A program made the translations under genes and the position numbers. From Stutzerimonas stutzeri (lineage in GTDB: Bacteria; Pseudomonadota; Gammaproteobacteria; Pseudomonadales; Pseudomonadaceae), in NCBI RefSeq assembly GCF_002890915.1, contig NZ_POUT01000008.1, forward strand, positions 124,001-188,000: 64,000 nt of DNA, given 5' to 3'. Positions 1 to 64,000 of this stretch are shown one piece after another. Every line of letters begins with the position of its first letter. The first letter of the stretch is position 1. The notes beneath the pieces are model-generated. The model saw only the letters and a list, made by a program, of their open reading frames with translations, had not been told where the DNA came from and made no database searches.

Positions 1-617
1 AAAAGGCGGCTGCGGCGAAGAAGGCTGAAGAGGCCAAGAAGGTCGAACAGCAGAAGCAGGCCGAAATCGCCAAGAAGAAAGCTGCAGAAGAGGCGGCCAA
101 GAAGAAGGCGGCCGAAGAGGCCAAGCGCAAAGCGGCGGAGGAAGCCAAGAAGAAAGCGGCGGCGGAGGCTGCGAAGAAAAAGGCGGCCGAAGAGGCGAAG
201 AAGAAGGCCGCTGCCGAAGCGGCGCGCAAGGCGGCGGAAGACAAGAAGGCCCAGGCGCTCGCCGAACTGCTGTCCGACACCACCGAGCGCCAGCAAGCGA
301 TGGCCGACACCCAGGGCGACCAGGTGGCCGGCAACTTCGACGACCTGATCCGCCTGCGTGCGGCAGAGGGCTGGACCCGGCCGCCATCGGCGCGCAACAA
401 CATGACGGTTCAGCTCCAGGTCAACATGCTTCCGGATGGCACCATCACCAACGTCAGCGTCTCGAGATCGAGCGGTGACGTGCCATTCGACAACTCTGCG
501 GTAGCCGCAGTGAAGAACATCGGACGGCTGACGGAAATGCAGGGGCTCAGTCCCCAGGAATTCCAGCCCTATCGGTCATTCAAAATGACATTTACGCCTG
601 AGGACCTAGCGTTGTGA
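1..617 (+). CDS. tolA: TolA, C-terminal part (gene starts before the window)
   Basis: Inner-membrane-anchored periplasmic linker of the Tol-Pal system, which joins TolQR to TolB/Pal and keeps the outer membrane attached during division. The open frame runs from the left edge (codons from base 3). About 80 codons are almost only Ala, Lys and Glu, the long helical domain II; the last 100 or so residues form the globular domain III, which ends at TGA 615-617. The N-terminal membrane anchor lies outside the window. The stop overlaps the GTG start of tolB, so the two are translationally coupled. Identity rests on composition, domain order and the tolB-pal-cpoB neighbours. Confidence 0.95.
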
Positions 618-1915
618 TCAACTCCCTTCGAGGTTTACTTGTCCTGCTCTGCTGCCTGCTGGGAACGGCTGTGGCACAGGAGAAAAACATCGTCGTCACC
701 AGCGGCGCCGACCGGGCCATCCCCATCGCCGTGGTGCCCTTCGGCTGGCAGGGCGGCACCGTGCTGCCCGAGGACATGGCCGAGATCGTCGGCAATGACC
801 TGCGCAACTCCGGCATCTTCCAGCCGATACCGCGGCAGAACATGATCAGCATGCCGACCCGCGGCAGCGAGATCATCTACCGCGACTGGAAGGCGCTGGG
901 CGCCCAGTACGTGATGGTGGGCAACATCGAGCCGGCCGGTGGCCGCCTGCAGGTGCGCTACGAGGTGTTCAACGTCGCCACCGAGCAGCAGGTCATGAGC
1001 GGCACCGTCGGCGGCAGCCAGGACCAGCTGCGCGACATGGCGCACTACGCGGCGGACCAGTCGTTCGAGAAGCTCACCGGCATCAAGGGGGCGTTTTCCA
1101 CTCGCCTGCTGTACGTCACCGCCGAACGTCTGGGCGGCACGAATACCCGCTATACCCTGCAGCGTTCCGATTACGACGGTGCCCGCGCGGTGACCCTGTT
1201 GCAGTCGCGCGAGCCGATTCTCTCGCCGCGCTATTCGCCGGATGGCCGTCGCATCGCCTATGTCTCGTTCGAGCAGAAGCGCCCACGTATCTTCATCCAG
1301 CACATCGACACCGGCCGGCGTGAGCAGATCACCAATTTCGAGGGGCTGAACGGTGCGCCGGCATTCTCGCCGGACGGCAATCGCCTAGCCTTCGTGCTGT
1401 CCAAGGACGGCAACCCGGAGGTCTACGTGATGGATCTCGGCTCGCGGCAGATGCAGCGCCTGACCAATCACTACGCCATCGACACCGAACCCTTCTGGGG
1501 CGCCGACGGTCAGACCATCTATTACACTTCCGACCGGGCCGGCAAGCCGCAGGTCTACAAGCAGCGGCTGGGCAGCAATGCGGCGGAGCGTGTGACCTTC
1601 GTCGGCAACTACAATGCCAACCCGAAGCTGTCGGCCGATGAAAAGACGCTGGTGATGATCCATCGCCAGGATGGCTACACCAATTTCAAGGTTGCCGCGC
1701 AGGACCTGCAGCGCGGCAACCTGCGGATACTTTCGGATACCAGTCTGGATGAGTCGCCCACTGTCGCGCCTAATGGCACCATGCTAATCTACGCCACCCG
1801 CCAGCAGGGCCGGGGAGTCTTGATGCTCGTGTCCATCAACGGACGCGTTAGGCTCCCGCTTCCTACAGCTCAAGGCGAAGTCCGAGAGCCGTCCTGGTCC
1901 CCTTACCTGAACTGA
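614..1915 (+). CDS. tolB: Tol-Pal system beta-propeller protein TolB
   Basis: Periplasmic protein that binds Pal and TolA and is part of the Tol-Pal envelope machine. It has 433 residues. A signal peptide (about residues 1-21, ending AVA-Q) precedes an N-terminal alpha/beta domain (about 30-160) and a six-bladed propeller with repeated SPDG/ADGQ turns typical of PD40 repeats (about 190-430). The GTG start at 614 overlaps the tolA stop by four bases. It is followed by pal after a 48-bp gap. Confidence 0.96.
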
Positions 1916-1963
1916 TGCGGTATCAACGCTTTTTTAACCAAAACACACCTGGGGTTGTTACAG

Positions 1964-2467
1964 ATGGAAATGCTGAAATTCGGTAAGTTCACCGCTCTGG
2001 CTCTGGCCATGGCTGTTGCTGTCGGTTGTTCCTCCAAGGGCGGCGACGATTCGGGCGAAGGTTCGGGCGCGATCGATCCGAATGCCGGTTACGGTGCCGA
2101 TTCGGGCGCCATCGACGGCAGCATGAGCGAAGAAGCCGCTCTGCGCGCCATCACCACCTTCTACTTCGAGTACGACAGCTCCGACCTGAAGCCGGAAGCC
2201 ATGCGCGCTCTGGACGTCCACGCCAAGGACCTGAAAGGCAACGGCGCTCGCGTCGTGCTGGAAGGCCACACCGACGAGCGTGGTACCCGCGAATACAACA
2301 TGGCTCTGGGCGAGCGTCGTTCCAAGGCCGTTCAGCGCTACCTGGTCCTGCAGGGCGTTTCCCCGGCTCAGCTGGAACTGGTTTCCTACGGCGAAGAGCG
2401 TCCGGTCGCCATGGGCAACGACGAGCAGTCCTGGGCCCAGAACCGTCGCGTCGAACTGCGTAAGTAA
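1964..2467 (+). CDS. pal: Peptidoglycan-associated lipoprotein Pal (OprL)
   Basis: Outer-membrane lipoprotein that grips peptidoglycan through an OmpA-like C-terminal domain. The product has 167 residues, with a lipobox ending at Cys22 (VAVGCSS), a short Gly/Asp/Ser-rich linker, then an OmpA domain with the [10 protein letters not shown] motif. The ATG at 1964 (MEMLKFGKF) is chosen over an in-frame TTG at 1955 because Pseudomonas OprL starts with MEMLKFGKF and has about 168 residues. It lies between tolB and cpoB, six bases from the latter. Confidence 0.96.
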
Positions 2468-2473
2468 TTCGTC

Positions 2474-3280
2474 ATGCGCAAGTACCGTCACGCTCTGACT
2501 TTCACAGTACTCGGTCTGCCGCTCGCCGCGGTGGCTCAAGTGCCGGTTGTGGATTACGAACAGGGTGCCGCCAGTGGCGGCTCCGGTTATTCCACGGCCG
2601 CGCCGAGTGGTGACGGTGCCTATGCCGGAGGTGGAGCTGCTGCTCCGTCTTCGGCGCAGGGCATGCTCTTCCTGCAGCTGCAGCAGATGCAGGAAGAGAT
2701 CGCGCAGCTGCGCGGCATGCTCGAGGAACAGCAGAATCAGATCCAGCGCCTGCAACAGGAGGGGCTGGAACGCTATCAGGATATCGATCGACGTCTGTCG
2801 AGCGGAGCGGCCGGTGTGAACCAGGCGGCGCCTGCACCCACGCCCAGCACGGCTGGTGCCGGGGCTCCGGCGGCCAGTCAGGCCCAGGCCGGGAGCCAGG
2901 CGGGTGATCCTGAGCAGGAGAAACTGTACTACGATGCCGCCTTCGATCTGATCAAGGCGAAGGATTTCGACAAGGCGAGCCAGGCATTCGCGGCTTTCCT
3001 GCGCAAGTATCCCAATAGCCAGTATGCCGGCAACGCCCAGTACTGGCTGGGTGAGGTGAATCTGGCCAAGGGCGACCTGCAAGGTGCCGGGCAGGCATTC
3101 GCCAGGGTCAGCCAGGCCTATCCGCAGCACAGCAAGGTGCCGGATTCGCTCTACAAGCTGGCCGATGTCGAGCTGCGGCTTGGCAATCGTGACAAGGCCC
3201 AGGGGATTTTGCGCCAGGTCATTGCGCAATACCCGAATACTTCGGCCGCACAACTGGCACAGCGTCAACTCAATCGCTGA
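2474..3280 (+). CDS. cpoB: Cell division coordinator CpoB (YbgF)
   Basis: Periplasmic TolA-binding protein that coordinates outer-membrane constriction with peptidoglycan synthesis. It has 268 residues: signal peptide (about 1-21), a Gln/Glu-rich coiled coil (about 63-105) that trimerises in the family, a Pro/Ala/Gly linker, and a C-terminal TPR domain (about 150-265, repeats of the YxxAFDLIKAKDF and GNAQYWLGE type). It is the last gene of the tol-pal operon and is followed by a strong terminator at 3302-3327. Confidence 0.94.
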   Translation: MRKYRHALTFTVLGLPLAAVAQVPVVDYEQGAASGGSGYSTAAPSGDGAYAGGGAAAPSSAQGMLFLQLQQMQEEIAQLRGMLEEQQNQIQRLQQEGLERYQDIDRRLSSGAAGVNQAAPAPTPSTAGAGAPAASQAQAGSQAGDPEQEKLYYDAAFDLIKAKDFDKASQAFAAFLRKYPNSQYAGNAQYWLGEVNLAKGDLQGAGQAFARVSQAYPQHSKVPDSLYKLADVELRLGNRDKAQGILRQVIAQYPNTSAAQLAQRQLNR

Positions 3281-3301
3281 CGACAACGGCGTATACGGAT
3301 G

Positions 3302-3327
3302 AAACCCGCCCATCGAGCGGGTTTTTT
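3302..3327 (+). terminator. Rho-independent terminator after cpoB
   Basis: Seven-base stem AACCCGC / GCGGGTT with a 7-base loop followed by a run of T. It closes the tol-pal operon before queE. Confidence 0.85.
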
Positions 3328-3366
3328 CGTTTAGAATCGCCACCCTTTTTCCCGCAACGGAGGCGG

Positions 3367-4047
3367 ATGGCCTGTTTAGCCGTCACGCCCGTGGCTGATA
3401 TGCACCAGACCCTGCGAATTACCGAGATTTTCTACTCGCTGCAGGGGGAAACACGTACCAGTGGCCTGCCCACCGTGTTCGTACGCCTGACCGGCTGCCC
3501 CCTGCGCTGTCAATATTGCGATACCGCCTACGCCTTCAGTGGCGGAGAGTTGATGTCGCTCGACGCGATCATCGAGCGCGTCGCCGCCTGCAATCCCCGC
3601 TATGTCTGCGTCACCGGCGGCGAGCCGCTGGCCCAGCCGAACTGCCTGCCGTTGCTGCGGCGGCTGTGCGATGCCGGATACGAGGTGTCGCTGGAGACCA
3701 GCGGGGCGCTCGACATTTCCGCCGTGGACGAGCGGGTCAGCCGGGTGCTGGACCTGAAGACGCCGGGCTCGGCCGAGGTGCAGCGCAATCGCTACGAGAA
3801 CATCGCTTCCCTGACGTCCAACGACCAAGTGAAGTTCGTCATCTGCTCCCGCGAGGATTACGACTGGGCCGTCTCCAAGCTGATCGAGTATCGCCTGGAC
3901 CGGCGGGCCGGTGAGGTGCTGTTCTCGCCCAGCCATGGCCAGGTGGACGTGCGGGCGCTGGCGGACTGGATCGTCGCGGACAACCTGCCGGTGCGCCTGC
4001 AGCTGCAGTTGCACAAGATCATCTGGAACGATGCGCCGGGACATTGA
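3367..4047 (+). CDS. queE: 7-carboxy-7-deazaguanine synthase QueE
   Basis: Radical SAM enzyme that converts 6-carboxytetrahydropterin to 7-carboxy-7-deazaguanine in queuosine precursor synthesis. The cluster motif is C-x3-C-x2-C (GCPLRCQYCDTAY), close to the N terminus as in this family, followed by the VTGGEP motif. The start is uncertain: ATG 3367 has GGAGG just upstream, though only three bases away, while ATG 3400 (MHQTLRITE) gives 215 residues, closer to usual family length. It is followed 57 bp later by queC, the next enzyme but one of the same pathway. Confidence 0.93.
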   Translation: MACLAVTPVADMHQTLRITEIFYSLQGETRTSGLPTVFVRLTGCPLRCQYCDTAYAFSGGELMSLDAIIERVAACNPRYVCVTGGEPLAQPNCLPLLRRLCDAGYEVSLETSGALDISAVDERVSRVLDLKTPGSAEVQRNRYENIASLTSNDQVKFVICSREDYDWAVSKLIEYRLDRRAGEVLFSPSHGQVDVRALADWIVADNLPVRLQLQLHKIIWNDAPGH

Positions 4048-4104
4048 GTCGTTCAGCTCCGGCCGGTTTCATCCGGGCGCAGCATTCGTTGTGAGGATCG
4101 CCAA

Positions 4105-4779
4105 ATGAATGAGAAGAAAGCCGTCATCCTGTTGTCCGGTGGGCTCGATTCGGCCACGGTCGTGGCCATTGCGCGGGACCAGGGGTATCGCTGCTACAGC
4201 ATGAGCTTCGACTACGGGCAGCGGCATCGGGCCGAGTTGCAGGCCGCCGAGCGGGTTGCCCGGCAGCTGGGCGTGGTCGAGCACAAGGTCATAGGGCTCA
4301 ACCTGAACGGCATCGGCGGATCGGCGCTGACCGACGACAGCATCGACGTGCCGGAAGCACCCAGCGAAGGGATTCCGGTGACCTACGTGCCGGCGCGCAA
4401 CACCGTGTTCCTCTCGCTGGCGCTGGGTTGGGCCGAGGTGCTCGGCGCGCGGGACATCTTCATCGGTGTCAACGCGGTCGACTATTCGGGCTATCCGGAT
4501 TGCCGTCCCGAGTTCGTCGAGGCGTTCGAGCGCATGGCCAATCTGGCGACCAAGGCCGGGGTCGAGGGGCGGGGCTTCCATATCCAGGCGCCGTTGCAGA
4601 GCCTGAGCAAGGCACAGATCGTCCAGGCTGGGGTGCGCTTGGGGGTTGATTACGCAATCACGGTGTCCTGCTACCAGGCGGACGAGGATGGACGGGCCTG
4701 CGGCAAGTGCGACAGCTGCCGCCTGCGTGCGGCGGGTTTCGCCGAGGCCGGGGTGGCCGACCCGACCCGTTATCGCTGA
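4105..4779 (+). CDS. queC: 7-cyano-7-deazaguanine synthase QueC
   Basis: ATP-dependent enzyme that makes preQ0 from 7-carboxy-7-deazaguanine and ammonia. It has 224 residues. The PP-loop SGGLDSAT lies at about residues 10-17, and the zinc site is four cysteines near the C terminus (SCYQ...[11 protein letters not shown]). The preceding TGAGGAT gives a ribosome site. It pairs with queE upstream. In P. aeruginosa the same gene borders the tRNA-Lys seen here at 4850. Confidence 0.95.
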
Positions 4780-4809
4780 AGGCGGGCTAAATCTTTTTTA
4801 AAAAAAACT

Positions 4810-4837
4810 TTGATTTCATCAATCAAATCAGTATCAT
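4810..4837 (+). promoter_or_regulatory. Sigma-70-like promoter of tRNA-Lys
   Basis: TTGATT (4810-4815), a 16-base spacer and TATCAT (4832-4837), in an A/T-rich stretch just before the tRNA. The -10 is followed by GCGCCCC, a GC-rich discriminator of the kind seen at stable-RNA promoters. Inferred by eye. Confidence 0.5.
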
Positions 4838-4849
4838 GCGCCCCGCATC

Positions 4850-4925
4850 GGGTCGTTAGCTCAGTTGGTAGAGCAGTTGGCTTTTAACCAATTGGTCGTA
4901 GGTTCGAATCCTACACGACCCACCA
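4850..4925 (+). tRNA. tRNA-Lys (anticodon TTT)
   Basis: A 76-base cloverleaf. Acceptor GGGTCGT pairs with ACGACCC; the D-arm contains AGCTCAGTTGGTAGAGC; the anticodon loop CTTTTAA reads TTT; the T-arm contains GGTTCGAATCC; the CCA end is encoded. In P. aeruginosa the tRNA-Lys next to queC is a known integration site of conjugative elements; here no integrase follows it. Confidence 0.97.
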
Positions 4926-4946
4926 TATTCTCTTCGTGAGAAACGA

Positions 4947-4981
4947 AAAGCCGGATATCCAGCAGGGTATCCGGCTTTTTT
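4947..4981 (+). terminator. Terminator after tRNA-Lys
   Basis: Stem AAGCCGGATA / TATCCGGCTT with a short loop, followed by a run of seven T. It ends the tRNA transcript. Confidence 0.85.
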
Positions 4982-5125
4982 CATATCCGCAGTCTTGAAT
5001 TGGATAGTCTGACTACCTTGGTCGGTTATAAGCGGCATATTTCACTACGACCTTAGTAGATGGGCCAAGCCTTTTTAAACGTAATAGACTGCGGCCTTCC
5101 GATACTCCGTTGGTTCGAGGCTCAA

Positions 5126-6625
5126 ATGTCTTATTCTGATCGCATCCGCTTGTCCTCTCTGCAGAGCAAGGTCATGAGCGCCCACGAGGCCGCTACCTTT
5201 ATTCGCGACGGCATGACCGTCGGCATGAGCGGCTTCACCCGTGCAGGCGAAGCCAAGGCAGTGCCCCTCGCGCTGATCGACCGTGCAAAGGACGAGAAGC
5301 TGCAGATCAGCCTGGTCACCGGCGCCAGCCTGGGTAACGACCTGGACGGGAAAATGGCCTCTGCCGGCCTGCTGGCCCGCCGCATGCCGTTCCAGGCCGA
5401 TCCGGTTCTGCGCAAGGCCATCAACCAAGGCGAGGTCATGTTCATCGACCAGCACCTGTCGCACACCGTCGAGCAGATGCGCAACCACCAGATCAAGCGT
5501 CCGGACGTCACCATCATCGAAGCCCTGTGCATCACCGAGCAGGGGCACATCGTCCCCACCACGTCGGTGGGCAACTCGGCGAACCTGGCCATGTTTGCCG
5601 ATCAGGTGATCATCGAGCTGAACATGGCGCACCACCTGAACCTGGAGGGTCTGCACGACATCTACTTCCCGGGCGAGCGTCCGAACCGTGGTCCGATCCC
5701 GCTGACCAAGGTCGACGACCGCATCGGCACCGCGGCCATTCCGGTCGATCCGGCCAAGATCGCCGCGATCGTCATCACCGAGCAGCCGGATTCCTATTCC
5801 ACCGTCACCCCGCCGGATGAAGAGACCCAGGCCATCGCCAATCACCTGGTCGAGTTCTTCAAGAACGAAGTGGCGGCCGGTCGCATGGCCAAGAACCTCG
5901 GCCCGATGCAGGTCGGTATCGGCAATATCGCCAACGCCGTGATGTGCGGCCTGATCGATTCGCCGTTCGAAGATCTGGTGATGTACTCCGAAGTGCTGCA
6001 GGACTGCACCTTCGAACTGATCGACGCCGGCAAGATGAAGTTTGCCTCCGGTTGCTCCATCACCCTGTCCGAGCGTTGCAACGATCGCGTGTTCGGCAAC
6101 CTGGAGAAGTACAAGGACAAGCTGGTGCTGCGTCCGCAGGAGATCTCCAACCATCCGGAACTGGTGCGCCGTCTCGGCATCATCGGCATCAACACCGCGC
6201 TGGAGTTCGACATCTACGGCAACGTCAACTCCACCCACGTGGGCGGCACCAAGATGATGAATGGCATTGGTGGTTCGGGCGATTTCGCACGCAACGCGCA
6301 CCTGGCCATCTTCGTGACCAAGTCGATCGCCAAGGGCGGCAACATTTCCAGCGTCGTGCCGATGGTCGCCCATGTCGACCATACCGAGCATGACGTGGAG
6401 ATCCTGGTTACCGAGCAGGGCCTGGCCGACCTGCGTGGCCTGGCTCCGCGTGAGCGCGCACGCGTCATCATCGACAACTGCGTGCACCCGTCCTACCGCG
6501 ACGCGCTGAACCGCTATTTCGACGCCGCCTGCGAGAAGGGCGGTCAGACTCCGCACCTGCTGCGCGAAGCGATGGAGTGGCACATCAATCTGGAAGAACG
6601 TGGTCACATGCTCAAGGGCGACTGA
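5126..6625 (+). CDS. Acetyl-CoA hydrolase/transferase family protein (probable succinyl-CoA:acetate CoA-transferase)
   Basis: Ach1/Cat1-type CoA-transferase of 499 residues that swaps CoA between acyl groups such as succinate and acetate. The family's N-terminal segment DGMTVGMSGFTRAGE and the later GIGNIANAV and MYSEVLQD segments are present; the Glu of YSEVLQD is the candidate CoA-accepting residue (inference from the family). ATG 5126 (MSYSDRIRL) is chosen because CGAGG lies upstream and homologues begin near here; an earlier in-frame ATG at 5060 would add 22 unlikely residues. Flanked by tRNA-Lys and a strong terminator, so monocistronic. Confidence 0.88.
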   Translation: MSYSDRIRLSSLQSKVMSAHEAATFIRDGMTVGMSGFTRAGEAKAVPLALIDRAKDEKLQISLVTGASLGNDLDGKMASAGLLARRMPFQADPVLRKAINQGEVMFIDQHLSHTVEQMRNHQIKRPDVTIIEALCITEQGHIVPTTSVGNSANLAMFADQVIIELNMAHHLNLEGLHDIYFPGERPNRGPIPLTKVDDRIGTAAIPVDPAKIAAIVITEQPDSYSTVTPPDEETQAIANHLVEFFKNEVAAGRMAKNLGPMQVGIGNIANAVMCGLIDSPFEDLVMYSEVLQDCTFELIDAGKMKFASGCSITLSERCNDRVFGNLEKYKDKLVLRPQEISNHPELVRRLGIIGINTALEFDIYGNVNSTHVGGTKMMNGIGGSGDFARNAHLAIFVTKSIAKGGNISSVVPMVAHVDHTEHDVEILVTEQGLADLRGLAPRERARVIIDNCVHPSYRDALNRYFDAACEKGGQTPHLLREAMEWHINLEERGHMLKGD

Positions 6626-6633
6626 CCCAAACG

Positions 6634-6664
6634 AACCGCCGGCTGATGCCGGCGGTTTTTTTTT
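6634..6664 (+). terminator. Terminator after the CoA-transferase gene
   Basis: Nine-base perfect stem ACCGCCGGC / GCCGGCGGT, loop TGAT, followed by nine T. Confidence 0.9.
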
Positions 6665-6867
6665 GAGGCCAAAAAACGCTGCCTCGCTCTTTCTATACCC
6701 GCTTTCCCTTTTGCAGACGCTTCGGCTAGTATTCGTGCCCCCTTGTAACGGCCGGGCAGCGAGCCTGCATCCCCGCATCTCCCTGTTCCTCGCCTCGTCC
6801 GAGCGACCCGATTGACCGGGTTATACTCGGCGCATCATGCAAACACGTGCTGGCAGGACCCGCGACC

Positions 6868-7926
6868 ATGACGCAGATACCCGAACGCATTCTTGTGCAG
6901 GCTCACCTGGCGGCCAAGCAACCCAAGCCGTTGACGCCCGAGCAGGAAGCGCAATTGCGCCACGACATCGCCGCCGAACTGAAGCGGCAGAATGCTGTGC
7001 TGGTGGCGCATTACTACACCGATCCGGTGATCCAGGCGCTGGCCGAGGAAACCGGCGGTTGTGTCTCGGACTCGCTCGAGATGGCGCGTTTCGGCAACGA
7101 GCATGCGGCGCAGACCGTAGTGGTCGCCGGTGTCAAATTCATGGGCGAGACGGCGAAGATCCTCAATCCGGAAAAGCGCATCCTGATGCCGACGCTCGAG
7201 GCGACCTGCTCGCTCGACCTGGGCTGCCCGGTGGAGGAGTTCTCCGCCTTCTGCGACCAGTACCCGGAGCGTACCGTGGTGGTCTATGCCAATACCTCGG
7301 CGGCGGTCAAGGCGCGCGCGGACTGGGTGGTGACCTCCAGTTGTGCGCTGGAGATCGTGGAAAGCCTGATGGATAACGGCGAGAAGATCATCTGGGCGCC
7401 GGACAAGCATCTGGGCACCTATGTGCAGCGCGAGACCGGGGCCGACATGCTGCTCTGGGATGGCGCCTGCATCGTCCATGAGGAATTCAAGGCCAAGCAA
7501 CTGGCCGACATGAAGGCCCTGTATCCGGACGCGGCGATCCTGGTGCACCCGGAATCCCCCGAGGCGGTCATCGAACTGGCCGATGCGGTGGGTTCCACCA
7601 GTCAGTTGATCAAGGCCGCGCAAACGCTGCCGCACCAGACGTTCATCGTCGCGACCGATCGTGGCATCTTCTACAAGATGCAGCAGCTCTGCCCGGAGAA
7701 GACCTTCGTCGAAGCGCCGACCGCCGGCCAGGGGGCGACCTGTCGTAGCTGCGCGCATTGCCCGTGGATGGCGATGAATACGCTGGAGCGTACCCTGGAA
7801 TGCCTGCGCACCGGCAGCAACGAGATCTTCGTCGATCCGGCGCTCGTACCGCGTGCGGTCAAGCCGCTCAAGCGCATGCTCGACTTTACCCATGCGGCGC
7901 GGCTCAAGCAGGCCGGCAACGCCTGA
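6868..7926 (+). CDS. nadA: Quinolinate synthase NadA
   Basis: [4Fe-4S] enzyme that condenses iminoaspartate with dihydroxyacetone phosphate to quinolinate in NAD synthesis. It has 352 residues, the usual Pseudomonas length. The three cluster cysteines typical of the family are visible in the segments [15 protein letters not shown] and [13 protein letters not shown] 6868 (MTQIPERIL) is preceded by CAGGA; an in-frame ATG at 6847 is less likely. The gene stands alone between two terminators. Confidence 0.95.
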
Positions 7927-7942
7927 TCGGGGCGCTAGAAAA

Positions 7943-7969
7943 GCGGGGCGGGTCTATCCCGCCCTTTTT
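7943..7969. terminator. Terminator between nadA and bepA (3' ends converge)
   Basis: Stem GGGCGGG / CCCGCCC with a short loop and TTTTT on the plus strand. The two flanking genes converge here and the minus-strand side also has a short A/T run, so it may serve both. Confidence 0.75.
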
Positions 7970-8002
7970 CGTTTCGCTGCAAGCGTATGAGCGATTTCGA
8001 CC

Positions 8003-9433
8003 TCAGCGCAGCATTTCATCGACCATGCGTTTTTCGTCGGTCAGCTGTTTCTGACGAGCATCGATGCGGGATGCGAGCTGGAAATTACTGGCACGACGCT
8101 TGGCGAGGCCAAGCTGTTCGATTGCCTGGTCGTAATCGCCCACCAATGCGAAATACTCCGCGCGCGCCTGGTGCAGGCCGACGATGTTGCCGCTGAGTCC
8201 GCGTACCTCGGCCACCTGATACCAGATGTCCGGGTCCTTGCTCCGCTGTTCGACCAGGCGGTCGAGTTCGCGTTCGGCCTGCTGTGTCTGGCCCTGTTTC
8301 ATCGACAGGTCGATCTGCATCTGCCGCACCGGATAGTTGCCCGGATAGAGTTGCAGCATTCGCTGCAGGCGGGCATCCGCCTGCTGCAGGCGATTGGAGG
8401 TTATGTCCAGTTCGATCTGCGCCAGGTTGTAGATCAGGTCGTCCGGCTCCTTGGCGAGCAGCGGCTCCAGGCTGCTACGCGCCTCCTCGAGCTGGCCGCC
8501 CTTGATCTGGGCCAGCGCCAGGCCGTAGCGGGCGGCATCGAGCCCGGGGTTCTCGTTGAGCATGGCGCGGAAGCGCTTGGCGCCGACGCCGGGCGTGCTT
8601 TCGAATTTCAACTGCGTGCGCGCCCGTATCAGCTGGTAGCGCAGGCTGTCCTGGGCGCCGCCCGCGGGGTACTGTTCGGCGCGGTTGGTGGTGTCGGCGA
8701 TGCGCGACTCGCTTACCGGGTGGGTGAGGAGGAATTCCGGCGGCTTCTGGTCGTAGCGGTACTGGCGCAACAGACGCCCGAACATGGAGGGCATCGCGCG
8801 CGGGTCGTAGCCGGCTTTTTCCAGGTTGACGATGCCGATGCGATCGGCTTCCTGTTCGTTCTGCCGCGAAAAACGCCGCTGAGCCTGGATGGCGGCGGCC
8901 TGGCTGGAGACGATCGCGGCGATGCCGGCATCGCCGGCTCCGGCTGCCGCTGCGACGACACCGGCGAGCATGGCCGCCATCATCGGGATCTGCATGCGCT
9001 GCTGGGCTTCGAGCCCGCGGGCGAAATGGCGCTGCGAGAGGTGCGCCAGTTCGTGGGCCAGTACCGAGGCGTATTCGGCTTCGGTCTGGGCGTGGATGAA
9101 CAGGCCTCCGTTGACCCCGATGATCCCGCCTGGCGCGGCGAAGGCATTGAGTTGCGGGCTATCGAGCAGCACGAACTCGAGGCGGCGGTCCTGCAGCTGG
9201 CTGGTCTCGGCGAGACGATACACGCTGCTCTCGACATAGTCCTTGAGCAGCGGATCGGAAAGCTGTTGCACCTGTCCGCGCAACAGGCTCAGCCAGGCCC
9301 GCCCGAGCTGGTGCTCCTGTTCCGGTGAGACGATGCCGGAGCTCGAATCGCCCAGCGACGGCAGGTCGTCGGGCAGTGCAGGTTGGGCGATCAGGCAGGC
9401 GAGCGTCAGCAGGGTAGGGCGCAGGAATTTCAT
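8003..9433 (-). CDS. bepA: M48 family metalloprotease with TPR domain (BepA/YfgC-like)
   Basis: Periplasmic zinc protease/chaperone that in E. coli helps assemble or clear outer-membrane proteins such as LptD. It has 476 residues: signal peptide (1-21), M48 catalytic domain with HELAH at 127-131 and downstream EQEADRIG carrying the third zinc ligand, then a C-terminal TPR-rich half (about 300-470). The next gene on the other strand starts divergently at 9542. Confidence 0.88.
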   Translation of the reverse strand: MKFLRPTLLTLACLIAQPALPDDLPSLGDSSSGIVSPEQEHQLGRAWLSLLRGQVQQLSDPLLKDYVESSVYRLAETSQLQDRRLEFVLLDSPQLNAFAAPGGIIGVNGGLFIHAQTEAEYASVLAHELAHLSQRHFARGLEAQQRMQIPMMAAMLAGVVAAAAGAGDAGIAAIVSSQAAAIQAQRRFSRQNEQEADRIGIVNLEKAGYDPRAMPSMFGRLLRQYRYDQKPPEFLLTHPVSESRIADTTNRAEQYPAGGAQDSLRYQLIRARTQLKFESTPGVGAKRFRAMLNENPGLDAARYGLALAQIKGGQLEEARSSLEPLLAKEPDDLIYNLAQIELDITSNRLQQADARLQRMLQLYPGNYPVRQMQIDLSMKQGQTQQAERELDRLVEQRSKDPDIWYQVAEVRGLSGNIVGLHQARAEYFALVGDYDQAIEQLGLAKRRASNFQLASRIDARQKQLTDEKRMVDEMLR

Positions 9434-9541
9434 CCAGACAAGCTCATGAACGTGAGGACGCTACTGTAGCCTTGACCTTGACCGGCTGGCCAGAGGCCCT
9501 CTGTGCTAGGTATCCTGCGTGACTTTTCTGCGGAGACGACC

Positions 9542-9793
9542 ATGACTGACGTGCCCCCCGGCAATATCGAGTGCGATGCCGAGCTGGATGCTGTCGGGCT
9601 CGATTGCCCGATGCCCCTGCTCAAGGCCAAGTTGGAGCTCAATCGCCTGGCCAGCGGTGCGGTACTCAAGGTCATGGCCAGTGATCCGGGCTCGCAACGC
9701 GATTTTCGCAGCTTCGCCAAGCTGGCCGGTCATGCGTTGCTGCATGAAGAGGTCGAGGACGGCATTTATCGTTACTGGCTACGCAAAGCCTGA
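9542..9793 (+). CDS. TusA-family sulfurtransferase-like protein
   Basis: Small protein of 83 residues with the TusA/SirA/YedF fold. The persulfide-carrying motif is CPMPLLKAK, with the Cys in GLDCPMPLL. Family members carry sulfur for tRNA thiolation, molybdopterin or other uses; which one applies cannot be told. ATG 9542 (MTDVPPGN) is chosen because CGGAGAC lies just upstream; an ATG at 9503 has no good ribosome site. It is followed closely by the AI-2E gene, as in P. aeruginosa. Confidence 0.85.
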   Translation: MTDVPPGNIECDAELDAVGLDCPMPLLKAKLELNRLASGAVLKVMASDPGSQRDFRSFAKLAGHALLHEEVEDGIYRYWLRKA

Positions 9794-9811
9794 TTCGTTT
9801 CGAGGGGTTTC

Positions 9812-10879
9812 ATGCTCAAGGTCCTGCGCGGTTGGGTGCATCGCTACTTCTCCGATGAAGAGGCGGTCGTGCTCGCGGTCCTGTTGTTCCTGGCATTCGC
9901 CGCGGTCCTGACGCTCGGCAACATGCTGGCGCCGGTGCTGGCCGGTCTGGTGCTGGCGTTTCTCATGCAGGGGCTGGTGGGGTTGCTCGAGCGTCTGCGG
10001 GTGCCGCATCTGCTGGCGGTCTGGCTGGTTTTCCTGATGTTCATCGGGGTGCTGGTGGTGTGCATCCTGTTCATCGTGCCGCTGCTCTGGCAGCAGGTGC
10101 TGACGCTGTTCAACGAGCTGCCGCGCATGCTGGTGGAATGGCAGTCCCTGTTGCTGCTGTTGCCGGAGCGCTATCCGCAGCTGGTCAACGAGGACCAGGT
10201 GCTGCGCGGGATCGACTTCATGCGCGGGGAGATCGGCCGCTATGGCCAGGTCATGCTGACGTCGTCGCTGTCTAGCCTGCCGCTGTTGATCGGGTTGATG
10301 ATCTACCTGGTGCTGGTGCCGATCCTGGTGTTCTTCTTCCTCAAGGATCGCCAGCAGATCAGTGACTGGATCAAGGGCTACCTGCCCCGCGAGCGCGGCC
10401 TGATCACCCAGGTCTCCCAGGAAATGAACCTGCAGATTGCCAACTACATTCGCGGCAAGGCCATCGAGATACTGATCTGCGCCGTGGTGTCCTACGTGGT
10501 GTTCGCGGCGCTGGGGCTGAATTACGCCGCGCTGATGGCCATGCTGGTCGGCGTATCGGTGGTGGTGCCCTACATCGGCGCCACCGTGGTGACCATTCCC
10601 ATCGCGCTGATCGCCTTGTTCCAGTGGGGTGTGGGCGACCAGTTCATCTACCTGATGGTCGCCTACACGATCATCCAGGCGCTCGATGGCAACGTGCTGG
10701 TGCCGCTGCTGTTCTCCGAGGCGGTGAACCTGCATCCGGTGGCGATCATCTGCGCGGTGCTGCTGTTCGGCGGGCTCTGGGGCTTCTGGGGCGTGTTCTT
10801 CGCGATCCCGCTGGCAACCCTGTTCAAGGCCGTGCTTTATGCCTGGCCGCGCAATGCGCCGCCGGCGCTGCCGGAGTGA
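9812..10879 (+). CDS. AI-2E family transporter (PerM-like membrane protein)
   Basis: Polytopic inner-membrane protein of 355 residues with about eight hydrophobic segments, including paired helices near residues 28-85, a central soluble stretch (about 95-145), and C-terminal helices at about 205-345 with the GVSVVVPYIGA and FGGLWGFWGVFFAIPL segments typical of the family. Members export small molecules or ions; the substrate here is unknown. It starts 18 bp after the TusA-like gene, with GAGGGG upstream. Confidence 0.87.
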   Translation: MLKVLRGWVHRYFSDEEAVVLAVLLFLAFAAVLTLGNMLAPVLAGLVLAFLMQGLVGLLERLRVPHLLAVWLVFLMFIGVLVVCILFIVPLLWQQVLTLFNELPRMLVEWQSLLLLLPERYPQLVNEDQVLRGIDFMRGEIGRYGQVMLTSSLSSLPLLIGLMIYLVLVPILVFFFLKDRQQISDWIKGYLPRERGLITQVSQEMNLQIANYIRGKAIEILICAVVSYVVFAALGLNYAALMAMLVGVSVVVPYIGATVVTIPIALIALFQWGVGDQFIYLMVAYTIIQALDGNVLVPLLFSEAVNLHPVAIICAVLLFGGLWGFWGVFFAIPLATLFKAVLYAWPRNAPPALPE

Positions 10880-10892
10880 GTCTGTAGAAAGA

Positions 10893-10920
10893 AAGGGGCC
10901 GGCTGATGCCGGCCCTTGTC
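10893..10920. terminator. Hairpin between the convergent AI-2E and bcp genes
   Basis: Stem GGGCCGGC / GCCGGCCC with loop TGAT. T-runs are short on both sides (CTTGT on plus, CCTTTC on minus), so it is a weak bidirectional terminator. Confidence 0.6.
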
Positions 10921-10922
10921 GT

Positions 10923-11396
10923 TCAACCCTGGTTCAATGCCTGCGCGGCCTGTAGCACCGCTTCGACATGGCCGGGCACCTTGACGCCGCGCCACTGCTG
11001 GCGCAGCACGCCGTTGCGGTCGATGAGGAAGGTGCTGCGGTCGACCCCCAGGTATTCCTTGCCGTAGAGCTTCTTCAGCTTGATCACGTCGAACAGCTGG
11101 CAGAGCTGCTCGTCCTTGTCGCTGATCAGCTCGAACGGGAAGCCTTGTTTGGCGCGGAAATTCTCGTGGGTCTTGAGGCTGTCGCGCGACACGCCGAAGA
11201 CCAGGGTGTTGGCCGCGAGAAAGGCCTGGTGCTGGTCGCGAAAACCCTGGCCCTCGGTGGTGCAGCCCGGGGTGTTGTCCTTCGGGTAGAAGTACAGCAC
11301 CACCTGCTTGCCGACGAGCGACTCGAGGCTGACCTGCTGGCCGCTGGTGGCCTGGGCCTGGAAGGGCGGGACGGGCTGGTCGAGTTCGACGGCCAT
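10923..11396 (-). CDS. bcp: Peroxiredoxin of the Bcp/PrxQ family
   Basis: Thiol peroxidase of 157 residues that reduces H2O2 and organic peroxides. The peroxidatic Cys is in TPGCTTEG. The second Cys found five residues on in E. coli Bcp (TPGCTVQACG) is Gln here, while a later Cys (EQLCQLF) is kept, so the resolving chemistry may differ. AAGGAG precedes the ATG. It is followed upstream on the same strand by gcvR (18-bp gap), the same pairing as in P. aeruginosa. Confidence 0.92.
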   Translation of the reverse strand: MAVELDQPVPPFQAQATSGQQVSLESLVGKQVVLYFYPKDNTPGCTTEGQGFRDQHQAFLAANTLVFGVSRDSLKTHENFRAKQGFPFELISDKDEQLCQLFDVIKLKKLYGKEYLGVDRSTFLIDRNGVLRQQWRGVKVPGHVEAVLQAAQALNQG

Positions 11397-11414
11397 ATGG
11401 ACTCCTTGTAGGTC

Positions 11415-11975
11415 TTACGGATTCTGCGGACGCCAGGGTTCGATCAATGCGTCGAGGTTCAGCGCGTCGGCGAAATCGAGGAACTGGTCGCGCAGCCAGC
11501 TGATCTGGGTGCCGGCGGGGAGGGTGACCGTCAGGGTGGCATTGAGCATGGTGCCGCCGGTCTGGGGCGCCTGGTAAGTGTCGCAGGTCAGGCTTTCCAG
11601 CTCGACACGGTGGTCGATGAAGAACTGGCACAGTTCGTTGAGGATGTCCGGGCGGTACGCCGCGCTGACGTAGGCTACATAGGGCAGCGCCTGCGGGCGG
11701 CTTTCCAGCGCCTCGCTGCGCACCACGTTGGCGGTGAAGGCGTGCTTCTTGGCCAGCCCGGGCAGCGCGGTCTCCATGCGGGCCAGCGCATCCCAGCTGC
11801 CGGCGACTTCCAGGACCAGCGCACTGCACTCGCCATGGCGCGTCAGCCGGGTGCTGACTACGGCGCAGCGGTTCTCGTTGGCGGCCCGGCAGAGCACGTT
11901 GGTCAGCTCCATGGGGTTGGCGCCGAGGGCGCTGATGACGAGAAATTGTTCGCGGGGTACGGGCGGGGTGGACAT
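11415..11975 (-). CDS. gcvR: Glycine cleavage system transcriptional repressor GcvR-like (two ACT domains)
   Basis: Regulatory protein of 186 residues built of two ACT domains (about 8-85 and 95-180), as in GcvR, which senses glycine and controls GcvA. The start at 11975 ([10 protein letters not shown]) is chosen because CAGGA precedes it; the open frame extends further upstream but that part looks non-coding. It probably forms an operon with bcp. It is divergent from dapA. Confidence 0.85.
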
Positions 11976-12205
11976 GCAGCATTCCTGGCGGTGGTGAATC
12001 GGTCGGCCAGCCAAGCCGAAAACGGCTAAGGGTAGCGAAAAGCGCGCCACGAGGGAATGTGTATCGGCAAATGAGCGGCACCGCTCCGTTGCGTGCCCGG
12101 GCATGGCGGCCGGCGTTGCGCGCCGTGTTTGCAGGCCACTCGCAAAGCGCCTGGGAGCCTTGTACCATTACGGCTCTTTTAATTATTCCGGCAGGAGTGG
12201 TTTGC

Positions 12206-13084
12206 ATGATTGCGGGCAGTATAGTGGCGCTGGTCACGCCCATGGATGCGCAGGGCGGCCTGGACTGGGACAGCCTGAGCAAGCTGGTGGATTTCCATTT
12301 GCAGGAAGGCACCCATGCAATCGTTGCTGTCGGGACCACGGGTGAATCGGCCACGCTGAGTGTCGCCGAACACATCGAGGTGATCCGGCGGGTCGTCGAC
12401 CAGGTCAACGGTCGCATCCCGGTGATCGCCGGTACCGGCGCCAACTCCACCAGCGAGGCCGTCGAGCTGACCGAGAACGCCAAGTCCGCCGGCGCCGATG
12501 CCTGCCTGCTGGTGACACCGTACTACAACAAACCGACCCAGGAAGGCCTGTACCTGCACTTCAAGCACATCGCCGAAGCCGTGGCGATCCCGCAGATCCT
12601 CTACAACGTGCCTGGGCGTACCGTATGCGACATGCTGCCGGATACGGTCGAGCGGCTGTCGAAGGTGCCGAACATCATCGGCATCAAGGAAGCCACCGGC
12701 GACCTCAAGCGCGGCCAGGAAGTGCTGGATCGCGTCAGCAAGGATTTCCTCGTCTATTCCGGTGACGATCCGACTGCCGTCGAACTGATGCTGATGGGCG
12801 GCAAGGGCAATATCTCGGTGACCGCCAACGTCGCGCCGCGCGCGATGAGCGACCTCTGCAAGGCCGCGATGGCCGGTGACGCCGAGACGGCGCGCGCCAT
12901 CAACGAGCGTCTGATGCCACTGCACCGCGCCCTGTTCCTCGAAGCCAACCCGATTCCGGTCAAGTGGGCGCTGCACGAGATGGGCCTGATGGGCAACGGC
13001 ATCCGCTTGCCGCTGACCTGGTTGAGCCAGAGCTTCCAGGAACCGCTACGCCAGGCAATGCGCCAAACCGGTGTGCTGGCTTAA
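12206..13084 (+). CDS. dapA: 4-hydroxy-tetrahydrodipicolinate synthase DapA
   Basis: First enzyme of the lysine/diaminopimelate branch, joining pyruvate and aspartate semialdehyde. It has 292 residues, the typical length. Visible family motifs are [10 protein letters not shown], the catalytic Tyr region [16 protein letters not shown] and the Schiff-base Lys in [14 protein letters not shown] lies just before ATG 12206. bamC follows after 16 bp, a very common dapA-bamC linkage. Confidence 0.96.
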
Positions 13085-13100
13085 TAACAAAGGAATACGC

Positions 13101-14201
13101 ATGAAGCGACTGGCCGGACTCTCGACCCTTGCTCTGATCATCTCTGCCACCAGCGGTTGCGGCTGGCTATGGGGCGAAGACGGATACTTCCGCGATCGCG
13201 GAAGCGACTATCTCTCGGCGCGCCAGGTCGCGCCGATGCAGGTGGCGGTCGAGGGCGAGATCCGTCCGCTCGACCCGCTGCTACCGATTCCGCAGCAGGT
13301 CGCCGACAGCACCGTCAGCGGCGAGTATGAAGTGCCGCGCCCCCAGCGTTTGCAGGTCGCGGCCGATATCAGCGATTTCAGCATCCAGACCTCTGGCGAT
13401 TCTCGCTGGCTGGTCGCGCAGCATACGCCTTCGCAAGTATGGAATGCGGCACGGCAATTCTTCACCGACAATGGTTTCAGCCTTGCCGAAGAGCGTCCGC
13501 AGACAGGCGAATTCAGCACCGCCTGGCAGCGCAGCGAGCAGCTCGACCAGGCCCTGGTGCGCAACCTGGGCATCCAGGACAGTGAAACCCGCGTGCGCGT
13601 ACGCGTCGAGCCGGGCGTGCAGCGCAACACCAGCGAGATCTTCCTGGTCAGCGTCAAGCGTCCTGCCGGCAGCACCACCGACGTGGCCTGGCCGGAAACC
13701 TCCAGCAACAAGGAACTCGATCGCGTGCTGCTCGACGAGCTGCAGGCCAGCCTGAACCGCAGTGCCCAGGCAGGCGGTTCCGTATCGCTGCTGGCCGAGC
13801 GTGATTTCGACGCGCCGAGCCGGGTCAGCCTGATCGAAGACGGCAACGGCAACCCGGTGTTGCAGCTCGATAGCGATTTCGATCGTGCCTGGTCCAGCAT
13901 CGGCCGTGCCCTGCAGGCCAGCGATGTACGGGTCGACGACCTGGATCGCAGCCTGGGCGTGTATTACGTCAACCTGGCCGAGGGCGCCGTGAATGCGGAC
14001 GACAAGCCTGGCTTCTTCGCCCGGCTGTTCGGCGGTGCGCCGGACAAGGACGAGATCGAGGCGCGCGCCGAGCGCTATCAGCTTCGCCTGACACGCGCCG
14101 CCGACAGCATCCAGGTGACGCTGGACAAGAGCATCGATAGCGTCGCGCCGGCCGATGTCGCCCGCCGCGTGCTCAACCTGATCAAGGACAATCTGGGCTG
14201 A
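13101..14201 (+). CDS. bamC: Outer membrane assembly lipoprotein BamC
   Basis: Lipoprotein component of the BAM complex that inserts outer-membrane proteins. It has 366 residues, with a signal peptide and lipobox ending in SGCGW (Cys16), an unstructured N-terminal stretch that binds BamD in E. coli, then two helix-grip domains (about 90-210 and 230-360). ATG 13101 with AAAGGA upstream. It follows dapA in one transcript and is closed by a hairpin at 14231. Confidence 0.9.
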   Translation: MKRLAGLSTLALIISATSGCGWLWGEDGYFRDRGSDYLSARQVAPMQVAVEGEIRPLDPLLPIPQQVADSTVSGEYEVPRPQRLQVAADISDFSIQTSGDSRWLVAQHTPSQVWNAARQFFTDNGFSLAEERPQTGEFSTAWQRSEQLDQALVRNLGIQDSETRVRVRVEPGVQRNTSEIFLVSVKRPAGSTTDVAWPETSSNKELDRVLLDELQASLNRSAQAGGSVSLLAERDFDAPSRVSLIEDGNGNPVLQLDSDFDRAWSSIGRALQASDVRVDDLDRSLGVYYVNLAEGAVNADDKPGFFARLFGGAPDKDEIEARAERYQLRLTRAADSIQVTLDKSIDSVAPADVARRVLNLIKDNLG

Positions 14202-14230
14202 GTGAACCGCAGCCCATGCTCCGATCCAAT

Positions 14231-14260
14231 AGGCGAAACCCCGGGTTTCGCCTGTTTCGT
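14231..14260 (+). terminator. Terminator after bamC
   Basis: Ten-base stem AGGCGAAACC / GGTTTCGCCT with a three-base loop, followed by GTTTCGTTTC. The T-run is broken but the stem is perfect. Confidence 0.7.
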
Positions 14261-14293
14261 TTCTGATGACCTGCTAACTGCGGAAATTGCCCC

Positions 14294-15163
14294 ATGACCA
14301 CTCCCACCGCCCTCAGCCTGAAGAAAATCTACTCGGGCAAGGTTCGCGACCTCTACGAGATCGACGAAAAACGCATGCTCATGGTCGCCACCGATCGCCT
14401 TTCGGCGTTCGACGTGATCCTCGCCGAGCCGATTCCGGAGAAGGGCAAGATCCTCACCGCCATCTCCAACTTCTGGTTCGACAAGCTCAAGGACCTGGTG
14501 CCCAACCATTTCACCGGTGACAGGGTCGAGGACGTGGTGCCGGCTGCCGAACTGCCGCTGGTCGAAGGACGAGCGGTGGTGGCCAAGCGCCTCAAGCCGG
14601 TCGCGGTGGAGGCCATCGTGCGCGGTTACATCGCCGGTTCGGGCTGGAAGGAATACCAGAAGAGCGGCACCGTTTGCGGCATCCAGTTGCCGGCCGGGTT
14701 GAAGGAGGCGGCCAAGCTGCCGCAACCGATCTTCACCCCGTCGACCAAGGCGGCCGTCGGCGATCACGACGAGAACATCTCCTTCGAGCAGTGCGAAGCC
14801 ATCGTCGGCAAGGAACTGGCGGCCAAGGTGCGCGACGTCTCCATCGCGCTGTACAGCGCGGCGGTCGAATACGCCGCCACCCGCGGCATCATCATCGCCG
14901 ACACCAAGTTCGAGTTCGGCCTCGACGAAGACGGCACCCTGACCTTGATGGACGAGGTGCTGACGCCCGATTCGAGCCGCTTCTGGCCGGCCGACAGCTA
15001 CGAAGAGGGCAAGAACCCGCCGAGCTTCGACAAGCAGTTCGTCCGCGACTGGCTGGAGTCCACCGGCTGGAACAAGCAGCCACCCGCGCCCGCGGTGCCC
15101 GCTGACGTCGCGCAGAAGACCGCCGACAAATACCGCGAGGCGCTGAGCCGCCTGACCACCTGA
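14294..15163 (+). CDS. purC: SAICAR synthetase PurC, long (eukaryotic/betaproteobacterial-type) form
   Basis: Purine synthesis enzyme that joins CAIR and aspartate with ATP. It has 289 residues, with motifs [30 protein letters not shown] and ADTKFEFGL. The canonical Pseudomonas PurC, as I know it, has about 236 residues and begins MEKREELYRGKAKSVY; this protein belongs to the longer class. In P. aeruginosa a metallo-beta-lactamase-fold gene and short purC follow bamC before tRNA-Ser. Here the long form occupies the place and the metallo gene is absent. Confidence 0.93.
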
Positions 15164-15216
15164 ATGACCGGTGGCTGCAACATGCTGAAAAGCTGAAAAA
15201 ATGTATGCGGTTGGGG

Positions 15217-15245
15217 TTCGACAAAGCCCGCTGAACTGCTATCAT
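15217..15245 (+). promoter_or_regulatory. Promoter of tRNA-Ser
   Basis: TTCGAC (15217-15222), 17-base spacer, TATCAT (15240-15245), followed by GCGCGCC as in the tRNA-Lys promoter. Inferred by eye. Confidence 0.5.
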
Positions 15246-15255
15246 GCGCGCCGCT

Positions 15256-15345
15256 GGAGAGATGCCGGAGTGGCCGAACGGGACGGATTCGAAATCCGTT
15301 GTACCCTCGCGGGTACCTAGGGTTCAAATCCCTATCTCTCCGCCA
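15256..15345 (+). tRNA. tRNA-Ser (anticodon CGA)
   Basis: A 90-base class II tRNA. Acceptor GGAGAGA pairs with TCTCTCC; the anticodon loop TTCGAAA reads CGA; a long variable arm (ACCCTCGCGGGTA) is present; T-arm GGTTCAAATCC; CCA encoded. It borders the accessory region to its right. Confidence 0.97.
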
Positions 15346-15358
15346 TTACATGAAACAC

Positions 15359-15402
15359 GAAGCCCCTGATTTCAAAGCAGAGATCAGGGGCTTCGTCGTT
15401 TC
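15359..15402 (+). terminator. Terminator after tRNA-Ser
   Basis: Stem AGCCCCTGAT / ATCAGGGGCT around a 12-base loop, followed by TCGTCGTTTCT. The T-run is weak. Confidence 0.6.
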
Positions 15403-15492
15403 TGGGTGGGCACTAACCCTCTCCGCCTATTCCGAGGTGACGGCTGAGATCGGTCAACGCCAGATATCGATACCCAAGCCTGTGTCGCCTTT

Positions 15493-16134
15493 TCAGCCCT
15501 TCCAGGCCGACGCGCGGATCACGCTGCAGAAGTTGCCTCGGTGGAAATGCGGTTCCTTGTCGTGAATCACATCGGCCTTCACGTTACCGAATGTGGTTTC
15601 GGGCTTGTGCCTGATGCCGTCGTAGAAGGCCTGGATAATGTCCTCCTTGAAATGCTTGGTACGTGGATGTACGCGCACCACGGCTTCACGGTCGATATCG
15701 ACGAAGCTGTCGTAACGAATGCCGAGCACGTCCATTTCCACCCCTGCCGTCAGCAAGGCGATCTCAGATGCCATGAACTCGGGGATGCCAGGGGTCGTAT
15801 GCAGGGCGATGGCGGTCCAGACCTTCTCGACCTCGCGCTCGCCTATGCCGCGGCTGCGCAGGAAATCGGCAGCCGCATTGGCACCATCGACTTCGAAACG
15901 CTTGTCATGGCTGCTGTGCGCATGGGTCAACCCCATGTCGTGGAACATGGCGCCGGCATAGAGCAGCTCCGGGTCGTAGCGCAACCCGCGTTGCCGACCC
16001 GCCAGCGAGGCCCAGTAATAGACGCGACTGGAGTGATGGAACAGCAACGGTGATTCGGTATCGCGTACCAGCTCGGTGATTTCATGGGCCAGCTTGCTAT
16101 CGGGAATGGTGATGTCGCCAAGAGTGAAGTGCAT
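15493..16134 (-). CDS. HD domain-containing hydrolase
   Basis: Protein of 213 residues with a metal-binding HD domain: a first His in FHHSSRV, the HD pair in MFHDMGLTH, and a His in IALHTTPG. This arrangement resembles small HD phosphohydrolases and cyanamide hydratase-like proteins; the substrate is unknown. AGGAGT precedes the ATG. Divergent from the GlxA-type regulator, which may control it. It is the first gene of the accessory stretch next to tRNA-Ser. Confidence 0.75.
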   Translation of the reverse strand: MHFTLGDITIPDSKLAHEITELVRDTESPLLFHHSSRVYYWASLAGRQRGLRYDPELLYAGAMFHDMGLTHAHSSHDKRFEVDGANAAADFLRSRGIGEREVEKVWTAIALHTTPGIPEFMASEIALLTAGVEMDVLGIRYDSFVDIDREAVVRVHPRTKHFKEDIIQAFYDGIRHKPETTFGNVKADVIHDKEPHFHRGNFCSVIRASAWKG

Positions 16135-16214
16135 GGTCGACTCCTGTTCGGTGGAGGGGTTGTCTCGAGTTTATGGAGGCAGCAGAATGTCCTCAATCAT
16201 CGTTAAGCGACGAA

Positions 16215-17234
16215 ATGAGCCATTTGCGAACATTCCGGACGTCCGCCATGCCTGCATCACGAAATATCGGTCTCCTGGGTATCGAAGGGGTCCAGTTGCT
16301 GGACATATCGGGCCCGCTCGACGTCTTCGCCGAAGCCAACGTGCAAGCCGGCGCCGAGATCTATCACCTGCATGTGGTAGCGCTGCGACGTGGTCCAGTG
16401 CGGGCGTCATCAGGCGCGAGACTGTTGCCGGACATCGTGATCGAGGACGATCCGAAAGCAGCGCGCTTGCCCAGGTTCCACACGTTACTGGTTGCCGGTG
16501 CGCCGCATGTGGGCGACGCTACAGCCGAACCGCTGGTGCTCGATTGGATCCGGCGAACGGCCCCTTTGGCTCGGCGCTTCGGCTCGGTCTGCAGCGGCGC
16601 ATTCCTTCTAGCGGAGGCCGGCTTGCTCGATGGCCATCGCATCACGACCCACTGGGCTGTGGCCGACGCACTGGCGGCACGCTATCCCGAGGTGAAGGTG
16701 GACGCCGATGCAATCCATGTACGCGACGGCAAGCTGCACACGGCGGCGGGTGTCACCGCGGGGATGGACCTGGCGCTGGCGCTCGTCGAGGAAGATCTTG
16801 GCCGTGACATCGCTCTCAAGGTCGCCAGCCAACTGGTGATGTACTTCAAGCGCCCCGGCGGCCAGGCGCAGTTCAGCCGACGTGAAGCCCCCGCGGCAGC
16901 GAATCGCTCAGCATTGCAGGAACTGCAGCGCTGGGTCGCGGCGCATCCAGCGCAATCGCACGATGTACAGAGCCTGGCGGCGCGGATCGGTGTCAGCCCG
17001 CGTCACCTGTCGCGACTCTTTCGCGACGAGGTGGGCGTAACGCCTGCAAGCTGGGTAGAAGCGGCGCGAGTCTCGGCGGCGAGGCTCTTGCTCGAAGAGG
17101 GAAACCTCGCACCCAAGCAGGTGGCAGGGGCGTGCGGCTTTTCCAGCGTCGATACCTTGCGACGGGCATTCATGCGCGTCGTGGGAGTAACGCCGGCGGA
17201 GTATCGCAAGCAATATGCCTCGGCGCTGGAGTGA
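16215..17234 (+). CDS. GlxA family transcriptional regulator (DJ-1/PfpI domain plus AraC-type HTH)
   Basis: Regulator of about 339 residues. The N-terminal half (to about 200) is a class I amidotransferase-like domain with the CSGAFLLAEAGLLDG segment around the nucleophile-elbow Cys; the C-terminal third has two AraC helix-turn-helix motifs (SLAARIGVSPRHLSRLFR and QVAGACGFSSVDTLRRAF). The start is uncertain: ATGs at 16173, 16215 and 16248 are in frame and none has a strong ribosome site; 16248 gives the most typical N terminus. It likely controls the divergent HD gene. Confidence 0.8.
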   Translation: MSHLRTFRTSAMPASRNIGLLGIEGVQLLDISGPLDVFAEANVQAGAEIYHLHVVALRRGPVRASSGARLLPDIVIEDDPKAARLPRFHTLLVAGAPHVGDATAEPLVLDWIRRTAPLARRFGSVCSGAFLLAEAGLLDGHRITTHWAVADALAARYPEVKVDADAIHVRDGKLHTAAGVTAGMDLALALVEEDLGRDIALKVASQLVMYFKRPGGQAQFSRREAPAAANRSALQELQRWVAAHPAQSHDVQSLAARIGVSPRHLSRLFRDEVGVTPASWVEAARVSAARLLLEEGNLAPKQVAGACGFSSVDTLRRAFMRVVGVTPAEYRKQYASALE

Positions 17235-17372
17235 GGGATGCCACTGCTCGGCACTGAACTGCCCGACCCAGTGGAATTCGGGGCGTGCGGTATGATGGCC
17301 GCGACGGTTGCGGCCGAACCGTCGCTATCCGCCCAGAAGCTGCTATTGGCCAAGCGGTCGTGATCTCCCGGT

Positions 17373-17825
17373 TCAGGCAATGGCAGCCGCCGGCGTGTTG
17401 CGGAAACTGATCGCCATGCGGTTATAGGCATTCATCAAGCTAACCGCGATCGTCAGGTCCACCAATTCTTTCTCGCTGAACGCTGCCCTCGCTGCCTGGT
17501 AGTCCGCGTCGGGAACGCCCGTGGCAGAAACGCGTGTCACCGTCTCCGCCCAGGCGAGCGCTGCGCGTTCCTGCGTAGTGAACAGCTCTCCGGCTTCGCT
17601 CCAGGCCTGGACCAGCGCGATCTTCTCGACTTTCACGCCCTTGTTCAGCAAATCTCGTGTGTGCATGTCGAGGCAATAGGCGCAGTTATTGATTTGCGAT
17701 ATGCGCAGGTACATCAGTTCCACCAACTCGCCCGGCAAACCGCTTTGGAGAACGTAGCCATATACCCCGGCGAGGGCCTTCGCACCGCCCGGTGCAACTT
17801 GGTTGTAGTCGATTCGTTGTGTCAT
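17373..17825 (-). CDS. Carboxymuconolactone decarboxylase family protein (AhpD-like)
   Basis: Protein of 150 residues with the AhpD fold and redox motif CxxC in NNCAYCLDMH, which marks the alkylhydroperoxidase subgroup, not a true decarboxylase. It lies just downstream of the broken cupin gene on the same strand (27-bp gap), with a LysR regulator divergent from both; the three would have formed one oxidative-stress or quinone-type module. Confidence 0.8.
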   Translation of the reverse strand: MTQRIDYNQVAPGGAKALAGVYGYVLQSGLPGELVELMYLRISQINNCAYCLDMHTRDLLNKGVKVEKIALVQAWSEAGELFTTQERAALAWAETVTRVSATGVPDADYQAARAAFSEKELVDLTIAVSLMNAYNRMAISFRNTPAAAIA

Positions 17826-17852
17826 TTTCGGTTCCTTGTTCGATCCTGTGAG

Positions 17853-18279
17853 TCACTTCGTCGGCGTGGTCAGTTCTTTGTCTTCGGTGTCGACGACGAA
17901 CACGGCCAATAACTTTGCCGGTTCTGTTTTGCTCGCATTGCGGCTGATGGAATGGCTCGCACCCGGCGGCTCCGACCAACTCTGCCCCGTGTTGTAAATG
18001 CGTGGCTTGCCGTCGTTGACCTTCGATTCGATAGAGCCGGCCACCACATAGGCATAGATATAGGCCGACTTGGCGTGAACGTGCGAAACGAGGCACTGCC
18101 TGGGGGGTATACGACCTCTACTGCTATCAGGGATTTTCCGGGGAGATTAGGGATGGTCTCCTCGAAGTTGGGGATGACCTCATCTAGAGATTGATCCGCC
18201 AATGAGGGGTGGCGCAGGCGAATGCCGCGATAGCACATAGTGCTGCAGTGAAGCCATTGGCTCGTTTGGTCATGGACAT
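17853..18279 (-). pseudogene. Secreted cupin protein, broken by two frameshifts
   Basis: The start at 18279 (AGAGGACA upstream) opens a signal peptide that ends after ATP and then runs into TAG. The mature part continues in another frame (SLADQSLDEV...VVYPP), then shifts again to HVHAKSAYIYAYVV and reads on to the stop at 17853. Each shift is repaired by adding one C to a C-run (CCCC near 18209 and CCCCC near 18109), giving a continuous cupin of about 140 residues. Either real decay or homopolymer base-calling error. Confidence 0.75.
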
Positions 18280-18373
18280 TGTCCTCTGGGAGGGGGCAGG
18301 GCGACTTTAATAGGGCATATTTTCCGGATAAAGTATTTGGAATAGTTTTTTCTTTACGAGTTTTCGGATAATC

Positions 18374-19292
18374 ATGGCGCTCGATCGCTTGGAGGCTATG
18401 CGCGCTTTTTGTCGCATCGTCGAGGTAGGCAGCTTCAACAAGGCTGCGGAATCGCTGGGCTTGGCCACCACGACGGTTTCAGGCCAGGTCCAGTCGTTGG
18501 AGAAGCTTTTGGGGATCAAACTGCTGCACCGCAGTACCCGCAAGGTTTCGCCTACGACCGAAGGCGCTGCGTACTATGCGCGCGCGGAATGTGATTGACG
18601 AGGTAGACGAGCTGGAGGCGTCGGTCTCGCAAAGCCATAACCTTGTCAGGGGGCGGGTTGCGGTCGAAATGCCTTCGCCGGTCGGCATCTTTCTGGTTAT
18701 TCCCGCGTTGCCCGATTTCGCGGCGAAGTTTCCGGAAATCCGGCTTGATATCGGTTGCAGTGAACGCGTCGTCGGATTAGCGGAAGAAGGCATCGACTGT
18801 GCGATCAGGGGCGGGACGTTGGTCGATCTTGATCTGGTATCCAGAGCTATTGGGCAGATGCGATTTTGCTTCTGCGCATCTCCCTCATACCTGGCAACGG
18901 CACCTCTGCTCAATCATCCTGGCGACCTGACGCAGCATCGGCATCTGGGATTCAAGTTCCCCGGAACGGGTAGGCGCTTCATTCCAACCTTAACGCGTGG
19001 GAATGAAAGCTTCACACTCGACCAGACTCCCTATATGTATTTCAACAATGGCAGCGCAGTTACCGCCGCTGCCGTGGCAGGTCTTGGCATTGCATACTTG
19101 CCCAGGGCCGAAATCGAGCATCAACTCCAGGCTGGTGATCTTGTCGAGATTTTTGGCGACTGGCATATGGCAAGCATGCCTATTTCGATCGTTTATCCGT
19201 CGACCAGGCATATATCGGCCAAAGTCCGCGCATTCGCCGATTGGATCGCGCTATTGATGGAGTCCGATCCGTTGTGGCGTTTGGACGGATAA
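18374..19292 (+). pseudogene. LysR family regulator, broken by one frameshift
   Basis: ATG 18374 opens a normal LysR N terminus (winged HTH: FNKAAESLGLATTTVSGQVQ) that hits TGA at 18596-18598 after EGAAYYARA. The rest (NVIDEVDELEASVSQ...) follows in another frame to 19292 and contains the whole effector domain. Restoring one GC unit in the GCGCGCGCGG run near 18580 rejoins both parts as YYARARNVIDEV. Divergent from the broken cupin gene, so regulator and target are both damaged. Confidence 0.8.
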
Positions 19293-19364
19293 GACAGCTA
19301 GGCATTTGAGGGCAGGATTCAAGCGGTAGTCGAACCGGCCATGTTTTCCTGATAGGCGCATTAC

Positions 19365-19396
19365 GAAAAAAGCCCAGGCGTGTTCAGGCCCGGGCT
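19365..19396 (-). terminator. Terminator for the second AhpD-like gene
   Basis: Read on the minus strand: stem AGCCCGGGCC / GGC(C)TGGGCT with one mismatch, loop TGAACAC, then TTTTTTCG. Confidence 0.65.
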
Positions 19397-19467
19397 ACGG
19401 TATTGCGTTCGCATCGGATGATATGTGCCAGGACCATTCGGAGATGGTCGATGCGACGGTGTAGGGT

Positions 19468-20013
19468 TCAGACCGAACCCGCTGGCGCAACGGCAGGAAA
19501 GTCCTTCTCGGGATCAAACACGTTATTGAAAAAGTTCGTCAGGGAGTACATGGCCACCAGCGCGACGATCTCCATGACGTTCGCATCCGTGTAGCCGGCA
19601 TCGCGGACGGCTTTCAGATCGGCATCACCGATCTGGCCGCGGGTCTCGATGATTGTGCGCGCGAACTGGACGGCGGCGTCCCGCTTCGGGTCGCTGGCAT
19701 GGCCCGTCCGGGCGAGAATGATTTCATCGGCCGGCAGCTTGGCCATATGCTCGGCAGTAAAGCTGTGAACCATCAGGCAGTAGTTGCAGCCATTCACTTC
19801 GGACACGGCGAGGCCGATACTGTCACGCGTCTTCACGTCGAGCGCCTTGCTCAGTGAGCCGAGCAGGGTGGTCCATGCGTTGAACGCAATCGGGCTCGCC
19901 GCGAAGGTCGCCATCATATTTGGGGTGAACCCGATGTTCTTGGTGAACATATCGAGGGTCGGTTTCGAATCAGCCGGAATCTGTTCCGGTTTCAGCGCTG
20001 CAGCTCTTGGCAT
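19468..20013 (-). CDS. Carboxymuconolactone decarboxylase family protein (peroxidase-related, AhpD-like)
   Basis: Protein of 181 residues with an AhpD-type CxxC in NGCNYCLMVH and the family's LAVSEVNG segment just before it. Such proteins are usually peroxidase-related reductants. It lies downstream of the broken nitroreductase on the same strand and is closed by a terminator at 19365. The true substrate is unknown. Confidence 0.82.
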   Translation of the reverse strand: MPRAAALKPEQIPADSKPTLDMFTKNIGFTPNMMATFAASPIAFNAWTTLLGSLSKALDVKTRDSIGLAVSEVNGCNYCLMVHSFTAEHMAKLPADEIILARTGHASDPKRDAAVQFARTIIETRGQIGDADLKAVRDAGYTDANVMEIVALVAMYSLTNFFNNVFDPEKDFPAVAPAGSV

Positions 20014-20200
20014 CGTAGTCTCCGTAAGTTACGGGTTTTCTAAGTAGGGGAAGTCCACGTCGGGAGCGTTCCTCGGCTTATCTCGCATCCAGGTCGTGGG
20101 GCGAGGCTGATCAGGCCGTCAAGCGGGAAATATCTGGTGGTTGTCTTCCCCTTGGCTGCCGTCTGCTCGTTCGCCGCGATCATTGCTGCGGTGACACCGC

Positions 20201-20828
20201 CTAGATCAAGTCCAACACCTCGGCCACCGGGCGGCGCGGCTTCTGCAGCCAGTTCCCCGGACGCTCCGCTCCTACGGACAGCAGCATGACCGGCACCTCG
20301 TTCTCGGCCAGGCCGAACTCGCGGTGCACTGCTTCGGCATCGAACCCGATCATCGGTGTCGAGCCCAGGCCCAGCGAGCGGGCCGCATAGATCATCGCTG
20401 CCGCGCCGAAGGTGCCGGTGCGTACTGCCTCGTCGCGCTGACGCTGCGGGTATTCCATGTACAGCTGTCTCGCGGGGATTTCCCATTCCGGCACCATCGC
20501 TGCTGGCATGACGCCTGCTTCGACCAATGGAGCAAGACGTTCCGGTATTACGCTGGAATCGGCCAGCTGGCCGCAAACGATGAAGGTAAATCGGCGGCTG
20601 GTTCCAAGCGATCGGGCTCAGCCGAGCTTTGGCAGCGGCCGTGCGCACGGCGATGAAGCGCCAGTTCTGCAAGTGGAAGGATGTCGGTGCGGCGGTACCG
20701 ATTCGCACCAGTTCGCGAATCTGGTCGTCGCTCAAGGTGGCAGCGGGGTCGTAATACTTGGCGGCGCTTCGGCTCAAGATACATTCGATGACGGCGTTGA
20801 TCTGGGGGGCTCCATTGGTCATGGTCAT
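20201..20828 (-). pseudogene. Nitroreductase family protein, broken by a small deletion with frameshift
   Basis: The N-terminal part (from 20828, MTMTNGAPQ) has the nitroreductase start SRSAAKYYDP and PTSFHLQNWRFIAV, up to AWNQPP near 20604. It then loses frame; the family sequence resumes in another frame as FTFIVCGQLADSSVIPERL and runs to TAG at 20201, with AARSLGLGSTPMIGFD and WLQKPRRPVAEVLDLI. Homologues carry a few more residues at the junction, so a short deletion of roughly 16 bases is likely. An FMN-dependent oxidoreductase in origin. Confidence 0.75.
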
Positions 20829-20938
20829 TCCTCTGGGCGAACGGATCGATTACTTCGTAAGGGTCTCCAGTGGGCAGGCGTCGCCCGAGCTTGAGCGCGT
20901 GTCCGATATTGCTGCGGAGCGGAGATCCCGTGTCCGGT

Positions 20939-21514
20939 TTATCGGCTCAGGGGTGGATAGCCATGGGTGTAGATCCAGTCTGACGCTTGTGCCGGCACGT
21001 GACAGGACTGACAGTCCTTCCTGTAGTCCGTGGATGTGGTCCTCATGGGATCAGCCGCATCGAACCAGGCCCAGCCCCAACCGTCGCCCCACAGCTTGTT
21101 TGCGGGGTATCGGCCGATGTCGTCTTTCACCATGACGAACCAGCCAGCGCGGGTGCCGGCACTGCTTACCGTTCCGGTTGTCATGGGTTGGGTGGTCGTC
21201 TTGAACACTTCCTTCACGAGGATGGTGCCATCGGGAAAGTGCCCGGCCTTGCGGTATGCGTCGATGGTTCCGGGAGATGCATAGACCACGTGCATCTCCT
21301 TTGAGCCCGGGCCTGCGTCTGCGGCCACCGCCCAGGTACCCAGCATCTGATAAGCGGTCTGATAGTCGGCAGGGACTTTTATATTTCCCTTGTCGTCGAC
21401 AACGGTTGCAGTCGTTTCGTAGGGTGTGCGCATATCACTCTGCCCGTAGGCAGTGACGATGACCATCATGGACAATCCTGCCAGCGCGACGCCTAGGGCA
21501 CCGACTATTCTCAT
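20939..21514 (-). CDS. Cytochrome P460 family protein (first of two)
   Basis: Exported c-type heme protein of 191 residues: signal peptide (about 1-25), P460 beta-fold domain with HFPDGTILVKEVF and YPANKLWGDGWGWAWF, and heme motif CQSCH near the C terminus. In studied P460 enzymes a lysine is crosslinked to the heme; the Lys of ILVKEVF is conserved in both copies here and is a candidate (inference). The start at 21514 has GAGGA upstream. Pairs with the second copy 46 bp upstream on the same strand. Confidence 0.85.
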   Translation of the reverse strand: MRIVGALGVALAGLSMMVIVTAYGQSDMRTPYETTATVVDDKGNIKVPADYQTAYQMLGTWAVAADAGPGSKEMHVVYASPGTIDAYRKAGHFPDGTILVKEVFKTTTQPMTTGTVSSAGTRAGWFVMVKDDIGRYPANKLWGDGWGWAWFDAADPMRTTSTDYRKDCQSCHVPAQASDWIYTHGYPPLSR

Positions 21515-21560
21515 GGCACAGTTCCTCGTGTTGGTTGACCGATGACGTTTGCTGACGATT

Positions 21561-22157
21561 TCACTTGTCAAGCAGCGGGTAGAACTGTGTCCAGACATCA
21601 TCTTTCTTGGCGCTCGCCATGTGGCAGAACGCGCACTCTTCTTTGGGTTTCGCCTTGGCCGTTGCTGCCTTCGGCTCATGGTGATTGAAGTTGAAGTAAC
21701 CCCAGCCGCCGGTATCGGCATAGCGCTTGGAGTCTTTGACAGTCACGTCGGCGCCATTCAACTTCCCTGGGAAATAGCCGCGTCCGGAGGCTTCGGTGCG
21801 CGATCCATCCGGGTTCTCGCCCGGGATGGTCAGCTGCAGTTCCTTGAAGAAGATCGTTCCCTCCGGGAACTCACCGGTTTTCTTGTAGATTTCGTACGAG
21901 CCGGGCTCGATATAGACGTTGTGGAATTCCGGGAAGTTGGCCTTCCCGTCGTTGAGTCCGTTGGGCGTAAGCGGTGAGCCGACGAAGATCCACTCATTGA
22001 AATTCTTCGGCAAAAGCAACTCGCCTGATTTCGTGTATTCGGGAAGATAGCGTTCTCTTGCCTGTGCGTTGCCATTATCGGATGGCGACTGGGCGTGTGC
22101 GGTTGTCATGGCAAGAGCGCTGGAAATCGCGGTGGCAATCAGTAAGGGAGTACGCAT
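21561..22157 (-). CDS. Cytochrome P460 family protein (second of two)
   Basis: Protein of 198 residues: signal peptide (about 1-22, AHAQ), P460 domain with EFPEGTIFFKELQ and GYFNFNHHEP, and heme motif CAFCH near the C terminus. The start at 22157 (MRTPLLIAT) has AAGGAG upstream. It is transcribed with the other copy and is divergent from the AraC regulator at 22339. Family members oxidise hydroxylamine or bind NO; the role in a heterotroph is not known. Confidence 0.85.
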   Translation of the reverse strand: MRTPLLIATAISSALAMTTAHAQSPSDNGNAQARERYLPEYTKSGELLLPKNFNEWIFVGSPLTPNGLNDGKANFPEFHNVYIEPGSYEIYKKTGEFPEGTIFFKELQLTIPGENPDGSRTEASGRGYFPGKLNGADVTVKDSKRYADTGGWGYFNFNHHEPKAATAKAKPKEECAFCHMASAKKDDVWTQFYPLLDK

Positions 22158-22338
22158 TGGCTTTCTCCTTTCTTCCACGAATAGTTGGAGTTTCATCGTA
22201 GTTTTGTATGCGTACTTTTTGGTCTCGAATTGGTTCTGATTCGTCCAGAATTTTTAATCGTATTTGTCGAATTGCATTCATGTTTGGGGTGCTTTCATAA
22301 TCGTCCTTCTCTTGTTCTGGTCGCTTGAATAATCGCTC

Positions 22339-23313
22339 ATGTCCGAATCGCCCTTATCCGCGCATGTGATCCTGGATCAATTGCTAGCTGTTCTTGATAT
22401 CGGCGTAACCCATTTCACGGTTTGCGATATACGTAACGGTTGGGGAATGCGCTTCGATTCCTGCAAGACGGCGAGTTTGCATTACTGCCTGGAGGGTGCT
22501 GGCACACTGGCGGTTCATGGCGGACCGCCTATTCAACTCGAGCCACACAGTTTCGTACTTCTGCCACCTGGGGTTGCTTACCACCTTGAAAGCGCCTCGA
22601 TAAAACCGGTGCGGCTTGAATACCGGGCGCGCGTGTGCGGGGTGTCGTCACAGGAATCCGTGCCAACGCTAATCGCCGGCGAAGGCCTGCAAGGCATTAC
22701 TACGGCGTGCGGTGAGCTTCGTATCGGATTGGCTGGTGGGGTGGATCCTTTCGGCTCACTGGGAAAGCCATTGGTAGTGCACTTTGGCGGCAGCGGCGGA
22801 TTGCGAGACCAGTTTGTCATGTTGTTGGCTGAGTCGGCCCGGCCAGGCGTCGGCTCGCGTGTTCTGACCGAGGCATTGCTCAAGCAATGCCTGGTACTGG
22901 CGCTGCGGCGCTGGATTGAGCGTGATCCCTCGCCATTACCCTGGTTGGCTGCCATGGCGGATACACGACTAAGCCGTGCTTTACTCGCTATTTTTGAGCA
23001 GCCTGCCGTCGCCTATACGGTAGACAGTCTCGCGCTGATTGCAGGGATGAGTCGTTCGGCGTTTGCTGCCGCATTCCAGCGCGCCTTCGGGCAATCGCCG
23101 ATGAGTCTGGTCAAACTGGTGAGGTTGCGTCGTGCCAGTGAGTTATTGATCACGACAGCACTTCCAGTCGCCGAGGTCGCCAAGCGAGCCGGATTTTCCA
23201 GCAGAAGTAATTTCTCTCTGGCGTTTAGCCAACTTTACGGCATGGACCCCAGTGGCTTTCGCCGTACGTTTTCGGTGATAGGAAAAAATAGTGGTTTCGA
23301 AAAGAGCACGTAG
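22339..23313 (+). CDS. AraC family transcriptional regulator (cupin-type sensor)
   Basis: Regulator of 324 residues with an N-terminal cupin-like sensor domain (about 15-190; LHYCLEGAGTL, VLLPPGVAYHLES) and a C-terminal pair of HTH motifs (about 215-305; SLALIAGMSRSAFAAAFQR and VAKRAGFSSRSNFSLAF). It is divergent from the P460 pair with a 181-bp A/T-richer gap, so it probably controls them. It does not look like the XylS-type regulator at 39604. Confidence 0.82.
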   Translation: MSESPLSAHVILDQLLAVLDIGVTHFTVCDIRNGWGMRFDSCKTASLHYCLEGAGTLAVHGGPPIQLEPHSFVLLPPGVAYHLESASIKPVRLEYRARVCGVSSQESVPTLIAGEGLQGITTACGELRIGLAGGVDPFGSLGKPLVVHFGGSGGLRDQFVMLLAESARPGVGSRVLTEALLKQCLVLALRRWIERDPSPLPWLAAMADTRLSRALLAIFEQPAVAYTVDSLALIAGMSRSAFAAAFQRAFGQSPMSLVKLVRLRRASELLITTALPVAEVAKRAGFSSRSNFSLAFSQLYGMDPSGFRRTFSVIGKNSGFEKST

Positions 23314-23487
23314 TCGTCGCCAGAACATCGGAAGTTCACCTTCCCGCATAACCAGCCGGTAACGGCGTCATCATCGGTGCTGGCGCTGCTGGTTCTGCTG
23401 CCTGCAGAGTCGTTGCCCGAATCCGCGATGTAGCGTTCTCGCGGCGCATCTGGCGTGAACGTACCGATGCATTTCAAAAGCGTTTTA

Positions 23488-23550
23488 TGCGCTTTACGGA
23501 TAAAGCGCGCCCTCATGGGAGTGCTCGCCGGTAGTGCCTTTTCTACGCTT
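23488..23550 (+). promoter_or_regulatory. XylS/OxoS-type operator and promoter of mhpBC (copy 1 of 5)
   Basis: Half-site TGCGCTTTACGGATA at 23488-23502, five bases, second half-site CGCC-N6-GGAGT at 23508-23522 (20-bp register), and -10-like TTCTACGCTT at 23541-23550. Same geometry as four other copies in the window. It lies in the 292-bp gap before mhpB and places the transcript start near 23557, which fits the mhpB start at 23606 and excludes an upstream in-frame ATG at 23534. Confidence 0.7.
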
Positions 23551-23605
23551 GGACCCAACGAGCGGCCCGGACTGTTGCCGGGCCGGGATTGACTGGGTAC
23601 GAGAC

Positions 23606-24556
23606 ATGACCGTCTATCTGCATTGCCTATCCCATACCCCGCTCATGGGGCACGTGGACCCCGCCCCGGCGGTACTCGACGAGGTCGATGGCGTCATCGC
23701 CGCGGCACGCCAGCGTATCGCTGCGTTCGACCCGGAGTTGGTGATCCTCTTCAGCCCTGACCACTACAACGGCTTTTTCTACGATGTCATGCCGTCGTTC
23801 TGCATCGGCATGGCGGCCCACGCCATCGGCGATTTCGGCACTCTCGCCGGAGCGCTGCTGGTACCGCAGGAGCTTGCCGAAAACTGTGCAGCGTCCGTGC
23901 TGGACGCCGGGGTGGACAGCGCCGTGTCCTATCGCATGCAGCTCGACCACGGGGCCGCGCAGCCGCTGGAGATGCTGGTGGGTGGCCTGCGCAACGTGCC
24001 GGTGATCCCGGTCTTCATCAATTCGCTGGCGACCCCGCTGCCGAGTTTCCAGCGGGCCCGCCTGCTGGGCGAGGCGATCGGGCGCTGGGCAGGCACGCTG
24101 GGCAAGCGTGTCCTGCTGCTCGGTTCCGGAGGCTTGTCGCATCAGCCGCCGGTGCCGGAGCTGGCCAAGGTCGAAGGCCTTATGGCGGACCGGCTCAAGG
24201 GCAGTGGCCGGCATCTGCCGGCCGATGAGCGCGAAGCACGTACGCAGCGGGTGATTCTCGCGGCGCAGCGGTTCGCCGAAGACCAGCAGTCGCTGCATCC
24301 CCTCAATCCCGACTGGGATCAGCACTTCATCACCCTGTTGGAGCAGGGGCGCCTGGGCGAGCTGGATGCCATGAGCAACGCCGAATTGTCGGCCTTGGCG
24401 GGCAAGTCCACGCATGAGATCAAGACCTGGGTGGCGGCCTTCGCTGCCTTGTCGATGTATGGCCCTTACCAGACCAGCGACCGTTATTACCGCCCGGTTC
24501 CCGAGTGGATTGCCGGTTTCGGCTCGCTGAGCGCGAGTCGGGTCGAGCCAGATTGA
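23606..24556 (+). CDS. mhpB: 3-(2,3-dihydroxyphenyl)propionate dioxygenase MhpB
   Basis: LigB-type (class III) extradiol dioxygenase with Fe(II) that cleaves the catechol ring of 2,3-dihydroxyphenylpropionate in meta position. It has 316 residues and is close to E. coli MhpB over its whole length ([44 protein letters not shown]). His115 in QLDHGAAQP and His179 in GGLSHQP match the known E. coli residues. ATG 23606 is chosen from this match and the upstream promoter. First gene of the mhp set. Confidence 0.95.
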
Positions 24557-24572
24557 AACCGGGAGATATGCC

Positions 24573-25430
24573 ATGAGTCAGTACAGCGAAACCGCCACCA
24601 GCCGCTTTGCCCGCATCGAGGATCAGGGCGTCGACCTGAACGTCCATTATCACGACTGCGGCGAGGGCGGCGAGGTGGTGGTGATGCTCCACGGCTCCGG
24701 CCCCGGGGCCAGTGGCTGGTCCAACTTCAGTCGCAACGTGGAGCCCCTGGTCGCGGCCGGATTCCGCGTGCTGTTGATGGACTGCCCCGGCTGGAGCAAG
24801 AGCGACAGCATCGTCTGCAGCGAATCGCGTTCGGCGCTCAATGCGCGCGTGCTCAAGGGGCTGCTGGATCAATTGGCGATTTCCCGCGCGCATCTGATCG
24901 GCAACTCCATGGGTGGCCACAGCGCCGTGGCCTTTGCGCTGGCCTATCCGCAACACATCGACCGCCTGGTGCTGATGGGTGGCGGAACCGGCGGCGCAAG
25001 CCCATTCGTGCCGATGCCGACCGAAGGCATCAAGCTGCTGCAGAAGGTGTATCGCGAGCCGACGCGGGAAAATCTGCAGCAGATGATGGACATCTTCGTC
25101 TACGACACCCGCGACCTGACGCCGGAACTGATTGCCGGGCGTCTGGAGAACATTCTTCTGCGCCGCGACCATCTGGAGAATTTCACCCAGAGCCTGGCCG
25201 TGAATCCGCGCCAGTTCCCCGATGTTTCCATGCGCCTGGGCGAGATCGCCGCGCCAACGCTGGTGATCTGGGGGCGGAACGATCGTTTCGTGCCCATGGA
25301 TACCGGGTTGCGCCTGGTCGCCGGCATCCCCAACAGCGAACTGCATGTATTCAACAATTGCGGCCACTGGGTGCAGTGGGAGCATGCCGAGCGCTTCAAC
25401 CGCCTGGTGGCGGATTTCCTCGGCAACTGA
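24573..25430 (+). CDS. mhpC: 2-hydroxy-6-oxonona-2,4-diene-1,9-dioate hydrolase MhpC
   Basis: Alpha/beta hydrolase that splits the MhpB ring-cleavage product into 2-hydroxypenta-2,4-dienoate and succinate. It has 285 residues. Visible: oxyanion-region [13 protein letters not shown], nucleophile elbow GNSMGGHSA, acid in IWGRNDRF and catalytic His in [10 protein letters not shown]. It follows mhpB by 16 bp. Unlike E. coli, a 354-bp gap with a REP pair and a new promoter separates it from mhpD. Confidence 0.95.
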
Positions 25431-25531
25431 TCCGGCACCCGATGCCAGCGGGCCGGTGCCGCTCTCGGAAAGAACTCATGGTTCTGTCCCAACTGCGTGT
25501 TGCTCGAAGTGTCGAGCTGTTCCGAACGTCC

Positions 25532-25597
25532 GTAGGAGCGGGCCGTGCCCGCCAAGCTTTGCGCGCCGGAATATTCGCGGGCATGGCCCGCTCCTAC
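25532..25597. repeat. REP inverted pair between mhpC and mhpD
   Basis: GTAGGAGCGGGC-CGTGCCCGC at 25532-25552 faces GCGGGCATG-GCCCGCTCCTAC at 25577-25597. This is the common Pseudomonas REP unit in head-to-head form; it can fold into a large hairpin and may protect mRNA ends or stall transcription after mhpC. A lone half unit occurs at 44481-44492. Confidence 0.8.
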
Positions 25598-25645
25598 AGG
25601 GATACGTCTATCCACAACGGCCAACTCGGGCAGGCTCCAACTTAT

Positions 25646-25708
25646 TGCGCTGGCGGGATAACGCCGTAGCTGGCGGGAGCGCCGCCGGCGGCGAGCGTTT
25701 CCTAGCAT
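25646..25708 (+). promoter_or_regulatory. XylS/OxoS-type operator and promoter of mhpDFE (copy 2 of 5)
   Basis: Half-site TGCGCTGGCGGGATA at 25646-25660, five bases, second half-site GTAGCTGGCGGGAGC at 25666-25680; the 9-mer CTGGCGGGA occurs in both at exactly 20-bp spacing. -10-like TTCCTAGCAT at 25699-25708. The 354-bp gap between mhpC and mhpD (25431-25784) holds only this and the REP pair. Confidence 0.75.
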
Positions 25709-25784
25709 CGGCATCAACAGGTTTCGCGTCTCCGGCGGTCGGGCTTGCCTGCTGCGGGAGCGATGCGGTGAACACGAGGTGAAT

Positions 25785-26579
25785 ATGAGCGTGACCCAGG
25801 ACATTCTCGAACAATTGGCTGCGGCCCTGCGCGCGGCCGAGTGTAGCGGCGAGGCGATCACGCCGCTGCGTGAGCGCATAGGGGAGGATGCCGGCGAGGC
25901 GGCCTATGCCATTCAGCGCCTGAACGTGGCCCATGCCGAGGCCGCCGGCCGGCGCGTGGTGGGCCGCAAGATCGGCCTGACCAACCCCAAGGTGCAGGCA
26001 CAGCTGGGCGTGGACCAGCCGGATTTCGGCACCCTGTTCGCCGACATGTGCTATGGCGACAACGAGACCGTGCCCTTCGGTCGGGTGATGCAGCCGAAGA
26101 TCGAGGCCGAGATCGCGCTGATCCTGCACCGCGACCTGCCCCGGGCCGATACCACCTTCGCCGAGCTGCTGGAGGCCACCGGTTGGGTCCTGCCGTCATT
26201 GGAGATCGTCGGTTCGCGGGTACAGGGCTGGAATATCCGTTTCGTCGATACCGTGGCCGACAACGCTTCCAGCGGCTGCTTCGTGCTGGGGGGGCCGGCG
26301 TTGCCGGTAGCGGGCGTCGATCTGCGCAAGGCGAGCATGAGCATGACCCGCAACGGCGAGCTGGTCTGCACCGGTAGCGGCGCCGAATGCCTGGGGCATC
26401 CGCTCAACGCCGCCGTCTGGCTGGCACGCACCATGGCCCGCCTGGGCCAGCCGCTGCGCGCCGGCGACATCGTACTCACCGGTGCCCTGGGACCGATGGT
26501 CGGGGTTAATCCGGGTGATCGTTTCGAGGCTGTGATCGAGGGCGTCGGCCAGGTCGCAGCGACTTTCTCCGCCGAGTGA
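25785..26579 (+). CDS. mhpD: 2-keto-4-pentenoate hydratase MhpD
   Basis: Hydrates 2-hydroxypenta-2,4-dienoate to 4-hydroxy-2-oxovalerate. It has 264 residues and matches E. coli MhpD closely ([58 protein letters not shown]). Metal-binding acidic residues lie in [11 protein letters not shown] 25785 is preceded by CGAGGTGA; an in-frame GTG sits six bases before it. First gene of its own operon with mhpF and mhpE. Confidence 0.94.
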
Positions 26580-26609
26580 TCGGCAAGCCCTACAGCAAAG
26601 AGCATCTTC

Positions 26610-27551
26610 ATGAACAAACTCAAGGTTGCCATCGTCGGTTCCGGCAATATCGGCACCGACCTGATGATCAAGATCATGCGCCATGGCCGGCACCTGGAAA
26701 TGGCTGCCATGGTCGGTATCGATCCCGACTCCGACGGCCTGGCCCGGGCGCAGCGCCTGGGCGTGGCCACCACCCACGAAGGCGTGGAAGGCCTGGCGCG
26801 GCTGGAGGTGTTCGCGGACATCGACTTCGTCTTCGATGCGACCTCCGCCTCGGCTCACGTGAAGAACGATGCCTTCCTGCGCGCGATCAAGCCGGGCATC
26901 CGCCTGATCGACCTGACGCCGGCGGCCATCGGCCCGTACTGCGTGCCGGTGGTCAACGGCGAGGCACACGTCGACCGGCTCAACGTCAACATGGTCACCT
27001 GCGGTGGCCAGGCGACCATCCCGATGGTCGCCGCGGTGTCCCGCGTGGCCAGGGTGCACTACGCCGAGATCGTCGCCTCCATCGCCTCGAAGTCGGCAGG
27101 CCCAGGCACCCGCGCCAACATCGACGAATTCACCGAGACCACCTCCAAGGCCATCGAAGTGATCGGGGGGGCGGCCAAGGGCAAGGCGATCATCGTCATG
27201 AACCCGGCCGAGCCCCCGCTGATCATGCGCGACACCGTGTTCGTGCTGTCCGAGGCGGTCGACCAGGCGGCGGTCGAGGCTTCCATCGAGGAGATGGCCA
27301 GGGCGGTACAGGCCTACGTGCCGGGCTATCGCCTGAAGCAGAAGGTGCAATTCGACGTGATTCCCGAGTGCGCGCCGCTGAACATCCCGGGCCATGGGCG
27401 CTTTTCCGGCCTGAAGACCTCCGTGTTCCTCGAAGTGGAGGGCGCGGCCCACTACCTGCCAGCCTATGCCGGCAACCTCGACATCATGACCTCTGCCGGC
27501 CTGGCCACCGCCGAGCGGATGGCCGCACGAATGCTGAATGCCGAGGGCTAA
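26610..27551 (+). CDS. mhpF: Acetaldehyde dehydrogenase (acylating) MhpF
   Basis: Converts acetaldehyde, NAD and CoA to acetyl-CoA; in the family it forms a channelling complex with the aldolase MhpE. It has 313 residues: Rossmann GSGNIGTD at 10-17, catalytic Cys131 in [10 protein letters not shown], and [15 protein letters not shown]. The order hydratase-dehydrogenase-aldolase is that of the mhp and dmp pathways. The stop at 27551 is four bases before the mhpE start. Confidence 0.95.
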
Positions 27552-27555
27552 GGAC

Positions 27556-28578
27556 ATGAGCATGACCGACAAGAAACTCTACATTTCCGACGTGACCCTA
27601 CGCGATGGCAGCCATGCGATCCGCCACCAGTACTCGATCCGGAACGTGCAGGACATCGCCCGTGCGCTGGACGAGGCGAAGGTGGATTCCATCGAAGTGA
27701 CCCATGGCGATGGCCTGCAGGGCTCGAGCTTCAACTACGGTTTCGGCGCCCATTCGGACCTCGAATGGATCGAGGCGGCGGCCGACGTGGTCCGGCACGC
27801 CCGGCTGACCGTCCTGCTGTTGCCGGGTATCGGCACCGTGCACGACCTCAAGGCCGCCTATGACGCCGGCGCGCGTTCGGTACGCGTGGCCACCCACTGT
27901 ACCGAGGCCGACGTTTCCAGGCAGCACATCGAATATGCCCGCAACCTGGGCATGGACACCGTGGGCTTTCTGATGATGAGCCACATGATCCCGGCCGAGG
28001 CACTGGCTCGCCAGGGCAAGCTGATGGAGGACTACGGCGCCCAGTGCGTCTACATGGCCGATTCCGGCGGGGCGATGAACATGAACGACGTGCGCGATCG
28101 CATGCGCGCGTTCAAGGCGGTGCTGAACCCGGAAACCCAGACCGGCATGCACGCGCATCACAACCTGAGCCTGGGCGTGGCCAACTCCATCGTCGCGGTG
28201 GAAGAGGGCTGCGACCGCATCGATGCGAGCCTGGCCGGCATGGGCGCCGGGGCCGGCAACGCGCCGCTGGAAGTGTTCATCGCCGCCGCCGAGCGCCTGG
28301 GCTGGAACCACGGCACCGACCTGTATCGCCTGATGGATGCGGCCGACGACCTGGTGCGTCCGCTGCAGGACCGCCCGGTGCGAGTCGATCGCGAGACGCT
28401 GGGGCTCGGTTATGCCGGTGTGTACTCCAGCTTCCTGCGCCACGCCGAAGTCGCGGCCGCCAAGTACGGGCTCAAGACGCTCGACATCCTGGTCGAGCTG
28501 GGCAGGCGCCGCATGGTCGGCGGGCAGGAAGACATGATCGTCGATGTCGCGTTGGACCTGCTCGAGCAGCGGTCCTGA
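27556..28578 (+). CDS. mhpE: 4-hydroxy-2-oxovalerate aldolase MhpE
   Basis: DmpG-type, Mn-dependent aldolase that yields pyruvate and acetaldehyde. It has 340 residues. The metal/substrate motif [15 protein letters not shown] is near the N terminus; [13 protein letters not shown] supplies the metal His pair; [13 protein letters not shown] and [11 protein letters not shown] are family segments. ATG 27556 (MSMTDKKLY) has AAGGA upstream. Last gene of mhpDFE, closed by a terminator at 28592. Confidence 0.95.
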
Positions 28579-28591
28579 CGAGATGCTCCTT

Positions 28592-28619
28592 TACGCCGTG
28601 CTTGCACGGCGTTTTTTTA
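28592..28619 (+). terminator. Terminator after mhpE
   Basis: Eight-base stem ACGCCGTG / CACGGCGT with loop CTTG, followed by seven T. Confidence 0.88.
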
Positions 28620-28676
28620 TTTTCCGTGACTTGCCGGGCCCGCCGCGAGCCGGTCGATTCGGACGAGGTGCTGTTG

Positions 28677-30644
28677 ATGCTGTCCAACCTGTCGATGAAG
28701 AACAAGCTGCTCTTCACCGTCCTGCCGCTGATGCTGCTGATCTATCTGGCGACCGTGCTGCTGGTCTACTACTCCGGCAAGTCTTCGACGGAAGCGCTGG
28801 CCGAGGTGGCTGTGAATGCCGTCGCCCGACAACAGGCGGCGGAAATCTCCAAGTCTTTCGACGCCTCGCTGCACGCCCTGCGCAATACTGCCGGATTGCT
28901 GGGTAGCGAGATGATCGACGGGGAATTGCCGGACCGGCGTATTGCCGACCAGATCGCCGAATCCCTGCTTCGGTCCCAGGATTCCGCCTCGGCAGTATGG
29001 TGGGTGCCGCGACAGGGCGGGACGGACCGCAGCGTCCTCTGGCTGCGCAGCGGCGAGCACCTGCATCCGGGCCTGGAGCCACAGCGCGAAGCGCTTCTGG
29101 CGCGGATGGGGCAGGCCGGCCCGGCCAGCGTACAGGTCATCCCCCTGCTGGCACTGGACGACCGCCAGGTCATCGGGTTGCTGATGCCCGTGCTGGCGGG
29201 GCAACAGGTGGTGGGCACCCTGGGCGTCGGCCTGGATGTCGTCCAACTGCAGCAGCAGGTAGCGGCTTTGCGGCCACTGGATGTGGGCGTGGCGGCGCTG
29301 ATCGCCAGCGACAACACGCTGGTGGCACATCCCGATCCTGGCCGGGTGGGCAAACGGCAACAGGACACCGAAGGCGACTTTCTTGGCGATTACTTCGAGG
29401 TGGTGATCGAGTCGGTCCGCAAGGGCCAGGGCATGACCCTGCGCTTCGATTCGCCGGCCATGTCCGAAGAGGTCTTCATGCTGGTGACGCCGGTGGCGAT
29501 CGGTGCTGACGTCACGCCCTGGTCGCTGGGGCTGGCGCTACCGAGTTCCGCATTGCTCGGTGGAGTGAAGACCCTGGCCCTGCAGTTGATCCTGCTCGGG
29601 ATCTTCGCATCGCTGGTGCTTGCGATCACCGTGGTGCTGTTGGGCCGGGCCCTGGCCCGGCCGCTGCAGCGGGTGGTGGAGGCCGTGCACGAGCTGGCCA
29701 CCGGCGACGCCGATCTCTGCGCGCGCCTGCCGATACGCGGGGACGATGAGCTGACCAATCTTGCCCGCGAGTTCAACCGGTTCCTGGAGACGTTGTGGGA
29801 ACTGGTGCGTGAAATCAACGGTACCAGCCAGGCCGTGCAAGGCATCTCGACGGAGCTGCATGCCCAAAGCCGAAGCGCGGAACGCTCGGTCGATGCACAG
29901 CGTGACGAGGTCGGCCAACTGGCCACGGCCATGCAGGAGATGGCCGCGACCGTCGATGAGGTCGCCGGCAATGCCGGGCAGGCAGCCGTCGCCACGGGGG
30001 AGGGCGATCAGGCGGTCGCATTGGGCCAGGAGAAGGTCTCCGGGCTGGTGGCAGCGATCCATGACGATGCCGACACGCTGGAGCACGTCTCGACCCTGGC
30101 GGCCCAGCTGGGCGAGGCCAGCCAGTCCATCGGCACCATCGTCGCGGTGATCAGCGACATCGCCGACCAGACCAATCTGCTTGCCCTCAATGCCTCCATC
30201 GAGTCGGCGCGGGCGGGCGAGCAGGGCAGGGGCTTCGCGGTGGTTGCCGATGAGGTACGGGCGCTGGCGCGGCGGACCCATTCGTCCACCGAGGAGGTCC
30301 GCGCCAGCATCCATCTCATCCAGGAGCGCACCGCCCGTGTCGTGGATATCATCGAGCAGAGCCGGCGCAGTTCGCTGGATAACATAGCCAGTGCCCGGCA
30401 AGCCAGCGAGGCACTGGAGAGCATCTCCCGGATCATGGCCAAGCTGCGCGGCATGAGTCAGCAGATCGCCACCGCCACGCAGCAACAGGCCGCCACCAGC
30501 GACCTGCTTTCACGCAGCCTCGTGAGCATCGCCGATTCCGCCGAACGCTCGTCCCAGAGCGCCGGGGCGGTCAGCCAGCGCAGCGACGGCCTGGAAGCCA
30601 GCGCAACGCGCCTGAACGCCCTGGTGAGCCGCTTCCGGCTCTGA
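28677..30644 (+). CDS. Methyl-accepting chemotaxis protein
   Basis: Chemoreceptor of 655 residues: first membrane helix (about 11-32), periplasmic Cache-like sensor (about 35-280), second helix (about 297-320, QLILLGIFASLVLAITVVLL), HAMP (about 322-375), and a cytoplasmic signalling domain with the conserved hairpin tip IADQTNLLALNASIESARAG. ATG 28677 is taken; GTG 28668 is in frame. It sits alone between the mhp genes and the transport operon, so it may guide cells to the pathway's substrate (inference). No pentapeptide CheR tether is seen. Confidence 0.9.
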   Translation: MLSNLSMKNKLLFTVLPLMLLIYLATVLLVYYSGKSSTEALAEVAVNAVARQQAAEISKSFDASLHALRNTAGLLGSEMIDGELPDRRIADQIAESLLRSQDSASAVWWVPRQGGTDRSVLWLRSGEHLHPGLEPQREALLARMGQAGPASVQVIPLLALDDRQVIGLLMPVLAGQQVVGTLGVGLDVVQLQQQVAALRPLDVGVAALIASDNTLVAHPDPGRVGKRQQDTEGDFLGDYFEVVIESVRKGQGMTLRFDSPAMSEEVFMLVTPVAIGADVTPWSLGLALPSSALLGGVKTLALQLILLGIFASLVLAITVVLLGRALARPLQRVVEAVHELATGDADLCARLPIRGDDELTNLAREFNRFLETLWELVREINGTSQAVQGISTELHAQSRSAERSVDAQRDEVGQLATAMQEMAATVDEVAGNAGQAAVATGEGDQAVALGQEKVSGLVAAIHDDADTLEHVSTLAAQLGEASQSIGTIVAVISDIADQTNLLALNASIESARAGEQGRGFAVVADEVRALARRTHSSTEEVRASIHLIQERTARVVDIIEQSRRSSLDNIASARQASEALESISRIMAKLRGMSQQIATATQQQAATSDLLSRSLVSIADSAERSSQSAGAVSQRSDGLEASATRLNALVSRFRL

Positions 30645-30804
30645 CGCCTCCCGGCCGGCGGCCGCGCATCCTCTGCGCGGGGCGTGGTGTCGTCGTCATT
30701 CGGTTATTTATCAATAACCAATTGAAATATAAGTATTTTTTGCGTGGCAATCGGAAGATTGCCGCGCTGCCGCCATGCTCGAAACTTGATCAGGATCATT
30801 AACC

Positions 30805-30867
30805 TGCACTGGGGGGATAACCCGAGCAGTCCACGGATAGTCCCCCGCGGGTACGGAGACCTAATGT
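30805..30867 (+). promoter_or_regulatory. XylS/OxoS-type operator and promoter of the transport operon (copy 3 of 5)
   Basis: Half-site TGCACTGGGGGGATA at 30805-30819, five bases, second half-site AGCAGTCCACGGATA at 30825-30839, the only copy where both halves keep GGATA. -10-like GACCTAATGT at 30858-30867, aligned base for base with copies 2 and 5. It implies a transcript start near 30874, so the YCF48-like protein must start after this point. Confidence 0.72.
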
Positions 30868-30920
30868 CACGTTGCCTCGCCGCAGATTTCCCGGCGGCGA
30901 CCAACGTGTGGATCAGTCTC

Positions 30921-31961
30921 ATGTCGAACCTCGTTACTCGCGAACTCAGCATTGCGCAGGCGGCTACTCCGACGCCCGCTGCACGGTTGCTGAAACTCTT
31001 CATGGCGGTACTGCCGTGGATGATCATCGCCACCTTGCTCTGGGCTGGCATCTTCATTCGTCCCCAGCCGGTGGGCAGCACCATCGACCCGGCGCCGCTG
31101 GAAAGCCGTGACCAGTTCTATGGGCTGGCCCAGCTACCCGGTGGCGAGCTGCTTGCCGCGGGTAGCTACGGCAAGATCCTCAGGATCGCGCAGGACGGCA
31201 GCACCAGCCGTCTGCCCAGCGGCACCCGCCATACGCTGCAGGACATCGCCGCATGGGACGCCAGGCATGCCGTGGCTGTCGGCAATGGCGGCGTGGTGCT
31301 CTACAGCCGCGACGGCGGCGCCAGCTGGCAGCGGGCCGGCGACGTCCCGCGCTCCGAGATCGCCAACAAGCTCAATCGCGTACGTATCGGCGCCGATGGC
31401 CTGGCCATCGCCAGTGGCGAGATGGGCGCGTTGCTGATCAGCCGGGACTATGGCGTGACCTGGCAACGCCTGCGCGAAGAAGAAGACGTGGCCTGGAACG
31501 ACGTGGCGATCCTCGACGACGGCCGCCTGGTACTGGTCGGCGAGTTCGGCCGGATCGTGCTCGGCGACCTGGATGGGCAGGCCTGGCACGACATCGACGG
31601 CGGCACTGGCGCCTCGCTTATGGCGGTGGCTTTCCGCGATGCCCGCAACGGCATGGCCGTCGGCCTGGAAGGCACGGTCCTGGAAACCAGCGACGGCGGC
31701 CAGAGCTGGGAGGCCCATGACGTTGGGCTCGCCGAGCACCTGTTCGACGTGGCCTGGCTGGCCGAGCAGCGGCGCTGGTTCGTCACCGGCGCCCTGGGCC
31801 GCTGGGCTCTCGGCGACGGCGGGCAATGGCAGGCCGGCAACCTGGATGAGCGCAACCTGTCCTGGCACGTGAGAGCGCTGCCGGTAGCCGGTGGCCTCTG
31901 GCTCGCCGGTGCGGACATCGGCCATTGGGATGGCCGGCGCTGGTCGCAGCTCAAGCCCTGA
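30921..31961 (+). CDS. YCF48/BNR-repeat periplasmic protein of a transport operon
   Basis: Protein of 346 residues: one N-terminal membrane anchor (about 24-45, FMAVLPWMIIATLLWAGIF) and a beta-propeller of Asp-box/BNR type with repeated DGGASW, DYGVTW and DGGQSW turns. Such YCF48-like proteins often travel with MMPL transporters, DUF1302 and DUF1329 proteins in degraders of hydrophobic compounds. ATG 30921 is chosen because the operator and -10 at 30805-30867 overlap the longer open frame that starts at 30744. First gene of four. Confidence 0.78.
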   Translation: MSNLVTRELSIAQAATPTPAARLLKLFMAVLPWMIIATLLWAGIFIRPQPVGSTIDPAPLESRDQFYGLAQLPGGELLAAGSYGKILRIAQDGSTSRLPSGTRHTLQDIAAWDARHAVAVGNGGVVLYSRDGGASWQRAGDVPRSEIANKLNRVRIGADGLAIASGEMGALLISRDYGVTWQRLREEEDVAWNDVAILDDGRLVLVGEFGRIVLGDLDGQAWHDIDGGTGASLMAVAFRDARNGMAVGLEGTVLETSDGGQSWEAHDVGLAEHLFDVAWLAEQRRWFVTGALGRWALGDGGQWQAGNLDERNLSWHVRALPVAGGLWLAGADIGHWDGRRWSQLKP

Positions 31962-31996
31962 ACCCCTCATTTGCCTAACAAAGCGAGAGCATTTCA

Positions 31997-34372
31997 ATGA
32001 TCGATCGGATAGCCGCGTTCTGTATCCGGCGCAGCGTTTGGGTGGCCAGCGCTCTGCTGCTCATGACCCTGGTGCTGGGCTGGTCCGCCCTGCATATCGA
32101 GGTGCGCACTGTCTTCGAGGACATGCTGCCCTCGCGCCACGAATACGTGCAGACGCACGAGAAGTTCAAGGACACCTTCGGCGGTTCGAACATGGTCACC
32201 ATCATGTTCGAGGTGGACGAGGGCGACATCTTCCAGAAGCCGGTCCTGGAGAAGGTGCGCGAAGTGACCATGGGGCTGCGCGAGGTCTCGGCGGTCAACC
32301 CCTACCAGATCACCTCGCTGGCGTCGAAGAAGCTCAAGGAAGTCCGCGCCTCCACCACCGGCATCGTCAGCCTGCCGCTGATGTGGCCGGACCTGCCGGA
32401 GACCGCCGCGCAGATGCAGGAGCTGAGGCAGGCGGTGCTGCGTAACCCCCTGGTCTACGGCCCCTACGTATCCAAGGACCTGCAGGCGACGCTCGTCACC
32501 GTCGACTTCATCGACGAGCAGGTCGAGTACGGCAAGGTGTTCCATGAGATTCGCAGCCTGATCGACCGTGTCGACGACGGCAGCGTGAACATCCGCGTGG
32601 TCGGCGACCCGATCCTGTACGGATGGGTAGGCCACTATCTGCCGGAGACCTTCCAGCTGGTCTGCGCGGCGCTGCTGGTCACCCTGGTGATGCTGTTCAT
32701 TCTGCTGCGCACCTGGCGCGGCGTGATGCTGCCGTTGCTGGCGGGGCTGGTCAGTGCCTCCTGGGCGCTGGGTATCTGCCACCTGCTGGACATCCATTTC
32801 GAGCCGCTGGTGATCGTGGTCGCCATGCTCATCACCTCCCGCGCCGTGTCCCATTCGGTGCAGATCGTCAATCGCTTCGACGACGAGCTGGAACTGTTGC
32901 CGGCCAATGCCGATACCTCGCGCACTGCGGCCAGGGTGGCGCTGGCGGACCTGTTCCGTCCCGGCATGCTGGGTGTGATCGCCGATGCGGCATGCATGGC
33001 GGTGGTGGCCCTGAGCCCGATCCCGATGCTGCAGAAGCTCACCGTGCTGGCCTGCGTCTGGGTGATGACGCTGACCGTGAGCGCGGTGATCCTGACGCCG
33101 GTCATGCTGTCGTTCATTCGCCGTCCGCACGGCATGGTGCATCCGCTCAACTGTATCCCGCTGCTGAACCGGGTGCTGGATCTGGCCACGGCCGTCAGCC
33201 TGTCGCGTGCGCGCTACGTTGTCCTTGGCGGCGGCTTTCTGCTGGTGGTCGGCGCCGGCTTCTACTCGCTGAACCTGAAGATCGGCGATGCCAACCCGGG
33301 GTCGCCGATCCTCTGGCCGGAATCGACCTACAACGTCGATGCGGACGCGATCAACAACCGCTTCGAGGGCGTGGACCGCATGTTCGTGGTGCTCGGCGAG
33401 GACGGCAACCGCGGCCTGATGAAGACCAGCGAAGCGCTGCAGGCGATGAACAGCTTCCAACGCTTCATCGAGGCACAGCCGGAAGTGGGGGGCTCCGTCT
33501 CCCTGGCCGACGTGCTGCCGCAGGTCAACCTCAGCCTGCGCGAAGGCAACCCGCGCTACCTCGAACTGGGCGACAGCAGCGCCATCAACGGCAGCCTGGT
33601 GGCCATGCTCGATTCGGTATCCGAACCCGGCGACATCTCGCGCTTCGCCGACGAGCAGTACGCCAACGGCGCGGTGACCCTGATGTTCCGCGACCGCCAG
33701 GGCGAGACCATCCGCACCGCGGTTGCACGCATCAAGGAGTTCATCGCCCAGAACCCGCTTGACGACGGCGAGTGGCAACTGGCCGGCAGCCTGATCGGCG
33801 TGATGGCTGCGGTCAACGAGATCATCCTGGCCAGCCAGGTCGAAGCGATCGCCCTGGCCCTGCTGGTGCTGGCGCTGATCTGCACCGCGGTGTACCGCTC
33901 CTCCATCGCCGGCATGGTGTTCATGGTGCCGGTGATCATCTCCAACATGCTGACCTTCGCCTTCATGACCTGGCAGGGCATCGGCATGAACATCAATACC
34001 GTGCCGGTAGCCGCCCTGGGGATCGGGCTGGGGGTGGATTACGCCTTCTACATCTCCGACCGGGTCAAGGAAGAGATCGCCATCGGCAAGAGCCCGGAGG
34101 AGGCCATCCGCATCGCGCTGCACACCGCCGGCATGGGGGTGATCGTGACGGCGAGCGTGCTGGTCTTCGCCACCCTGCTGTGGTGGGCGTCGTCGCTGCG
34201 CTTCCAGGCCGAGATGGGCCTGCTGATGGCGATCTGGCTGTCCGTGTCCGCCTTCAGCGCACTGTTCGTGATGCCGGCGCTGCTCTACGTGTTCCGCCCG
34301 CGCTTCGTCTTCGGCGAGCGCACTCGGGCAGCGGTCGCCGTTGGCAACGATTCGGCGCTCCAGATGGCTTGA
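31997..34372 (+). CDS. MMPL/RND family transporter
   Basis: Inner-membrane transporter of 791 residues with two repeats, each one helix, a large periplasmic loop, then five helices. First helix about 13-33, helix bundle about 215-375; second helix about 410-428, bundle about 615-770. The GLGVDYAFYISDR segment in the last bundle matches the proton-relay region of MMPL proteins. The partners (barrel and DUF1329 protein) follow at once, so a hydrophobic aromatic or sterol-like substrate is likely. Direction of transport cannot be told. Confidence 0.86.
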   Translation: MIDRIAAFCIRRSVWVASALLLMTLVLGWSALHIEVRTVFEDMLPSRHEYVQTHEKFKDTFGGSNMVTIMFEVDEGDIFQKPVLEKVREVTMGLREVSAVNPYQITSLASKKLKEVRASTTGIVSLPLMWPDLPETAAQMQELRQAVLRNPLVYGPYVSKDLQATLVTVDFIDEQVEYGKVFHEIRSLIDRVDDGSVNIRVVGDPILYGWVGHYLPETFQLVCAALLVTLVMLFILLRTWRGVMLPLLAGLVSASWALGICHLLDIHFEPLVIVVAMLITSRAVSHSVQIVNRFDDELELLPANADTSRTAARVALADLFRPGMLGVIADAACMAVVALSPIPMLQKLTVLACVWVMTLTVSAVILTPVMLSFIRRPHGMVHPLNCIPLLNRVLDLATAVSLSRARYVVLGGGFLLVVGAGFYSLNLKIGDANPGSPILWPESTYNVDADAINNRFEGVDRMFVVLGEDGNRGLMKTSEALQAMNSFQRFIEAQPEVGGSVSLADVLPQVNLSLREGNPRYLELGDSSAINGSLVAMLDSVSEPGDISRFADEQYANGAVTLMFRDRQGETIRTAVARIKEFIAQNPLDDGEWQLAGSLIGVMAAVNEIILASQVEAIALALLVLALICTAVYRSSIAGMVFMVPVIISNMLTFAFMTWQGIGMNINTVPVAALGIGLGVDYAFYISDRVKEEIAIGKSPEEAIRIALHTAGMGVIVTASVLVFATLLWWASSLRFQAEMGLLMAIWLSVSAFSALFVMPALLYVFRPRFVFGERTRAAVAVGNDSALQMA

Positions 34373-34437
34373 GACGTAACAAGAACAACAACCACAACCC
34401 GATCAATCACTGCCGCAAACCCTGGGGAGAACATCCA

Positions 34438-36021
34438 ATGCACACACTCATCCGTGGCGAACTACCGCGGTCCGCATTCGGCAAGCTGGCCCTGGCCGTC
34501 GCACTCGGCGTGGCGAGCACGCCGGTGCTGGCCGACACCTTCAGCTACGACGGCTACCTGCGCCAGGAAATGTCCTGGAACATGAAGAACTGGGAGGACA
34601 CGCCCGATTACGACGATCGCGGCAAGCTGTCGATGTCCCGCAGCACCGTGCGCCTGAACATGCAATGGCGTCCGAGCGACGCCTTCTCCGTGGTCGCCAA
34701 GCTGCGCGGCGTGCGCGAGATCGAGACCAACTTCCTCGAGCACCTGGAGGAGATGGGCGCCAACAACTACCACGAGGCCGATGGCCGCGGCGACATCACC
34801 GATCTCTACAACAAGACCGACATCCGCGAACTGTACGTGGACTTCCCCATGGGCGAGCGCACCTGGGTACGCCTCGGCAAGCAGCAGATCGCCTGGGGCG
34901 AGACCGATTTCTTCGCCGCCAACGACCTGGTGCACGGCTTCGACAACACCTGGCGTTCGTTCCTCGAACCGGCCAACGAGGAGCTGCGCAAGACCAACAT
35001 CATGGCCAAGTTCAACATCGACGTGCCGGAGCTCAACGGCGGCATCGAGACGTTCATCCGCCCCGGCCTGGACGCGAAAAGGGACATCGGCGGCACCGAG
35101 ATCGACATCTATGGCGGGCGCTGGTCCAGCCAGCCCTATGCCGGCGTCGATTTCCGCAATGTCGACCCCTACAACTACAACCACGACGAGGGCGACCGCC
35201 ACGACATCACCGGCGGCATCCGCTGGAATGGCCTGTGGGGCGATACCAACTACTCGCTGTCGTACCTGAAGACCTACTACAACGCCCCGATCCTCAACGC
35301 CTCCGACAACCAGGCGCTGATCGGCCGGCCCGACCTGCCGAGCGGAGCGCTCAACGGCGAGCGGACCCGTGGCGTGGCCGGCGAGGTCATCTACCCGATC
35401 GTCGACATCTTCGGCGTCACCGCCAGCAGCTATTCCGCGGCAACCGACGCCGTGTTCAGCACCGAGATGGCCTACATCAAGGACGCGCCGTACAACATCG
35501 CCCTGGACAACCCGACCATCATGAGCCAGCTGGTGGCGCCCGGTTTCGATGGCTGGGTCAAGAAGGACGTGGTCGCGCTGATGCTGCGCATGGACAAGAA
35601 CCTGGCCTTCACCCAGAACCTGCTGGGCACCGAGAAGCCGATGTTCTTCTCGGTGCAGCTGTTCGACAAGTGGGTGCAGAACTACGACGAGGACGACAAC
35701 CTGCTGTACAGCGTCGGCTGGGGCGGCAAGGTCAAGGAACACACGGTCATGGGCACCGCGATCTTCGACATGAGCTACGCCAACGGCCGTATCCGCCCGA
35801 ACCTGGTGGTCGGCTCCGACCTGAGCAACGGCGGCGGCTTCGCCATCCCCTCGGTGACCTTCGAACTGAGCAGCAAGCTGCGCTGGAAGGTCGAGTACGA
35901 CCTGTTCTGGGACGACGGCCATTACGAGAACAGCGATACCCCGCTGACCGACAACACCACGCTGTTCGGCTACCTGCACAACCGCGACCAGCTGTACACC
36001 AGCCTGACCTACTTGTTCTGA
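34438..36021 (+). CDS. DUF1302-like outer-membrane beta-barrel protein
   Basis: Protein of 527 residues: signal peptide (about 1-33, ending VLA-D), many alternating beta-strands, and a C-terminal aromatic residue (SLTYLF), the usual signature of a BAM-inserted barrel. WVRLGKQQIAWGETD and the EELRKTN-type segments recall DUF1302 proteins. GGGGAGA precedes ATG 34438. It probably forms the outer-membrane channel of this operon. Confidence 0.8.
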   Translation: MHTLIRGELPRSAFGKLALAVALGVASTPVLADTFSYDGYLRQEMSWNMKNWEDTPDYDDRGKLSMSRSTVRLNMQWRPSDAFSVVAKLRGVREIETNFLEHLEEMGANNYHEADGRGDITDLYNKTDIRELYVDFPMGERTWVRLGKQQIAWGETDFFAANDLVHGFDNTWRSFLEPANEELRKTNIMAKFNIDVPELNGGIETFIRPGLDAKRDIGGTEIDIYGGRWSSQPYAGVDFRNVDPYNYNHDEGDRHDITGGIRWNGLWGDTNYSLSYLKTYYNAPILNASDNQALIGRPDLPSGALNGERTRGVAGEVIYPIVDIFGVTASSYSAATDAVFSTEMAYIKDAPYNIALDNPTIMSQLVAPGFDGWVKKDVVALMLRMDKNLAFTQNLLGTEKPMFFSVQLFDKWVQNYDEDDNLLYSVGWGGKVKEHTVMGTAIFDMSYANGRIRPNLVVGSDLSNGGGFAIPSVTFELSSKLRWKVEYDLFWDDGHYENSDTPLTDNTTLFGYLHNRDQLYTSLTYLF

Positions 36022-36041
36022 GCCCAAACGGAGACCACGAG

Positions 36042-37313
36042 ATGACCCATTTCCGTCATGCGTTGCGTACCCCTCTGCTGGCCGGCCTGATCGCCGCCGG
36101 CGGTTTCATCGGTATTGGCAATGCCGCCGAGGTGCCGGCCGGCACCGTGATCACGGCCGCCAACATCGACCAGTTGAAGGACCAGACCTTCGAGGGCCAC
36201 AGCATTGCCAGCCTGCTGACCGAGAAGCTGGAGTGGCGTATCCGCAACAGCGGCATGCAGATGCCGCTGGCGGCGTCCAAGGAAGTTCCGCTCGACCCGC
36301 GTTGGGTCGAAGCCTCCCAGGCCAACGCCGGCAAGACTTCGATCAACCGGGAAGCCTGTCGCGTCGACGGCTGGGGTGCCGGCGCACCCTTCCCGGAGAT
36401 CGACGAGAAGGACCCGCAGGCCGCCGAGAAGATCCTCTGGAACTGGCACCTGGGCCAGCTGGTGGGTGACGTGTCGCAGGTTCCGGGCTACACCCAGCTG
36501 CTGGTCGATGGCAAGAAAGGAGTGCATGCCGAGCCGGTGGCCGAGTTCACCCGCTACACCATGAAGGGCCGGCTGACCGGTGACAGCACGGTGGAGGGCG
36601 ACGGCAGCGAGCGTGGCCGCCAGCTGCTGTACTTCAAGTCGCCCTCGGACATGAAGGGCCTGGGGACCTACACCGTCATGTACGACTCGGACAAGGTGAA
36701 CAGCGTCTGGGCCTACATTCCCGCCGTGCGCCGCGTGCGCCAGCTCTCCGGTGGCGCCTGGATGGACCCGGTGGGCTCCTCCGACCAACTGCAGGACGAC
36801 CTGGAGATCTTCAACGCGCGTCCCTGCTGGTATCCCGAGTACCGCCTGCTGGGCAAGCGCAACATCCTGGCGGTGACTGCGAGCAAGCAGGGCGCCGATA
36901 TCTGGAACAAGGACGGCAAGAGCTTCGCCGAGCGCTACCCGGTGATGGATCCGAACCCGCCGTACTGGAACATGACCGGCAACAGCTACGAAGTGCGTGA
37001 AGTCTACGTGGTGGAGGCCATCACGCCGTCGATCCACCCGTACAGCAAGAAGGTGCTGTACATCGATACCCAGTACCCGCGCATCCACTACGGCGAGGCC
37101 TACAACCGCAAGGGCGAGTTCTGGAAGTTCATGGAATTCCATTCCTATTCCAACCCGGCCGACGGCGACATCCGCACCACCGTGGGGGCGGTGATCGATT
37201 TCCAGCGCAACCACGCGACGATTTCGCTGATCGACACCAGCACCTGGCGCACCAACTTCGACGCCAAGGCCTCGGACTTCTCCCTGCAGGCGCTGCAGGC
37301 GGCGGGCCGCTGA
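36042..37313 (+). CDS. DUF1329 domain-containing periplasmic protein
   Basis: Protein of 423 residues with a signal peptide (about 1-29, GNAAEV) and a LolA/LolB-like fold expected for DUF1329: VWAYIPAVRRVRQLSGG and DPVGSSDQLQDD are family segments. Probably carries a hydrophobic ligand across the periplasm between barrel and transporter. It starts 20 bp after the barrel gene with CGGAGACC upstream, and is closed by a terminator at 37339. Confidence 0.85.
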   Translation: MTHFRHALRTPLLAGLIAAGGFIGIGNAAEVPAGTVITAANIDQLKDQTFEGHSIASLLTEKLEWRIRNSGMQMPLAASKEVPLDPRWVEASQANAGKTSINREACRVDGWGAGAPFPEIDEKDPQAAEKILWNWHLGQLVGDVSQVPGYTQLLVDGKKGVHAEPVAEFTRYTMKGRLTGDSTVEGDGSERGRQLLYFKSPSDMKGLGTYTVMYDSDKVNSVWAYIPAVRRVRQLSGGAWMDPVGSSDQLQDDLEIFNARPCWYPEYRLLGKRNILAVTASKQGADIWNKDGKSFAERYPVMDPNPPYWNMTGNSYEVREVYVVEAITPSIHPYSKKVLYIDTQYPRIHYGEAYNRKGEFWKFMEFHSYSNPADGDIRTTVGAVIDFQRNHATISLIDTSTWRTNFDAKASDFSLQALQAAGR

Positions 37314-37338
37314 GGCCCGGCTTCACCACCTTGTGTGC

Positions 37339-37367
37339 CGGCCCGGCCCCGTGAGGGGCGGGCCTTT
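37339..37367 (+). terminator. Terminator after the DUF1329 gene
   Basis: GC-rich stem GGCCCGGCCCC / GGGGCGGGCC with loop GTGA, followed by only three T. It may allow read-through into the next two genes, for which no separate operator was seen. Confidence 0.6.
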
Positions 37368-37461
37368 CGCGTGACGCATCCGTCCTGGCTGCGCATAACC
37401 AGAAAAACAACAAGACAGGATCGACCGCTTCGTATCGGAGCCGCGATCCGAGGAGTGCCCC

Positions 37462-38568
37462 GTGTCCATGATGCAAGCAGCTCGTCTGCACGAGATCGGT
37501 GGTCGTTTCGTCGTCGACGAGATCCCGATACCCAGCCCCGGCCCCCACGACGTACTGGTCAAGGTTGCCGCCAGCGGGATCATCCCCAACCTGAAGAACG
37601 TCACCACCCATTTCCCCGAGTGGTATCCCTTCCTGCCGCTGCCCAGGTTGCCAGCCATCTTCGGCCTGGATTCGGCCGGTACCGTGGCCGCCGTGGGCAC
37701 CCACGTCACCGCGTTCAAACCCGGCGATCGCGTCTACGTCAATCCCGGCGTAGGTTGCGGCGAGTGCCGTCACTGCCGCGAGGGCAACGCACCGCGCTGC
37801 GAGTCCTACACCTTCACCGGCTACTTCGGTTTCGGTCCCGGTTCGCAGCAGGTCTTCGAACGCTATCCGTACGCGGGCTACAGCCAGTACATGACCGCCC
37901 ACGTGCACAGCCTGGTGCGCCTGCCGGATTGCCTGGGCTTCGCCGCCGCCACCCGCTTCGGCTACCTGGGCACTGCCTATTCGGCCATCCGCAAGGCGGC
38001 GCTGCGCCCGGCGCAGAACATCCTGATCCTCGGGGCCAGCGGCACCCTGGGCGTGGGGGCGGCCCTGCTGGCCCTGGCCTTCGGCGCCGCCCGCGTACTG
38101 GTGGTGGCGCGCGATGCCCTGGCGCTGGAGCGCCTGAAGGCGCTGGACCCGCGCCGTGTGGTGCCGATCCGCATCGGCGAAGGCCGCATCGCCGAGCAAG
38201 TCCGGGCATTGCTGCCGGCGGGCGTCGATTGCATGCTCGATACCCTTGGCGCCAAGGCACCCACCGAGCTATCCGTCGATGCCATGCAGGCGGTCGCCCG
38301 CGGCGGTCGCATCGTGCAGATTGGTGGCGTGGCCGGCCCCATTCCCATCGATCCGCATCCTTTCATGTGCGCCCAGCTGCAGTACCTCGGCTCGCTGTGG
38401 TTCACCACCAGCGAAGGCGAAGAGATGGCCAGCATGATGGAGTCGGGGATCCTCGACCTGTCCATTCTGGAAAATCGCCCGTATCCACTGGAGAAGCTCA
38501 ACGAGGCGCTGGACGAGATCCAGGCCGAAGGCAACGGCTTCAGCAACTTCCACATTCTTCATCGGTGA
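37462..38568 (+). CDS. MDR family alcohol dehydrogenase-like protein lacking catalytic zinc ligands
   Basis: Medium-chain dehydrogenase/reductase of 368 residues. The structural zinc site is complete (Cys99, 102, 105, 113). The catalytic zinc site is not: the usual GVCHTD reads SGIIPN at 38-43 and the usual GHE reads GLD at 68-70. The nucleotide fold LILGASGTLGVGAA is intact. This pattern suggests an NAD(P)H reductase of a C=C or C=O bond without zinc. GTG 37462 fits AGGAG upstream; ATG 37468 is possible. It is followed by a cupin gene. Confidence 0.83.
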   Translation: MSMMQAARLHEIGGRFVVDEIPIPSPGPHDVLVKVAASGIIPNLKNVTTHFPEWYPFLPLPRLPAIFGLDSAGTVAAVGTHVTAFKPGDRVYVNPGVGCGECRHCREGNAPRCESYTFTGYFGFGPGSQQVFERYPYAGYSQYMTAHVHSLVRLPDCLGFAAATRFGYLGTAYSAIRKAALRPAQNILILGASGTLGVGAALLALAFGAARVLVVARDALALERLKALDPRRVVPIRIGEGRIAEQVRALLPAGVDCMLDTLGAKAPTELSVDAMQAVARGGRIVQIGGVAGPIPIDPHPFMCAQLQYLGSLWFTTSEGEEMASMMESGILDLSILENRPYPLEKLNEALDEIQAEGNGFSNFHILHR

Positions 38569-38627
38569 GATGAGTGACGCCGCCGGTACCGCATTCCGTT
38601 GGCGCTGGCGGCCACGAGGAGAACAGG

Positions 38628-39167
38628 ATGAAAGCACAACGCGTCGTCACCGGGCACGATGCCCGGGGCCGCTCGCGGATCGTCAGCGCCGGTGCGATTC
38701 CCGGTGACGAACCGTTCAGCAACGTTCCGGGCTTCAGTGCCGCGATGTTCTGGAAAACCGAAGCCGCGCCGCAGGTCGGCAATGTGCAGCCCGATCCGCC
38801 GGCCCGGCCTACTTCCGTCCTGCCCGGGCCGGGCGGCACCTGCGCAATGCTGGTGACCTTCCCGCCGGAGCCGGAGGTACTGCCCAGCGAAGAGCGGCTG
38901 CAGGCGGCAGGGGCGGAAATGGCCGCCCGGCTGCCCGGCCTGGCCGAGCTGTTCGAGCCGGACGCACCGGGTTTCCATCGCACCGACAGCATCGACTACG
39001 GCGTGCTCCTGGAAGGGGAGCTGACGCTCGTCCTCGACGAAGGTGAAACCACCGTGGTGAGAGCAGGCGATGTGCTGGTGCAGATGGGTACCCGCCACGC
39101 CTGGCGTAACACCGGTAACACTCCGGCCCGGATGATGTTCGTGATGGTGCACGCGAAACGCGTGTGA
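38628..39167 (+). CDS. Cupin domain-containing protein
   Basis: Protein of 179 residues with a C-terminal cupin (about 105-175): HRTDSIDYGVLLEGEL and GDVLVQMGTRHAWRN give the two His/Glu motifs. The N-terminal part is a conserved lead-in without known role. GAGGAGA precedes ATG 38628. Family members are often found with aromatic catabolic genes; a reaction cannot be named. Confidence 0.8.
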   Translation: MKAQRVVTGHDARGRSRIVSAGAIPGDEPFSNVPGFSAAMFWKTEAAPQVGNVQPDPPARPTSVLPGPGGTCAMLVTFPPEPEVLPSEERLQAAGAEMAARLPGLAELFEPDAPGFHRTDSIDYGVLLEGELTLVLDEGETTVVRAGDVLVQMGTRHAWRNTGNTPARMMFVMVHAKRV

Positions 39168-39293
39168 GACGTGGGCCCTGGCCGAGCTGGAAGACGGCTC
39201 CCTGCCGTCTCCGGTTCTTTCCATTGTCATTCATAACAAGGACATGTCGTCTCATCCGACGCTGATCGACACCGAACGGGAGGAAATACCTCC

Positions 39294-39321
39294 GGCCCAT
39301 CGCACGGCGCTGCGATGGGCC
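39294..39321. repeat. Perfect 11-bp inverted repeat upstream of the XylS-type regulator
   Basis: GGCCCATCGCA, six bases, TGCGATGGGCC. No T-run follows, so it is not a typical terminator; it could be an operator or an RNA hairpin. A shorter repeat GGAGG/CCTCC lies just before it. The 436-bp stretch 39168-39603 has no gene; it holds this and the repeat at 39529. Confidence 0.6.
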
Positions 39322-39528
39322 ATGAAGATAGGCATGCTTAATGCTTGATCAGGACTGTGGTCACGACGAACCGAACACTCATTGCCCTGGAGCGGCTGGT
39401 GTTCAGGCCGAAGGGAAGGATTACCGCACCATCGGCAGATGACCACGCTATGCCTTGCACTGAACCGGAGCACCTGAAAGGACGCTTTGGCCCGCGTCGG
39501 TTCAGCTAGCGATTGCAATAACAAGAAT

Positions 39529-39551
39529 GATCCCGGGCACGACTCGGGATC
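39529..39551. repeat. Inverted repeat GATCCCG-N9-CGGGATC near the regulator start
   Basis: Seven-base arms around nine bases, 53 bp before the regulator start codon. A possible autoregulatory operator or leader hairpin; function unknown. Confidence 0.45.
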
Positions 39552-39603
39552 GCATAAGAATCGTGCAAATCGATCTGGTTGCCTGGCCAGACCGAAGAGG
39601 GTC

Positions 39604-40608
39604 ATGCAAATGGAACAGTTGAGTTTCCGTCCGGTTACACCGCCAGAAACCGTGCTGGCGCGTTATGAGCTTTGTCGTACCCATGACCTGGAAGAGGCTC
39701 GCCAGTGGGGTGAGAAGATCTTCTGCGAGAACCGCCTGTGCGCCGTGGATAGCAAGGGCGCGGTCAACACCCGCATCTACTACCGGCGTATCGGCAGCAT
39801 CGGCATAGGCCGCATGAGTTACGGCGGTGCGGTGACAATCAGGCCGGATGTGATGGAGAACTTCGCCCTGGTGCAGATGCCCATCCGCGGGGAGGAGCGA
39901 ATCGAGGTCGGCTCGCAGCGCGTAGTGTGCAACCCGCACATGGGCTCCGTGCTCAACAGCCATACCCCCACGTTGATCAACCACGCGTCCAATACCGAGA
40001 AGCTGATCATCCGCATCGATCGTAGCCTTCTCGAGCGGCATTGCCAGCAATTGCTGGGGCGTACGCTGCGGAACCAGATCGAGTTCGACTCCAGCATGCC
40101 GTTGAACACCGTGGCCGGTGCGCGCTGGCTGCGGATGGTGGGGTGGGTCTACGACTGCGTGTCGCAGGATGATGAAATCCCGCCGCTGATGGTCGCGCAG
40201 CTGGAGAGTGGCCTGGTCAGCCTGCTGCTGGCCAACCAGCCGCATACCTATTCGGCCGAACTGGCGTCAGAGGGGCCGTCGCTGGCGCCGTCCTTCGTCA
40301 AGCGGGTCGAGCGCTACATCGAGGAACAGGCCCACGAGCCGATCTCCATCGTCGACATGGCCGAGCATGCCGGCGTCAGCAGCCGCTCGCTGTTCACCGG
40401 GTTCCGCCGCTACCGCAATACTTCGCCCATGCTCTACCTGAAGGAAATCCGCCTGCGTCGGGTCAACGAAGAGCTCAAGCGGCTGGCGCCCGGTGGCGAT
40501 ACCGTGACGGCCGTGGCCTTCCGCTGGGGCTTCAGCCACCTCGGGCACTTCACCACCGACTACAAGCGTCGCTTCGGCGAGAGCCCCTCCGAGACCCTGG
40601 CGCACTGA
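39604..40608 (+). CDS. XylS/AraC-family transcriptional activator (candidate regulator of the five operators)
   Basis: Regulator of 334 residues. The N-terminal part (about 30-200) is the AraC_binding_2-like sensor seen in XylS-type proteins; the C-terminal third has two HTH motifs (IVDMAEHAGVSSRSLFTGFRR and TAVAFRWGFSHLGHFTTDYKRRFGESPSE), the second of the strongly conserved XylS type. ATG 39604 follows AAGAGG; ATG 39610 is also possible. It stands just before operator copy 4. In size, family and position it resembles OxoS, the activator of quinoline genes in P. putida 86 (from memory of that work). Confidence 0.87.
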   Translation: MQMEQLSFRPVTPPETVLARYELCRTHDLEEARQWGEKIFCENRLCAVDSKGAVNTRIYYRRIGSIGIGRMSYGGAVTIRPDVMENFALVQMPIRGEERIEVGSQRVVCNPHMGSVLNSHTPTLINHASNTEKLIIRIDRSLLERHCQQLLGRTLRNQIEFDSSMPLNTVAGARWLRMVGWVYDCVSQDDEIPPLMVAQLESGLVSLLLANQPHTYSAELASEGPSLAPSFVKRVERYIEEQAHEPISIVDMAEHAGVSSRSLFTGFRRYRNTSPMLYLKEIRLRRVNEELKRLAPGGDTVTAVAFRWGFSHLGHFTTDYKRRFGESPSETLAH

Positions 40609-40641
40609 GCGTGCCGGGGCGTTCGGCAATTCGCATCTTTT

Positions 40642-40703
40642 GGCACTGACGGGATAAGCCCAACGGTTTCGGGAGCGTCAGCGCGGACATGGCTTCTTAG
40701 GAT
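40642..40703 (+). promoter_or_regulatory. XylS/OxoS-type operator and promoter of the Rieske operon (copy 4 of 5)
   Basis: Half-site GGCACTGACGGGATA at 40642-40656, five bases, second half-site AACGGTTTCGGGAGC at 40662-40676, -10-like TTCTTAGGAT at 40694-40703 (one base closer than in the other copies). The -10 region resembles CTTAGGCTTTAT of the XylS-activated Pm promoter. Confidence 0.72.
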
Positions 40704-40756
40704 GACTGAAAAGCGCCACATGGGGTGGCGTCTTTCCTGACAACCAGGGGGTAATC

Positions 40757-42091
40757 ATGTCCGAGCAGCCTATCGTCCGGCGCCGTGTGGTAAAGCACGG
40801 CATCAGCGATGCCCGCGCCAACAACGCCAAGACCCAGAGCCAGTACCAGCCCTACAAGGATGCTGCCTGGGGCTTCATCAACCACTGGTACCCGGCCCTG
40901 TTCAGCAAGGAGCTGCCCGAGGACCAGGTCGAAGGCCTCATGATCTGCGGCGTGCCGCTGGTGCTGCGCCGGGTCAACGGCAAGGTCTACTGTCTCAAGG
41001 ATCAGTGCCTGCACCGTGGCGTACGCCTGTCAGAGAAGCCCATGTGCTTCAACAAGAGCACCATTTCCTGCTGGTACCACGGGTTCACCTTCGATCTGCA
41101 GAGCGGTGACCTGGTCACCATCGTCGCCAATCCGGACGACAAGCTGGTGGGAACCACCGGCATCACCACCTACCCGGTGCACGAAGTCAACGGCATGATC
41201 TTCGTCTTCGTGCGCGAGGACGACTTCCCCGACGAGGACGTCCCGCCGCTGTCCCACGACCTGCCGTTCCGTTTCCCGGAGAACAGCGAGCGCTTCCCGC
41301 ACCCGCTGTGGCCATCCTCGCCGAGCGTGATGGACGACAATGCCCAGATCCGCGGCATGCACCGTACCGGCTACGGCAACTGGCGCATCGCCTGCGAGAA
41401 CGGCTTCGACAACGCCCACATCCTGGTGCACAAGGACAATGCCATCGTCCATGCCAAGGACTGGGTGCTGCCGCTGGGCATCCTGCCGACCGCCGACGAC
41501 TGCATCAGCGTGGTCGAGGACGAGGACGGCCCGAAAGGCCTGATGCAGTGGCTGTTCACCGACAAATGGCAGCCGATCCTGGAGAACGGCCCTCTGGGGT
41601 TGAAGGTGGAAGGCCTGAATGGTCGCTTCTACCGCACTTCGGTGGTCCTGCCGGGGGTGCTGATGGTGGAGAACTGGCCGGAAGAGCATGTGGTGCAGTA
41701 CGAGTGGTACGTGCCGATCACCGACGATACCCACGAGTACTGGGAAATCCTGGTACGCGTGTGCCCGACCGAAGAAGACGTGAAGAAATTCGACTATCGC
41801 TACAAGTACATGTACGAGCCGCTGTGCCTGCACGGCTTCAACGACTGCGACCTGTACGCCCGCGAAGCCATGCAGAACTTCTACTCCGACGGTACCGGCT
41901 GGGACGAGGAGCAACTGGTGGCCACCGACGTCTCGCCGATCACCTGGCGCAAGATGGCGTCGCGCTGGAATCGCGGCATCGCCAAGCCGGGGCGCGGCGT
42001 GGCCGGCGCCCGCAAGGACACCAGCCTGATCTTCAAGGACACCGCCGACGGCCACCGTCCGGGCTACAGGGTCCGCAAGATCGAAGAGTGA
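40757..42091 (+). CDS. Rieske non-heme iron oxygenase, CarAa/OxoO-like terminal component
   Basis: Ring hydroxylase of 444 residues. Rieske cluster ligands Cys84, His86, Cys105, His108 (CLHRG, CWYHG); mononuclear iron His221 and His225 in ENGFDNAHILVHKD with bridging Asp218; third ligand Asp363 or Asp365 in GFNDCDLYAREAM. The sequence aligns well with carbazole dioxygenase CarAa (GFINHWYPALFSKE, KSTISCWYHG, FEWYVPI-like) and has the length of 2-oxo-1,2-dihydroquinoline 8-monooxygenase OxoO (446). No small subunit is present, as in that group. Electron donor is probably the reductase at 44863. Confidence 0.88.
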   Translation: MSEQPIVRRRVVKHGISDARANNAKTQSQYQPYKDAAWGFINHWYPALFSKELPEDQVEGLMICGVPLVLRRVNGKVYCLKDQCLHRGVRLSEKPMCFNKSTISCWYHGFTFDLQSGDLVTIVANPDDKLVGTTGITTYPVHEVNGMIFVFVREDDFPDEDVPPLSHDLPFRFPENSERFPHPLWPSSPSVMDDNAQIRGMHRTGYGNWRIACENGFDNAHILVHKDNAIVHAKDWVLPLGILPTADDCISVVEDEDGPKGLMQWLFTDKWQPILENGPLGLKVEGLNGRFYRTSVVLPGVLMVENWPEEHVVQYEWYVPITDDTHEYWEILVRVCPTEEDVKKFDYRYKYMYEPLCLHGFNDCDLYAREAMQNFYSDGTGWDEEQLVATDVSPITWRKMASRWNRGIAKPGRGVAGARKDTSLIFKDTADGHRPGYRVRKIEE

Positions 42092-42144
42092 TGCCTTCGG
42101 GCCGGCCTCGACCGGGGCTGGCCCGCCTGTTTCAGGAATCCGTT

Positions 42145-43005
42145 ATGTCGTACTTAACCCCAAGCGACAGCCAGTTCGTCGCGGTTGACGGCGTGCGCCT
42201 GCATTACCAGGTGCTGGGCCGGGACACCGGACGGCTGCCGATCTTATTCACCCATGGCGGTGGGCCGGGCAGCACGGCCTGGAGCAACTTTCGCCTCAGT
42301 GCCGGCGCGTTCGCGGCCGATCACCGGTGCTACTTCGTCGATTTGCCGCAGTTCGGACGCTCCGCCATGGTCCCGGTGCAGGGCCCGCTGTTCGGCTGGC
42401 ACGCCAGTAAGCTGCTGGGGCTGATGGATGCCCTGGGCATCGCCCGCGCGCACCTGATCAACCAGTCCTTCGGCGGTTGCGTCGCGCTGCGCCTGGCCGT
42501 GGACCATCCGCAGCGGGTCGGGCGGCTGGTCACCATAGGCTCGCAGCCCGTGGACCAGGGGGCGATGGCGCCGCTGCCGCTGTTCAGCAAGCATGCCGCG
42601 ACGCTGATGAGCGACTACTACCTGGCCGATGGCGGGCCGACGCCGGACAAGCTGCGCCGGCTGCTGCAGCGCTACGAACTGCACGACGACAGCCGCCTGG
42701 ACGAGGAAAACCTGCGCCTGCGTTTCGAGGCCAGCGACAACCCGGACTACATCCGCCTGCTGCAGACGCCCGGCGCCTTCGGCGAGTGGGAGAACCTGCT
42801 GCCGGAGCTGCATCGGGTACGGGCGCCGACCCTGATGTGCTGGGGGCTGCATGACTGGTTCGGCAGCATCGATGTGCCGATGATGATGCTCAACCGCCTG
42901 CCCGGGGCGCAGCTCCACGTATTCGGCAACGCCGCCCACCATCTGCAGAGCGAATGCCCGGACGAGTTCAACGCCCTGGCCATTAGCTTCATCGGAGCCG
43001 CATGA
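42145..43005 (+). CDS. Alpha/beta hydrolase (meta-cleavage-product-hydrolase-like)
   Basis: Hydrolase of 286 residues. Oxyanion-region HGGGPGSTAWSNFR, nucleophile elbow NQSFGGCVA, acid in WGLHDWF and a His pair in NAAHHLQSE. It resembles MhpC/BphD-type C-C hydrolases, though an ester or amide substrate is possible. ATG 42145 has AGGAATCC upstream. Its stop overlaps the ATGATG start of the amidase gene, so both are coupled. Confidence 0.82.
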   Translation: MSYLTPSDSQFVAVDGVRLHYQVLGRDTGRLPILFTHGGGPGSTAWSNFRLSAGAFAADHRCYFVDLPQFGRSAMVPVQGPLFGWHASKLLGLMDALGIARAHLINQSFGGCVALRLAVDHPQRVGRLVTIGSQPVDQGAMAPLPLFSKHAATLMSDYYLADGGPTPDKLRRLLQRYELHDDSRLDEENLRLRFEASDNPDYIRLLQTPGAFGEWENLLPELHRVRAPTLMCWGLHDWFGSIDVPMMMLNRLPGAQLHVFGNAAHHLQSECPDEFNALAISFIGAA

Positions 43006-44411
43006 TGAACCTGCCCAGCGATCTGCATTACCTGGAGATGCATGAACTGTCGCTGCTGATCCGCAGCCGCAAGATCTCCCCCGTGGAAGTCACCGAGGCC
43101 CAGCTGGCGCGAATCGACGCGCTCGACGGCACGCTGCACAGCTACGCCCGGGTGACCGCCGAACTGGCCCTGGAACAGGCCCGGCAGGCCGAGCGGGAAC
43201 TGGCCGGCGGCCTCTGCCGCAGCCCTTTGCACGGCATCCCGCTGGCCTTCAAGGATCTGTTGGACACCGCCGGCGTGGTCACCGCGGCGGGCATGCCGCT
43301 GCATGGCCAGCGCATCCCGCGGCAGGATGCCACCGTGGTCGCCCGCCTGCGCGAGGCCGGCGTGGTGATGCTCGGCAAGTTGCAGATGACCGAGGGCGCG
43401 TTCGCCATCCATCACCCCGACATCCTGGCGCCGGTCAATCCCTGGGGCGCCGATCATTGGGTCGGTGCCTCGTCCAGCGGCTGCGGGGTGGCCACGGCGG
43501 CAGGGCTCTGCTACGGCTCGCTGGGCAGCGATACCGGTGGTTCGATCCGCTTTCCCTGCGCGGCCAACGGCCTCACCGGGCTCAAGCCGACCTGGGGGCG
43601 TGTCAGCCGCTTCGGTGCCTTCGAGATGGCCGCCAGCCTGGACCATATCGGGCCGGTCACCCGCAGCGCGCGGGACGCGCTGTTCCTGCTCTCGACCATC
43701 GCCGGCCACGATCCGCTGGACCCGACCTCGTTGCCCAGCGTGTGCCTGGAAATCCCGGGCATCGACGACAGCTTCCGCGGCTTGCGCGTGGGAATCGATG
43801 AGCGCTGGCTCAGCGATGGCGTCGACGAGGAGATCCAGCAGGCCTTGCAGCAGGTCATGCAACTGATCGCCGGCGCTGGTGGCCAGTTGCGAAGAATCCA
43901 CATGCCGGACGCCCGCGCCGTGAGCGGCAACTGGGAAATGCACTGCGGCGTACAGACCGCCGTGGCCCACGCCGGCACCTATCCGGCGCGCGCGGGCGAA
44001 TACGGTCCGGCCCTGAGCCGGCTGATCGAGGGTGGTCGTGCCCTGAGCGGCATGGATTACCAGCGCATCCTGCTGGCGGCCCAGCGTTTCACCGGCGAAG
44101 TGGACGCCTTGATGAACGAGCTGGACGTCGTGCTGGCGCCGGTGCAGCCCTACGCCGCGCCGACCCATGAGCAGCTCGCCAATCTGGCGCTGGACCCGGA
44201 GGCCAACCGCCGCCTGATCCAGTTCACCTCGCCATTCAATGTCAGTGGCCATCCATGCCTGAGCCTGCCCATCGGGCTGACCGCCGGCGGCCTGCCCATC
44301 GGCGGCCAGTTCATCGCCCGCAAGGGCGGCGAAGCGCTGCTCTGCCGCGCCGGCATGGCGCTGCAGAAAGTGAGCGACTGGCATCGGTTGCGTCCGCAGA
44401 GCTTCGGCTGA
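43002..44411 (+). CDS. Amidase signature family protein (first of two)
   Basis: Amidohydrolase of 469 residues. Ser-cisSer-Lys triad: Lys84 (AFKDLLD), Ser156 (GASSSGCG), Ser180 (GSDTGGSIR). It is not GatA, since gatBC are absent and the context is catabolic. In the Rieske operon it could open a lactam ring or remove an amide after ring hydroxylation (inference). It ends 451 bp before the reductase gene, in a gap with operator copy 5. Confidence 0.85.
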   Translation: MMNLPSDLHYLEMHELSLLIRSRKISPVEVTEAQLARIDALDGTLHSYARVTAELALEQARQAERELAGGLCRSPLHGIPLAFKDLLDTAGVVTAAGMPLHGQRIPRQDATVVARLREAGVVMLGKLQMTEGAFAIHHPDILAPVNPWGADHWVGASSSGCGVATAAGLCYGSLGSDTGGSIRFPCAANGLTGLKPTWGRVSRFGAFEMAASLDHIGPVTRSARDALFLLSTIAGHDPLDPTSLPSVCLEIPGIDDSFRGLRVGIDERWLSDGVDEEIQQALQQVMQLIAGAGGQLRRIHMPDARAVSGNWEMHCGVQTAVAHAGTYPARAGEYGPALSRLIEGGRALSGMDYQRILLAAQRFTGEVDALMNELDVVLAPVQPYAAPTHEQLANLALDPEANRRLIQFTSPFNVSGHPCLSLPIGLTAGGLPIGGQFIARKGGEALLCRAGMALQKVSDWHRLRPQSFG

Positions 44412-44590
44412 GAGGAAACCTTTCGGATAGCTATGCCCCAATTCCGACTTGCTCGATGTGCGGCTGCATGCCGAGCCGCCGTAGGAGCGGGCAACGTTCA
44501 TTCGCAACGGTTAGCAGGGACAGAACCTTTCGGGGTGCGTAGGCGCTTGCGGGTGGAGTGGCGAGCCCTATCTGTGATTCGGTTGCTTTT

Positions 44591-44617
44591 CACGGGCGGA
44601 TAGCTATGCCCGTTCTT
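44591..44617 (+). terminator. Hairpin resembling a terminator after the first amidase gene
   Basis: Stem ACGGGC / GCCCGT around ten bases (GGATAGCTAT), then TCTTT. Placed 180 bp after the amidase stop in the 44412-44862 gap. The 15-mer CGGATAGCTATGCCC occurs here (44596) and again at 44424. Confidence 0.45.
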
Positions 44618-44704
44618 TCCGGCGTCTGCGTTCCCTGTGGCGCGGCGTAGGCCTGTGCAGGGGCTTTTCCAGGCCGTCGGCATTGGTGCTTTCGCAACTT
44701 AATT

Positions 44705-44767
44705 TGCACTTTCGGGATAACGGCGTAGCCCATGGGAGCGCAGTCGCACCCTGTCGCTTCCTAACAT
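44705..44767 (+). promoter_or_regulatory. XylS/OxoS-type operator and promoter of the reductase operon (copy 5 of 5)
   Basis: Half-site TGCACTTTCGGGATA at 44705-44719, an exact TGCA-N6-GGNTA; five bases; second half-site GTAGCCCATGGGAGC at 44725-44739; -10-like TTCCTAACAT at 44758-44767. Transcript start near 44774, before ATG 44863. The preceding gap also holds a lone REP half (44481-44492). Confidence 0.75.
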
Positions 44768-44862
44768 CCGGCACAAGGCCAGCCCGTCCGGGGCGCTGGT
44801 GGATTGCACCCCACACGCTTCAGCCCGGCTTCAAGCAAGTCCCGATTCCGGTGGATTCCGAT

Positions 44863-45891
44863 ATGAATGAACAACTGCATCACGTCACCCTCAACTTCGC
44901 CGATGGCGTTACCCACAGCTTCAGCGTGCCACGGGGCGCCAACATCCTCGAAGCGGCGATCGCGGCTGAAATGCCGGTGCTCTACCAGTGCCGCTCCGGC
45001 GGTTGCTCGAGCTGCATCTGCACATTGAGCGAAGGCGAGGCGGTTACCCAGCCGGGTGCCAGCTCCTCGCTGCTGGGCAGTGAGTACGAGGCCGGCCAGC
45101 GCTTGCTGTGCGTTTCCCAGGTCAACTCGGACTGCACCTTCAACCTTGGCTACGGCAGCGAGGTGGGCTCCTGCGCGGCGCAGGAAGTCCATGCCTTCAT
45201 CGACTCCGTGGAGCGCATCGCCAGCAATGTGGTGAAGCTGACCCTGGAGCTTGCCGACGGGGAGTGGATGGAGTTCCGCCCCGGCCAGTTCATGCAGATC
45301 GTGGTGCCCAGCCTGGGGGTGCTGCGCAGCTACTCGCCGTCGAGCACCCAGGTCGATTTGCCGAAGATGGAATTCCTCATCCGTCTGCTGCCGGGCGGCG
45401 CCATGTCCGATTTTCTCGCGAACGTGGCCGAGCGGGATCAGGTCCTCACCCTCAGCGGACCATATGGTGCGTTCTTCCTGCGCGAAGAACATAAGCGCGC
45501 ACCGCATATCTTCGTCGCGGGTGGCACCGGGCTGGCACCGATTCTGTCGATGATCGACACCCTGCGACAAGGCAGCGGGCGCAAGCCGCGGATGCTGCTG
45601 AGCTTCGGTTGCGCCGTGCCCGAGGCGCTGTTCTCCCTGGAAGACATCGAGCTGCGCAAGCAATGGCTGCCGACCCTGGAAACCCGCATCTGCGTCGACC
45701 GCGAGGCCAGCGACGGCCTGCATCCGGGCAGCCCGGTCAGCGCCTTGCGTGAAGACGACGTGATCAGCCCGGACACCGTCGCCTACCTGTGCGGCCCGCA
45801 GCCGATGATCGATGCCGCCACCCAGCGCCTGACCGCGCTGGGCGTGAAACCCGAAAACATCTTCGCCGAGCAGTTCGTTGCCAGCCACTGA
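44863..45891 (+). CDS. Ferredoxin-type oxygenase reductase (2Fe-2S, FAD, NAD), OxoR-like
   Basis: One-chain reductase of 342 residues. N-terminal plant-type [2Fe-2S] domain with Cys43, 48, 51 and 83; FAD domain (about 105-200) with RSYSPSS; NAD domain (about 205-342) with GGTGLAPILSM and CGPQPMID. It would pass electrons from NADH straight to the Rieske oxygenase. The size equals that recalled for OxoR of P. putida 86 (342). ATG 44863 follows the promoter at 44705. First gene of an eight-gene operon. Confidence 0.9.
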   Translation: MNEQLHHVTLNFADGVTHSFSVPRGANILEAAIAAEMPVLYQCRSGGCSSCICTLSEGEAVTQPGASSSLLGSEYEAGQRLLCVSQVNSDCTFNLGYGSEVGSCAAQEVHAFIDSVERIASNVVKLTLELADGEWMEFRPGQFMQIVVPSLGVLRSYSPSSTQVDLPKMEFLIRLLPGGAMSDFLANVAERDQVLTLSGPYGAFFLREEHKRAPHIFVAGGTGLAPILSMIDTLRQGSGRKPRMLLSFGCAVPEALFSLEDIELRKQWLPTLETRICVDREASDGLHPGSPVSALREDDVISPDTVAYLCGPQPMIDAATQRLTALGVKPENIFAEQFVASH

Positions 45892-45901
45892 GGAGCCGCG
45901 C

Positions 45902-47224
45902 ATGAAACCTACAACTTCGCTTCCGCTCACCTCTGAGCAAAGCCAGTGGTACGAACTGGCCCGCGCCAAGCTCGATCCCCAGCGTCTGCAGAAGCTGCTG
46001 TTCCAGCTGACCAACATTCACAGCCCCACCGGCGCTACCCGCGAGGCCAGCGAGTTCATGCGCCGGCACATGCAGTCGATCGGCATGAAGGCGCGCTACT
46101 ACCCGATGAACGACCTTACCGGCAATGCGCTGGGCGAGTTCAGGGGCAGTGGCGGCGGGGCGACCGTGTTGCTCTATGCGCCGATCGATACTCACCTGGA
46201 TCGCACACCGGGTGAGGAGATTCTCACCGGCGATGGCGAGGAAGCCGACCTGCAGCCGTATGCGCAGATGGTCGACGACTGGGTGTTCGGCCTCGGCTCG
46301 TCGAACCCCAAGGCGATGATCGCCACCTTGACCGAGGTGGCCACCGCGCTGATCGAGGCCGGTGTCCCGCTCAAGGGCGATCTGCTGCTGGGAGTGGCCG
46401 ACGGCGGCATGCCGGTGGATATCGGTGCGCGCCATGCCGGGATGTCCAACGGCGTGATTCACATGCTCAACCGCGGCATGTATCCGGACTTCGCCATCAT
46501 CATGAAGCCGTGGAACTGGGTCTACCACGAGGAACCGGGCATGGCCTGGTTCAAGCTCAAGGTCAAGGGCACCCTCGGTTATGCCGGCGTCCCCCATGGT
46601 ATCCCGGGCTTCCGTAGCTCCGTGGTGCCGGCTGCGACAGTGATCCAGGAGCTGCAGCAGTGGATCCTGCAGTACACCGACCGCAACACCAGCGGCGTGA
46701 TCCAGCCTCATGGCTGGATCGCCGGCGTGCGCGGCGGCCAGGTCGAGCGCCCGGCGTTCCCCAGCGCGGTCACCGAAATTTTCTTCGATGTACGCGTCAA
46801 TCCGCGCGTAAGCCCGGCCAGCGTCAAGGCGCAGTTCGCCGAGTTCGTTGCCGATCTGAATGCACGCTTCCCGGACCTGGATCTGGACTGGGAGCAGTAC
46901 GGCTCGGCACCGGGCGGCACCACCGATCCAGAGAACTGGATCATCCAGTCGTGCAAGCGCGGTTGGGAGTTCATCGAGCAACGCCCCCATGGCGAACCGG
47001 ACATGCTCGCCGGCCAGACCGACGGCGCGGCGCTGCGTCGCTACGGTGTCCCCACCGCCCGCATCGGCTGGCCGTGGCCCGCGACTGGTGCACCGCTGCC
47101 GGTGGCCGAGGGGCTGGGCGGCATGGGCGCGACCTACATCCCGGACCTGATGCCCTGCGCGGAAAAGATCCTCTACGCGCTGATCGACACCCTGAGCCGG
47201 CCGCGCCATGAAATGGGCCTGTAA
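45902..47224 (+). CDS. M20-family metallohydrolase-like protein with altered metal ligands
   Basis: Protein of 440 residues with an M20 peptidase fold. The first metal motif is kept as THLDRTP (His98, Asp100), but the usual bridging Asp is Asn135 (GLGSSNPK) and the usual Glu-Glu pair reads Asp-Gly-Gly at 167-169. A dizinc site therefore looks incomplete. GGAGCC precedes ATG 45902, ten bases after the reductase stop. It may bind or transform an amide intermediate in another way. Confidence 0.75.
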   Translation: MKPTTSLPLTSEQSQWYELARAKLDPQRLQKLLFQLTNIHSPTGATREASEFMRRHMQSIGMKARYYPMNDLTGNALGEFRGSGGGATVLLYAPIDTHLDRTPGEEILTGDGEEADLQPYAQMVDDWVFGLGSSNPKAMIATLTEVATALIEAGVPLKGDLLLGVADGGMPVDIGARHAGMSNGVIHMLNRGMYPDFAIIMKPWNWVYHEEPGMAWFKLKVKGTLGYAGVPHGIPGFRSSVVPAATVIQELQQWILQYTDRNTSGVIQPHGWIAGVRGGQVERPAFPSAVTEIFFDVRVNPRVSPASVKAQFAEFVADLNARFPDLDLDWEQYGSAPGGTTDPENWIIQSCKRGWEFIEQRPHGEPDMLAGQTDGAALRRYGVPTARIGWPWPATGAPLPVAEGLGGMGATYIPDLMPCAEKILYALIDTLSRPRHEMGL

Positions 47225-47234
47225 GGAGCCGCCG

Positions 47235-47984
47235 ATGAGCAAGCGAATCAAGATGATCTTCCCGGTTCCGATGAGCGAAGCCACAAGGCCGTTGGTGGAA
47301 TCCCAGTTGCCCGTCGCGATGTTGCGCCCGGATATCGAGGTCAGCTTCGTCGGCGCCGGCCAGGTGATGACCTTGGCCGACAGCTACTACGACATGGCGC
47401 TGATGGAACTGGCCGTGATCGAAGCCGGCATCAAGGCCGAGGAAGAGGGCTTCGACGCGGTGTGCATCAACACCGTCAGCGACTCCGGCCTGGCCGCGCT
47501 GCGCTCGCGGCTGTCGATCCCGGTGCTGGCCCCCGGCATCGCCGCGTTCCATACCGCCGCCATGCTCGGCCATACGTTCAGCATCCTGACCATGTGGCCA
47601 CGCTGGTTTCCGCTGTACCGCAAGACTCTCAAGGAATACGGGCTGGAGTCGCGCCTGGCGTCGGTCCGCTCGATCGATGTTCGTCCGGATACCGAGGCGC
47701 TGCTGCAGGGCAAGGAGGAGTTCGTCTTCGGCAAGCTGCTCGAGGCCGGCCGGCGCGCCATCGAGGAAGACGGCGCCGACGTCATCGTGCTCGGCTCGAC
47801 CACCATGCACCAGTCCCACGCCTACCTGGCCGAGCACCTGCCGGTGCCGGTGCTCAATCCGGGCGTGATCGCCTACAAGCAGTGCGAACTGCTGCTCGAC
47901 CTTGGCCTGTGCCACAGCAAGGTCGCCTTTCCCAGCCCCGAGCTGAACAAGGACGGGGCTTTCGTGAGCCAGGGCCGTGCATAG
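47235..47984 (+). CDS. Asp/Glu/hydantoin racemase family protein with one active-site Cys
   Basis: Protein of 249 residues of the Asp/Glu racemase superfamily, which also holds hydantoin racemase, maleate isomerase and arylmalonate decarboxylase. Cys77 (AVCINTVSD) is in the first active-site position; the second, usually Cys in GC(A/T), is Ser188 (VLGSTTM). The single Cys argues against simple racemisation; isomerase or decarboxylase activity is possible. TAAGGAG precedes ATG 47235, 10 bp after the M20-like gene. Confidence 0.78.
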   Translation: MSKRIKMIFPVPMSEATRPLVESQLPVAMLRPDIEVSFVGAGQVMTLADSYYDMALMELAVIEAGIKAEEEGFDAVCINTVSDSGLAALRSRLSIPVLAPGIAAFHTAAMLGHTFSILTMWPRWFPLYRKTLKEYGLESRLASVRSIDVRPDTEALLQGKEEFVFGKLLEAGRRAIEEDGADVIVLGSTTMHQSHAYLAEHLPVPVLNPGVIAYKQCELLLDLGLCHSKVAFPSPELNKDGAFVSQGRA

Positions 47985-47991
47985 GAGAGCC

Positions 47992-49443
47992 ATGATGAAA
48001 ATGTTCGAATCGGCAGCGGCCCACGCCCTCAGCGACCTGACCATCGCCGAGGCGATGACGGCCTTCCGCGACGGTGTGCTGAGCAGTACCGAGCTGGTGG
48101 AGGCCTGCCTGGAGCGCTGTGACGATGGCAGGGAACTGAACGTATACGTGACCCTCGACCGCGCCGGGGCGCTGGCGGCCGCCGGGGCCGCCGATGCCGC
48201 GCGCAGGGCCGGTGAGCCGCTCAAGCCGTTGAGCGGGATTCCCATCGTCATCAAGGACAACATCCACTGCGCCGGCTTGCCTTGTACGGCCGGCTCGCCG
48301 GCCTTCGCCGATTTCGTCCCGGCGGAGGATGCGCCCACCGTGCGCACGCTGCGCGAGGCCGGCGCGATCATCCTCGGCAAGACCAACATGCATGAGCTGG
48401 CGTTCGGCGCCACTGGCTACAACGGCGCATTCAACACCGGGCGGGAAGTGGGGGTGCGCAACCCCTACGACAGCACCCGCATCGCCGGCGGTTCGTCATC
48501 GGGCAGCGCCGCCGCGCTCGGTGCGCGCATGGCGCTGGCGGCGCTGGGCACCGATACCGGTGGTTCGATGCGCATTCCGCCGGCGCTCAACGGTTGCGCC
48601 TCGCTGCGTCCCAGCCAAGGTCGCTACAGCGACCAGGGCGTGATCCCGATCGCCCGCAGCCGCGACACCGTCGGGCCCATGGCCCTGTGCATGGCCGACG
48701 TGGCGCTGCTCGATGGCTTGATCACTGGCGATCATGCCCTGCCGTCGATCACCCTCGAGGGGCTCCGCTTCGGCATCCCCGCCGAATGCTGGCGCAACCT
48801 GGATGACGACACCCAGGAGCAGGCCCATGCCGCGCTGGACAAGCTCCGTGCCCATGGTGTCCAGCTGGTGCCCATCGAGGATGCCGGCCTGCTGGCGCTC
48901 AACGAGCCGGTGGGCTTCAGCGTGGTGATCCACGAGGCTTACGACTGCATGGTCGAGTACCTGCATGCGTATGGCCACGGCATGACCATCGAGCAGGTCG
49001 CCGAGAAGCTGCACAGTCCCGATGTGCGTTACATCTACGAGAACTGGGTGCTGCCTCGCAGGATTCCGGCCGCAGACCAGCTGGTGGCTTCGGGGCCGCT
49101 GTACCACGCCGCGCAGAACGGTGGCCGCCAGGCGCTGCGCGAACGCTATCAGGATCTGTTCGAATCCCTTCGCCTCGACGGATTGCTGTTTCCGACGACC
49201 GCCGTGGTTGCTCCGCTCGCGCAGGAAGAGGTCAACCAGCCGGCGAGTTTCGAGCGCCTGATCCAGAACACCGAACCGGCTGCCAGCGCGGGATTGCCCT
49301 GCATCCAGGTGCCGGCGGGCCTCGGCACGCGCAGTGGCCTGCCGGTGGGCATGGAACTCGACGGTCCGCTGGGCAGCGATCGCCGCCTGCTGGCGATCGG
49401 GCAGTTGCTGGAAAGCATTTTTGGCCGCGTAGCGCGGGCGTGA
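47992..49443 (+). CDS. Amidase signature family protein (second of two)
   Basis: Protein of 483 residues with the triad Lys88 (VIKDNIH), Ser168 (GGSSSGSAA) and Ser192 (GTDTGGSMR). AGGAGAG precedes ATG 47992. It differs clearly from the first amidase, so the two probably serve different steps or substrates. Coupled closely to the racemase-like gene, with the SDR gene 18 bp downstream. Confidence 0.84.
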   Translation: MMKMFESAAAHALSDLTIAEAMTAFRDGVLSSTELVEACLERCDDGRELNVYVTLDRAGALAAAGAADAARRAGEPLKPLSGIPIVIKDNIHCAGLPCTAGSPAFADFVPAEDAPTVRTLREAGAIILGKTNMHELAFGATGYNGAFNTGREVGVRNPYDSTRIAGGSSSGSAAALGARMALAALGTDTGGSMRIPPALNGCASLRPSQGRYSDQGVIPIARSRDTVGPMALCMADVALLDGLITGDHALPSITLEGLRFGIPAECWRNLDDDTQEQAHAALDKLRAHGVQLVPIEDAGLLALNEPVGFSVVIHEAYDCMVEYLHAYGHGMTIEQVAEKLHSPDVRYIYENWVLPRRIPAADQLVASGPLYHAAQNGGRQALRERYQDLFESLRLDGLLFPTTAVVAPLAQEEVNQPASFERLIQNTEPAASAGLPCIQVPAGLGTRSGLPVGMELDGPLGSDRRLLAIGQLLESIFGRVARA

Positions 49444-49461
49444 GATGAGAGGAGAAACCTG

Positions 49462-50220
49462 ATGAGACGCAATGACGGTTGGCGCGACAAGGTGGTGATC
49501 GTGACCGGTGGCGCCAGTGGCATGGGGCGGGACGTATGCCTGGCGCTGGCGGCCGAGGGGGCGTGTCTGGTGATCGGCAATCGTAACGCCGAAGCCGGCC
49601 AGGCATTGCTGCGGCAAATCCGTGCCGGCGGCGGCCAGGCGCTGTTCCTGCCGACCGACGTGTCACGGCCGGAGGACTGCGAGGCACTGGTGGCGCTGGC
49701 CATGGACAGCCATGGCCGGCTCGACGGCGCATTCAACAACGCTGGCCTGCAGCGGGCCTTCAACGCGATCCACGCGACGCCGATCGCCGATCTCAGCGAG
49801 GTCATCGACATCAATCTCAAGGGCATGCTGTACATGATGAAGTACGAGACGGCCGCCATGCTCGCCAGCGGCGGCGGTTCGATCGTCAACAACGCTTCGA
49901 TCTTCGGCCTCAAGGCGATGCCCGAGACGGCTTATTACGTCGCCTCCAAGCACGGCATCGTCGGTGCGACGCGCGCCGTGGCACTGGACTACGCCAGCCA
50001 GGGCATCCGCGTCAACGCGGTATGCCCCGGCCCGGTCAAGACGCCCAGCTTCGACCGCGTCACCGGCGGTGACGACCATCTGTACGACAACGGCGTACCC
50101 ATGCGCCGCATAGGGCAGCCGGAAGAGATAACCGCGGCAGTGCTCTGGCTGCTGTCCGACCAGGCTTCCTACGTCACCGGTACGACGCTCTCGGTGGATG
50201 GCGGCATGGCAGCGCAATAG
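49462..50220 (+). CDS. SDR family oxidoreductase
   Basis: Short-chain dehydrogenase of 252 residues. Cofactor motif TGGASGMG (15-22), NNAG at about 92-95, catalytic Ser/Tyr/Lys in NNASIFG and YYVASKHG, PGPVKTP, and the C-terminal SVDGGM. Resembles cis-dihydrodiol or alcohol dehydrogenases used after ring oxygenation, but substrate class cannot be fixed. GAGAGGAG precedes ATG 49462. Confidence 0.85.
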   Translation: MRRNDGWRDKVVIVTGGASGMGRDVCLALAAEGACLVIGNRNAEAGQALLRQIRAGGGQALFLPTDVSRPEDCEALVALAMDSHGRLDGAFNNAGLQRAFNAIHATPIADLSEVIDINLKGMLYMMKYETAAMLASGGGSIVNNASIFGLKAMPETAYYVASKHGIVGATRAVALDYASQGIRVNAVCPGPVKTPSFDRVTGGDDHLYDNGVPMRRIGQPEEITAAVLWLLSDQASYVTGTTLSVDGGMAAQ

Positions 50221-50258
50221 TGCTCGCGTTTCAGGGGTGATCACAGGAGAACAACAAG

Positions 50259-51218
50259 ATGATCAACGCACTGAGCTATGTGGTGGTGCAGACGCCGCAT
50301 CTCGAGGCCTGGATGGAGCAGGCGCGCGACCACATCGGCCTGCAGGTCGAGGTCGTCCGTCCTGGAGCATGCGTGCGCCTGCGCGCCGATGAGAAGGTGC
50401 AGCGCCTGCTGGTCAGCCGGACCGAAGGTGAGGCCAGCATGGGCATGGGCTTCGAGGCGGCGGATGCGGCCGATGCCGAGCGCATCCGCATTGCCCTGGA
50501 GGCCGGCGGCTACGCGACCACACCGGCCTCGGCCGAGGAACTGGCGTTGCGCGGGGTTGCCGGCATGTTTCATTTCCGCGACCCCGACGGCGTGACGATC
50601 GAGGTGTGCCACGGCCTGGCGGATGCCGCCAGTCCCTTCGTTGCGGGGCGCCCGCTGGGCGGATTCCGCACCGGCGACATGGGCCTGGGGCACGTCGCGC
50701 TCATCACCGAGCACTTCGACGAACTCAGTCATCTTTACCGCAACATCTTCGGCTTCAAGGTCAGCGACTACACCCATGCGCCGTTTCGCGTGGAGTTCCT
50801 GCACTGCAATCCGCGCCACCACACCATGGGGCTGGCCCATACCGGCGGGCCGGCGAAGATCTACCACCTGATGCTCGAATACAACGATTTCGACGACGTT
50901 GGCCGCGCCTACGACGTGGCGCTGACCAACCCCGACAGCATTGGCGTGACCCTGGGCCGCCATATCAACGACCACGTCACCTCGTTCTACCTGAAGAACC
51001 CGGATGGCTGGATGTTCGAGCTAGGCTGGGCCAGCCGCACCGTCGGGCCGGACTGGGAAGTCGAGGAACTGCAGGGCATGAGCCTGTGGGGCCACGACCG
51101 TACCTGGCTGCCGGAGCACAAGCGCGAAGAAGCCCGGCAGATCCTCAAGCGCCTGGCCGCCCAGGGTGTGCGCGCCCCGGTCGTTACCACCTCTCAAACC
51201 GCTAAGGGCAAACAATGA
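50259..51218 (+). CDS. VOC-family extradiol dioxygenase (BphC-like)
   Basis: Type I extradiol dioxygenase of 319 residues with two vicinal-oxygen-chelate domains. Iron ligands His145 (LGHVALI), His203 (YHLMLEY) and Glu254 (MFELGW) are all present, spaced like His146/His210/Glu260 of BphC; a catalytic His (about 188) and Tyr (about 244) are also kept. It cleaves a catechol-type ring in meta position, probably a bicyclic or substituted one. It is unrelated in fold to MhpB in the same regulon. Hydrolase follows with the stop-start overlap. Confidence 0.88.
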   Translation: MINALSYVVVQTPHLEAWMEQARDHIGLQVEVVRPGACVRLRADEKVQRLLVSRTEGEASMGMGFEAADAADAERIRIALEAGGYATTPASAEELALRGVAGMFHFRDPDGVTIEVCHGLADAASPFVAGRPLGGFRTGDMGLGHVALITEHFDELSHLYRNIFGFKVSDYTHAPFRVEFLHCNPRHHTMGLAHTGGPAKIYHLMLEYNDFDDVGRAYDVALTNPDSIGVTLGRHINDHVTSFYLKNPDGWMFELGWASRTVGPDWEVEELQGMSLWGHDRTWLPEHKREEARQILKRLAAQGVRAPVVTTSQTAKGKQ

Positions 51219-52063
51219 CCACCACCGCTTCCCCGGAAATCGCCAACAGCCTGCGGATTGGCGAATGCACCCTCAACTATCACGACCAGGGCCAGGGCGA
51301 CGCCATCCTCCTGATCCATGGTTCCGGCCCTGGCGTCACCGCCTGGGCCAACTGGCGTGGCGTGATTCCTGCGCTGTCCCGGAACGCCCGCGTCATCGCC
51401 CCGGACATGCTGGGCTTCGGCTATACCACCTGCCCCGGCGACTGGAAGCTGGATCCCACGGCCTGGGTGCGGTCGCTGGTGGGCCTGCTCGATGCACTGG
51501 ACGTCCCGCAGGTATCCATCGTGGGCAATTCCTTCGGCGGGGCGATTGCGCTGGCCTTCGCCAAGGCGTATCCGCAACGCGTTCGGCGCCTGGTGCTGAT
51601 GGGCGCCGCGGGGCTGCCGTTCCCCATCACCGAGGGGCTGGAAAAGGTCTGGGGTTACCAGCCATCGCTGCAGGCGATGCGTGAGCTGATGGAAGTGTTC
51701 GCCTACGACCACGGGCTGATCAACGACGATCTGGTGCGGATGCGCTACGAGGCCAGTATCCGCGACGACGTGCAGACGCGCTTCGCCCAGCTGTTCCCGG
51801 CGCCTCGCCAGCAGGGGGTGGAAATGCTCGCCCTGGCCGAGGACGCGCTGCGTGCACTGCCGCATGAGACCCTGCTGGTCCACGGCCGTGACGACAAGGT
51901 GATTCCCCTGGAAGTCTCCGAGCGCATGTTGCGCTTGATCCCCCACGCCCAGCTGCATGTGTTCGGCGAATGCGGCCACTGGGTGCAGATCGAAAAAGCC
52001 CCGGCCTTCGTCCGCCTGCTCACTGACTTTCTCATCGACCCGCCATCCTGCAACGGAGCATGA
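51215..52063 (+). CDS. Alpha/beta hydrolase (BphD/XylF-like meta-cleavage product hydrolase)
   Basis: Hydrolase of 282 residues. HGSGPGVTAWANWR, elbow GNSFGGAIA, acid in HGRDDKV and His in ECGHWVQIEKAP. The close coupling to the extradiol dioxygenase (ATGA overlap) suggests it hydrolyses that enzyme's ring-cleavage product. It is the third such hydrolase in the window. Confidence 0.87.
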   Translation: MTTTASPEIANSLRIGECTLNYHDQGQGDAILLIHGSGPGVTAWANWRGVIPALSRNARVIAPDMLGFGYTTCPGDWKLDPTAWVRSLVGLLDALDVPQVSIVGNSFGGAIALAFAKAYPQRVRRLVLMGAAGLPFPITEGLEKVWGYQPSLQAMRELMEVFAYDHGLINDDLVRMRYEASIRDDVQTRFAQLFPAPRQQGVEMLALAEDALRALPHETLLVHGRDDKVIPLEVSERMLRLIPHAQLHVFGECGHWVQIEKAPAFVRLLTDFLIDPPSCNGA

Positions 52064-52509
52064 ACATGAATCGCGAAACCATAAAAGGCCGCTGGAACAT
52101 CCTGGCCTGGGAGCAACTCTACGACGATGGCCGCGTGGTACTGCCCATGGGGTCCGAGCTGGAAGGCTTCATTGAATACTCCGACTTCGGCATGTTCTGC
52201 GTCGTCTCGCGCATGGATCGCCCGGCATTCGCCAGCGGAGGCCAATGGTCGGCCAGCGATGCCGAGAAGGCGGCGGCCTACGGCAGCTACCTGACGTATG
52301 CAGGAGACTACGACGTCGACGGCAATACCATCACGCATAAGGTACGCCACAGCCTCTTCCCCGACTGGGTAGGCGGCGAGCAGCGCCGTAGCGCCGAGCT
52401 GGAAGGCGACGTCCTCGCGCTGACGGCTCGGCTTGAGGTGGGCACAAGCGAAGCGCGGACTGCACGGCTGCTCTGGCGGCGAGCGGGGGCCCCGTGCTGC
52501 GCTCAGTGA
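52060..52509 (+). CDS. Lipocalin-like domain-containing protein
   Basis: Protein of 149 residues with the short lipocalin-like fold seen in accessory proteins of catabolic clusters: IKGRWNILAWEQLYDDGR, GFIEYSDFGMFCVVSRMDR and the central SYLTYAGDYDVDGNTITHKV. Enzymatic role unknown; perhaps an isomerase or binding protein. ATG 52060 overlaps the hydrolase stop (ATGA); ATG 52066 is also possible. Last gene of the reductase operon. Confidence 0.78.
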   Translation: MNMNRETIKGRWNILAWEQLYDDGRVVLPMGSELEGFIEYSDFGMFCVVSRMDRPAFASGGQWSASDAEKAAAYGSYLTYAGDYDVDGNTITHKVRHSLFPDWVGGEQRRSAELEGDVLALTARLEVGTSEARTARLLWRRAGAPCCAQ

Positions 52510-52572
52510 CTGCGCAAAGCCCTCCGCCGGAAGGGCGGAGCGGTGTCTCGTCCTCATCGGTAGCCTGAAAGG

Positions 52573-53003
52573 CTATTGCCTGATGTGCTCCGCCAGGAAG
52601 TCGATCAGCGTCCTCACCGAAGGCAGCAGGCCCCGGCGGGACGGGAAGACGGCGTGGACGATTCCGCTGCGGGGCACCCATTGCGGGATGATGTCCACCA
52701 GCCGGCCCTGTTCCAGGTCCTGATCGACGACCATCAGCGGCAACTGCACGATGCCTACGCCGTGCAACGCGGCCCCCAGTCCAGGCTCGGCAGGTTGCCG
52801 AGATCGGCCGGCACCAGCGGCAGGTCGAGGCCTTTCAGGAAATCCGCACTCGCCACCAGGCGCTGCGGGCTCTGCGCCAGGCTGCGCATCACCAGGCCGC
52901 TGTCTTCCAGCGGCGGGAAGCGCACGCGCAGCGCCAGGTCCAGCCCTTCGCCGAGCACATCGACCCGCCGGTTGGCCGTTCGCCGGTACGTGCGGCATCG
53001 GCT
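52573..53003 (-). pseudogene. LysR family regulator, C-terminal remnant with internal deletion
   Basis: Only part of the effector domain survives. From about 53003 a frame reads RTANRRVDVLGEGLDLALRV up to PADLGNLPSLDWG, then, after loss of some 60 residues and a frame change near 52770, GVGIVQLPLMVVDQDLEQG up to LIDFLAEHIRQ and the stop at 52573. The HTH half is missing; its place is taken by the 3' end of the AceE-type gene. Confidence 0.8.
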
Positions 53004-53021
53004 CGCTCATCGCTGCCGCCT

Positions 53022-55667
53022 TCAGCAGTCCAGCGGGTTGCGTTTTTCAGGATCGATGCCGAACCTGGCGATGGCCTCGGCCACGACCGTGGCTCCGATC
53101 TCGCCGCGGTCGACCAGGGCTTCCAGGGCGGTCAGGACGATCCAGTAGCGGTCCACCTCGAAGAAGTGACGCAGTTTCCTGCGGGTGTCGCTGCGGCCGA
53201 AACCGTCGGTGCCGAGGACCTTGTATTCCTTGCTCGGCACCCACTGGCGCACCTGCTCGGCGAACAGCTTCATGTAGTCGGTGCTGGCCACCACCGGGCC
53301 CTTGCGCCCGCCCAGGCACTGCTCGATGTAAGTCAGCCGCGGCGGCTGTTCCGGGTGCAGGCGGTTGTGGCGTTCGACCGCCAGGCCATCGCGGCGCAGT
53401 TCGTTGAAGCTGGTGACGCTCCAGACGTCGGCGCCGATGTTGAATTCCTCGCTGAGGATCTTCGCCGCCTCGCGCACTTCGCGCAGGAGGGTGCCCGAGC
53501 CCAGTAGCTGGACGTGGTGCACCGCTTCCTTCTTGTCCTCTTCGAGCAGGTACATGCCCTTGATGATGCCGTTCTCGACACCGCGCGGCAGGGCGGGTTG
53601 CTGGTAGGTCTCGTTCATCACGGTGATGTAGTAGAAGACCTGTTGCTGCTCCTCGAGCATCTGGCGGATGCCCTCGCGGATGATCACCGCCAGCTCGTAG
53701 CCATAGGCGGGGTCGTAGCTGCGGCAGTTGGGGATCACCGCGGCGAGGATGTGGCTGTGGCCGTCCTCGTGCTGCAGGCCTTCGCCGTTGAGGGTGGTGC
53801 GCCCCGCGGTGCCGCCGATCAGGAAGCCGCGGGCGCGGCTGTCGCCGGCGGCCCAGGCCAGGTCGCCGACCCTTTGCAGGCCGAACATCGAATAGAAGAT
53901 GTAGAACGGCAGCATCGGCTGGTTGTGGTTGGAGTAGGCGGTGCCGGCAGCGATGAAGGAACTCATGGCGCCGGCCTCGTTGATGCCTTCCTCGAGGATC
54001 TGGCCCTGCTTGTCCTCGCGGTAGAACATCACCTGTTCCTTGTCGACGGGTTCGTAGAGCTGGCCGACCGAGGAGTAGATGCCGAGCTGGCGGAACATGC
54101 CTTCCATGCCGAAGGTGCGTGCCTCGTCGGGGATGATCGGCACGATGCGGCTGCCCAGGTCCTTGTCCTTGACCAGTTGCGTGAGGATGCGCACGAAGGC
54201 CATGGTGGTGGAGATTTCACGCTCGCCCGAGCCGTCGAGGATGGCCTTGAGGGTATCCAGCGGCGGGGTGGGGATGCTGAAGCTGTTGGCGCGGCGTTGC
54301 GGCATGAAGCCGCCGAGGGCGGCGCGGCGCTGCTGCAGGTACTTGAATTCGGGGCTGTCTTCGGCGAAACGCACGAAGGGCGGGTTTTCCAGGTCGGCAT
54401 CGCCGACCGGGATGCTGAAGCGGTCGCGGAACAGCTTCAGGCTTTCGATATCGACCTTCTTGACGTTGTGGGCGATGTTCTTCGCCTCGCCCGCGCCGGT
54501 GCCGTAGCCCTTCACCGTCTTGGCCAGGATCACCGTGGGCTGGCCGCTGTGGTTGACCGCCTGGTGGTAGGCGGCATAGACCTTGTAGGGGTCGTGGCCG
54601 CCGCGGTTGAGCTTCCAGATCTCGTCGTCGGAGAGGTCCTTGACCATCTCGCGGAGTTCCGGGCTGTTGAAGAAGTGCTCGCGGACGTAGGCGCCGTCCT
54701 TGGCCTTGTAGTTCTGGTATTCGCCGTCGACCACCTCGTCCATGCGCCGCTGCAGTGCGCCGCTGCTGTCCTTGGCCAGCAGCGGGTCCCAGAGGCGGCC
54801 CCAGACCACCTTGTTGACGTTCCACCGGGCGCCGCGAAACACGCCTTCCAGCTCCTGGATGATCTTGCCGTTGCCGCGCACCGGACCGTCGAGGCGCTGC
54901 AGGTTGCAGTTGACTACGAAGATCAGGTTGTCGAGCTTCTCGCGGCCGGCCAGGGCGATGGCGCCCAGCGCTTCGGGTTCATCGCACTCGCCATCGCCGA
55001 GGAAGCACCAGACCTTCTGCTTGCCGGCGGGGATGAAGCCGCGGCTTTCCAGGTACTTCATGAAGCGCGCCTGGTAGATCGCCTGGATCGGGCCGAGGCC
55101 CATGGACACGGTGGGGAACTGCCAGAAGTCCGGCATCAGCCAGGGGTGCGGGTAGGAGGACAGGCCCTTGCCGTCGACCTCCTGACGGAAGTTGTTCAAC
55201 TGCTCTTCGCTGATGCGACCTTCGAGGAAGGCGCGGGCATAGATGCCGGGGGCGATCGGCCCCTGGATGAAGATCAGGTCGCCGCCGTGCTCTTCGGTGG
55301 GCGCCTGGAAGAAATGGTTGAAGCCGACGTCGTAGAGGGTGGCCGAGGAGGCGAAGGTCGAGATGTGCCCGCCCAGGTCCGGATCCTGCCGGTTGGCGCG
55401 TATCACCATGGCCATCGCATTCCAGCGGATCAGCGAGCGGATGCGGCGCTCCATGAGCAGGTCGCCGGGCATGTGCGCCTCGCGGGTGGGCGGAATCGTG
55501 TTGCGGTACGGCGTGGTGATGGCGTAGGGCAATTGGGTGCCGCTGCGGCTGGCCAGCTCGCCCAGCCGGGTCAGCAGGTAGTGCACCCGCTCTTCGCCTT
55601 CGCGCTCGAGGACGGATTCGAGGGCATCCAGCCATTCCTGGGTTTCGACGGGATCGAGGTCTTGCAT
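53022..55667 (-). CDS. Pyruvate dehydrogenase E1-type (AceE/MdeB-like), orphan copy
   Basis: Homodimeric 2-oxoacid dehydrogenase E1 of 881 residues using thiamine diphosphate. The ThDP motif is GDGECDEPEALGAI followed about 30 residues on by NCNLQRLDGP; the transketolase middle domain and C-terminal domain are complete. No E2 or E3 gene lies near, so it is probably a second copy beside the housekeeping aceEF, perhaps specific for another 2-oxoacid as proposed for P. putida MdeB. GAGGAG lies before the start. It lies between two broken genes. Confidence 0.88.
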   Translation of the reverse strand: MQDLDPVETQEWLDALESVLEREGEERVHYLLTRLGELASRSGTQLPYAITTPYRNTIPPTREAHMPGDLLMERRIRSLIRWNAMAMVIRANRQDPDLGGHISTFASSATLYDVGFNHFFQAPTEEHGGDLIFIQGPIAPGIYARAFLEGRISEEQLNNFRQEVDGKGLSSYPHPWLMPDFWQFPTVSMGLGPIQAIYQARFMKYLESRGFIPAGKQKVWCFLGDGECDEPEALGAIALAGREKLDNLIFVVNCNLQRLDGPVRGNGKIIQELEGVFRGARWNVNKVVWGRLWDPLLAKDSSGALQRRMDEVVDGEYQNYKAKDGAYVREHFFNSPELREMVKDLSDDEIWKLNRGGHDPYKVYAAYHQAVNHSGQPTVILAKTVKGYGTGAGEAKNIAHNVKKVDIESLKLFRDRFSIPVGDADLENPPFVRFAEDSPEFKYLQQRRAALGGFMPQRRANSFSIPTPPLDTLKAILDGSGEREISTTMAFVRILTQLVKDKDLGSRIVPIIPDEARTFGMEGMFRQLGIYSSVGQLYEPVDKEQVMFYREDKQGQILEEGINEAGAMSSFIAAGTAYSNHNQPMLPFYIFYSMFGLQRVGDLAWAAGDSRARGFLIGGTAGRTTLNGEGLQHEDGHSHILAAVIPNCRSYDPAYGYELAVIIREGIRQMLEEQQQVFYYITVMNETYQQPALPRGVENGIIKGMYLLEEDKKEAVHHVQLLGSGTLLREVREAAKILSEEFNIGADVWSVTSFNELRRDGLAVERHNRLHPEQPPRLTYIEQCLGGRKGPVVASTDYMKLFAEQVRQWVPSKEYKVLGTDGFGRSDTRRKLRHFFEVDRYWIVLTALEALVDRGEIGATVVAEAIARFGIDPEKRNPLDC

Positions 55668-55869
55668 GACGGGCTCCTCATGTTTGGCCCCACCGGCACG
55701 GGGCGGGTGTCATCGTCTGTGCTCGCCGTCCGGGCCGAACGGCGTTCGTATGCCGGTAAGACGCCAGGCGCACCATGGAAACCGGCACCAACCCAGATTG
55801 GCTGTGCCGCCGGGCAGCCATGCCCGGTTGGCGTGCTGTCAGCGGCAGCCCCTGTTTTTACCACCGGCG

Positions 55870-55903
55870 AAGCGGCTTTGGTGTTCACGAAATGGAACAC
55901 TGA
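55870..55903. promoter_or_regulatory. Inverted repeat GTGTTC-N9-GAACAC in the aceE-pirin gap
   Basis: A 6-base perfect dyad around ACGAAATG(G). Likely an operator left from the former divergent LysR/pirin regulation, or one for the AceE-type gene. The 309-bp gap 55668-55976 holds no gene. Confidence 0.4.
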
Positions 55904-55976
55904 GGGCGATAAATTGGGGCTACCGGCGGTGCCGTTGCGCAACTAGCGTTACTGCCATTGGCTTCAGGAGCTCCGC

Positions 55977-56255
55977 ATGAAGAAGATCCTTGGCGTCTAC
56001 ACCAGCCCTCGGCCCCACTGGGTGGGTGACGGCTTCCCGGTTCGCACGCTGTTTTCCTATGACAGCTTAGGTAAGCACGTGAGCCCTTTCCTGCTGCTCG
56101 ACTTCGCCAGCCTCATGTTTCATCCCCGCAGCCCGGCGCAGGGGAGTAGGCGAGCATCCGCACCGCGGTTTCGAGAGGGTGACCGCCCAGCAGTGGTCGC
56201 TTCGGCCGGATGGCTAACTGACGGTCGGTTTCGGCCAGGTTGCTGGCTGGTTTGA
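55977..56255 (+). pseudogene. Pirin family protein, N-terminal remnant
   Basis: Starts exactly like pirin (MKKILGVYTSPRPHWVGDG, KHVSPFLLLDFAS), then loses frame; the metal motif GVGEHPHRGFERVT is still readable in the next frame from about 56142 and then the sequence diverges to stops. Removing one G from the GGGG run near 56145 joins the first two parts. The remaining 200 or so residues are missing. An intact, different pirin lies at 57756. Confidence 0.78.
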
Positions 56256-56355
56256 CTACTCTTCACGGTGGACGTGTGAGGGGCGCGGTTCGACCGCCAT
56301 GGCCGGGATGGCGCCGCGATGCAACAACCGCTTAGCAGTACACAGTGATCCCCCA

Positions 56356-56377
56356 GCTCCGCCCATCTGGGCGGAGC
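56356..56377 (+). repeat. Perfect inverted repeat before the isochorismatase-type gene
   Basis: GCTCCGCCCA, two bases, TGGGCGGAGC; ends 26 bases before the ATG. No T-run follows. Possibly a leader hairpin or regulatory dyad. Confidence 0.5.
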
Positions 56378-56402
56378 ATCAACCCAAGCAAGGAGATTCA
56401 CC

Positions 56403-57029
56403 ATGTCCTTCCAATACAAGCGTCTGGACAAGAACGACGCCGCCGTACTGCTGGTCGACCACCAGACCGGCCTGCTCTCCCTGGTGCGGGATATCGAGCC
56501 CGACAAGTTCAAGAACAACGTGCTGGCCCTGGGCGACCTGGCCAAGTACTTCAAGCTGCCGACCGTCCTCACCACCAGTTTCGAGAACGGCCCCAACGGC
56601 CCGCTGGTGCCCGAGCTCAAGGAGCAGTTCCCCGACGCGCCCTACATCGCCCGTCCCGGCAACATCAACGCCTGGGACAACGAGGATTTCGTCAACGCGG
56701 TCAAGGCCACCGGCAAGAAGCAGCTGATCATCGCCGGCGTGGTCACCGAGGTGTGCGTGGCCTTCCCGGCGCTGTCCGCGCTGGAAGAGGGCTTCGAGGT
56801 CTTCGTGGTCGCCGATGCCTCCGGCACCTTCAACGAGATCACCCGTGACGCCGCCTGGCGCCGCATGGAGGCCGCCGGTGCCCAACTGATGACCTGGTTC
56901 GGCGTGGCCTGCGAACTGCACCGCGACTGGCGCAACGACATCGAGGGCCTGGCCGAGCTGTTCTCCAACCACATCCCGGATTACCGCAACCTCATCAACA
57001 GCTACAACACACTGACCGCGGGCAAGTGA
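56403..57029 (+). CDS. Isochorismatase-family hydrolase (YcaC-like)
   Basis: Cysteine hydrolase of 208 residues, the length of YcaC. Asp in LLVDHQTGL, Lys in the middle and nucleophile Cys in VVTEVCVAFPAL match the family's triad. Close to predicted Pseudomonas YcaC proteins (NINAWDNEDFVNAVKATGKKQLI). Substrate unknown. CAAGGAG precedes ATG 56403. It lies in a set with FMN reductase and pirin that often stands under a LysR regulator. Confidence 0.88.
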   Translation: MSFQYKRLDKNDAAVLLVDHQTGLLSLVRDIEPDKFKNNVLALGDLAKYFKLPTVLTTSFENGPNGPLVPELKEQFPDAPYIARPGNINAWDNEDFVNAVKATGKKQLIIAGVVTEVCVAFPALSALEEGFEVFVVADASGTFNEITRDAAWRRMEAAGAQLMTWFGVACELHRDWRNDIEGLAELFSNHIPDYRNLINSYNTLTAGK

Positions 57030-57172
57030 GCCGCTGATCCCTGGCGACCATGCCAGCGGGCGTGGCCGCTGGGCCGGCCGCTTCGATACTGGCGACAGGA
57101 TGCGCGGCCGCATGTCCGGTGGCGAAGGTACCGGCACTCGCCAGTCAACCGATCGAACGAGGAGGAGCGGAC

Positions 57173-57736
57173 ATGGCCAACGCACCCCAGATCAAGGTAT
57201 TGGGTATCTCCGGCAGCTTGCGACGCGGGTCCTTCAATACCGCGGCGTTGCGGGAGGCCATGCGCCTGGCGCCCGCGGGCATGCTCATCGAACTGGCCGA
57301 CATCGGCGAGATCCCGCTCTACGACGAAGATGTCTACGCGCAGGGCTTTCCGCCCGCGGTCGAGCGCCTGCGCGAACAGATCCGCGCCGCCGACGCGCTG
57401 CTGATCGCCACCCCGGAATACAACTATTCGGTGCCGGGCGTGCTGAAGAACACCATCGACTGGGTTTCGCGCCCGCCCGAGCAACCCTTCGCCGGCAAGC
57501 CCGTCGCCCTGCTGGGCGCCAGTGCCGGCCGCTTCGGCACGGCGCGGGCCCAGTACCACCTGCGGCAGAGCATGGTGTTCCTCGACATGCGTCCGCTCAA
57601 CCGGCCCGAACTGATGATCGGCACTGCCCAGAAGCTGTTCGACGAACAGGGCCACCTGACCGACGAGGCGACCCGCGAGTACCTGCGTGGCCTGCTCGTG
57701 GCACTCCAGGCCTGGACCCTGGAACACAGGAAATGA
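57173..57736 (+). CDS. NADPH-dependent FMN reductase family protein
   Basis: Flavodoxin-like reductase of 187 residues: phosphate loop GISGSLRRGSFNTAAL near the N terminus and TPEYNYSVPGVLKNTIDW, both typical of the ChrR/YieF quinone and chromate reductase group. GGAGGAG precedes ATG 57173. Same strand as YcaC-like and pirin genes. Confidence 0.87.
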   Translation: MANAPQIKVLGISGSLRRGSFNTAALREAMRLAPAGMLIELADIGEIPLYDEDVYAQGFPPAVERLREQIRAADALLIATPEYNYSVPGVLKNTIDWVSRPPEQPFAGKPVALLGASAGRFGTARAQYHLRQSMVFLDMRPLNRPELMIGTAQKLFDEQGHLTDEATREYLRGLLVALQAWTLEHRK

Positions 57737-57755
57737 CCCGGATGGAGACCGAGCG

Positions 57756-58700
57756 ATGAGTACCCACGAAACCCGCTGTGAGCTGACTTCTTCCTACGAT
57801 TGCCCGGTGACGAACGGCGCGCGGGCCATCCAGCGGATCACTTCGCGCAGCGCCGAGATCGGCGGCGGCATCTCGGTCAGCCGGCTGCTGCCCTCGCGGC
57901 AGCGGCGCATGGTCGGGGCCTGGTGCTTCCTCGACCATGCCGGCCCGGCGGTGTTCGAGTCCGGCGCTGGCATGCGGGTCGGGCCGCATCCGCATATCGG
58001 CCTGCAGACCTTCACCTGGATGATCGAAGGCGAGGTGCTGCATCGCGACAGCCTCGGCAATGCCCAGGTGATCCGCCCCGGCCAGGTGAACCTGATGACC
58101 GCCGGCCATGGCATCGCCCATACCGAGGAATCCATGCCCGGCGAAGGCCGGCTTCACGCCGTGCAGCTGTGGATCGCCCTGCCGGCCGCCGAGCGCGATC
58201 GCCCGCCGGCATTCGAGCACCATGCCGAGCTGCCCCGCTGGCAGGCCGACGGTTTCGGCTTCACCCTGCTCGCCGGACGTTGCGGCCCGCACCAGGCGCC
58301 CGCCAGGACCTTCTCGCCGCTGCTGGGCATCGACCTGGCCGCCTTGGCGGCCGCGCACACCCGGCTGGCGCTCGAGCCGGGCTTCGAATACTGCGTCCTG
58401 CCGCTGGTCGGCGAGTGGCGGATCAACGGCGAGGCCTTCGCCGAGAACGAACTGGCCTATCTCGGCCGCGGCCTGCCGTCGCTCGAACTGGAAGCCCCGG
58501 CCGGCGCGCGGGGCATCCTGCTGGGCGGCGTGCCGTTCAGCGAGGAGATCTTCATCTGGTGGAACTTCGTCGGCCACAGCAAGGCCGAGATTGCCGCCGC
58601 CCAGCGGGACTGGGAGGAGGGCAGCGCCCGGTTCGCCGAGGTGGCCGGCTTCGACGGCCCGCGGCTGGTTGCGCCGACGTTGCCCTGGCGTGTGGCGTGA
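57756..58700 (+). CDS. Pirin family protein (intact)
   Basis: Bicupin of 314 residues. Metal site in the N-terminal cupin: GPHPHIGLQTFTWM, then GHGIAHTEE. C-terminal pirin domain about 185-300. It differs from the broken pirin at 55977. Pirins act as quercetinase-like or regulatory proteins; role here unknown. ATG 57756 with GGAGACC upstream, 19 bp after the FMN reductase. Confidence 0.87.
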   Translation: MSTHETRCELTSSYDCPVTNGARAIQRITSRSAEIGGGISVSRLLPSRQRRMVGAWCFLDHAGPAVFESGAGMRVGPHPHIGLQTFTWMIEGEVLHRDSLGNAQVIRPGQVNLMTAGHGIAHTEESMPGEGRLHAVQLWIALPAAERDRPPAFEHHAELPRWQADGFGFTLLAGRCGPHQAPARTFSPLLGIDLAALAAAHTRLALEPGFEYCVLPLVGEWRINGEAFAENELAYLGRGLPSLELEAPAGARGILLGGVPFSEEIFIWWNFVGHSKAEIAAAQRDWEEGSARFAEVAGFDGPRLVAPTLPWRVA

Positions 58701-58948
58701 TGCGCGCAGCGGAGCACCAGGGCAAATAGCCGCCTGTTCGAGGAGATTGCCGGGCCGCGGTCGTGTCATCGCCGATGTCCGATCGACGGCGGTGCATCCG
58801 TCCGGCACTCGCCCGGCTCGCCCGAACGTCGCCGATGGCAGCGAGTCCACCGGTGTGCCTCTTCATGAAAGAGACGTCGAGGTGATGCCTATGAACCGCT
58901 GAAGTGACTCACCTGAAAAGGCGCCTTTTCGGCGTCGGGAGATCGTAT

Positions 58949-59362
58949 ATGAAAGTCGCAGAATGCATGACCCGCGAAGTCAGGATGGTACGGCCGGAAA
59001 CCACGATTCAGGATGCCGCAAGGATGATGGCCGATAACGACGTCGGCTCGCTGCCGGTGAGCGATGGCGAGCGGCTGATTGGCATGGTCACCGATCGCGA
59101 TATCGTTACGCGAGCCGTCTGTACCGGGAAAGGCCCCAACACCTCTGTCCGCGACGTCATGACCGATGAGGTCAAGTACTGCTTCGATGATCAGGACCTG
59201 CAGGAAGTCGCCAGTAACATGGGCGACATCCAGTTGCACCGCCTGCCGGTGGTCAACCGCGACAAGCGCCTGGTGGGCATCATTGCGCTCGCCGACGTTG
59301 CCGTCGCCGCCAACGACCAGACGGCCGGCCGGGCGGTTTCGGGTATTTCGCGGGCCGTTTGA
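58949..59362 (+). CDS. CBS domain-containing protein
   Basis: Protein of 137 residues made of two CBS repeats (about 7-60 and 72-130), each ending with a VTDRDI or IALADV-type strand that binds adenine nucleotides in the family. No other domain. CGGGAGA precedes ATG 58949; the preceding 248 bp hold no gene, only a 14-base palindrome AAAAGGCGCCTTTT at 58916. Confidence 0.85.
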   Translation: MKVAECMTREVRMVRPETTIQDAARMMADNDVGSLPVSDGERLIGMVTDRDIVTRAVCTGKGPNTSVRDVMTDEVKYCFDDQDLQEVASNMGDIQLHRLPVVNRDKRLVGIIALADVAVAANDQTAGRAVSGISRAV

Positions 59363-59367
59363 TGGCC

Positions 59368-59405
59368 CCTGGCCCTGGCGGAGCCTGCCGCGCGCCAGGG
59401 CCAGG
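59368..59405. terminator. Long hairpin between the CBS gene and pcaI
   Basis: 13-base perfect stem CCTGGCCCTGGCG / CGCCAGGGCCAGG with a 12-base loop; no T-run follows. It may end or weaken the CBS transcript. Confidence 0.5.
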
Positions 59406-59442
59406 CGTGCAGTTCGTGCTGCGGTTGCCGTCTGCAGCTTTG

Positions 59443-59476
59443 GTTCGATAATCGAACGGTGATGCGATTATCGGAT
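59443..59476 (+). promoter_or_regulatory. Double PcaR-like operator before pcaIJFD
   Basis: GTTCGATAATCGAAC at 59443-59457 is one base or two from the PcaR box known in P. putida (GTTCGATAATCGCAC). A second copy lies inverted right after it at 59461-59476 (GATGCGATTATCGGAT; complement ATCCGATAATCGCATC). Two facing boxes suggest binding of two PcaR dimers with beta-ketoadipate as effector. Confidence 0.7.
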
Positions 59477-59559
59477 TGTTCCGCTCCGTGCCGCTGTTTA
59501 GTGTTCGGTCCAGGCGCGAATGCGTTCGTGCATCCGGATTCCCACACGAGACAACAACA

Positions 59560-60417
59560 ATGGCCGAGCTTCTTTCCCTCCACGAGGCAATCGATCGCTT
59601 CGTCGACGATGGCGACAGCGTTGCCCTCGAAGGCTTCACCCATCTGATTCCCACCGCCGCCGCGCACGAAATCATTCGCCAGGGCAAGAAGGACCTGACC
59701 CTGGTGCGCATGACCCCGGACCTGGTCTACGACCTGCTGATCGGCGCCGGTTGCGCCAGGAAGCTGATCTTCTCCTGGGGCGGCAACCCGGGGGTCGGCT
59801 CGCTGCATCGTCTGCGCGACGCGGTGGAAAAGCAGTGGCCGCGGCCGCTGGAAATCGAGGAGCACAGCCATGCCGACCTGGCCAATGCCTATGTCGCCGG
59901 CGCTTCCGGCCTGCCGTTCGCCGTGCTGCGCGCCTATGCCGGCTCGGACCTGCCGAAGGTCAACCCGTTGATCAGGTCGGTCACTTGCCCGTTCACCGGC
60001 GAGACGCTGGCGGCGGTGCCCAGCGTGCGCCCGGACGTCACCGTGATCCACGCGCAGAAGGCCGACCGCAAGGGCAACGTGCTGATCCAGGGCATCCTCG
60101 GCGTGCAGAAGGAGGCCGCCCTGGCGGCCAGGCGCTGCATCGTCACCGTCGAGGAAATCGTCGACGAGCTCGATGCGCCGATGAACGCCTGCGTGCTGCC
60201 GAGCTGGGCGCTGACCGCCGTCTGCCGGGTGCCGGGCGGCGCGCATCCGTCCTATGCCCATGGCTACTACGAACGTGACAACCGCTTCTACCAGCAATGG
60301 GACCCCATCGCCCGCGACCGCGACGCCTTCAGCGCATGGCTCGACGAATTCATTCGCGGCACCGCGGACTTTTCCGCGTTCCAGGCCAAGCTGGCCGCGC
60401 AGCAGGAGGCCCAGTGA
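59560..60417 (+). CDS. pcaI: 3-oxoadipate CoA-transferase subunit A PcaI
   Basis: Alpha subunit of the succinyl-CoA:3-oxoadipate CoA-transferase of the beta-ketoadipate pathway. It has 285 residues and matches Pseudomonas PcaI closely (DGDSVALEGFTHLIPTAA, SWGGNPGVGSLHRLRDAVEK, GYYERDNRFYQQWDPIARDR). ATG 59560 (MAELLSLHEA). It is under the double PcaR box, and its stop TGA shares a base with the pcaJ start. Confidence 0.95.
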   Translation: MAELLSLHEAIDRFVDDGDSVALEGFTHLIPTAAAHEIIRQGKKDLTLVRMTPDLVYDLLIGAGCARKLIFSWGGNPGVGSLHRLRDAVEKQWPRPLEIEEHSHADLANAYVAGASGLPFAVLRAYAGSDLPKVNPLIRSVTCPFTGETLAAVPSVRPDVTVIHAQKADRKGNVLIQGILGVQKEAALAARRCIVTVEEIVDELDAPMNACVLPSWALTAVCRVPGGAHPSYAHGYYERDNRFYQQWDPIARDRDAFSAWLDEFIRGTADFSAFQAKLAAQQEAQ

Positions 60418-61196
60418 TGACCTACACCACCAACGAAATGATGACGGTGGCCGCCTCGCGCCGCCTCGGCAACGGCAGCGTCTGCTTCGTCGGCATCGGC
60501 CTGCCGTCCAAGGCCGCCAACCTGGCGCGCCTGACCCATGCGCCGGACGTCGTGCTGATCTACGAATCCGGTCCGATCGGCGCCAAGCCGTCGGTGCTGC
60601 CGCTGTCCATCGGCGACGGCGAGCTGGCCGAGACCGCCGACAGCGTGGTGCCCACCGCCGAGATCTTCCGCTACTGGCTGCAGGGCGGGCGCATCGACGT
60701 GGGCTTTCTCGGCGCCGCGCAGGTCGACCGCTACGGCAATATCAACACCACGGTGATCGGCGACTATCACCAACCGAAAGTTCGCTTGCCAGGGGCGGGT
60801 GGCGCACCGGAAATTGCCGGTTCGGCGAAGCAGGTGCTGATCATCCTCAGGCAGTCGCAGCGCACCTTCGTCGACCGGCTGGCGTTCATCACCTCGGTCG
60901 GTTTCGGCGAGGGCGGCGACCACCGCCAGCAGCTGGGGCTGCCGGGCGAGGGGCCGGTCGGCATCATCACCGACCTGTGCATCATGGAGCCGGAGGCGGG
61001 TACCCACGAGTTCGTGGTGACCTCGCTGCACCCGGGCGTGAGTCGCGAGCAGGTGATCGAGAACACCGGCTGGGCTGTCCGCTTCGCCGACGGACTCGGC
61101 GAGACGGCGCCGCCTACCGCCGCCGAACTGGCGGCCTTGCGCGCCCTGGAGGCCCGTACGGCCGCCGCCCATGGACAATCTGGAGGTGACGAGTGA
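60417..61196 (+). CDS. pcaJ: 3-oxoadipate CoA-transferase subunit B PcaJ
   Basis: Beta subunit of 259 residues. The catalytic Glu lies in IYESGPIG as in class I CoA-transferases; [14 protein letters not shown] and [11 protein letters not shown] are family segments. Start ATG 60417 overlaps the pcaI stop; GTG 60414 is in frame. Overlaps the GTG start of pcaF by four bases. Confidence 0.95.
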
Positions 61197-62398
61197 CCCG
61201 CGAAGTATTCATCTGCGATGCCGTACGCACACCCATCGGCCGCTTCGGCGGCGCCCTGGCCGCGGTGCGTGCCGACGACCTGGCCGCCACGCCGATCCGG
61301 GCGCTGCTGCAGCGCAATCCCGCGCTCGATCCCGCCGCGATCGAAGACGTCTTCATGGGCTGCGCCAACCAGGCCGGCGAGGACAATCGCAACGTCGCGC
61401 GCATGGCCGCGCTGCTGGCCGGCTTGCCGGAAAGCGTGCCGGGCGTGACCCTCAATCGCCTGTGCGCCTCCGGCATGGATGCGGTGGGCAGCGCCTTCCG
61501 TGCCATCGCCTGCGGCGAGATCGAACTGGCCATCGCCGGCGGCGTCGAGTCCATGACCCGTGCGCCCTACGTGCTGGGCAAGGCCGACGCGGCATTCGGC
61601 CGTAGCCAGAAGATCGAGGACACCACCATCGGCTGGCGCTTCGTCAACCCGCGGATGAAGGAACTGTACGGCGTCGACTCGATGCCGCAGACCGCCGACA
61701 ACGTCGCCGAGGAGCACCGCGTCAGCCGCGCGGACCAGGACGCCTTCGCCCTGCGCAGCCAGCAGCGCGCCGGCAAGGCGCAGGCAGCGGGCTTCTTCAC
61801 CGAGGAAATCGTCCCGGTGGCGATCGCGGGCCGCAAGGGCGACACCCTCGTCGATAGCGACGAGCATCCGCGCCCGGACACCACCGCCGAGGCACTGGCG
61901 AAACTCAAGCCGGTCAACGGCCCGGACAAGAGCGTCACCGCCGGCAACGCCTCGGGCGTCAACGACGGTGCGGCGGCGATGATCCTGGCCTCGGCCGAGG
62001 CGGTGCGCCAGTACGGCCTCACGCCACGCGCCAGGGTGCTCGGCATGGCCAGCGCCGGCGTCGCGCCGCGCGTGATGGGCTACGGGCCGGTGCCGGCGGT
62101 GCGCAAGCTGTGCGAGCGGCTGAACCTCGCGGTGAGCGACTTCGACGTGATCGAACTCAACGAAGCCTTCGCCGCCCAGGCCCTGGCCGTCACCCGTGAC
62201 CTGGGCCTGCCCGACGACAGCCCGCGAGTGAATCCCAACGGCGGCGCCATCGCCCTCGGCCATCCGCTGGGCATGAGCGGCGCGCGGCTGGTGATGACCT
62301 GCGTGCATGCGCTGGAGAAGTCCGGCGGCAGGCTCGGCCTGGCGACCCTGTGCGTCGGGGTGGGCCAGGGGCTGGCACTGGCGGTCGAAAGGGTATGA
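61193..62398 (+). CDS. pcaF: Beta-ketoadipyl-CoA thiolase PcaF
   Basis: Thiolase of 401 residues that splits beta-ketoadipyl-CoA to succinyl-CoA and acetyl-CoA. Acyl-carrying Cys91 in LCASGMDA, His in [16 protein letters not shown] and the second Cys in [12 protein letters not shown] start at 61193 inside the pcaJ stop. Identity to acetoacetyl-CoA thiolases is excluded mainly by the pcaIJ context. Confidence 0.94.
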
Positions 62399-62572
62399 GG
62401 CGGGCGAAGCCCAGCATGTCACCAACGCGTCATGCCCGTGCCTGTTGGGCTTCGCTGCGCTCAGCGCCAACCTACCCACGGACGCCCGATCATCGACCGT
62501 GGCACCGAGCCAGACATCCCGCGGTCTCCTGCGCTTCCGGGTTCCTTCATTCGAACGCATAAGGACTTTTTC

Positions 62573-63376
62573 ATGCCTACCGTAAAACTCGCCGATGGCG
62601 AGCTGAACTACCGTCTCGATGGCCCGGCCGATGCGCCGCTGCTGGTGTTGTCCAACTCGCTGGGTACCTCGCTGGGCATGTGGGACACCCAGGTTCCCGC
62701 CTTCAGCGAGCATTTCCGTCTGTTGCGCTATGACAGCCGCGGCCATGGCGACTCCTTGGTCACGCCGGGGTCCTACACCATCGACCAGCTCGGCGGCGAC
62801 GTGCTGGCGTTGGTCGATGCGCTGGGGATCGAGCGTTTCGCCTTCTGCGGCCTGTCCATGGGCGGCCTGACCGGCCAGTGGCTGGGGATCCACGCCGGCG
62901 AGCGGCTGACGCGGCTGGTGCTGTGCAACACCGGGGCGAAGATCGGCACCGACGCGATCTGGAACGAGCGCATCGCAAGCGTCGTACAGGGCGGCGAGCA
63001 GGCCATGCGCGACATGCGCGCAGCCTCTGCCGCACGCTGGTTCACCCCGGGCTTCGCCGCGCGGCAACCGGAGCAGGTGCAGCGCCTGACCCGGATGATC
63101 GCCACGACCTCGCCGCAAGGCTATGCCGCCAGCTGCGCCGCCGTGCGCGATGCCGACCACCGCGAGCGATTGGGCGTCATCGGGGTGCCGACGCTGATCG
63201 TCTGTGGTGTCCACGATCCGGTGACCACGCCGGAGCATGGCCGCTTCATGCAGCAGCGCATCGCCGGGGCACGACTGCTCGAGCTAGAGGCGGCGCACCT
63301 GTCGAACGTGGAGGCCGGCGATGCCTTCACCCGGCCGGTGCTCGACTTCCTGCTACACGCCGGCGTAGACGCATAG
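62573..63376 (+). CDS. pcaD: 3-oxoadipate enol-lactonase PcaD
   Basis: Alpha/beta hydrolase of 267 residues that opens beta-ketoadipate enol-lactone. Elbow GLSMGGLTGQWLG, acid in CGVHDPV, His in EAAHLSNVE. ATG 62573 (MPTVKLAD) with AAGGAC upstream; the 174-bp gap after pcaF holds no gene. In P. aeruginosa pcaT and pcaB lie between pcaF and pcaD and pcaC follows; here all three are missing. The 3' end overlaps that of the DUF3325 gene by 24 bp. Confidence 0.93.
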   Translation: MPTVKLADGELNYRLDGPADAPLLVLSNSLGTSLGMWDTQVPAFSEHFRLLRYDSRGHGDSLVTPGSYTIDQLGGDVLALVDALGIERFAFCGLSMGGLTGQWLGIHAGERLTRLVLCNTGAKIGTDAIWNERIASVVQGGEQAMRDMRAASAARWFTPGFAARQPEQVQRLTRMIATTSPQGYAASCAAVRDADHRERLGVIGVPTLIVCGVHDPVTTPEHGRFMQQRIAGARLLELEAAHLSNVEAGDAFTRPVLDFLLHAGVDA

Positions 63377-63688
63377 CCAGGCCAGGCCGCCGGCGGCCGG
63401 TAGCCAGAGCGCCAGGCGCGGCGCATAGGGCAGGAGCATGAGCAGCGCCAGCCCGCCGAGGGCGATCAGCCCGAACCAGGCGACCACGGCCATGCCGCCC
63501 GGCCAGACGCGGCTGGCCGCGTAGCCGGCGAGGATCAGCAGGCCGGCGCCGAGCGGGCGGCACAGGCGCCGGCCGGCCGCTGGCAGGCGTGGGTTGGCGA
63601 GCTGTTTCCAGTGGCGCTCCATGCCCAGGCAGAGGCCGAGCATGCCGGCATAGGCCAGCAGCGGGGCGGCGAGCAATGCAAGGTTCAT
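63353..63688 (-). CDS. DUF3325 domain-containing membrane protein
   Basis: Small membrane protein of 111 residues with three or four hydrophobic segments (LALLAAPLLAYAGMLGLCLG, LGAGLLILAGYAAS, VVAWFGLIALGGLALLMLL, LWLPAAGGLAWLCVYAGV). It follows the PepSY gene on the same strand by overlap (TGAGATG), the usual order in TonB-siderophore iron loci. The start at 63688 is chosen from this overlap. It is convergent with pcaD. Confidence 0.8.
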   Translation of the reverse strand: MNLALLAAPLLAYAGMLGLCLGMERHWKQLANPRLPAAGRRLCRPLGAGLLILAGYAASRVWPGGMAVVAWFGLIALGGLALLMLLPYAPRLALWLPAAGGLAWLCVYAGV

Positions 63689-63689
63689 C

Positions 63690-64000
63690 TCAATTGGCCT
63701 CCAGCAGGGGCTTGGCCGCGCGCCGTGGCGGGCGTTCCTGGGGCGGCTGGCCGACTTTCCAGCTGGCCCAGGCCAGCAGCGCGCCGAGTGCCACCGCACT
63801 GGCCTCCAGCCAGAAATGGCTGCCCTGGACCGTACTGCCCAGGTTCAGCAACGGCAGGCCGAGGCATAGCGCCGCCGCCAGGCCGAGCTGTTCGCGCCAG
63901 GCCCGCATCCGGGGGCGGACGATGGCATGGCCGAGGGTCGCCAGCCAGGCCAGGAAGAACACCCGCAGTTCCCAGCCACTGCGTTGCGCCAGCTCCACCG
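63690..64000 (-). CDS. PepSY-associated membrane protein, C-terminal part (gene begins beyond the window)
   Basis: The visible 100 or so residues contain membrane segments (VFFLAWLATLGHAIV, LAAALCLGLPLLN, VALGALLAWASW) of the PepSY_TM type common in siderophore-iron reduction loci. The stop is at 63690-63692; the coding frame stays open to the right edge. Confidence 0.65.
   Translation of the reverse strand, partial: VELAQRSGWELRVFFLAWLATLGHAIVRPRMRAWREQLGLAAALCLGLPLLNLGSTVQGSHFWLEASAVALGALLAWASWKVGQPPQERPPRRAAKPLLEAN

Follow-up and report, generated by a model that had tools for sequence, protein, structure and literature searches.

Among the closest described systems is the quinoline/2-oxoquinoline pathway of Pseudomonas putida 86, with QorMSL, the 2-oxoquinoline 8-monooxygenase components OxoO and OxoR, an AraC/XylS-family regulator and a route through 8-hydroxycoumarin to 2,3-dihydroxyphenylpropionate. 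Within the open-access literature we found no gene for the nitrogen-removing step of this route, from 8-hydroxy-2-oxoquinoline to 8-hydroxycoumarin. In P. putida 86, 8-hydroxycoumarin is reported to be the substrate of an OYE (XenA) rather than of an MDR enzyme (PMC5519977). Coumarin-like catabolism with an MDR-type enzyme (HcdE; PMC7913881) is described for P. mandelii 7HK4, whose pathway has a different entry substrate, 7-hydroxycoumarin.

We analyzed a window of 64,000 nt of Stutzerimonas stutzeri DNA (GCF_002890915.1, contig NZ_POUT01000008.1, positions 124,001–188,000 of the forward strand); all features below lie on the + strand and are given in window coordinates. The window contains a catabolic island of oxo and mhp gene rows, without QorMSL, that from its sequence would serve 2-oxo-1,2-dihydroquinoline or a close lactam (probability about 0.78). 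The core idea of an earlier note on this DNA, a 2-oxoquinoline-type catabolic cluster, is retained here, supported by OxoO orthology, the mhp genes and predicted operator boxes. The island exceeds the reported interval 40757–52509, since mhpB-C-D-F-E (23606–28578) and an MDR reductase gene (37468–38568) lie upstream. The grouping is not a chance one, because parts of the same gene set are kept beside oxoO in the best 80 of 123 oxoO loci, which were compared. Many of these loci end inside the cluster, so that locus counts are lower bounds. Genome searches covered 42 oxoO genomes, from 43 of the best 80 loci (L069 was left out).

The gene oxoO (40757–42091) encodes a Rieske oxygenase of 444 residues with PF11723 and PF00355 domains, and oxoR (44863–45891; homologs in at least 71 of the best 80 loci) a ferredoxin-FAD-NAD reductase of 342 residues, translated from an inner start of the listed reading frame 44683–45891. 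Both frames are thus present as claimed earlier, with the OxoR assignment made from its Fer2/FAD/NAD domains and gene neighborhood. The likeness of the oxygenase to OxoO goes beyond size: it matches the solved P. putida 86 enzyme (OMO; 1z01) with 952 bits over residues 1–444, with 384 of 444 residues identical (86%), and in a tree of 82 rows it is placed among Pseudomonas OxoO proteins. On this sequence evidence the two enzymes are orthologs. C84, H86, C105, H108, H221, H225 and D365, which we take to be the Rieske Cys/His and mononuclear-iron ligands, are conserved in at least 97% of 80 rows (here and for AmiA below, row counts leave out two 40% GC loci, L022 and L029). Between oxoO and oxoR lies abh1 (42145–43005), identified by domain search as an α/β hydrolase and a candidate lactone hydrolase.

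Four of the five mhp products exceed NCBIfam equivalog cut-offs: MhpB, a LigB-type 2,3-dihydroxyphenylpropionate 1,2-dioxygenase (PF02900; 23606–24556; NF009907, 565 bits, cut-off 549); MhpD, 2-keto-4-pentenoate hydratase (25785–26579; NF008461, 475 bits); MhpF, acylating acetaldehyde dehydrogenase (26610–27551; TIGR03215, 466 bits); and MhpE, 4-hydroxy-2-oxovalerate aldolase (27556–28578; TIGR03217, 597 bits). The MhpC-like ring-fission product hydrolase (24573–25430) scores under the cut-offs of its nearest models (TIGR03343, 371 bits against 462; NF045632, 258 against 400). The row therefore resembles the mhp pathway for meta cleavage of 2,3-dihydroxyphenylpropionate but differs from it in that the genes adjoin oxo genes and carry XylS-type boxes. 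MhpB and the MDR enzyme, which the earlier note had counted within the cluster, are both in the window, although outside 40757–52509; the extradiol enzyme inside that interval (edo; 50259–51218) is type I and BphC-like, not MhpB. An MhpB homolog of at least 291 bits occurs in 40 of the 42 oxoO genomes, in 14 of these above the equivalog cut-off, and within the Pseudomonadaceae in 16/16 genomes with oxoO versus 14/232 without (Fisher tests on genome counts treat related genomes as independent). These counts, the mhpBCDFE row and the common boxes back 2,3-dihydroxyphenylpropionate as the product proposed previously.

Five gene rows have a predicted XylS-type operator box in front of them (weak in two cases), and these boxes suggest that the oxo and mhp rows have one operator type in common. 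Motif scans place them upstream of oxoO (40640–40657), oxoR (44703–44720), mhpD (25644–25661; 1 mismatch), the BNR/MMPL/DUF1302/DUF1329/MDR/cupin row (30803–30820; 1 mismatch to a 15-mer, 3 to an 18-mer) and mhpB (23486–23503; weak, 3 mismatches). The sites match the TGCA, 6 bases, GGTA-like pattern given for XylS-type operators in PMC5481539; operators of this type also comprise two tandem 15-bp repeats, and boxes were scored here as single units. Built on the oxoO and oxoR sites, the 15-mer has two more hits in the 64 kb at ≤1 mismatch, both before pathway rows, with 0.11 matches expected in all; genome-wide at one mismatch it gives 26 matches versus 17 for a reversed control. The 18-mer was designed with the oxoO, oxoR and mhpD sites already known, so that three of the six matches it has in the window are built in; the other three compare with 1.1 expected.

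With its 3 mismatches, the window's own mhpB box is in the range where hits also arise by chance (mean 1.1 per window) and would fail a test at ≤2 mismatches. At that threshold a box precedes mhpB in 10/15 other oxoO genomes, which are related and some of which have identical box letters, versus 0/14 mhpB genomes lacking oxoO, a contrast that ties the pathway to 2,3-dihydroxyphenylpropionate. One of the five oxoO genomes without such a box has one before mhpD, and three regions (L142, L146 and L160) end at contig ends. Random pieces matched at ≤2 mismatches in 59 of 2000 cases, drawn from the same regions and so including the boxes. A looser form of the box is absent before oxoO in 36/79 and before oxoR in 47/72. 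The common box defines a candidate regulon, and the island is probably regulated by the XylS-type regulator encoded by an AraC/XylS-family gene that we name oxoS (39604–40608; PF14525 and HTH_18; at least 40 of the best 80 loci). Scans of 39100–52800 for sigma-70 promoters and terminators gave nothing above shuffled sequences.

Genes for BNR-repeat, MMPL, DUF1302 and DUF1329 proteins (30864–37313; MMPL homologs in at least 21 of the best 80 loci) probably form a transport/envelope module. They are followed by the MDR-family reductase gene (37468–38568), adjoined by a cupin gene (38628–39167); each has homologs in at least 42 of the best 80 loci. The MDR protein, assigned to its family through the Pfam match of a relative, is by analogy to the description of HcdE a candidate 8-hydroxycoumarin ene-reductase. 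Like P. putida 86, S. stutzeri thus has OxoO and a reductase gene, but the enzyme proposed to reduce 8-hydroxycoumarin is a linked MDR rather than XenA, and the genome lacks QorL.

Immediately downstream of oxoR, the gene at 45902–47224 encodes an M20-fold, NaaA-like protein found in 42/42 oxoO genomes and, within the Pseudomonadaceae, in 16/16 genomes with oxoO versus 1/232 without (the set of 42 and the Pseudomonadaceae set overlap). Its fold is nearest to 5-nitroanthranilate aminohydrolase: Foldseek and VIA both rank NaaA entries first (5k8m: Foldseek E 2e-34; VIA Z 37.5, rmsd 3.3, 403 aligned), but identity is only ~20%. A His and a Glu of NaaA, presumably metal-site residues, correspond to Pro94 and Lys202, invariant in 59 rows (paired by eye with one protein, L113, that is DapE-like in its motifs). 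In the M20-fold protein the metal ligands typical of the fold thus appear to have given way to invariant residues, so that the chemistry of NaaA cannot be carried over directly. From fold and genome distribution the protein is nevertheless the leading candidate for cleaving the aryl C-N bond. Both amidases reported earlier are amidase-signature proteins. AmiA (43002–44411; PF01425, 329 bits), with K84, S157–S159 and S181 conserved in at least 97% of 47 rows, is a candidate lactam/amide hydrolase; AmiB (47995–49443) exceeds the NF005688 (indoleacetamide hydrolase) cut-off with 611 bits against 532.

These assignments suggest the following scheme. OxoO, a clear member of its family, would with OxoR hydroxylate the substrate at C8. 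The M20-fold protein and AmiA would then break the C8a-N and C2-N bonds between them, in either order; ammonia would be set free, and the product would be cis-2,3-dihydroxycinnamate or 8-hydroxycoumarin, its lactone. Reduction at C3-C4 could fall to the MDR enzyme or to an OYE encoded elsewhere, and 2,3-dihydroxyphenylpropionate would arise through the action of a lactonase or of water. MhpB, C, D, E and F, all assigned to their families with MhpC below its model cut-off, would convert this to succinate, pyruvate and acetyl-CoA. The M20/amidase assignment is our proposal, not taken from P. putida 86, and supplies two named candidate genes for a nitrogen-removal step whose gene we did not find in the open-access literature. 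More tentatively, the M20-fold protein may be a new aromatic C-N hydrolase that has lost its metal site and, through acid-base or Lys-mediated chemistry, attacks the keto tautomer of 8-hydroxy-2-oxoquinoline to cleave C8a-N. It would thereby supply the step missing from the 8-hydroxycoumarin pathway, and 2-oxoquinoline-type lactams rather than quinoline would be the usual natural substrate of OxoO islands; we regard this combined proposal as possible, with the odds against it.

The absence of qorMSL-like genes from the window, reported earlier, is confirmed and extends to the genome (estimated to be 100% complete), where a PF20256 search and large-subunit comparison found no QorL. Full quinoline catabolism with another Mo-hydroxylase in place of QorMSL could draw on the four such gene groups that the genome does contain. 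By large subunit, the nearest matches of these groups are xanthine dehydrogenase, aldehyde oxidase/PaoC and, in two cases, an aldehyde dehydrogenase large subunit; the best score against QorL (1t3q) is 182 bits, and no group is on the window's contig. We therefore reject a QorL elsewhere in the genome and consider this reading quite improbable. The 2-oxo compound must accordingly be taken up itself or made another way. A true QorL lies beside oxoO in one relative (L066), and a QorL ortholog occurs in 1/43 oxoO genomes. Its absence from 42/43 implies that quinoline seldom feeds these islands through that enzyme, and suggests that for most oxoO islands the known route from quinoline is not the entry, so that their annotation would change.

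The same absence is consistent with an island for another related lactam, for example a substituted quinolinone or oxindole, with 2-oxoquinoline merely tolerated. A StyA-like monooxygenase gene (in at least 10 of the best 80 loci, accompanied by a FadL-type channel gene in 7 and a flavin reductase gene in 6), AmiB at its indoleacetamide hydrolase score and the second extradiol system point the same way. We nevertheless think this unlikely: OxoO is close in sequence and tree position to the characterized 2-oxoquinoline enzyme, and an equivalog-level MhpB with common boxes points to a C6-C3 catechol, which a six-membered lactam would fit better than oxindole. A carbazole-type angular dioxygenation cluster is far less probable. 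The earlier likening of the oxygenase to CarAa stands as far as the common family PF11723; CarAa chains score at most 305 bits, a third of the 952 bits to OMO, and with MhpB present as an equivalog we reject the carbazole reading on score. A 2-oxoquinoline or close-lactam island remains our preferred reading.

The oxoR gene row continues, by domain search, with rac (47235–47984; an Asp/Glu racemase-fold protein in which alignment shows Thr/Ser for both catalytic Cys), amiB, sdr (SDR oxidoreductase; 49462–50220), edo, abh2 (α/β hydrolase, BphD/HsaD-like below cut-offs; 51215–52063) and lip (Lipocalin_5; 52060–52509). The rac-amiB-sdr-edo-abh2-lip genes may form a second branch outside the simple scheme, in which this type I extradiol system fits nowhere and so counts against it. 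A genome search for StyA homologs, without a positive control there, gave none, and no remains of a StyA insert were seen in the amiA-oxoR gap, the sole match to L007 being ~170 bases of the oxoR upstream region. Plasmid carriage was considered and rejected: among plasmid records, one match, at 77%, is to a 1.19-Mb replicon of Cupriavidus necator, and four more reach 39–40%, three of which we take to be carbazole plasmids.

The island is well supported as one of 2-oxoquinoline type that lacks quinoline 2-oxidoreductase (Qor). It is a variant of an already known pathway, the variant being new, and it carries a candidate, open to testing, for the missing step in which nitrogen is removed. Genes were called by codon score and named through Pfam, NCBIfam and PDB searches; the plus-strand gene rows span mhpB (from 23606) to lip (to 52509). 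The 4.77 Mb draft genome comprises 37 contigs, with completeness put by the tool at 100%, and shares its genus group with Stutzerimonas sp. S1 (G252, the genome of locus L007).

The 444-residue oxygenase (oxoO, 40757-42091) aligns without gaps to the solved 2-oxoquinoline 8-monooxygenase of P. putida 86 (1z01) at 952 bits, with 384 of 444 residues identical, against at most 305 bits for CarAa chains, in agreement with the earlier note's OxoO-like assignment. An 82-row tree, several forks of which are open or weakly supported around these two proteins, places them together among Pseudomonas proteins and not in a clade with another known substrate, the placement set beforehand as counting against the assignment. 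The positions that we take to be the Rieske Cys/His and mononuclear-iron ligands are kept in at least 97% of 80 rows. The reductase (oxoR, 44863-45891) is a putative OxoR, judged by domains and gene neighbourhood. Second oxoO-like copies, ~69-78% identical to the window OxoO, occur in L035, L060 and L073 and in genomes G067, G204 and G212. OxoO of the L085 contig, labelled a Klebsiella pneumoniae MAG and possibly mis-binned, groups with uncultured Gammaproteobacteria.

A PF20256 search of the genome gave four places with Mo-hydroxylase large subunits. Against the PDB these score best with xanthine dehydrogenase, aldehyde oxidase/PaoC and, in two cases, the large subunit of an aldehyde dehydrogenase. 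None of the four is a QorL ortholog (top score to 1t3q_B, 182 bits), and the absence of the Mo oxidase noted earlier for the window holds genome-wide. A true QorL (1074 bits to 1t3q_B), with a pair of genes sized like M and S ahead of it, lies upstream of oxoO in a Rhizorhabdus histidinilytica locus (L066:4670-8425), the only such arrangement among the best 80 of the 123 oxoO relatives found by scanning genome contigs. When this QorL was searched against 43 oxoO genomes, 18 gave a match at E <= 1e-80, of which only L066's own is an ortholog (next best, 542 bits and 39%), with exceptions possible through the drafts' completeness or more distant Mo enzymes. In L007:13760-17827, an AraC regulator, a StyA-like monooxygenase, a FadL/TodX channel and a flavin reductase lie between amiA and oxoR. 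StyA-type inserts occupy the same gap in L010 and L032 and lie between oxoO and oxoR in L037; homologs lie elsewhere in L027, L031, L034, L078, L082 and L083. The StyA-like monooxygenase is a possible alternative entry enzyme.

The proposed link to 2,3-dihydroxyphenylpropionate was strengthened. MhpB (mhpB, 23606-24556), MhpD, MhpE and MhpF pass their NCBIfam cut-offs, with MhpC below. An MhpB homolog of at least 291 bits is present in 40 of 42 oxoO genomes (above the strict 549-bit cut-off in 14); among the 42, G024 (L037) and G041 (L073) gave weak matches only. OxoO occurs in 16 of 248 Pseudomonadaceae genomes, the window's own included, and MhpB (E <= 1e-60) accompanies it in 16/16, compared with 14/232 genomes without oxoO (Fisher p 2e-17). 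The two genes are 15-21 kb apart on one contig in 12 of the 16, 110 kb apart in one and on different contigs in three. Directly 3' of mhpE is a methyl-accepting chemotaxis protein (28626-30644), possibly a sensor for the substrate.

Homologs of the neighbouring genes (>=45% identity over >=40% of the protein; many loci end at contig edges) were counted in the best 80 of 123 loci: oxoR in 71, m20 in 64, amiA in 50, oxoS in 40, rac in 37, sdr in 36, abh2 in 27, amiB in 25, lip in 20, abh1 in 19 and edo in 13. If the length filter is dropped, 67 of these loci carry both oxoR and m20: in 51 the two are neighbours on one strand, and in 16 their centres lie 2.2-9.3 kb apart. Within ~10 kb of oxoO, short clusters such as L043 contain oxoO, oxoR, m20 and amiA only, with no rac, amiB, edo or lip; L040 encodes an SDR (56%) as well as a hydrolase (37%) on top of these. 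The rac-amiB-sdr-edo-abh2-lip branch may act on a second amide or a second catechol. The Asp/Glu racemase-fold protein Rac (47235-47984) has Thr80 and Ser188 at both catalytic Cys positions (Ser at position 80 in 7/34, Ser188 in 34/34); C77, H192 and C217 are invariant.

The candidate for nitrogen removal is the M20-fold protein (m20, 45902-47224), found in 42/42 oxoO genomes (65-94% identity) and, in the overlapping Pseudomonadaceae set, in 16/16 genomes with oxoO and 1/232 without (p 3e-24). By the metal-ligand roles that we assume for this fold, the HxD His is replaced by P94, the bridging Asp by N135 and the later Glu by K202, each invariant in 59 rows; in a by-eye pairing with a DapE-like protein the Glu-Glu pair is G169/M170, invariant in 30 rows. 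NaaA likewise has Asn at the bridging Asp position. Of the M20 protein's 440 positions, 168 are kept at >=97% in 59 rows, a strong conservation that speaks for a working enzyme whose site has been remodelled. The AlphaFold2 model (pLDDT 84.9, pTM 0.87) matches NaaA best (Foldseek E 2e-34; VIA Z 37.5, rmsd 3.3, 403 aligned), followed by a putative acetylornithine deacetylase (Z 33.5). NaaA is described as hydrolytically removing the amino group of 5-nitroanthranilate (PMC10306065) and is placed among enzymes thought to use SNAr-type paths, with mechanisms involving metal hydroxides or covalent aryl esters (PMC11903332). The common fold of the model does not prove a common reaction. AmiA (amiA, 43002-44411) retains the Lys and Ser residues that presumably belong to its catalytic triad. 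AmiA could open the lactam first, after which the M20 protein would take off the aromatic amine; alternatively, the M20 protein would cleave C8a-N first and AmiA would then hydrolyse a primary amide.

For the reduction step, 8-hydroxycoumarin is handled in P. putida 86 by XenA, an OYE (PMC5519977), and 7-hydroxycoumarin in P. mandelii 7HK4 by HcdE, an MDR-type alcohol dehydrogenase reported not to accept quinolin-2(1H)-one (PMC7913881). The window MDR (37468-38568; homologs in 42 of the best 80 of 123 loci) is one candidate reductase for 8-hydroxycoumarin, beside the genome's five OYE-family matches. On the basis of the metabolites that it detected, a Rhodococcus study proposed the same 8-hydroxycoumarin route, ammonia release included; its main text contains neither "gene cluster" nor "oxygenase" (PMC9029321).

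KGCACTNNCGGGATA is common to the sites 5' of oxoO and oxoR and is similar to the XylS box of PMC5481539. The pattern was derived from these two sites, which match by construction; at <=1 mismatch the 64 kb hold two further sites, before mhpD and before the BNR/MMPL row (0.11 expected in all). A longer 18-mer, drafted with the mhpD site known, gave six plus-strand sites at <=3 mismatches, five gene-row boxes and one inside the MDR gene. The mhpB box alone is weak because 200 shuffles yield a mean of 1.1 and a maximum of 5. Genome-wide, the degenerate 15-mer KGCRCTNNCGGGATA is matched exactly at four sites, three of which are in the window; at <=1 mismatch there are 26 matches versus 17 for the reversed control. 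Independently, the mhpB upstream regions of 15 other oxoO genomes and 14 oxoO-less MhpB genomes were searched: the former carry the box, at <=2 mismatches and no more than 400 bases away, in 10/15 cases and the latter in 0/14 (p 0.0002); among oxoO-less genomes with the same mhpB type (73-80% identical) the count is 0/5 (p 0.03). A looser box (TGCA-N6-GGNTA, <=1 mismatch, within 250 bases; loci plus window) lies near oxoO in 43/79 and near oxoR in 25/72, compared with 37/395 and 23/360 random pieces; among the examples listed, L040, L066 and L082 have it before neither gene. We infer that a XylS-type regulator binds these putative boxes. The 451-base amiA-oxoR gap also contains an exact 15-base repeat, CGGATAGCTATGCCC, at 44424-44438 and 44597-44611.
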